From a virus: a stretch of 24,022 nt of DNA. The stretch is from positions 1 to 24,022 of the IMG/VR virus record IMGVR_UViG_3300050821_018000; one strand, written 5' to 3'. The notes beneath the pieces are model-generated. The model saw only the letters and a program-made list of their open reading frames with translations. It was not told the DNA's origin and did no database searches. A program made the translations under genes and the position numbers. The first letter of the stretch is position 1. Every line of letters starts with the position of its first letter. Of this stretch, positions 1 to 24,022 are shown piece by piece.

Positions 1-2
1 AG

Positions 3-224
3 GAACTTCTGGACCTTGGGCCTTGTCTCCGAATCGAATACTTCACCGAGAAGGGCTTTGACCGCTTCCGCCCGACCCTCTACTTCCACGCTTTCGGAGA
101 AGAGAGCGGAGACTTCCCGGGCGACAACGGATTCACACCCACGCTGCTTTTCAATCGCATCCGGCGCAGGCTCTATCTGGTCGGCGGGGTGTACCACGTA
201 GAGCCGGATGGCATCGTGGACTAG
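3..224 (+). CDS. Partial hypothetical protein, C-terminal 73 residues
   Basis: An open frame runs from the window edge to a TAG at 222-224. Its start lies upstream of the window. The translated tail has a normal soluble composition (many Phe, Arg, Asp and Gly) and ends in a short strand-like segment YLVGGVYHVEPDG. I recognise no family. It lies 22 bases ahead of the next likely start on the same strand, so it probably belongs to the same transcript. A competing frame in the same stretch has a low-complexity Ser/Thr/Arg composition typical of a frame shadow, so this reading is preferred. Confidence 0.6.
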   Translation, partial: ELLDLGPCLRIEYFTEKGFDRFRPTLYFHAFGEESGDFPGDNGFTPTLLFNRIRRRLYLVGGVYHVEPDGIVD

Positions 225-246
225 ACGCGGGAGTTATACTGCACTC

Positions 247-1077
247 GTGACCACAACCCACCCACGCCACGCCTCCCCGCTGAAAACCTCGCCGAAGAAA
301 TCCTCGCAGTCTGCTCGCACTCCGCTCTGGTTACGGTCACACATTGAGCCGATCCGCGATTTGTTGCGCGCCAAAGAGTACAACGTCATGGGTCGGTTGA
401 GCTTCGTGAGCATTGTGAAGCCGGACGGCACAGGTAAGTTGATGGACTTTCGGCGCGCGGGCCCGTTCGTGGCCGAAGCCAAGAACGTGAACCAGGTCTT
501 GCTCATCTCGGAATGGGTCGGACTTCCGCCACATCTCGAAGCGAGCGCAACCGCTTGCCCCGACTGTCAGAGCGACTGCCCATTCTGCCACGGCGCCGAA
601 GTTCGACCGTGCACCTTGCGTTACTGTGGCGGAACCGGCAAACGCATCGACCCGGAAAAGTTGATGGACTTCTCCGGAGAGAAACAGTGTCCCGCCTGCC
701 ACGGCACCGGAAAAGTAAAGTGCGATGCTTGCGCGGGAACCGGCTTCTATTCGACAGGACTGAAGGACGGCGCGAAGTACGATCCCGACTCGCGACCGAA
801 GCAACCGGTCTGCGAAACCTGCCAAGGTCGCCGAACTCGTAGCACCGAAACCCCGGTCAACCTACTGGAATTCCAGATCGCCCAGGTTGGCATAACTTCA
901 GTGATCGGCGAAATCGTCCGCTTCACCGTCATCCCCGAGCAAGGCCGCGCCGCCTACCGCTACGATGTCTTGCCGGACGCAATGGGGGATGGAATGTTTA
1001 TCGTGATCGAGCCGGGCTCGCCGCAGATGGCGTATCTCGTGGGCGGAATCGCGGTACGAAAGGACGTGGGCAAGTGA
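247..1077 (+). CDS. Protein with DnaJ-type CxxCxGxG zinc-finger region
   Basis: A 276-residue protein from GTG 247; an in-frame ATG at 208 would overlap the previous gene. Residues about 50-95 form a hydrophobic, strand-rich N-terminal domain. Residues 104-192 hold a Cys-rich region with CPDC and CPFC pairs, then CGGTG, CPACHGTG (148-155), CDACAGTG (159-166) and CETCQG (189-194). These match the CxxCxGxG knuckles of the DnaJ/Hsp40 zinc-finger domain, which bind two zinc ions and contact unfolded polypeptides. There is no J domain (no HPD motif), so this is not a DnaJ co-chaperone itself. Residues 200-276 form a second beta-rich domain. The stop overlaps the next start by four bases (GTGA). 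Role is unknown; a virion-folding or nucleic-acid-binding part is possible. Confidence 0.75.
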   Translation: MTTTHPRHASPLKTSPKKSSQSARTPLWLRSHIEPIRDLLRAKEYNVMGRLSFVSIVKPDGTGKLMDFRRAGPFVAEAKNVNQVLLISEWVGLPPHLEASATACPDCQSDCPFCHGAEVRPCTLRYCGGTGKRIDPEKLMDFSGEKQCPACHGTGKVKCDACAGTGFYSTGLKDGAKYDPDSRPKQPVCETCQGRRTRSTETPVNLLEFQIAQVGITSVIGEIVRFTVIPEQGRAAYRYDVLPDAMGDGMFIVIEPGSPQMAYLVGGIAVRKDVGK

Positions 1078-1370
1078 GCCCAATCTTGCGCGAGCAAATC
1101 CCGATTGGAAACACGTGCATCGAGTTGACCAGGTACTTTGTTGTTGGCGAAGACGCTGCCGATCAAAGCCTTCTTGATATCGCCGTTGGTGAACGGGCCC
1201 ATCTCAGCTATCCAGGCTTGCGAACCATCGTCGAGCGGCTTCTTGTCGTCAGTCCCGAACTTCGCCGCGACATGCAGGAGTTGCTGGACGTGATGAAACA
1301 CAATCAGGAAGTCGCCGACCCGGCCAAGTTCATCGCGTGCTCGTGGGACAGAAAGCCGGCGACCAAGTGA
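1074..1370 (+). CDS. Hypothetical protein, 98 aa
   Basis: GTG start within a GTGA overlap with the preceding stop. AAAGGA lies 9 bases upstream, a good Shine-Dalgarno. The product is soluble, begins with a short strand-rich part and becomes helical (residues about 45-85, rich in Leu, Glu and Arg). No membrane segment, Cys motif or known family is visible. It sits between the zinc-finger protein and another small protein, both coupled by 4-base overlaps, so it is probably co-translated with them. Function unknown. Confidence 0.65.
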   Translation: MSPILREQIPIGNTCIELTRYFVVGEDAADQSLLDIAVGERAHLSYPGLRTIVERLLVVSPELRRDMQELLDVMKHNQEVADPAKFIACSWDRKPATK

Positions 1371-1612
1371 GCACAACTCCCGCAGGTACGAACCAGCCCG
1401 TCGCCCTCGCCCAGATTGACGTGATGGAGCACGAGTTAGCCAACGGCGCGTGGATGGTGCTGTTCAAGGTGCGCGCCGGAAACGGCATGGTGGAACTCGC
1501 CGTTATGCTCGATCCCGATGCGGCCCAAGTCATTTCCAAGGCCATCGCCGCCAAGGCCGACGCCTGCAAAAAGAAGATCGTCGTTCCCCGCTCCCAGATC
1601 GCCACTGCCTGA
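1367..1612 (+). CDS. Hypothetical protein, 81 aa
   Basis: Starts at GTG 1367 inside a GTGA overlap with the upstream stop; an in-frame ATG at 1337 would give ten extra residues and a longer overlap. The short product has a strand-rich first half (the region around WMVLFKVRAG) and a C-terminal helix rich in Ala and Lys. The pattern resembles a small alpha/beta fold, but I recognise no family. It is the last gene of the first coupled group and is followed by a hairpin and a 165-base gap. Confidence 0.6.
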   Translation: MSTTPAGTNQPVALAQIDVMEHELANGAWMVLFKVRAGNGMVELAVMLDPDAAQVISKAIAAKADACKKKIVVPRSQIATA

Positions 1613-1777
1613 TCATCCCGCGTTACCTCTGTCACTAATGGAACAGCAGTATTGTCCTTTTCTGAGAGTGGCCGTACTCTCGGAATGACTTTTAGGCACG
1701 TTGAGTTCTGAATTCGTTGGCCAACGATTTCTGGTGATCTATGCCCAGGAAGAGTTGGCCTTCAGTGTTTACGGCGC
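1613..1777. other. Intergenic gap between first and second gene groups
   Basis: This gap of 165 bases (279 if the next gene starts at 1892) separates the first coupled gene group from the structural group. It holds one hairpin (1662-1683) and AT-richer sequence around 1635-1720, where a promoter for the capsid-like genes could lie. I see no convincing -35/-10 pair. An 80-codon open frame across 1701-1943 lacks a Shine-Dalgarno and overlaps the better-supported basic protein, so it is not called. Confidence 0.4.
1662..1683 (+). terminator. Hairpin after first gene group, possible terminator
   Basis: GAGAGT (1664-1669) pairs perfectly with ACTCTC (1676-1681) across the loop GGCCGT. A G-U pair and a C-G pair extend the stem to eight base pairs. 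The downstream tract (AATGACTTTTAG) has only a short T run, so this is an imperfect intrinsic terminator or a processing/attenuation hairpin. Its place just after the last gene of a coupled group favours a transcript-end role. Confidence 0.35.
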
Positions 1778-2482
1778 ATGGCAACCACGGTGCGGAGATT
1801 ACGACTGGTGGGCAACCCGAGAAAGAATCGGCAACATGCACGCAAGCGCAACAACGTGCTCTATGTACTCACGAATCCCAAGAGGAAAGCCATGGCTAAG
1901 CATCGCAAGTCGAGCAAGCGTCCGCGTCATCATTTTGGCCTGACCAAGAAATCTCGCAGCCGCAACCCCTTTCGGCGTCGGCGGCATTCCCGGAATCCGC
2001 TGTTCGGCGGCGTGAGCTTGCAGAACATCGTCGAACTGGGCGTAGGCGCGGCTGGCGGCGTGATCGGCGCTGGCTACCTGACACAGATGGTGCTGGGCGC
2101 AAACAACGTGGGCATGGCTGGCTACGCGGGCGATGCGATTGCAACCCTCGCTCTGGCTTGGGCCGCACAGAAATTCCTCGGACGGCAAGAGTTGGCCAAG
2201 GGCGTTCTCGCTGGCGGATTCGGCGCCATCATCAAGCGGTTCTGGGATGACAACGTGAGCGGCGCTTCGCAGTCCATGAGCGGACTGGGCAATCGCAGCT
2301 TCGCCGGGCTGGGCTACTACACCAACCGGAATTTCCCGCTGCCCACTTCGACCTACTCGCCCGGCATGTCGGTGCCGAGTCTGCCGGTAACCGCGGGAGC
2401 GGCTCCGCAGGTCGTGATTCCATCGCAGCCGGTCAGTCCGGCCGCGGGCAGTTCGAAACGATTTACCCATCGCTTCAATTAA
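1778..2482 (+). CDS. Arg/Asn-Pro-rich protein with Gly-rich membrane-like segment
   Basis: Read from ATG 1778 this is 234 residues. The first 75 are extremely basic and carry repeated Asn-Pro motifs (GNPRKN, TNPKRK, RNPFRRRR, RNPLFGG), a composition seen in proteins that bind packaged DNA. Residues about 78-145 are Gly/Ala-rich and hydrophobic with two or three membrane-like stretches (VELGVGAAGGVIGAGYLTQM; IATLALAWAAQKFLG). The C-terminal 80 residues are Ser/Pro-rich and look disordered. ATG 1892 has a better Shine-Dalgarno (AGAGGAAA) and would give 196 residues, but the basic Asn-Pro pattern already runs in frame upstream of it, so the longer form is annotated with the start uncertain. Its place directly before the capsid-like gene suggests a virion protein linking membrane and DNA. 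That role is inferred. Confidence 0.6.
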   Translation: MATTVRRLRLVGNPRKNRQHARKRNNVLYVLTNPKRKAMAKHRKSSKRPRHHFGLTKKSRSRNPFRRRRHSRNPLFGGVSLQNIVELGVGAAGGVIGAGYLTQMVLGANNVGMAGYAGDAIATLALAWAAQKFLGRQELAKGVLAGGFGAIIKRFWDDNVSGASQSMSGLGNRSFAGLGYYTNRNFPLPTSTYSPGMSVPSLPVTAGAAPQVVIPSQPVSPAAGSSKRFTHRFN

Positions 2483-2553
2483 GAAGCGGCGTGGGGTCTG
2501 TGAATTTGTTGTGAATTTTGTGCAAGCCGGTAAGCGACCGGAAAAGGTGAACC

Positions 2554-3357
2554 ATGAAGATTTTGACAGCAGTGATGTTGATTTCCCATTTTCCAGTATG
2601 GCTGGCGATGCTAGGGCTGGCTGGTATGGCGGTCGCAGGCAATGCAGGAGAGCGGCAACGCTTCTCGAAGCCGCACTCGCGAGAATTTAGCCGGCTGATG
2701 CGGCAACACTCGTTGGTGCACAACCTTTATGATCGAGCGCTGAAGCTCGCGCCGCATCGGCAGAATCCGAACCTCGGCGGAACCATCGATGTCATCACGA
2801 CCGAACTGTACGATCAGTTGACGGTCAACGTGGCCACGGCGTTCCCCTCCCCCTCGATTCTGTTTCAGACGCCGAAAGGGCAAGGCGGGAAGACGCTGGC
2901 GAACACGAACATGACCGCCGCGGGCATCCTGCCCAACCCGGACCGCTTCACCATCTGGGCCATCGCCGCGCACATTTCGAACAACTCCGTCCCGTCCGAC
3001 TTTCAGAATCTTCTGTCGAACGTGACCCTGGAGTTGTACATCAACAACAAGTGGTGGAGCCAGGGTCCGCTCGTCGCGTATCCCGCAGGCCGCGGCTACA
3101 AGGTCGACTCGGTTGCGAACGTCGGCACCGTGCCGGCTGGTTCCGCTCCCGTGTTCTCCGTCACCAACGGGGTCCAAGATCCGCGCGCCGTGTCCTTGCT
3201 GGACGCCTCCATCACCATCGAGCAGGGTGAGCAGTTCTCGGTGGTGTTGACGGCGCAAACCGGCTTCAACACATCGGCCAACAATACCAACCCAGCTGGC
3301 AACGGTGTGACGCTGACCATCTACCTTATCGGCAATCGCGAGCGCGGCACTTCATAA
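2554..3357 (+). CDS. Putative major capsid protein, double jelly-roll-like
   Basis: 267 residues, start ATG 2554 behind GGAAAAGGTG. The N terminus is hydrophobic (about residues 4-29) and is followed by a basic helix; an internal ATG at 2626 would remove most of the hydrophobic part. From residue 70 on the protein is strand-rich. The order of elements, namely ILFQTPKG, TNMTAAGILPNPDRFTIWAI, LELYINNKWWSQGPL, YPAGRGY, NGVQDPRA, ITIEQGEQFSVVL and TLTIYLIGNRER, matches by eye the pattern I associate with small double jelly-roll major capsid proteins of tailless, membrane-containing bacterial viruses (about 265-330 residues; PM2 P2 is of similar size). A stable hairpin directly follows, as often seen after highly expressed capsid genes. 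Other options are a virion spike or minor coat protein. No structure prediction was run. Confidence 0.5.
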   Translation: MKILTAVMLISHFPVWLAMLGLAGMAVAGNAGERQRFSKPHSREFSRLMRQHSLVHNLYDRALKLAPHRQNPNLGGTIDVITTELYDQLTVNVATAFPSPSILFQTPKGQGGKTLANTNMTAAGILPNPDRFTIWAIAAHISNNSVPSDFQNLLSNVTLELYINNKWWSQGPLVAYPAGRGYKVDSVANVGTVPAGSAPVFSVTNGVQDPRAVSLLDASITIEQGEQFSVVLTAQTGFNTSANNTNPAGNGVTLTIYLIGNRERGTS

Positions 3358-3381
3358 TCCGCGACCGCTGCAAGGTTTCAG

Positions 3382-3409
3382 CCTCTCCGGGCCGCAATGC
3401 CCGGAGAGG
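3382..3409 (+). terminator. Strong 11-bp hairpin after putative capsid gene
   Basis: CCTCTCCGGGC (3382-3392) pairs perfectly with GCCCGGAGAGG (3399-3409) around the loop CGCAAT. It is followed by ATTTACCAAAA rather than a long T run. It lies 24 bases after the stop of the capsid-like gene and 25 bases before the next start. It could be a partial terminator that lowers downstream expression, or a 3' stabilising structure for the capsid message. Confidence 0.6.
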
Positions 3410-3434
3410 ATTTACCAAAAACGGAGCGCTCACA

Positions 3435-3860
3435 ATGTTTCCAGTCACAGACATTCGCCTATCGGTCATCTCGGGAGACGAGAAGCACGTCGCCGTGCAC
3501 GTGAGCGAGGCGCAGGCAGTCAAGAGCAAAGTCCGCGTCGGTCTCTTTGCAGATATCGTGACTTTCGCAGAATCGATCCTCGCGTTGCACGAAGACACAG
3601 ACAAGGTCGAAATTGGCTGGGATGAAAAAGCGCAAACCGTCACCATCTCGCCCGACGATACCGCTTATGAAGTTTCGCAGGCTTTGAGCGCGAGTTCTGC
3701 CGCTCCTGATGCAAAACTGGTCGATGAAGTGAAGGCACAGTACAAGACCATCGCCGATCTTCAGGCGCAGGTTGCGGTCGCGAAAACAGCCTCTGACGCA
3801 AAAGACAAGACCATCGCCGATCTTCAGGCGCAGGTTGACAAACTAACACCGAAGCCGTAA
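3435..3860 (+). CDS. Small protein with C-terminal coiled coil
   Basis: 141 residues from ATG 3435 with CGGAG eight bases upstream. Residues 1-85 are an alpha/beta globular part with no family I recognise. Residues about 92-138 are strongly helical with heptad-like spacing, and KTIADLQAQV occurs twice, 21 residues apart, giving three coiled-coil turns per repeat. This suggests oligomerisation, for example a trimeric or dimeric virion accessory or scaffold. No catalytic motif is seen. It is the first gene after the hairpin, followed after seven bases by the zinc-module protein. Confidence 0.65.
   Translation: MFPVTDIRLSVISGDEKHVAVHVSEAQAVKSKVRVGLFADIVTFAESILALHEDTDKVEIGWDEKAQTVTISPDDTAYEVSQALSASSAAPDAKLVDEVKAQYKTIADLQAQVAVAKTASDAKDKTIADLQAQVDKLTPKP
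3742..3837 (+). repeat. Two identical 33-base direct repeats within a coiled-coil gene
   Basis: The same 33 bases occur at 3742-3774 and 3805-3837 without mismatch, a 63-base (21-codon) period. They encode the duplicated helical segment KTIADLQAQV. Perfect identity including silent positions indicates a recent tandem duplication or ongoing slippage or recombination, so coiled-coil length may vary between strains. Confidence 0.9.
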
Positions 3861-3867
3861 CGAGCCG

Positions 3868-4374
3868 ATGGCGCAGAGCACATCCCAATCCTGTCAAGCA
3901 TGCAAGGGCGGAGGCAAACTCCCGACGCCCAGCGGCTCGCAATGGCAGGCATGCCCTATCTGTGGCGGCTCTGGGGAAAAGTACGATCCAGGCCTTCAGT
4001 ACGCTTATCGCATGGTGCCGATCACGATCGCGGGAAACGGCAACAGCGTGCAAATTATTAGCGTCCTGAACGCGGATTTCCGCTGGCAGGAATTCACTGG
4101 GGAGTCAACCGGACCATTCACGTTCCTGATTAGCGACCAGTCGGCAGGCGGACGCCAGTTCTCGAACGTAGCCATCCATTCGGCGGAGATGCTGGGCACG
4201 GGGCAGAATCCCTTCCCGCTGTTGACGCCCTACACCTTCCAAAAGAAGGGCCAAATTCAGATTCAGTTGACCGATGTGAGCGGATCGAGCAACACCGTCG
4301 CCCTGTGCTTCATTGGCACCAACATCAACGAAAACGTGGGCGTGCAGCCCGTGGCCGGGGGTTCCTCGAAATGA
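3868..4374 (+). CDS. CxxCxGxG zinc module fused to a capsid-accessory-like beta domain
   Basis: 168 residues from ATG 3868. The N terminus has a two-knuckle zinc module: C9-x2-C12 (CQACKGGG) and C29-x2-C32 (CPICGGSG). Residues about 50-168 form a strand-rich domain with elements GPFTFLISD, GRQFSNVAIHSAEMLGTGQ, PLLTPYTFQKKGQIQIQLTD and TVALCFIGT. The same order (SN, ALG/MLG then T/S-GQ, L-T-x-P, aromatic-x-F, hydrophobic strand, final F-x-G) is visible in the 182-residue product of 5173..5721, so the two are probably related jelly-roll-type virion proteins. Its stop overlaps the next start (ATGA). A vertex, spike or accessory capsid role is inferred from context only. Confidence 0.6.
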   Translation: MAQSTSQSCQACKGGGKLPTPSGSQWQACPICGGSGEKYDPGLQYAYRMVPITIAGNGNSVQIISVLNADFRWQEFTGESTGPFTFLISDQSAGGRQFSNVAIHSAEMLGTGQNPFPLLTPYTFQKKGQIQIQLTDVSGSSNTVALCFIGTNINENVGVQPVAGGSSK

Positions 4375-4634
4375 AAGAGTACAAGACCATCGGGCCAACC
4401 CAGAATGTTAGCGACACCGATTCCAGGTGTCCGGCCTGTCCAGGCGACGGGAAGAGAATGCAGCCCGGCTCCTCTCCGGAAACTTGCAGCGTGTGCAAGG
4501 GCACGGGAAAAATCTCAGGGCTGGTCAAGCAACTGAACGAAGCCGCGGCGGAAGGCTGGACGGTCGCAACTCACACGATGGTGGGCCATCCTCCCATCAA
4601 CCATCTCGTGATCATGGAGCGTGACAAACCGTGA
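4371..4634 (+). CDS. CxxCxGxG zinc module plus DUF4177-like tail
   Basis: 87 residues from ATG 4371, in an ATGA overlap with the upstream stop. Residues 20-46 contain CPACPGDG and CSVCKGTG, a minimal DnaJ-like zinc module. The tail (KQLNEAAAEGWTVATHTMV, then a final strand) resembles the DUF4177 pattern of a helix followed by GWxV and a beta strand; this is only a resemblance by eye. It is the third CxxCxGxG protein in the cluster. Its stop overlaps the next gene (GTGA). Function unknown. Confidence 0.65.
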   Translation: MKEYKTIGPTQNVSDTDSRCPACPGDGKRMQPGSSPETCSVCKGTGKISGLVKQLNEAAAEGWTVATHTMVGHPPINHLVIMERDKP

Positions 4635-4813
4635 ACACAATCAAGAACTTTCTCGTGCACTGGAAAACCAGCCTCTGCGGCATCGTCGCGGGGGCGATTA
4701 CCGCCTTCGGCTCTGGGCAAAGCGTGCCCCACATCGTAACGGGAGCGGCGATTGCAGTTCTCGGCCTGGTCGCATCGGACGGTGACAAATCCTTGACAGG
4801 GGCGGCAAAGTGA
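4631..4813 (+). CDS. Small membrane protein, holin-like
   Basis: 60 residues from GTG 4631 (GTGA overlap, GGAG 11 bases upstream). A basic N terminus (KNFLVHWKTS) is followed by two hydrophobic segments, about residues 14-28 and 34-48, separated by a short turn, and a polar tail. Small two-helix membrane proteins with this layout are common in phage lysis modules as holins, antiholins or related proteins. Here it sits amid structural genes rather than beside a muramidase, so a virion membrane protein is equally possible. It overlaps the next gene by four bases. Confidence 0.55.
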   Translation: MNTIKNFLVHWKTSLCGIVAGAITAFGSGQSVPHIVTGAAIAVLGLVASDGDKSLTGAAK

Positions 4814-5169
4814 ACTTTCTCAAGAAAATCGGCGCGGTCGTTTTGAAAATCGTAGGCATCGAGACCGGACTGATGCCGCTCATCTCGCAGGCAATTCCCG
4901 CGAAAGATGCAGCGGTAGTGAGCACGGTCACGGACAAGCTCGACCAAGGCCTCGGCGTGATCGCGACGGCAGAGCAGATGTTCACCGCGGCTGGTCTGGA
5001 GAAATCGGGCGGCCAAAAGCTATCGGCGGCAACTCCATTTATCGCCGGACTGATTCAGCAGACCGATACGCTGGCGGGCAAGAAGCCAAAAGACGAAGCA
5101 GCATTCCAGAAAGGTTGCACCGATCTGACATCCGCCCTGGCGGACATCATGAATTCTTTTGGTGAATAG
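4810..5169 (+). CDS. Small helical phage protein, unknown function
   Basis: 119 residues from GTG 4810, coupled to the holin-like gene by a GTGA overlap, with AGGGG upstream. It is almost entirely alpha-helical: an amphipathic N-terminal helix (FLKKIGAVVLKIVGIETG), then helices around 35-60 and 80-115. It has one Cys and no catalytic motif. Helical proteins of this size often follow small membrane proteins in phage operons. I know no assigned function and infer only that it acts with its coupled partner, possibly at the membrane. Confidence 0.6.
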   Translation: MNFLKKIGAVVLKIVGIETGLMPLISQAIPAKDAAVVSTVTDKLDQGLGVIATAEQMFTAAGLEKSGGQKLSAATPFIAGLIQQTDTLAGKKPKDEAAFQKGCTDLTSALADIMNSFGE

Positions 5170-5172
5170 CTT

Positions 5173-5721
5173 GTGCATGACTCCTTCAGAGTTGGTGAAG
5201 CATCCGGCGAAGCGGCACTGACAGTCTACGGGCTGAGCCCGTACCTATTCTCCCAGCGCCGCGTGCGCAACTGGAAATACCTCCCCCTGAATCGCGACCT
5301 CCCCCAAGGCCAGATGGAGTTTACCGTGCTCAAGTTCATGTGGGGGTTCAATTCGAGCATTCCCGGCCTGGCTTCCTGGGAGACGCAGAACATCGTCATT
5401 CAGCTGCGCAAGCCCACGTGGGTGTGGGCCATGAACGGGGTATCGAATGACAACACGGGCCCAGGCAGCACCAATCTTGGTTTCCAGTTTCAGGTCTACC
5501 ACACCCACAACGGCGTGCAATCCCGCTGGTCCAACCGGCCGCTTCTAAACACTGAAGCGCTGGGATCCGGTCAACTGCCAAAAACCCTGACACAGCCCCA
5601 TCTGTTTCTCGCCGGCGACTCCGTAGAAGTAGAAGTCAAGAATCTCGGTAAGCCGGTAGCCCCAGCCGTGACATCCATTTCGGTCGCCTTCTTCTGTGGG
5701 GAGTACGAGGGGGCGCTGTGA
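5173..5721 (+). CDS. Capsid-accessory-like beta protein, 182 aa
   Basis: The start is GTG 5173 (GGTG nine bases upstream); no in-frame ATG exists before residue 48. The product is strand-rich and aromatic (WKYLPL, FMWGF, WVWAM). It ends with RWSNRPLLNTEALGSGQLP, PHLFLAGDSVEVEVKNLG and ISVAFFCGEYEG. This C-terminal half parallels the beta domain of the 168-residue protein at 3868..4374, which suggests paralogous jelly-roll-type virion proteins. There is no signal peptide or membrane segment. A vertex, collar or minor capsid role is inferred. The next gene begins at its stop codon. Confidence 0.6.
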   Translation: MHDSFRVGEASGEAALTVYGLSPYLFSQRRVRNWKYLPLNRDLPQGQMEFTVLKFMWGFNSSIPGLASWETQNIVIQLRKPTWVWAMNGVSNDNTGPGSTNLGFQFQVYHTHNGVQSRWSNRPLLNTEALGSGQLPKTLTQPHLFLAGDSVEVEVKNLGKPVAPAVTSISVAFFCGEYEGAL

Positions 5722-6275
5722 TGCAGCGGGCAGCGGATTACAACTCGGCTCCCTGGACGCAGGCACAGAAAGTCATCGCCTCGCTGAAAACCCAGAGCAT
5801 CGTCGCCACTCCGTCCTACCTGAACGAAAAATTGACGCTGTGGTTTCCGCCCGCGGATTCGTCTCCCTTCACGACGACCAGTCCGGACGGCACAGGGACC
5901 AGCGGAGGCTTTCTCGCGTATCCCGCACCCGGCGCCGGGCAAGTGGTCATTCTGGGCAAAACGATCGATCAGGGCAAGCTGTGCGTGATCCGCAAAATGT
6001 CGATCTTTAATCAGGGCGCCAACCCTCCGGATGGCTCGGGAAACGTGATCTGGCGAGTGCTCGTCAACGGCGCGGCCGTGAAGGGCATGAACGCCATGCT
6101 CTCCCAGTTCGGCGCTGGCCTCACTCCGCAAGACTGCCAAATCATCGCGACCGATGGTGACGTCATCCAGGTCACCGTGGAAGTGCCAGCCGGGAAGATC
6201 ACGCCTCCAGGAACAACCGGGGCACGCTGGGATGGCTACACGTGCCCACTCACGGAGGCAACGCTCACCAAATGA
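5721..6275 (+). CDS. Putative virion structural protein, 184 aa
   Basis: ATG 5721 begins on the last base of the preceding stop, with GAGGGG eight bases upstream; GTG 5718 would add one codon. The product has a short helical start (PWTQAQKVIASLKTQ). It then becomes strand-rich with FLAYPAPGAGQVVILGKTI, IRKMSIFNQG, WRVLVNGAAVKGM and a C-terminal IQVTVEVPAGKITPP segment followed by RWDGYTCP. This reads as a beta-sandwich protein, probably another capsid or spike component. I recognise no named family. Its stop overlaps the next gene (ATGA), where the signal-peptide-bearing proteins begin. Confidence 0.6.
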   Translation: MQRAADYNSAPWTQAQKVIASLKTQSIVATPSYLNEKLTLWFPPADSSPFTTTSPDGTGTSGGFLAYPAPGAGQVVILGKTIDQGKLCVIRKMSIFNQGANPPDGSGNVIWRVLVNGAAVKGMNAMLSQFGAGLTPQDCQIIATDGDVIQVTVEVPAGKITPPGTTGARWDGYTCPLTEATLTK

Positions 6276-7051
6276 AAAAGTTGTATACAGCAGTTTTAGT
6301 TGTGTTGCTCTCGATTGCCGCGCAAGGCCAGCGACAGTCGACCGTTACGGCTCCACTTCTTTTGAATTCAAGCGTGACCGGTCGCGTAGTGCCAGCTGCG
6401 AATGATCTGATCGGAGCCGGGTCGAGTTACTGGACCTTCTGCACAAGCGCAACGTCCCTCTCGGTGATCGCGGAGGAGAGCCCGGACAATATTGCGGGGC
6501 ACAACGTTCCCATCTCGGTGACCTATGGAGTTCCGGCGCAGGTCAATGGCAACGCTTGCGCAGTAATCCCCGCAGGAGGATTGTTCGGCTATCCCGCTTT
6601 TAATGTGCTGGCCATCGCAGGCGGAACCATCACGGTCTGGTATTCAGGATCCACGGGGGTTGTCTCGACCATTCCCCCTGCCGCAAATAGCACCGGGGCA
6701 ACGACGCCAACGCAGTGCGATACGACGATCGCGACCAACGCCCCGCCAAGCGCAACGACTGAATTGCTGGTCGGCACTGCCGTGCAGAGCGTGTACGTGT
6801 GCGCTGGGCAATACAGCTTCAACGGTGCTCCGAGCGCTGGCCTGATTTCGCTGGTCTACGGAACGGGCCCCACATGCGCCGGCAGTCAGGTGTTGCTCTG
6901 GGTCAATTACACCACGGCTTCTACGCCGCAGACTCTCCCCCTCTTTAACGGAAGCACCGTGTTTCGCGTGCCTCCGAGTTTCAATGTTTGTCTCGTGGTC
7001 TCCACCGTCACGGTCAACACGCAAGTGAATCTCTCGTACGCGCGGTACTGA
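6272..7051 (+). CDS. Secreted beta-rich protein with Sec signal peptide
   Basis: 259 residues from ATG 6272, overlapping the upstream stop (ATGA). A classic Sec signal is present: MKK, then a hydrophobic core (LYTAVLVVLLSIAA) and a likely cleavage site near AQG/Q at residue 19. The mature chain is rich in Ser, Thr, Gly, Ala and Val and has scattered Cys residues. Its C-terminal part (VYVCAGQYSF, LVYGTGPTCAG, FNVCLVVST, NLSYARY) resembles repeated beta modules of phage fibre-like proteins. It is the first of four signal-peptide proteins in this operon. A cell-surface or virion-attachment role is inferred; enzymatic motifs are absent. Confidence 0.65.
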   Translation: MKKLYTAVLVVLLSIAAQGQRQSTVTAPLLLNSSVTGRVVPAANDLIGAGSSYWTFCTSATSLSVIAEESPDNIAGHNVPISVTYGVPAQVNGNACAVIPAGGLFGYPAFNVLAIAGGTITVWYSGSTGVVSTIPPAANSTGATTPTQCDTTIATNAPPSATTELLVGTAVQSVYVCAGQYSFNGAPSAGLISLVYGTGPTCAGSQVLLWVNYTTASTPQTLPLFNGSTVFRVPPSFNVCLVVSTVTVNTQVNLSYARY

Positions 7052-7055
7052 AAAC

Positions 7056-7448
7056 ATGCTGCCCATCGAAGCCTTAGCCGACGCCATCATGCAGTTCGAA
7101 GGCTGGCACCGCGATTCGCACTCGTGGCGCAACCGGAACCCCGGGAACTTGCGTCCTACCTCGCCCACGCAACCGCAGGACGCGGAGAACTACCGCATCT
7201 TTGATTCTCTTGCGGAAGGCTTCGCCGCGCTGCTCGCAGATCTCCGCGCCAAGTTCGGCGGCTCCCACAACCTGAAACCAGAATCGACCTTGCTGGACCT
7301 GTTCAATTGCTACGCGCCGGCAGGAGACGCGAACAATCCGAGCGCCTACACCCAATTTGTGTGCTCGTGGACTTCGCGCATTCTCGGTCGCCCCGTGTTG
7401 CCAGCAACCACGCTCCGTGACTTCTGGGGCAGCCCGGGGGCCGCATGA
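7056..7448 (+). CDS. NPGN-type muramidase/lytic transglycosylase-like protein
   Basis: 130 residues from ATG 7056, four bases after the previous stop. The lysozyme-like signature is AIMQFEGW (likely catalytic Glu at residue 15), then RNRNPGNLRP, then a helical segment (LAEGFAALLADLRAKF) and a TLLDLFNCYAP motif followed by AYTQFVCSW. This order, FEG..., NPGN(I/L)R, helix, then YAP, is shared by phage peptidoglycan-degrading proteins variously named structural or lytic transglycosylase proteins. There is no signal peptide, so it is either a virion-borne entry enzyme or relies on a holin. The product of 14637..15158 is a paralogue. The stop overlaps the next gene (ATGA). Confidence 0.7.
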   Translation: MLPIEALADAIMQFEGWHRDSHSWRNRNPGNLRPTSPTQPQDAENYRIFDSLAEGFAALLADLRAKFGGSHNLKPESTLLDLFNCYAPAGDANNPSAYTQFVCSWTSRILGRPVLPATTLRDFWGSPGAA

Positions 7449-8701
7449 AACAACTTCTTTGCAGTCTTGTTCTTTTCTCTTGTGCGTGTGCTTTCGCGCA
7501 GAACCCGCCCGTGATCGCGCAGCCCGTGAACGCATCGAGCGTGACATTCCCGCCGATCGTGCCAGCACTCTTGCCGATTGCGAATGCTGGCGTGAGCCGC
7601 ATCGGGAATCCCGGACCAGCCCGCTACTGCTATTGGATTGTGGTCAACTATCTCGTCGGCAACACAGCGCCCACGAAAGTTCGGCCTTGCATCACGAATG
7701 GACCCGTCACCCTTTCAGTTTCAAATTACGATCAGGTGAGTTTTGATCTTCCGCCCCAGGCCGCCAGTGTCGACATCTTGCGCACGACCGGACTCGGAAT
7801 CGATCAAGCGCCCCAAGGAAGTTGCGCGTGCGCCGTGGCCAGCGGCAACACGACCGGTACCGTCACCGACCAATCGAACTCGCTCAGCGCCTACACCGTG
7901 ACCACCTTCGATCCATCGGTGCTGAACATCGGATTGACCAACGAAGTTGTAGGCGCGGGCGCAAGTCACCTGAAACTCAGACAGAACGGCGTGCTGGTCG
8001 GAGATATTTCAGCGCTGGCCAATGGCCTTGCGGACCCAGGCGCGAACGGCTTTGTATTCCGCACAGCACCGAACACAACCAGTGCGATTGGCTCCAGCGG
8101 TACCGGAAACGTGATTCTCGCGGGCGCGCCGACCTTTACCGCGAATCCAACCTTTGCCGCACAGACCGGAGCGGGATTTGTGGTTTTGGCGGCAAGTCCT
8201 CTACTTACCGGCAACCTCACGTTGAATGGTTCAAATTTTGGCGTCATCGCTACGCGGGCAACCCTCGATGTCACGACCAGCGGCGGCGCAAATTCGACGG
8301 TGACCAGCACTCCGCTGCTGGCCAGCACAACCTATGCCTATCAGTGTTCGCTGATTGTCTCCCCGTCCGCAACTACGAACTCCCTCGACATCATTCTATT
8401 TCCCGGCATCGGCGCCACATACGCGACCGCCACGGCAACTCTACAGACCGGCGCAGGAACAACATCCGCGGCCCTCCAAATGGGAATCGCACAAGGTGCA
8501 CCAGGCGTTCCCGGATTGCTCGCCGTGGCAGTAGGCTCTGGCACGTTCACGACCGCAGGCGGCTTCTATGGTCTGACGATCAGCGGAGAACTTGAAATGA
8601 ACACGGCCGGCAACGCCTTGTTGCAGATCGTCTCGCCAGGGGGCGGAACGAACACGGCCAAACGCGGAGCAAGTTGCACGTTCACGGAGACGGCTAATTG
8701 A
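7445..8701 (+). CDS. Secreted fibre-like protein, 418 aa, Sec signal peptide
   Basis: ATG 7445 lies in an ATGA overlap. The signal peptide is MKQLLCSLVLFSCACAFAQ with likely cleavage AFA/Q. Residues about 50-190 form a module (YCYWIVVNYLVGNTAP, VDILRTT, DQSNSLSAYTVTTF, GAGASHLKLRQNG) that reappears in the N-terminal part of the 1260-residue protein encoded downstream, so the two share a beta-sandwich, fibronectin-III-like domain. The C-terminal 150 residues are again beta-rich (TYAYQCSLIVSPSATTN, FYGLTISGELEM) and could be a carbohydrate- or receptor-binding domain. Composition is rich in Gly, Ser, Thr, Ala and Asn, as in fibres. Surface adhesion or virion attachment is inferred. Confidence 0.65.
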   Translation: MKQLLCSLVLFSCACAFAQNPPVIAQPVNASSVTFPPIVPALLPIANAGVSRIGNPGPARYCYWIVVNYLVGNTAPTKVRPCITNGPVTLSVSNYDQVSFDLPPQAASVDILRTTGLGIDQAPQGSCACAVASGNTTGTVTDQSNSLSAYTVTTFDPSVLNIGLTNEVVGAGASHLKLRQNGVLVGDISALANGLADPGANGFVFRTAPNTTSAIGSSGTGNVILAGAPTFTANPTFAAQTGAGFVVLAASPLLTGNLTLNGSNFGVIATRATLDVTTSGGANSTVTSTPLLASTTYAYQCSLIVSPSATTNSLDIILFPGIGATYATATATLQTGAGTTSAALQMGIAQGAPGVPGLLAVAVGSGTFTTAGGFYGLTISGELEMNTAGNALLQIVSPGGGTNTAKRGASCTFTETAN

Positions 8702-11700
8702 AAAAGAGATTCAATTCGAACCTAGCCGCGGTCCTGCTCTTGCTGGTATGTTGCGCAGCTGGCCAGCAACCCGTCACCACGCCCCAGGTCACACTTCCCA
8801 TGAGTGTGGGGATTCCTTTTCCGCCCACGCCGGGCGGGCCACCCTCCGTGATCGGCGCAGGCGGATCGGCCACCTATTACTATTGGCTGGTTTCGGAGTA
8901 CTCGGTTGGCAACTCAGCCCCGAGCGGACCATTCGCCGTCTTTGACGCGCCCAACACGCTCAGCGGCGGCAATTATGTTTTCGTTTCATGGAATCCAGTT
9001 CCAGGTGCGACCTCCTACGATGTCCTCCGAACCACAAGCGTCACGACGCCGGGCGGAGCTTGCAACTGTGCGGTCATCGTGGGAACCTCGTCGACCACAG
9101 TCAACGATCAATCGAACGCGCTGAATTCTTACACTGTCGCGACCTTCCAGGCGCAAAGCTTTCAACTGAGCCTTGCCAACGAAGCAACCGGCGCAGGCGC
9201 AACTCATCTGATCTTGCGACGGCAGCCAGGCGGCGCGCAGATTGCAGATTTAAGCGTGAGCACATCGGGCCTGCCCAGCACGGGCGGAGCCGGAATTGTC
9301 TTTCAGACTGGACCCTCAGCAACCCGTCCAGCCACAGGCGCGGATGTCGTGAGCCTGTGGGCGGGAGGATCCTGTTCGGGTTTCCTGAAAAATGACTTGA
9401 CGTGCGGCTCAGCTGGAGGCGCGACCAACCAAGTCAACGGAGTGAACAACACTTCGCAGGCGACGTTGAATCTGCAAAACCCAGCCACGTTCAACGGGCT
9501 CACATTCACCTTTACCAATCCAGGGGCGGGAAATGTTCTGCCCGTCTTCGGCGGCACGCTGGGCCCCGGAGGCATCGGAACTCTAGTCGCCGGTCAAAAC
9601 GGCCTCGCAGCTTCCGCCACAACCGACACAACCAACGCCGCCAACATCGCCAGCGGAACTCTCGCCGGCGCGAGGATGTCTCCGGTCAATCTGGCTTCAT
9701 CGGCGAACGGCGGCGTCACGGGGAACCTGCCAGTCGGAAATCTGAACAGCGGCACCGGAGCAAACAACACAACATTCTGGCGCGGAGATGGAACGTGGGT
9801 AGCTCCCACTGGATCGGGAACGGTTGGCAGCGGCACGGTTGGCTATTCAACAGTCTACTCGGCAAGCAGCGCCACAGTCGGCGCGTCACCGATCGACATC
9901 GACGCTTCGCAGTTCTCCGGGTCAGACAATTGCGTCAAGGGCGCGGCCGCCATTGCCAACAGCAAAACTACGGTAAACGCTGGCAAGGTGGTTCTCGATT
10001 TCGCCGGCCAGTACAACTGCGTCAACTCTCCCTTTACGGCCAACACGCCAGGCGGCGACGTTGCTCTCGTCTCGGGCACGGGAACGGTCGACATTCGCAC
10101 CTCGAACACGTGGCTGATTCCGTCCGGCACACATCTTCACGGAATGGCGCCCGCGGGCGTCACGACTTCGAGCACCGGAACATCAGACGACAAGGCCAAC
10201 AAGCTCTACGTGGGAACCATCATTCGAGCCTGCAATCCCAACATCTTTAATTGCGGCACAGCCTTTCATGTGCCCCAGGATACAGTCAGCGGCGGCATCG
10301 CGGTTTCGGGGAATGTGGCGACGGTGACGGTCGCAAACACCGTGAGCGTCGGCCAGCCGGTTGTGCTCTTCGGTGGACCTGGTGTTTTTGCCGGAATGAC
10401 GGGCATTGTTCTGGCCTCGCCCGCGCCGACTGGATCGGCGTTCTCGATTTCGGTTGCCTCTACCACTTCGCCATGTTCCGGCGCCTGCACCGCAGCGGTA
10501 GTCTACGAAGGCACGGCGCTCGGCCAAATCGGCCCCGGCAACATGACGGACTACCGCACCGAAGTGGATCACATCACCTTCGATTGTGCGTTCGTGATCG
10601 GCTGCATTCCGCTGGTGAACTCCGCGGGCGAAGAGAATACCACTTGGCACGATGTCAACGTGGCCAACAGCGGAATCACGGGCTTCTTTATTTCTACGGT
10701 GTCAACCTCCTTCGGACCGAACGGCGGCGGCGGAGCGAACAACTCTGGTCCGTACTGGGCAATGAGCGTCAACTTCCTGAGTGAGACCTGCGAACTCACA
10801 TCCGGCACCAACAATTGTTTTAGCTCCCTCCATGGTGGCGCAGGCACCGGATACCCTGTAATCGAAACCACCTCGTTCCAGAACTCGCAGAACCAGAATC
10901 CTTTGACTTGCGACACAACGGCGGCAATGCTGCTTGGCCGCGGCTCCTTGCTGGACCTGATCAAAGGCTTCAACGGGATCACCGTCACAGCCAACAGCGC
11001 GGCGGGTGGAGGCGTGATTCCGGTAGCGATGAACGCAGCGAGTTGCGGAGCGGCTTATTCTGGGCGCTCCAACTACGGTCTGTTTGTCACGGTGCCGGTA
11101 ACCATCATCGGGGTTCACTCAGAATATTGGCGCACGGCTGCGGGACTCGGCGGCAACACAACCCTAAACCCAGACCTGGTCGGCACGAACACGCAGAACG
11201 TGCTAATCGCAGGGCTGGAAGAATGCTGCGGGGACGGTGCCGGATACGTGGTCGATATCGGCGCAACCAACAGCGTGAGCAACATTGTGCTCCTGTCCCT
11301 GGAATCGCCGGGCACGAACATCGTTAAAGACAACGTGGCAGGAAACACATGCAACGGCGGAGACAACGGCACGGCGATCTACATTCTCGGGAACAATGCG
11401 AACCAAGTGCAGACCACGTGCACGGGCGTCAAGAACCAGATGGGCACGCTGGCCAGCACGGGCTCTGGCTTGTTCAATGGCGGGCTTTGTGTTGGCTCTG
11501 GCTGTACGGGTTCGGCACCAGGCACCGGCGTTCTGAATGTAACGACTGGATTTGAGATCGGAACCGCGGCCGCCCTCAATCACTGCTTGCTCGGCAATGG
11601 CACCAACTACGTGGACAGTTCGCTCTGCCTGACCAGCGCGCCGGCGCTGAACGGATTGGCGAATCCGAACGGCAACGCCAATTACACAATGGGCGTGAAC

Positions 11701-12480
11701 ACGTTCACCCTGAGCGGATTCAATCCGTCCGGGGGCACGTCGAACCTCTTCAACCTTACCGATCTTTCGACCGACACCAGCACGGGCTACTTGGCCAACT
11801 TTAACGTCACCAGCGGATCGACGCTGAACGCCTTCGCTGCTGGCGTCAACGGAAACGGCTGGCAAGTCACCAACGCAAACCAGCTGAAGCCTCTAGGGAC
11901 CGGGGCGATTTTCAATTACTCGCCTGGTGCCCCATTCTCTGCAGCTACCGTGAGCAGCGACCCTGTTTGCTATACCACCAATCAACCCGCAGGTTTGACC
12001 TGCACGGGGGTTGCGGGCACAGCGACTCTCTTTGCCAACTCCATCACCATTCCCACGGCGGCTACGGCCGGTACGGTAGATGGAACCCACAAAGCGCTTG
12101 TCATTCAACAAGACTTCTATTACAGCTTTGGCACCAATGCCATCGGGCAAACCGCGAAGCTTCTGGCGTGTAGTTCGATCACGTCGGGCACTTGCAATGG
12201 AGCGGTCACTCTTTACACGATGAGCGGCAACTCTCTTGCCCAGTCTCAGGACTATCAGGTGTTCGATTGCTGGCTTTTCGGCACGGCGACCGCGACCACG
12301 TTCAACGTCTCTTGCGGCTTCGACAATACCCTCCGAGAGCCAAACGGCACACCAGCGCAGGTAGCTTCAATTCCGAATAACTCAACGAATTGGTCTCTCG
12401 TATGGCAGTGGCAGTTCACCGGAGTTGCCACCAATGACGCCGTCTCGCAGATGTTTCTGTTTTCGGAGTTCAAATATTAA
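8698..12480 (+). CDS. Giant secreted fibre/beta-helix protein, 1260 aa
   Basis: Starts at TTG 8698 in a TTGA overlap, with GGAG eight bases upstream. A Sec signal (MKKRFNSNLAAVLLLLVCCAAG/QQ) is followed by the module shared with the 418-residue neighbour (residues about 45-200: YYYWLVSEYSVGNSAP, YDVLRTT, DQSNALNSYTVATF). A Gly/Ala/Asn-rich linker then leads to GDGTWVAP (about residue 363), typical of phage fibres. Residues about 400-930 resemble a right-handed beta-helix (pectate-lyase-like; e.g. TQNVLIAGLEE, VSNIVLLSLESPG). The last 170 residues form a beta-sandwich. No catalytic site can be assigned. Likely a host-surface-binding or polysaccharide-degrading protein; export by Sec is unusual for a phage fibre. 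Confidence 0.65.
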   Translation: MKKRFNSNLAAVLLLLVCCAAGQQPVTTPQVTLPMSVGIPFPPTPGGPPSVIGAGGSATYYYWLVSEYSVGNSAPSGPFAVFDAPNTLSGGNYVFVSWNPVPGATSYDVLRTTSVTTPGGACNCAVIVGTSSTTVNDQSNALNSYTVATFQAQSFQLSLANEATGAGATHLILRRQPGGAQIADLSVSTSGLPSTGGAGIVFQTGPSATRPATGADVVSLWAGGSCSGFLKNDLTCGSAGGATNQVNGVNNTSQATLNLQNPATFNGLTFTFTNPGAGNVLPVFGGTLGPGGIGTLVAGQNGLAASATTDTTNAANIASGTLAGARMSPVNLASSANGGVTGNLPVGNLNSGTGANNTTFWRGDGTWVAPTGSGTVGSGTVGYSTVYSASSATVGASPIDIDASQFSGSDNCVKGAAAIANSKTTVNAGKVVLDFAGQYNCVNSPFTANTPGGDVALVSGTGTVDIRTSNTWLIPSGTHLHGMAPAGVTTSSTGTSDDKANKLYVGTIIRACNPNIFNCGTAFHVPQDTVSGGIAVSGNVATVTVANTVSVGQPVVLFGGPGVFAGMTGIVLASPAPTGSAFSISVASTTSPCSGACTAAVVYEGTALGQIGPGNMTDYRTEVDHITFDCAFVIGCIPLVNSAGEENTTWHDVNVANSGITGFFISTVSTSFGPNGGGGANNSGPYWAMSVNFLSETCELTSGTNNCFSSLHGGAGTGYPVIETTSFQNSQNQNPLTCDTTAAMLLGRGSLLDLIKGFNGITVTANSAAGGGVIPVAMNAASCGAAYSGRSNYGLFVTVPVTIIGVHSEYWRTAAGLGGNTTLNPDLVGTNTQNVLIAGLEECCGDGAGYVVDIGATNSVSNIVLLSLESPGTNIVKDNVAGNTCNGGDNGTAIYILGNNANQVQTTCTGVKNQMGTLASTGSGLFNGGLCVGSGCTGSAPGTGVLNVTTGFEIGTAAALNHCLLGNGTNYVDSSLCLTSAPALNGLANPNGNANYTMGVNTFTLSGFNPSGGTSNLFNLTDLSTDTSTGYLANFNVTSGSTLNAFAAGVNGNGWQVTNANQLKPLGTGAIFNYSPGAPFSAATVSSDPVCYTTNQPAGLTCTGVAGTATLFANSITIPTAATAGTVDGTHKALVIQQDFYYSFGTNAIGQTAKLLACSSITSGTCNGAVTLYTMSGNSLAQSQDYQVFDCWLFGTATATTFNVSCGFDNTLREPNGTPAQVASIPNNSTNWSLVWQWQFTGVATNDAVSQMFLFSEFKY

Positions 12481-14626
12481 GCACATCGTACTAGTTCTTC
12501 TTATTCTCTGCGGTTCGGCCTGCGCTCAATACGCCTACAGCGCGAACGGCAAGTTCGCGCCTGGGGAATGGCCGATTGACCCGATTGATGACGTTTCAAA
12601 TCCAGCGAACGTCTACGCGGGCGCGGAAATTTCCACGCGAATGCAAGGCGCAACCTCGATTCCCGGCAACGTCACGTTGAACGATGGACACTATGGCTTG
12701 TACGGCGGGCTGGTCCTCGACGGATCGCCTACGACCAACATCCCTCCGGCGGATCTGCTGGCCTCGCTCAACACGGCCGCAAACGCGATTCAGTGTCTCA
12801 ATACATCGGGCGTGCCGGCGACGTGCGGCGCAGCTTCGATCATCGGCGTTGTTAGCTTTGGCTACTCCATCACGCAGCACTATTTCTGCAAGCTGGGAGC
12901 AAACGCTTCGACCAACTGGACCGTGCCCTCGGGATGCGATGCAAATTCCGTCATCCATCAAATGAATGCAAAGTCGCTGGCATCTGGAGTCACGTTTCTG
13001 GACTGTTCCGAATTTGGCGTGCTTACCCACGATAGTAATCAGGCCATTCATGGTTCCTTTGATTCATTTTCCGGGCCGTCTGGGGGGATCGGCACCGGGG
13101 GAACGATCAACGTAGATAACCCTTACGAGAACTGCTTTACGCAGGAGTTGAACGGGCTCGGCTACACCAACGCCCAAGTACAGGCGGTCATTCTCGATCA
13201 GGAGTATGCGGGAGTCTTGACGGTGCAAGGCGGACTGAGCACGTGCACCATAAAAACGCAGGGATGCTCGTTCCTGCTCACGGATAAAACCTCGCTCGCT
13301 TGGCAGCAGGTTGCGGACGACGCCGACGTGATGCGGGCGCTGTCGGCCTATTACCCGAATTTGAAAATGATCTTGTGGCTCGATCACACCAATGGGGAGT
13401 GGGGCACCCCGACCGATCCGAGAACAGGCGGACCTCAGCTTTCCCCTGAGCCCTACATGCAGCAGATTCCTTACGCGCACCGTCACGTGATCCAAACGCA
13501 GTACGTGCAGAAACGCACCCAGACCACGATTTCGACGACAAGCTTTTCGAGCACAACCGAGACGGTGAACTTTATCGGGAGCAAACCCGCGCTGCTGGTG
13601 AATGGCGCTTTCGTCCAGGTCAGCGCCAACTCCGATCCTGGCTCGAACACACCCTGCACCAGCTGGGGAACGGCGACCTCTACCGATGCGACGCACCTGA
13701 CCTGGACGGCGAATACCATTGGCCACAGTTTGGCGTCACCCATTGATTTCGATACGCGCTGGCCTTCGGGAACAGTGATTCACGTGTATGCTCTGGCCGC
13801 TTCGGTCTCCGGTTACGACAACACAATTTCGTCGGTGACCGACAGTACGCACTTGGTCTTGGGCGCGGCACTCTCGGCGGGAACGACCGGTTCCGGGATG
13901 CCGTTTCTGGTGAGCACCTGTCCTGGGCTTGCGGTGTCGAACGTCACCGGGACTTCGTTTCAAATCACGCAGGCAAACTCCGCTGGCGGCTCAGGTGGAA
14001 TCTTCAGTGTGATCCAAGACAACCGCGTCGGCGGATTGGATACCAACACGGCCGGGGTGAGCGCATGGCTGGCCAACGTCGAACGCTCGCCGAATCCCGC
14101 GAACGGCGGGGACATGGCTTCGATGTTCCAGGGGAACACGGGCGGCAATCCCGGCAATCATCCCACAACGAATCAGGCGACGCCTAGTGGCGCGAAGGAC
14201 GTTTCCGTTGGGAATACGCTGGCCCAAACCATCTACACCAACCCAGCCCAGTTTCAGGCGACGCACGCTTACACCGCAGGCGGATGCAACTTTGCGGGCG
14301 CTGGATCCTGCATTCTGGACGGAACGGTGACGACGGCCGCGATTCATCTTCAACAAGTCACGGTCAGCGGCACGAGCGGCGGATCGGCTCCGACCTGGAA
14401 TCATTCAGGGGGCACGACAACGAGCGGCGGAGTGACCTTTCAGGATTTGGGGTTGTGGCCGCTTTCGGATTCACCAGGCGCATGCGGCGGCGGGTCGGGG
14501 CAGGAATGGTTCGCGGATCAGGTGGTCCAGAATCTCAGCAACACTGCGATCGCTTGCGTGAGCCAATACTTTCAAAGCTTGCTCTGGATCACTAAGTGGG
14601 CGTGCTCCAACGGGGTTTCCTGTTAG
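12434..14626 (+). CDS. Secreted protein with SGNH-hydrolase-like features, about 716-730 aa
   Basis: The start is unsettled. ATG 12434 has GGAG nine bases upstream and gives 730 residues with a 17-residue polar N-region. AUU 12476 has GGAG seven bases upstream, overlaps the previous stop (ATTAA) and would place KHIVLVLLILCGSACAQ directly at the N terminus. Either way a Sec signal with cleavage ACA/Q is present. The first 350 residues contain VVSFGYSITQHYF, a LGYTNAQVQAVILDQEY segment, YYPNLKMILWLD and SPEPYMQQIPYAHRHVI. Together these recall secreted SGNH/GDSL-like proteins, although the classical GDS box is not obvious. A beta-rich insertion follows, with a closing segment GQEWFADQVVQNL. Hydrolysis of surface glycans or esters is a weak inference. 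Confidence 0.55.
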   Translation: MTPSRRCFCFRSSNIKHIVLVLLILCGSACAQYAYSANGKFAPGEWPIDPIDDVSNPANVYAGAEISTRMQGATSIPGNVTLNDGHYGLYGGLVLDGSPTTNIPPADLLASLNTAANAIQCLNTSGVPATCGAASIIGVVSFGYSITQHYFCKLGANASTNWTVPSGCDANSVIHQMNAKSLASGVTFLDCSEFGVLTHDSNQAIHGSFDSFSGPSGGIGTGGTINVDNPYENCFTQELNGLGYTNAQVQAVILDQEYAGVLTVQGGLSTCTIKTQGCSFLLTDKTSLAWQQVADDADVMRALSAYYPNLKMILWLDHTNGEWGTPTDPRTGGPQLSPEPYMQQIPYAHRHVIQTQYVQKRTQTTISTTSFSSTTETVNFIGSKPALLVNGAFVQVSANSDPGSNTPCTSWGTATSTDATHLTWTANTIGHSLASPIDFDTRWPSGTVIHVYALAASVSGYDNTISSVTDSTHLVLGAALSAGTTGSGMPFLVSTCPGLAVSNVTGTSFQITQANSAGGSGGIFSVIQDNRVGGLDTNTAGVSAWLANVERSPNPANGGDMASMFQGNTGGNPGNHPTTNQATPSGAKDVSVGNTLAQTIYTNPAQFQATHAYTAGGCNFAGAGSCILDGTVTTAAIHLQQVTVSGTSGGSAPTWNHSGGTTTSGGVTFQDLGLWPLSDSPGACGGGSGQEWFADQVVQNLSNTAIACVSQYFQSLLWITKWACSNGVSC

Positions 14627-14636
14627 GTAAAAACCC

Positions 14637-15158
14637 ATGGCCAGCGACTTCATCACATCCTGGGCCAGCGCGATTGCAAGCTTCGAAGGCTTCAACACGC
14701 CGGGCAGTGTGGCCGCGCGGAACAACAATCCCGGCAATCTAAAATTCGCTGGCCAGTCGGGCGCGGTCGGACCGGACCCAAACGGCTTCGCCATCTTCCC
14801 GGATCCATCCACCGGCTGGTCCGCCCTCTACAACCAACTCCAGAAATACGTGCAGGACTTCCCGGGGTACTCGATTCTGCAAATGATGGGGAAGTACCTT
14901 GGTCAGCCAACACCAACCGTCGATTCTCAGGGCAACGCCTACAACTACGCGACCTTTGTGTCGAACCAGCTGGGCGTCGACAGTGGCACAACCTTGGCCG
15001 AACTCGCAAGCAATAGCGCTCTCCCCGCGGATGGTTCAGCGCTCCCGGATTCCGGCTCGCCGATTGATCAGTCCCAAGCGATCGACCTTAGTCCTCTTCT
15101 GTGGGTGGGTGGAGCGCTGCTGGGCGGGGCGATTCTGGTCTGGGTACTCGAGGACTAA
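14637..15158 (+). CDS. Membrane-anchored NPGN-type muramidase/transglycosylase-like protein
   Basis: 173 residues from ATG 14637, with AGG nine bases upstream. ASAIASFEGF (likely catalytic Glu at residue 18) and ARNNNPGNLKF match the same motif pair as the 130-residue enzyme at 7056..7448, followed by a helical WSALYNQLQKYV segment and a YNYATFVSNQLG segment. A Ser/Pro/Asp-rich linker (residues about 120-147) leads to a C-terminal transmembrane helix (LLWVGGALLGGAILVWVLE). A peptidoglycan hydrolase with a C-terminal anchor is reminiscent of membrane-associated transglycosylases such as PRD1 P7, which would suit a virion with an internal membrane. It is the last plus-strand gene and converges on the recombinase gene 68 bases away, with no clear terminator between them. 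Confidence 0.7.
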   Translation: MASDFITSWASAIASFEGFNTPGSVAARNNNPGNLKFAGQSGAVGPDPNGFAIFPDPSTGWSALYNQLQKYVQDFPGYSILQMMGKYLGQPTPTVDSQGNAYNYATFVSNQLGVDSGTTLAELASNSALPADGSALPDSGSPIDQSQAIDLSPLLWVGGALLGGAILVWVLED

Positions 15159-15226
15159 GCGCCGCTCAAAAGCACTTGCTTGTGCGCTGCCAAACCTGTG
15201 CAAAAATCACACTGAAAACAAAACAC

Positions 15227-15868
15227 TTACACAACCAAAGAATTCAGCCCTTTTGCGCCCCGCAGGAAGGCGCGGCGGGCGGTATCCTTGCTCACGCCCA
15301 AAGCCTGCGAAATCTCCGCCCAGGAGCAACGCTGGTCGCGCAGCTTGCGGATTGTGGCGACGTCGGCCACAACTCGAGGCCTGCCCAAAGATGTTCGGCG
15401 GTGACCTTTGTTGGAGACGAACCAACCGGTTTCGCGAAGCGTCGACTGCCGATTGGCCATCCCCGACTTGACCCGCTCCCGGATCACTTCGCGTTCGAAC
15501 TCGGCAAAGGCGCCGATGATCTGAAACATCAAGCGGCCGGCAGCTGTCGTGGTGTCGACCTGATCACGGACGCTGACAAATTCCACGCCCAAGGCCTGGA
15601 ACTCCTCAAGGGCTAGGATCAAGTGCCGCAAGGAACGGGCGAACCGGTCAAATTTGTAGACCATAACCACATCGAATTTGCCGCGGCGCACTTCGGCCAT
15701 CATGCGATCGAGCGCCGGACGTTTTTCTTTGGAGCCGGACACGCCGTGATCCAAGAAAGGAGTGGGCTTCCAGGTCCGCTGCTCGCAACTGTCGAGCATC
15801 TCCCGGACTTGCATCCCTTCGTTCTGCTCACCCGTGGAGACTCGGCCGTACAGGGCGGCTCGCTTCAT
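15227..15868 (-). CDS. Serine recombinase (resolvase/invertase family), copy 1
   Basis: 213 residues from ATG 15868. The N-terminal catalytic domain has YGRVSTGEQ (nucleophile Ser11 with Arg9), GVSGSKEKRP, KFDRFARSLRHL (catalytic arginines near 75-78) and the helix E arm LMFQIIGAFAEFERE. A C-terminal helix-turn-helix (SWAEISQALGVSKDTARRAF) binds DNA. The size fits small resolvases and invertases rather than large serine integrases. The start overlaps the end of the cytosine methyltransferase gene by 41 bases, unlike the 4-base overlaps elsewhere. It is a close paralogue of the recombinase at 17871..18446. Site-specific inversion, resolution or transposition within this genome is likely. Confidence 0.88.
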   Translation of the reverse strand: MKRAALYGRVSTGEQNEGMQVREMLDSCEQRTWKPTPFLDHGVSGSKEKRPALDRMMAEVRRGKFDVVMVYKFDRFARSLRHLILALEEFQALGVEFVSVRDQVDTTTAAGRLMFQIIGAFAEFEREVIRERVKSGMANRQSTLRETGWFVSNKGHRRTSLGRPRVVADVATIRKLRDQRCSWAEISQALGVSKDTARRAFLRGAKGLNSLVV

Positions 15869-16937
15869 GGGCCGAGTTTAGCATGTCAGGTTTAAAGCAC
15901 CTCGCGATGTGACTCGCCAGCGGAAACGGTATCTTGGCAATCTGAGCCGAAGCAGCCTTGCGGGAGTTCGACTTGGAACTGAATCGGCGTGGGTCGTTTG
16001 GCCCGCCCAGGTCGCGCCCGCCTTTCCCGTCTGGATGACTCAGGCCCTTGCGTTCTTCTCTGTACCCCTGTGCCGCGGCCACGCAGACGTGCCCTACCTG
16101 TAAAGCGTAACCGCATTTGTCGCACAGATCAGGATGCGACTCGATTCCGCAGTCCCGCGATGTGAAGCGTGCCCCCTTGCCAACATCCGTGCGTCTGCCC
16201 CTCTCCGATGCCACCTTGACTGACTCAGGATGAAACGATCTTCCGCTACCGTCGAAGCGAAAGCCGGGAACCTTGAAGCCTTGTTTTTCGGCCTCTTCTG
16301 GCGTTGGATGTGCGTACCGCGCCACTTCGCGGTCCTTCCAGAGCACAGGACCATAGTTCCCCTCGGGCGTCTTAGCTCCACGTTCTTTGCTGTCCGCAAT
16401 TGCAAACCAACTCCCCGGCCCGTGCTCCGTTCCATCTGGGTTGAACTTTTCTGCCTTGAGTGTGATCGGCATCAGCGCCGGCACATCTCCCCACAGGTAG
16501 TAGCTTCCAAAGTGCCACTTCGCCCGTCCGACCCACCTTTGTGCTCCCCGGACATTCTCAACGATCAGCGGAATATACCGTCCGGCCGCTTCCGAGGCTT
16601 CCCGCTGCAATCGAAAGCACGTGTCAAACAGGAGATTCAATTCCGCCCGCCTCTCCTCCGAAGCCTCGTAATACTTGATCAGCGCCTTCGCCTTGCTCCA
16701 CGGCATCGCCATATACGAGTACCGCTGGCACGGCGGACTGGCCACGATCACCGCGGCATCCTTGAACTGCGAACCGTGCAGCGTCGTCACATCCTGTAAA
16801 ACCAGTTGCCCCGGATACCCGCCCGTTCCGTAGTCGTGTCTTTCCACGTCGAACCCCAGCACTCGGTAACCCGCACTTAGGAATCCCTCGGCCCAACCAC
16901 CTAAGCCACAATAGAGGTCAACGCACAAGGGAGTCAC
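15828..16937 (-). CDS. DNA (cytosine-5)-methyltransferase
   Basis: 369 residues from GTG 16937, in a GTGA overlap with the radical SAM stop. Motif I is VDLYCGLGGWAEGF (residues 6-19, AdoMet binding). Motif IV is SPPCQRYS with nucleophile Cys70. Motif VI is ENV (127-129), and WHFGSYYLWGDVPALMP follows. The C-terminal part carries a Cys cluster (CDKCGYALQVGHVC) that may bind zinc, and ends with PLASHIARCF, in the position of the conserved C-terminal motifs. Phage enzymes of this type methylate C5 of cytosine to evade restriction or to regulate DNA; the target sequence cannot be read from the protein. A divergent 26-codon fragment of a second copy lies at 17794..17874. The final 41 bases overlap the recombinase gene. 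Confidence 0.88.
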   Translation of the reverse strand: MTPLCVDLYCGLGGWAEGFLSAGYRVLGFDVERHDYGTGGYPGQLVLQDVTTLHGSQFKDAAVIVASPPCQRYSYMAMPWSKAKALIKYYEASEERRAELNLLFDTCFRLQREASEAAGRYIPLIVENVRGAQRWVGRAKWHFGSYYLWGDVPALMPITLKAEKFNPDGTEHGPGSWFAIADSKERGAKTPEGNYGPVLWKDREVARYAHPTPEEAEKQGFKVPGFRFDGSGRSFHPESVKVASERGRRTDVGKGARFTSRDCGIESHPDLCDKCGYALQVGHVCVAAAQGYREERKGLSHPDGKGGRDLGGPNDPRRFSSKSNSRKAASAQIAKIPFPLASHIARCFKPDMLNSAHEASRPVRPSLHG

Positions 16938-17797
16938 GCTGGCACCGCTTTCTTGTGCTGATAGAACCACTGCATCAGTCGGCGGCGCTCGTAATCGGTC
17001 CACCCTGCCTGTTTTTGCTTCTCTGTGACGATGTTGCGCTCTAGTGCGTCCAGTTCGTGAAACCACATCGGGAGCGGTTTGACGCCGTGCTTCTCGATGA
17101 ACGTACAGGTTTTCCAGCACTCATCCGGCGAGGTCGGGACGGGATAACCGTAAGCCATCACGCAATACGTTCGGATTCGACTCTTTGGCACTCCGGCCCG
17201 CAACAGGTGCTCAAGTGCACGCTCCCACGCATCGGAATAACTCATAGAATCTAGGGCCATGCGGAGTTTTGTGTGCTTGAGTCGCCCGAACCTTTCCGCG
17301 TGATGCTCGCTGATCAGCCGCGCATCCGTACCCTGGTTGAAGTCGGACCACTCATGCTTTTCGAGGCGGTCACACACTCGGTCGAAGTGCGCGATCCCCG
17401 TAAAAAGCAGATTGTCGTCCGCGATCACTGGCAAATCCGGCCAATCTTCGTAAGCCATGATGGGCTTGCCGGATAACGCAATTGCCTCCTGCGCCGCAAC
17501 CCTCGGCACTCCACAGAAGCCGCACTTGCGCGGGCATCCGAGAGAAGTCCTTGTAGCCTGCGGATTCCAGCGCTGGAGCACGCCGTGGATTGAACCGCCA
17601 ATTTCGGCCTTGCACCCAGAGAAAAAATCCGGCATCAAACCGACAGCAGGCCCGCCTATCCGCACGCGGCGATGAGACATTGCTTCGGCGTACCGTCGAG
17701 CCTTCGGCAAGTCCCACGTAAACACAACGGAGATATTCAACACATCTCCCTCGTCCCACGTCAGAATTCCGGCCCGCCAAAGGTGCTGAATCGTCAC
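16934..17797 (-). CDS. Phage radical SAM protein
   Basis: 287 residues from GTG 17797, which overlaps the stop of the methyltransferase fragment (GTGA). Its Shine-Dalgarno GGAGGG lies nine bases upstream, inside that fragment. A longer in-frame ATG upstream merely reads the fragment out of frame. The conserved VVFTWDLPKARRYAEA, IGGPAVGLMPDF and TSLGCPRKCGFCGVP segments carry the CX3CX2C cluster (Cys88, Cys92, Cys95), which binds a 4Fe-4S cluster and AdoMet. This matches a radical SAM family often seen in phage genomes whose substrate is unknown to me. Coupling to the cytosine-5 methyltransferase suggests, without proof, a role in nucleic-acid or nucleotide modification. Confidence 0.82.
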   Translation of the reverse strand: MTIQHLWRAGILTWDEGDVLNISVVFTWDLPKARRYAEAMSHRRVRIGGPAVGLMPDFFSGCKAEIGGSIHGVLQRWNPQATRTSLGCPRKCGFCGVPRVAAQEAIALSGKPIMAYEDWPDLPVIADDNLLFTGIAHFDRVCDRLEKHEWSDFNQGTDARLISEHHAERFGRLKHTKLRMALDSMSYSDAWERALEHLLRAGVPKSRIRTYCVMAYGYPVPTSPDECWKTCTFIEKHGVKPLPMWFHELDALERNIVTEKQKQAGWTDYERRRLMQWFYQHKKAVPA

Positions 17798-17874
17798 TCT
17801 CGGTAACCCTCCGCGAGAAAGCCTTCCGCCCATCCACCCAGACCGCAGTACAAATCCACGCACAGAGGCTTCAC
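17794..17874 (-). pseudogene. 26-codon remnant of a second cytosine-5 methyltransferase
   Basis: From GTG 17874 (GTGA overlap with the recombinase stop) a frame reads VKPLCVDLYCGLGGWAEGFL and six further residues before TGA. It matches residues 1-25 of the full methyltransferase (16937 onward), including all of motif I, with four amino-acid differences and many silent changes. It is therefore an old divergent copy and not a recent duplicate. Similarity stops after GGGTTACCGAG, a stretch identical in both copies, where the frame runs into TGA. The TGA overlaps the GTG of the radical SAM gene, and the fragment supplies that gene's GGAGGG ribosome-binding site. The peptide cannot be an active enzyme; it likely survives as a coupling leader. 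Confidence 0.8.
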
Positions 17875-18446
17875 TTCGCGCCCCCATGCAAGCATCGGCA
17901 GGTCTCCCTGCTAACCCCAAGCGCCTGTCCGATCGCGTCCCAAGACTCACCGCGTGCGCGCCGTTCGCGTATCTGCGCAACGTCTACTTCGGCCCGCGGC
18001 CTTCCCCATCCGTGACCATTCGCCCGCGCGTTGGCAATTCCAGATTTCACCCGCTGCACGATCATCTCCCGTTCAAACTCCGCAAAGGCGCCGATGATCT
18101 GAAACATCAGACGGCCCTGTGGGCTGGTCGTGTCCACGCGGTCCTTGACGCTGACAAATTCGACGCCCAGCGAGTTGAACTCCTCGAGGGCTAAAATCAA
18201 ATGCCGCAGGGATCGGGCGAACCGGTCAAACTTCCACACCATCACCACGTCAAACTTGCGCCGGCGAACTTCGGCCATCATGCGATCGAGGACCGGCCGC
18301 TTTTCTTTTGCGCCCGAAACGCCAGGCTCGGGGAAGGTTTCGGCAGCCCATCCGCGCCGCGCCGCCTCATCGATCATTTCGCGGACCTGCATCCCTTCGT
18401 CTTGCTCCCCGGTCGAGACCCGTGCGTAGAGTGCGGCCCGCTTCAT
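17871..18446 (-). CDS. Serine recombinase (resolvase/invertase family), copy 2
   Basis: 191 residues from ATG 18446, in an ATGA overlap with the DUF5131 stop, with GGGAG eight bases upstream. YARVSTGEQ (Ser11), GVSGAKEKRP, KFDRFARSLRHL and QIIGAFAEFERE are catalytic-domain motifs; the C terminus has a helix-turn-helix (SWDAIGQALGVSRETCR). By eye about 30 of the first 136 residues differ from copy 1. The linker before the helix-turn-helix is shorter, and its tail ends CLHGGAK. The DNA of the two genes is also clearly similar and in the same orientation. Its stop is coupled to the methyltransferase remnant. Confidence 0.88.
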   Translation of the reverse strand: MKRAALYARVSTGEQDEGMQVREMIDEAARRGWAAETFPEPGVSGAKEKRPVLDRMMAEVRRRKFDVVMVWKFDRFARSLRHLILALEEFNSLGVEFVSVKDRVDTTSPQGRLMFQIIGAFAEFEREMIVQRVKSGIANARANGHGWGRPRAEVDVAQIRERRARGESWDAIGQALGVSRETCRCLHGGAK

Positions 18447-19429
18447 CTCGGAAACTCCCGCACCCTCAGACTCTCGGGCCATTCTTGAGGATCGCCGCCT
18501 TTGCGGTCCTTCTTTGTCGGCGGGTAAATGGTTCCACCTATGCCGTCCTCGGTTTTGTTGCACGGCCAGAAAGGCTTTGAGCCAATCTGTTTCATAAAGA
18601 ACGCCACCCCGGCAGCCTTGCACTGCTCTCTCAGGGATTCAGCCCAGGACAAGTTGAATGGTCGCGCACCAGGTCCGGATTCTCCGCCGCAGATCACCCA
18701 ATCAATTCCAAAACCCTCGGCTGTCGGTTGTTCATCAGTGTCGAAAATCTCCCCAGTCAGGCAGTTTGTGCGGACTCGCAAGTAGCCGGAACTTCGCAAC
18801 AGGCTAACCTTCGCCAGGTCCACCGCTTCCAGTTGCGGCTCTACGCTGAGAAACCGGACTGCTGCCGGCGTCTGGAGTAGCAAGGGAATCCGTTCGTCGG
18901 CGTACTTCTGGGATTCCACGGAGACGCCCAGCCAGCAATTTTTCGGCGGACCGTAGGCGTTCACTCCGAAGTCGCCGCCGATATGTGCCTGCATTCGCTC
19001 CGCGCGCTTCGTCAGAAATTGGAACGTGTGCTGCTCCGCGCAAATCGCCGTACCGATAACGCGCTGAATCATTCCGTCCGGGATCGCCTCGTGGAACAAG
19101 TCGAACATGTCTCCCACAAAGATGGTGCAGGGCTTCTTGGTCCGCAGGGGTGCTTGCAACTCTTTTTCGTCCAGGTAGAACTCGCCCTTGCTGAGATTTT
19201 CGACGGTGTACGCAAGTTGGTTTCCTTGCCGTTCGTTCAGCGTGGAAGCGTAGCAGTGCGTGCATCCCGGCGAAATCCGCGTGCACATGTTTCCCGTGAC
19301 CGGATAGACGCGGCCCTTGGAAGATGTTCGCTGGATGGTGCTGCCATCGGTGCGTCGAAAGTGAATCGGGTTCCATGTCATCCCCACTGTCCCAGGCCTG
19401 TGCGTCCACTCGATAGAAGTCTTGTTCAC
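18443..19429 (-). CDS. Phage Gp37/Gp68 family protein (DUF5131), radical-SAM-like
   Basis: 328 residues from GTG 19429, with a strong GGAGG seven bases upstream and a GTGA overlap with the helicase-methylase stop. The family signature is clear: TSIEWTHRPGTVGMTWNPI, then CTRISPGCTHCYA with Cys49, Cys56 and Cys59 (CX6CX2C, a radical-SAM-like cluster), ADERIPLLL, FLSVEPQL, WVICGGESGPGARPF and a C-terminal FFMKQIGSK. A segment of about 20 residues (28-48) separates WNP from the Cys cluster. Members occur in many phages and prophages; their chemistry is not established to my knowledge. It is the first of two radical-SAM-type proteins in this operon. Confidence 0.9.
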   Translation of the reverse strand: MNKTSIEWTHRPGTVGMTWNPIHFRRTDGSTIQRTSSKGRVYPVTGNMCTRISPGCTHCYASTLNERQGNQLAYTVENLSKGEFYLDEKELQAPLRTKKPCTIFVGDMFDLFHEAIPDGMIQRVIGTAICAEQHTFQFLTKRAERMQAHIGGDFGVNAYGPPKNCWLGVSVESQKYADERIPLLLQTPAAVRFLSVEPQLEAVDLAKVSLLRSSGYLRVRTNCLTGEIFDTDEQPTAEGFGIDWVICGGESGPGARPFNLSWAESLREQCKAAGVAFFMKQIGSKPFWPCNKTEDGIGGTIYPPTKKDRKGGDPQEWPESLRVREFPR

Positions 19430-22203
19430 GCCGTCGCCTCCGCTTCTGTAAGATCAAACAACGTCGGACTGTCCGCTTCCAGTTCCGCCGCGGCACAGTA
19501 ATACACCGCGTCTCGGAAATAGCCTTCCGCCAGTTCGACGCCGTAGCCTTTCCGCTTGAGTTTGAGTGCCCGCAGGGGCACTGTGCCGATTCCCGCGAAC
19601 GGGTCAAAGACCGTCTCGCCTTCCATCGTGTACTGATTGATGGCGCGGTCCGCCAAGTCGAATTGCATCGGGCACAGGTGCATCTCCCGGCCTGCCGCGG
19701 ACTGCGCCGAATTCAGCGAGAGCATGCGGGTGATGTCGGTCCACACGTCGGTGTGCCAGGATTGCGGCTGGAGGAGCATGAACGTCACCGGCAGGCGCCC
19801 CGCACCTTTACAGCCGCACTTGCAATAGCCGGTTGGCAGAACGTGGATGTGTCCGCACTCGCGGCAGGTTTCGAGCGACTCCCCCAGTTTCACGTGCTGC
19901 TCAAAATCGTAGACGTGGGTTTGGGACCAGGCGCGGAACAATTTGAAGATCCGCTCGTGCGGCACGTTTTGAAAATCTTCGGGCGAGAGGAGCCGGTTAC
20001 CGTTCGATCGCGAGAACGCGTGTGCGTCGATTTGCCAGCGCGACCGCGAGTAGCCGGGAAAGTCAGTGGGCATAATGAACCCGTCATCGTCCACGCAGTT
20101 CGGCTTATTCTTCAGTACCGGCAGGTCGGCGTACCCTTTGCTCGCATCGGTCGGCGGCTTCCTGAAAAGCAGCAGATATTCCGGCATCCCCACGCCCATG
20201 CGCGACCCGTCTTTACACTGTTCGGTCCACCCCAGCCGGTAAGTCTGGTTATTCTCCCGCACCACGTCGGTCACGATAGTTTTCATTCCCAAGTACGCGA
20301 AGCCGTGCTTCTGGTAGTGGTAAATACAATCGGCGTGGAATGGGTAGGCGGTCTGGAATCCCAAGCCGGTCATGCCTCCGGGGACGATGCGGTCCTTTAC
20401 GTGGATAGCGCAGATTCGGCCCGGCTGCAGGATTCTGAGCAGCTGCGGAGTCAGGTAGTCCATCTGCTCGAAAAACTTTTTGTTATCGTCGTTGTGGCCG
20501 AAGTCGTTGTAGGACGGGCAGTACTCGTACTGCGTGGAGAACGGGACCGAAGTCAGAATCAGGTGCACCGAGTTCGCCGGCATCTCGGCCGTTTCGACGA
20601 TCGCGTCGTTGCGCACCAGGGTGAAGTTTTCGCCCTTGACTTCCTGCCGCTCGACGCCGAAGGTCCGCTGCATCTCGGAATTCAGCGCATTCGCCGCCAG
20701 CCCGTACTGCCGGATGATGGCGGTCATCTGCGCGACCAGTTCATTGTGCTTCGCCCACTTTTCTTCCAGCACGCGCCGCACTTCGCGTTCTGCCTCGGTG
20801 TAGATCAAATGCAGTTGCACGCGGCGCTTCTGCAAAAACCTGTGAATCCTGTGGATGGCCTGATAGAAATCGTTGAACTTGAAACCGATGCCAAGGAAGA
20901 TCGCCGAGTGGCAGTGACGCTGGAAATTGCAGCCCGATCCGCACAGCACAGGCTTAGCGCCCAGGATGCGGATTTTCCCCTCCGAGAACTCCGCGACCAG
21001 CTGCTCCCGTTTTTCTAAATCTTGCGACCCGTAGACCGTAAAGGCGGACGGGAAGGCTTTTTCGATGGCTCGGCGCTCGTCTTCGAGATCGTGCCAGAGG
21101 AGCCAGTGTCGCTTAGATACATCGTCTCCGCGTGCTTCACGATCCGATTTAAGACTTCGTTTTGCATCATCAAGCAGGCATTTAGGGCTAGGGTCATCTG
21201 TCCCAAGATTTGACCTATGCTCGGCTCTGTTCGCAGCCACTCCGTTAATAAGAACGGTGGCGCATTCGATTCGCGCTTCGAGGCTGTCTCGTTTTTCTCT
21301 TGCGGCATGGGTTACTCCTATGGCGGTATTCCGTAGCAGGCGGCCCTGTCCGCCGCGCTCGGGGATGGCGGTTGCGTGATCGCTCGGAAGTTCGTGCCAG
21401 TGCACGTCCAGGCCGGGCAGGTCGTAGCCTTCGTCGGAGAATTCTGGCCCGAGATCCGATGGCTTCTGTAAAAAGATGGCCCACGTGGAAACCCAGAGCC
21501 AGAATTCCCGTTCTTTGTGCGGATGCAGAGTCAACACGTCGGCCTTGGTGGAGTCTCGCTTAAAGAACCGCGTCTTGGCTTGCCCCACGTCCATCACATC
21601 GAGAAACGCGGCATAGGCCAGAAGTTCGATGTAATCATTGGGCGACGGCGTGGCGGTCGCAACGAACTTGTGTTTGATGTTCGGGTTTTGCTCGAACAGG
21701 CGCATGAACTCGCGGAAGGTCTTGGTCCCGCCGAATCCGCGAAGGACGGAGGCTTCGTCCAGCGATACCACCTTGAAATGGTTTGGATCGAGTGCGCCGT
21801 CGCGGATGCGCTCGTAGTTGGTCAGGAAAAATTGCTTGCCTTGTTCGCGACAGTCGGCGAGTTCTGCGTTGGTGCGGACGTACTGGAAGTCCAGATTAAA
21901 AAACGTTTTTGCATCGCGGACAAATTCACCTTTGACGCCCAGCGGGCAAACGATCAGACCAGAATTTGCCTCAGGTTCAAAACCGTCGTGCACCAATGTT
22001 TCGAGGATTTGAATCTGTATCACCGTCTTGCCCAGTCCAAAGCTGGCGAAGATGGCCCGGTTTCCTCCGCGAATGGCCCATGCTGCCAAAGCTCGCTGGT
22101 GCGGGAAAAGTTTCGGATTCAGATCGTCCAGCGAGACGGCAACGCCCGAGTCCTGGGCGGTCACCATCTTGGAGCGGAGAAAATCTTGGTAGGCTTGGCT
22201 CAC
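19426..22203 (-). CDS. SNF2-like helicase fused to N4/N6-type DNA methylase
   Basis: 925 residues from GTG 22203 (GTGA overlap). The N-terminal half is a superfamily-2 helicase: LFPHQRALAAWA (Q-motif-like), Walker A SFGLGKT (54-60), DEAS (149-152) as the DExx box, VATATPSPND (motif III), a C-terminal lobe with GSGCNFQ (422-428) and QAIHRIHRF (448-456, motif VI). The C-terminal half is an AdoMet methylase of the beta-type order: motif IV as TSVPF (551-555), then a Cys cluster (CRECG to CKCGC, 780-798) and motif I as FDPFAGIGTVPLRAL with YGVELAEGYF after it. It probably translocates on DNA and methylates adenine N6 or cytosine N4, possibly for anti-restriction. The Val in SVPF replaces the first Pro of the usual PP(Y/F). 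Confidence 0.88.
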   Translation of the reverse strand: MSQAYQDFLRSKMVTAQDSGVAVSLDDLNPKLFPHQRALAAWAIRGGNRAIFASFGLGKTVIQIQILETLVHDGFEPEANSGLIVCPLGVKGEFVRDAKTFFNLDFQYVRTNAELADCREQGKQFFLTNYERIRDGALDPNHFKVVSLDEASVLRGFGGTKTFREFMRLFEQNPNIKHKFVATATPSPNDYIELLAYAAFLDVMDVGQAKTRFFKRDSTKADVLTLHPHKEREFWLWVSTWAIFLQKPSDLGPEFSDEGYDLPGLDVHWHELPSDHATAIPERGGQGRLLRNTAIGVTHAAREKRDSLEARIECATVLINGVAANRAEHRSNLGTDDPSPKCLLDDAKRSLKSDREARGDDVSKRHWLLWHDLEDERRAIEKAFPSAFTVYGSQDLEKREQLVAEFSEGKIRILGAKPVLCGSGCNFQRHCHSAIFLGIGFKFNDFYQAIHRIHRFLQKRRVQLHLIYTEAEREVRRVLEEKWAKHNELVAQMTAIIRQYGLAANALNSEMQRTFGVERQEVKGENFTLVRNDAIVETAEMPANSVHLILTSVPFSTQYEYCPSYNDFGHNDDNKKFFEQMDYLTPQLLRILQPGRICAIHVKDRIVPGGMTGLGFQTAYPFHADCIYHYQKHGFAYLGMKTIVTDVVRENNQTYRLGWTEQCKDGSRMGVGMPEYLLLFRKPPTDASKGYADLPVLKNKPNCVDDDGFIMPTDFPGYSRSRWQIDAHAFSRSNGNRLLSPEDFQNVPHERIFKLFRAWSQTHVYDFEQHVKLGESLETCRECGHIHVLPTGYCKCGCKGAGRLPVTFMLLQPQSWHTDVWTDITRMLSLNSAQSAAGREMHLCPMQFDLADRAINQYTMEGETVFDPFAGIGTVPLRALKLKRKGYGVELAEGYFRDAVYYCAAAELEADSPTLFDLTEAEATA

Positions 22204-22457
22204 CGTTTGCTCTTTTCCAGCGACATTTTGCCGAGTTCCCGCATACTGATTTCAATCGCCCCGGCTGCGACCGCGAGCCGTCGTTTCGAGCCGCAAATAT
22301 CGAAGTGCTCACGATGTGTGCCAGCCATCTGGATCCACTTCCGTTGCACGCCGATTCTGTCCGCCATGGCCAACAATTCTTCAGTGGAATCGGCAATCAT
22401 GTGACACATCACCATGCGACCGAACTGCGCTCTCATGCTGTCCACGTAAACGCTCAC
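22200..22457 (-). CDS. DUF4031 domain protein
   Basis: 85 residues from GTG 22457 in a GTGA overlap, with GGAG five bases upstream; GTG 22460 would add one residue. The whole chain matches the DUF4031 pattern: VYVDSMRAQFGRMVMCHMIADS, ELLAMADRIGVQRKWIQ, HREHFDICGSKRRLAV and a final GAIEIS. These small proteins are common in phages and actinobacteria; their function is unknown. Conserved His, Asp and Cys residues (GRMVMCHMIAD, HFDIC) hint at metal binding. It lies between an ASCH protein and the helicase-methylase and is coupled to both. Confidence 0.85.
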   Translation of the reverse strand: MSVYVDSMRAQFGRMVMCHMIADSTEELLAMADRIGVQRKWIQMAGTHREHFDICGSKRRLAVAAGAIEISMRELGKMSLEKSKR

Positions 22458-22930
22458 CACAACTCCTGATAGATCGCATCGCCTTCGGGCCAGTTGAAGA
22501 TGCCCTGATGGCCGACGTAGGGGATTGGTTCGGGTAGAACGCGGATGTCGTTGAGCTTTGTGGCCCAGCGCTGCTTGCCGGTGTCAGCGTCTACGTCGTC
22601 ATAGTTGCCATACATCAGTTCGCGTTCGGCGCGCTCCGGCTCGGCTTTTGCAAACAGCGCTCTAGCCTCGGCAGTTTTGATTGATCGCTGCGGGTGAACG
22701 ACACAGAGCAGGCAACCATACTGAAACGTGAACGGGTCAACCTCGTCCATGAGCAGTTGCCGCCGAAACAGGGCTGGATAATCCATCGGTCGGTACGGTT
22801 TTTTTGCGGACTGAATCGCAAGCGGCTTATCGATCAGGGATTCCCACATCGGCCAATCCCGCGTCTCGTACAGTTTCAGCCCGCGCCGCACCAGCGTGGC
22901 CCACGGTTCCCACAGAGAAAGAACTTTCAC
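22454..22930 (-). CDS. ASCH domain protein
   Basis: 158 residues from GTG 22930, in a GTGA overlap with the zinc-ribbon protein; in-frame ATGs further upstream read through that gene out of frame. The N terminus VLSLWEPWATLVRRGLKLYE followed by TRDWP is the ASCH signature (strand, PWA, G-x-K, E-x-R). It is followed by LIDKPLAIQSAKKP, a YGCLLCVVHP strand and a C-terminal RVLPEPIPYVGHQGIFNWPE. ASCH is a PUA-like fold that binds RNA and, in some phage members, may act on modified nucleosides. The role here is unknown; its neighbourhood is nucleic-acid modification. Confidence 0.85.
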   Translation of the reverse strand: MKVLSLWEPWATLVRRGLKLYETRDWPMWESLIDKPLAIQSAKKPYRPMDYPALFRRQLLMDEVDPFTFQYGCLLCVVHPQRSIKTAEARALFAKAEPERAERELMYGNYDDVDADTGKQRWATKLNDIRVLPEPIPYVGHQGIFNWPEGDAIYQELW

Positions 22931-23142
22931 GCCTGCCCGCCTTTCATCGCCTCGGTGAGTGCCATGGGAAATTGGCGCATCCAGGACGCTCCTTTTCGCT
23001 GGGGATTGGGAACCAAGTCCTTCCGCAGATCGTGTCCGCACTGGATACAGCGCCGCTTGCCGTGGCGTTTGATGACTCGGCGAACCTCCGAAGGCGGGAA
23101 GAGTCCGGGAATCTTGTCGGCTCCACAGTGTCCGCAGATCAT
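22927..23142 (-). CDS. Small zinc-ribbon protein, 71 aa
   Basis: ATG 23142 in an ATGA overlap with the 50-residue membrane protein; AAGGA lies nine bases upstream. MICGHCGADKIPGLFPPSEV and RCIQCGHDL provide two CxxC pairs about 27 residues apart, a typical zinc ribbon. The linker is basic, suggesting nucleic-acid contact, and the tail is polar. It is coupled to the ASCH gene downstream. I assign no specific function. Confidence 0.72.
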   Translation of the reverse strand: MICGHCGADKIPGLFPPSEVRRVIKRHGKRRCIQCGHDLRKDLVPNPQRKGASWMRQFPMALTEAMKGGQA

Positions 23143-23291
23143 CGGAGACGATCCTTAATTTCAAGCACCCACAGCCACACGTTCGATGCAAAGCAGAGAG
23201 CCGCAAGGACTCGCTCGCCTTGGTTCGCTGGAAAATGATCCAGGAACACGTACGTTGTGTATGCAGTCACGAAAAAACACATCACACTCAT
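23139..23291 (-). CDS. Small membrane protein, 50 aa
   Basis: A 50-codon frame from ATG 23291 to TGA 23139. Both ends form ATGA overlaps with the neighbouring genes, the same architecture as every other junction here, which is the main support. The sequence has two hydrophobic segments (MSVMCFFVTAYTTYVFL and VLAALCFASNVWLWVL) joined by a polar loop DHFPANQGER, with a charged tail EIKDRLR. It resembles small two-helix phage membrane peptides. Function unknown; an inner-membrane location is inferred. Confidence 0.6.
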   Translation of the reverse strand: MSVMCFFVTAYTTYVFLDHFPANQGERVLAALCFASNVWLWVLEIKDRLR

Positions 23292-23470
23292 CGCCGCCTG
23301 CCTTCGCTGATTCGCAAGAATTTAAAATTGGCTTCGCGCACCATCCGCTGCCCCTGTTGCCGCTTCTCTTCGGCGGACAGGTCGGTGCGGTTCAGCAGCT
23401 TGAGCAGTTTGGAGTTCAAGCGCATCCGCTCGGCTATCTGAAGGTCTCGCGTTGTGGGGCGGCGCGGCAT
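23288..23470 (-). CDS. Small basic helical protein, 60 aa
   Basis: ATG 23470 shares its A with the preceding stop (TGATG) and has AGGAAG upstream; the stop overlaps the next ATG (ATGA). The product is basic and helical: MPRRPTTRDLQIAERM, LLKLLNRTDLSAEEKRQQGQ, then a C-terminal REANFKFLRISEGRRR. It resembles small DNA-binding or phage regulatory peptides, but no specific helix-turn-helix is evident. Function unknown. Confidence 0.58.
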   Translation of the reverse strand: MPRRPTTRDLQIAERMRLNSKLLKLLNRTDLSAEEKRQQGQRMVREANFKFLRISEGRRR

Positions 23471-23745
23471 CAACGCTTCCTGTCGATGGTGACGCTCTTT
23501 CCGCCAGAGCTGAGTGTCACAGATGAAATGTTTTTGCCGTCCACGGTTGCTGCGAAATCTGCGACGGCATCAAGCATCCCTTGCGGTGAGCCGGGTTCTT
23601 CTGGGGCGGCTTTCAGTTCCACCTGACGGTCGGAGAATTTACACCAAAAGGCCGTGCTGAAAAAGTTCTGCGCCCACTTCCACACCGCAGGTTCCCATTC
23701 ATAGGCCACAGAAAAGTGCAGCCTCATCCATAGCTTGCGCGTCAT
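23470..23745 (-). CDS. Hypothetical protein, 91 aa
   Basis: ATG 23745 overlaps the stop of the 36-residue frame (ATGA), which decides this start over the in-frame GTG at 23757. The product starts with a Trp/Phe-rich strand region (LWMRLHFSVAYEWEPAVWKW) and ends with a Gly/Ser-rich strand (ISSVTLSSGGKSVTIDRKR). No Cys motif or membrane helix is present. Family not recognised. Confidence 0.62.
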   Translation of the reverse strand: MTRKLWMRLHFSVAYEWEPAVWKWAQNFFSTAFWCKFSDRQVELKAAPEEPGSPQGMLDAVADFAATVDGKNISSVTLSSGGKSVTIDRKR

Positions 23746-23852
23746 CGGTGAAACCACCCGTGATCAACGAAGAAGCGACACCAACAGCCCATCTCGTAAC
23801 ACAACACCAAGCTAACCACGGTCTCTAAAAGCTCGTCGCGTTCCCACGTCAC
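23742..23852 (-). CDS. Small ORF, 36 aa, coupled at both ends
   Basis: GTG 23852 overlaps the stop of the upstream partial gene (GTGA) and has a near-ideal GGGAGGG six bases upstream; its TGA overlaps the next ATG. The peptide begins acidic (VTWERDELLETVVSL) and becomes Cys/Trp-rich (YEMGCWCRFFVDHGWFHR). It is too short to place in a family. The strong ribosome-binding site and both overlaps make real translation likely, either for its product or to couple its neighbours. Confidence 0.55.
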   Translation of the reverse strand: MTWERDELLETVVSLVLCYEMGCWCRFFVDHGWFHR

Positions 23853-24022
23853 ACGCTGTACCCTCCCTTCGCCTCATTCGGCGCAAACGGTCCATTCGAC
23901 GAGTCCCGGTAGTTGACCGCCAGTTTCAGTTGCCCCTGTGCCGGCACAGGTTCACCGGGCGGCCTTCGCTCCCCAAACTCCGGGATAGGTTCGTCCGCGA
24001 TGCTGCCGTTCGTTCCGAGAAT
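23849..24022 (-). CDS. Partial hypothetical protein, C-terminal 57 residues
   Basis: An open frame enters from the right edge of the window and ends at TGA 23849-23851. The visible tail is Pro/Glu/Gly-rich (EPIPEFGERRPPGEPVPAQG), then turns strand-like (QLKLAVNYRD) and ends with APNEAKGGYSV. Its stop overlaps the GTG of the 36-residue ORF, and its last codons carry that gene's GGGAGGG site. Family not recognisable from this part; the start is outside the window. Confidence 0.6.
   Translation of the reverse strand: MLGTNGSIADEPIPEFGERRPPGEPVPAQGQLKLAVNYRDSSNGPFAPNEAKGGYSV

Follow-up and report, generated by a model that had tools for sequence, protein, structure and literature searches.

The tailless salt-lake phage SSIP-1 has two major capsid proteins (MCPs), an internal membrane and a T=49 particle for which single barrels are suspected (PMC6260650, PMC6356626, PMC4958249), and a packaging-ATPase role has been suggested for its gp40 (PMC4124505). 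In the 2026 taxonomy it is listed as an 'unclassified dsDNA phage'. Most double-jelly-roll (DJR) viruses (Bamfordvirae) carry an FtsK/HerA ATPase, but FLiP and the Odin groups do not (PMC5894146), and the archaeal SPV1, like FLiP and the Odin-group viruses, is without a packaging ATPase (PMC8812541, PMC5894146). Here we describe a stretch of viral DNA, the window, which is an entire record of 24,022 bases and which most likely comes from SSIP-1-like viruses of a new and distant branch, with single-jelly-roll (SJR) capsid proteins.

The window and its relatives

The window is a fragment whose left end falls within an upstream gene. Its left 15 kb, which include a capsid-type cluster, read rightward and its right 9 kb leftward. 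A scan of IMG/VR with the product of 2554-3357, the capsid candidate, returned a single relative, G001 (53,692 bases), and a query with the marker protein ending at position 221 led to another, G002 (56,366 bases); both look complete, since each has a 127-bp direct terminal repeat. Among 398 Pseudomonadota genomes, a profile search gave one good match, G634 (E 1.4e-5), on a contig in which a 12,532-base unit is present one and a half times. The unit encodes the marker (a similar protein in the same place, weakly matched at E 0.04), a basic protein, a 201-residue capsid candidate, a beta protein, a muramidase, a transglutaminase-like protein, a coiled-coil protein, a Rep of the G2P type and a tyrosine integrase. 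No match came from about 1,500 other genomes, Spirochaetota and two further classes among them, so the group is rare in sequenced hosts. A scan of genome contigs with the capsid protein as query was likewise negative, and the same contigs queried with the helicase-methyltransferase gave 80 loci, none with capsid relatives. Weak matches in a Bacteroidota sample (L102-L104) were discarded as single, short and within long ORFs, as were the only three matches of a degenerate DNA motif scan of IMG/VR, all due to chance.

The features of the window on which the comparison draws, with the evidence for each, are:

3-221, forward: C-terminus of a protein from a conserved NP-rich family (the marker, directly upstream of the module); 35% identity, E 1.4e-7, to the C-terminus of a 460-aa G001 protein
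1778-2482, forward: Arg/Lys/Asn-Pro-rich protein with Gly/Ala-rich hydrophobic stretches; G002 counterpart, E 9e-10; the true start may be the ATG near 1892
2554-3357, forward: putative single-jelly-roll MCP, conserved core about 2755-3354; three alignments, the G634 match and a model
3868-4374, forward: second beta-sandwich (SJR-like) protein, extended at the N-terminus by a zinc-finger-like CxxCxGxG segment; E 1.6e-5 to G001, 1.5e-6 to G002, 1e-3 to a 152-aa G634 protein
4631-4813, forward: small protein with one predicted transmembrane segment; hydropathy scan
4810-5169, forward: small protein with one predicted transmembrane segment; hydropathy scan
5173-5721, forward: third SJR-like protein; SJR-family profile E 0.0036, local match to G001 13878-14546 at E 0.011
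5718-6275, forward: possible fourth beta-rich virion protein; position and a GSG(N/D)VIWR motif as in G001 12882-13685, weak (E 0.87)
14637-15158, forward: muramidase domain with a C-terminal transmembrane anchor (virion lysin type); 33% identity to a 175-aa G001 protein, E 7e-13; PHROG endolysin, E 1.6e-13; transmembrane segment at residues 153-171
18443-19429, reverse: DUF5131 (phage Gp37/Gp68-type) protein, accessory; Pfam E 2.4e-68; also in G001 and G002
19426-22203, reverse: SNF2-like helicase fused to an N6/N4 methyltransferase, accessory; Pfam; 52% identity to G001, 53% to G002

The 267-codon ORF at 2554-3357, with the sequence motifs quoted in the initial annotation, has a clear coding bias and a ribosome-binding-like AAAAGGTG 5' of its ATG, and it is beyond chance because it is conserved in three other genomes with syntenic neighbours. 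It matches its counterparts in G001 at E 4e-4, in G002 at a profile E of 7e-17 and in G634 at a blastp E of 2.6e-10 over 202 residues; the G001 and G002 proteins match each other at E 1e-26. Aligned around K..(N/D)TNM...G.L..P, the candidates are 24-33% identical. Neither the window protein nor its three counterparts have a credible sequence match among annotated phages and plasmids, and profile searches of the PDB found none.

Window and G001 share the order marker C-terminus, capsid candidate, beta-rich protein, another such protein (G001 13878-14546, in turn matched by G002 at E 9e-7) and transmembrane-tailed muramidase, and also have the helicase-methyltransferase and DUF5131 genes in common. 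G002 repeats this order with stronger scores to G001, of which it is a syntenic sister. The window, G001, G002 and G634 each have a module in which the capsid candidate is joined by a basic Asn-Pro-rich protein, small beta proteins and a membrane-anchored muramidase. The surroundings described earlier for the capsid candidate hold up as well: the Arg/Asn-Pro-rich protein with Gly-rich segments that precedes it is conserved in part (the G001 and G002 counterparts match each other), and the small beta-rich proteins and membrane peptides that follow it are present and partly conserved. No protein of 1778-6275 has a convincing Pfam or PHROG match, zinc-finger-like CxxCxGxG motifs excepted; DnaJ-type motifs of this kind occur in three products of the window (208-1077, 3868-4374 and 4305-4634). 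The product of 1778-2482, which has no family match in Pfam or PHROG and no transmembrane segment by a simple hydropathy scan, has the place and a composition similar to those of the structural SSIP-1 gp44 and of a 177-aa G634 protein, and is a probable internal genome/membrane protein.

Between the cluster and the muramidase gene, 6242-14626 (forward) encodes four large beta-rich products with starts near 6272, 7445, 8698 and 12425. Each has an N-terminal Sec-type signal peptide, odd for virion spikes of cytoplasmic origin, and the same is seen in G001 (L004 10788-11834 and 8762-10366). The adjacent spike-like proteins of 7445-8701 and 8698-12480 are paralogous at their N-termini, with 42% identity across 190 residues. 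The accessory genes reported at first do form a large set: the right 9 kb hold two genes for serine recombinases, one for a cytosine methylase, a radical-SAM-like gene, the DUF5131 gene and the helicase-methyltransferase, the last of which is frequent in bacteria of many phyla as well. The recombinases (15227-15868 and 17871-18623, reverse) are 67% identical to each other and flank the methylase and radical-SAM-like gene, a stretch that is possibly a switchable or mobile cargo cassette.

The relatives have peculiarities of their own. A 387-aa gene is 98% identical between G001 (L004:5442-6602) and G002 (C1 51463-52644), most other genes being 30-80% identical, and may reflect recent exchange between them or their relatives. 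Upstream of the G001 capsid genes lies a gene for an ice-binding-like domain protein (L005:2833-3813; PF11999, E 4e-62), with a 61% identical counterpart in G002 (L096:10302-11351). The integrase-bearing 12,532-base G634 replicon (L107, G634:C85) has a Rep about 30-38% identical to those of NO16-type Vibrio corticovirus-like phages; an NO16-like Rep beside a different capsid module would point to module exchange between tailless virus groups.

Fold of the capsid candidate

According to the initial annotation, the 267-residue protein was the DJR capsid protein of a virus of the PM2, FLiP or PRD1 kind. Small DJR proteins are of this size (in NO16-type phages, 265-277 aa), and the relationship of the G634 Rep to that of the same corticovirus-like phages points in this direction also. 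However, the conserved core is only about 165-200 residues, the alignment leaves out the N-terminal 70 residues of the window protein, and the G634 candidate is 201 residues in all and thus too short for two barrels. Length is a stronger argument for a single barrel than the model is. A two-sequence model of the candidate was poor (pLDDT 40), and a three-sequence model of the 200-residue core (ma22e8c9c1b87; pLDDT 54.8, pTM 0.54) has, at low confidence, nine strands and two short helices in one jelly roll. VIA-align places VP3 of enteroviruses and rhinoviruses first, along with other single-jelly-roll proteins of viruses (Z up to 7.5, spanning about 140 residues). A single jelly roll is supported by this but not proven, since Z below 8 lies in the range reachable by chance arrangement and the PDB holds a disproportionate number of picornavirus chains. 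Foldseek gave no PDB match below 0.02 with the model, and its first matches include tail proteins. The FLiP and P23-77 capsid proteins are not among the structural matches listed, an absence that excludes nothing, and they have no sequence match either. DJR capsid proteins of the P2 type from three NO16-type phages scored at background only against the capsid and SJR profiles.

The product of 2554-3357 therefore looks, as far as alignment lengths and a model can tell, like a single rather than a double jelly roll, and we regard the DJR reading as unlikely. Two SJR units each are seen in a 294-aa G001 protein and a 298-aa G002 protein, and the predicted capsid set consists of the MCP candidate and one to three SJR-like proteins.

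Relationship to SSIP-1

Against phages, the G001 transglutaminase-like protein had a single weak match, gp34 of SSIP-1, which is annotated as a structural (virion) protein of that phage. The transglutaminase-like proteins match gp34 at E 1.7e-16 for G634, 4.9e-7 for G001 and 1.2e-5 for G002, and the Cys, His and Asp/Glu positions are kept in all four proteins. A gene of this type was not seen in the window, presumably because the window is cut; it would lie past the left end. After gp34, SSIP-1 has transmembrane proteins, the NP-containing structural gp44, the beta proteins gp45-gp47 and the transmembrane-tailed muramidase gp54, which is the order found in the relatives.

Profiles of the four capsid candidates and of five SJR-like proteins were compared with the full set of 57 SSIP-1 proteins. 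The capsid profile matched gp46 best (E 0.026, aligning D..EP..DT..F..N...NPLP) and the SJR profile gp47 (E 0.018), neither match being significant alone; the runners-up had E above 1 for both profiles. Both proteins are annotated as structural and sit where gene order predicts. A profile-profile comparison (hhalign) with gp46 and gp47 gave no match. Position and score, in equal part, make homology of gp46 and gp47 with the two profiles suggestive. The BFVD match I1ZBH9 (211 aa, TM about 0.4), which has the length of gp46, was not counted as evidence.

The likeness to SSIP-1 extends over gp33-gp34 (a coiled coil and the transglutaminase-like virion protein with its transmembrane tail), gp44, gp45-gp47 and gp54, in the same order in G001, G002 and G634, and to genome size (44 kb in SSIP-1, 54-56 kb in G001 and G002). 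The differences lie in capsid proteins past confident sequence similarity, in the lack from the relatives of the RecA-like ATPase gp40 and the 2319-residue gp43, and in the replication genes, with a DnaB helicase in G001 and G002.

Packaging and tailed-phage genes

In line with the earlier statement, family searches of the 24,022-base window found no terminase, portal, tape-measure or sheath gene; where 'tape measure' families were matched, it was through the muramidase domain alone (7056-7448 and 14637-15158). That the beta-rich proteins might instead be head decoration, fibres or spikes of a tailed phage whose head genes lie outside the window is suggested by the spike-like genes at 7445-14626, by the DUF5131 and helicase-methyltransferase genes, all common in tailed phages, and by the tail proteins among the Foldseek matches. 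We consider this very improbable. None of the 55 proteins of the complete G001 is a terminase large subunit, portal or HK97 capsid protein or belongs to a major tail family (complete Pfam list; PHROG, best 25 of 66 families), and the protein behind a lone 'terminase small subunit' match is an HNH endonuclease; neither G001 nor G002 showed a P-loop ORF of the TerL kind (family scans covered G001, and G002 was covered by synteny and motif); and the 12.5-kb replicon that also has the module is not large enough for a tailed phage.

The A32-like packaging ATPase that the initial annotation had thought worth seeking did not turn up. By motif search, the Walker-A ORFs of note in both complete relatives are those for DnaB and the helicase-methyltransferase, the G634 element has no Walker-A packaging ATPase, and no FtsK/HerA ATPase was found in G001, G002 or the G634 element, which further weakens the case for a DJR virus. 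The relatives appear, at the level of sequence motifs, to have no recognisable packaging motor, and may have a deviant one. The same absence from all three, together with the Sec-type signal peptides on the products of 6242, 7445, 8698 and 12425, could mean that no particle is made and that the element is plasmid-like or encodes secreted adhesins, its beta-rich proteins acting at the host surface. This, too, we hold to be quite unlikely: the transglutaminase-like protein is homologous to gp34, which is annotated as structural in SSIP-1, the module follows the order of the SSIP-1 structural block, and a membrane-anchored muramidase is typical of virions.

Discussion

The tailless reading first put forward for this DNA stands, since the gene at 2554-3357 is real and lies within a capsid-type cluster; synteny with two complete genomes in which no tailed-phage head genes were seen, the transglutaminase-like virion protein in common with SSIP-1 and the gene order support it, and the virus would probably contain a membrane. 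We infer the particle, its membrane, the role of the basic protein and motor-free assembly for the window. To the whole explanation, an SSIP-1-like tailless virus with 2554-3357 encoding a single-jelly-roll MCP and the mechanism that follows, we assign a probability of about three in four.

In this mechanism the MCP would be joined, in mixed capsomers or at vertices, by further single-barrel proteins (3868-4374, 5173-5721 and perhaps 5718-6275), as in two-MCP viruses. The basic Asn-Pro-rich protein would link the genome to an internal membrane populated by the small transmembrane proteins, and the anchored muramidase would breach the cell wall on entry. In the complete relatives, the membrane-anchored transglutaminase-like cysteine peptidase of the gp34 family may process the assembling particle. 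The shell would assemble around a condensed genome rather than be filled by a motor.

Several described groups share parts of this picture. As in the Helvetiavirae (Thermus phage P23-77, sphaerolipoviruses), there are putative single-barrel capsid proteins, one of them doubled (the 294-aa protein of G001 and the 298-aa protein of G002), and a presumed internal membrane; unlike in the Helvetiavirae, no packaging ATPase was found here, and there is no detectable sequence similarity to VP16/VP17. SPV1 (Portogloboviridae) and FLiP (Finnlakeviridae) are also icosahedral, with a membrane and no packaging ATPase (PMC8812541, PMC5894146), but SPV1 is archaeal and FLiP is a 9-kb ssDNA DJR virus to which there is no sequence similarity; the genomes of FLiP and the Odin group are much smaller than those of G001 and G002. 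The corticovirus-like Vibrio phage NO16 (MH730557) resembles G634 in its Rep, about 30% identical, but has a DJR capsid protein and an FtsK-like ATPase.

The capsid family defined here is missing from Pfam and PHROGs, and the window and its relatives supply kin for SSIP-1, which has stood alone since 2012. We would propose only tentatively that SSIP-1 belongs with the window, G001, G002 and G634 in a lineage of high rank, so far unrecognised, whose members are tailless dsDNA viruses of bacteria with SJR capsids and genomes of 12.5 to 56 kb. Most of its members would enclose, in the absence of a virus-encoded motor, genomes far larger than those of other ATPase-less icosahedral DNA viruses, with basic Asn-Pro-rich membrane proteins condensing the DNA during shell assembly. 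These viruses bear on whether single- and double-jelly-roll dsDNA viruses had separate origins, and on whether a shell can enclose about 55 kb of dsDNA in the absence of a packaging ATPase.
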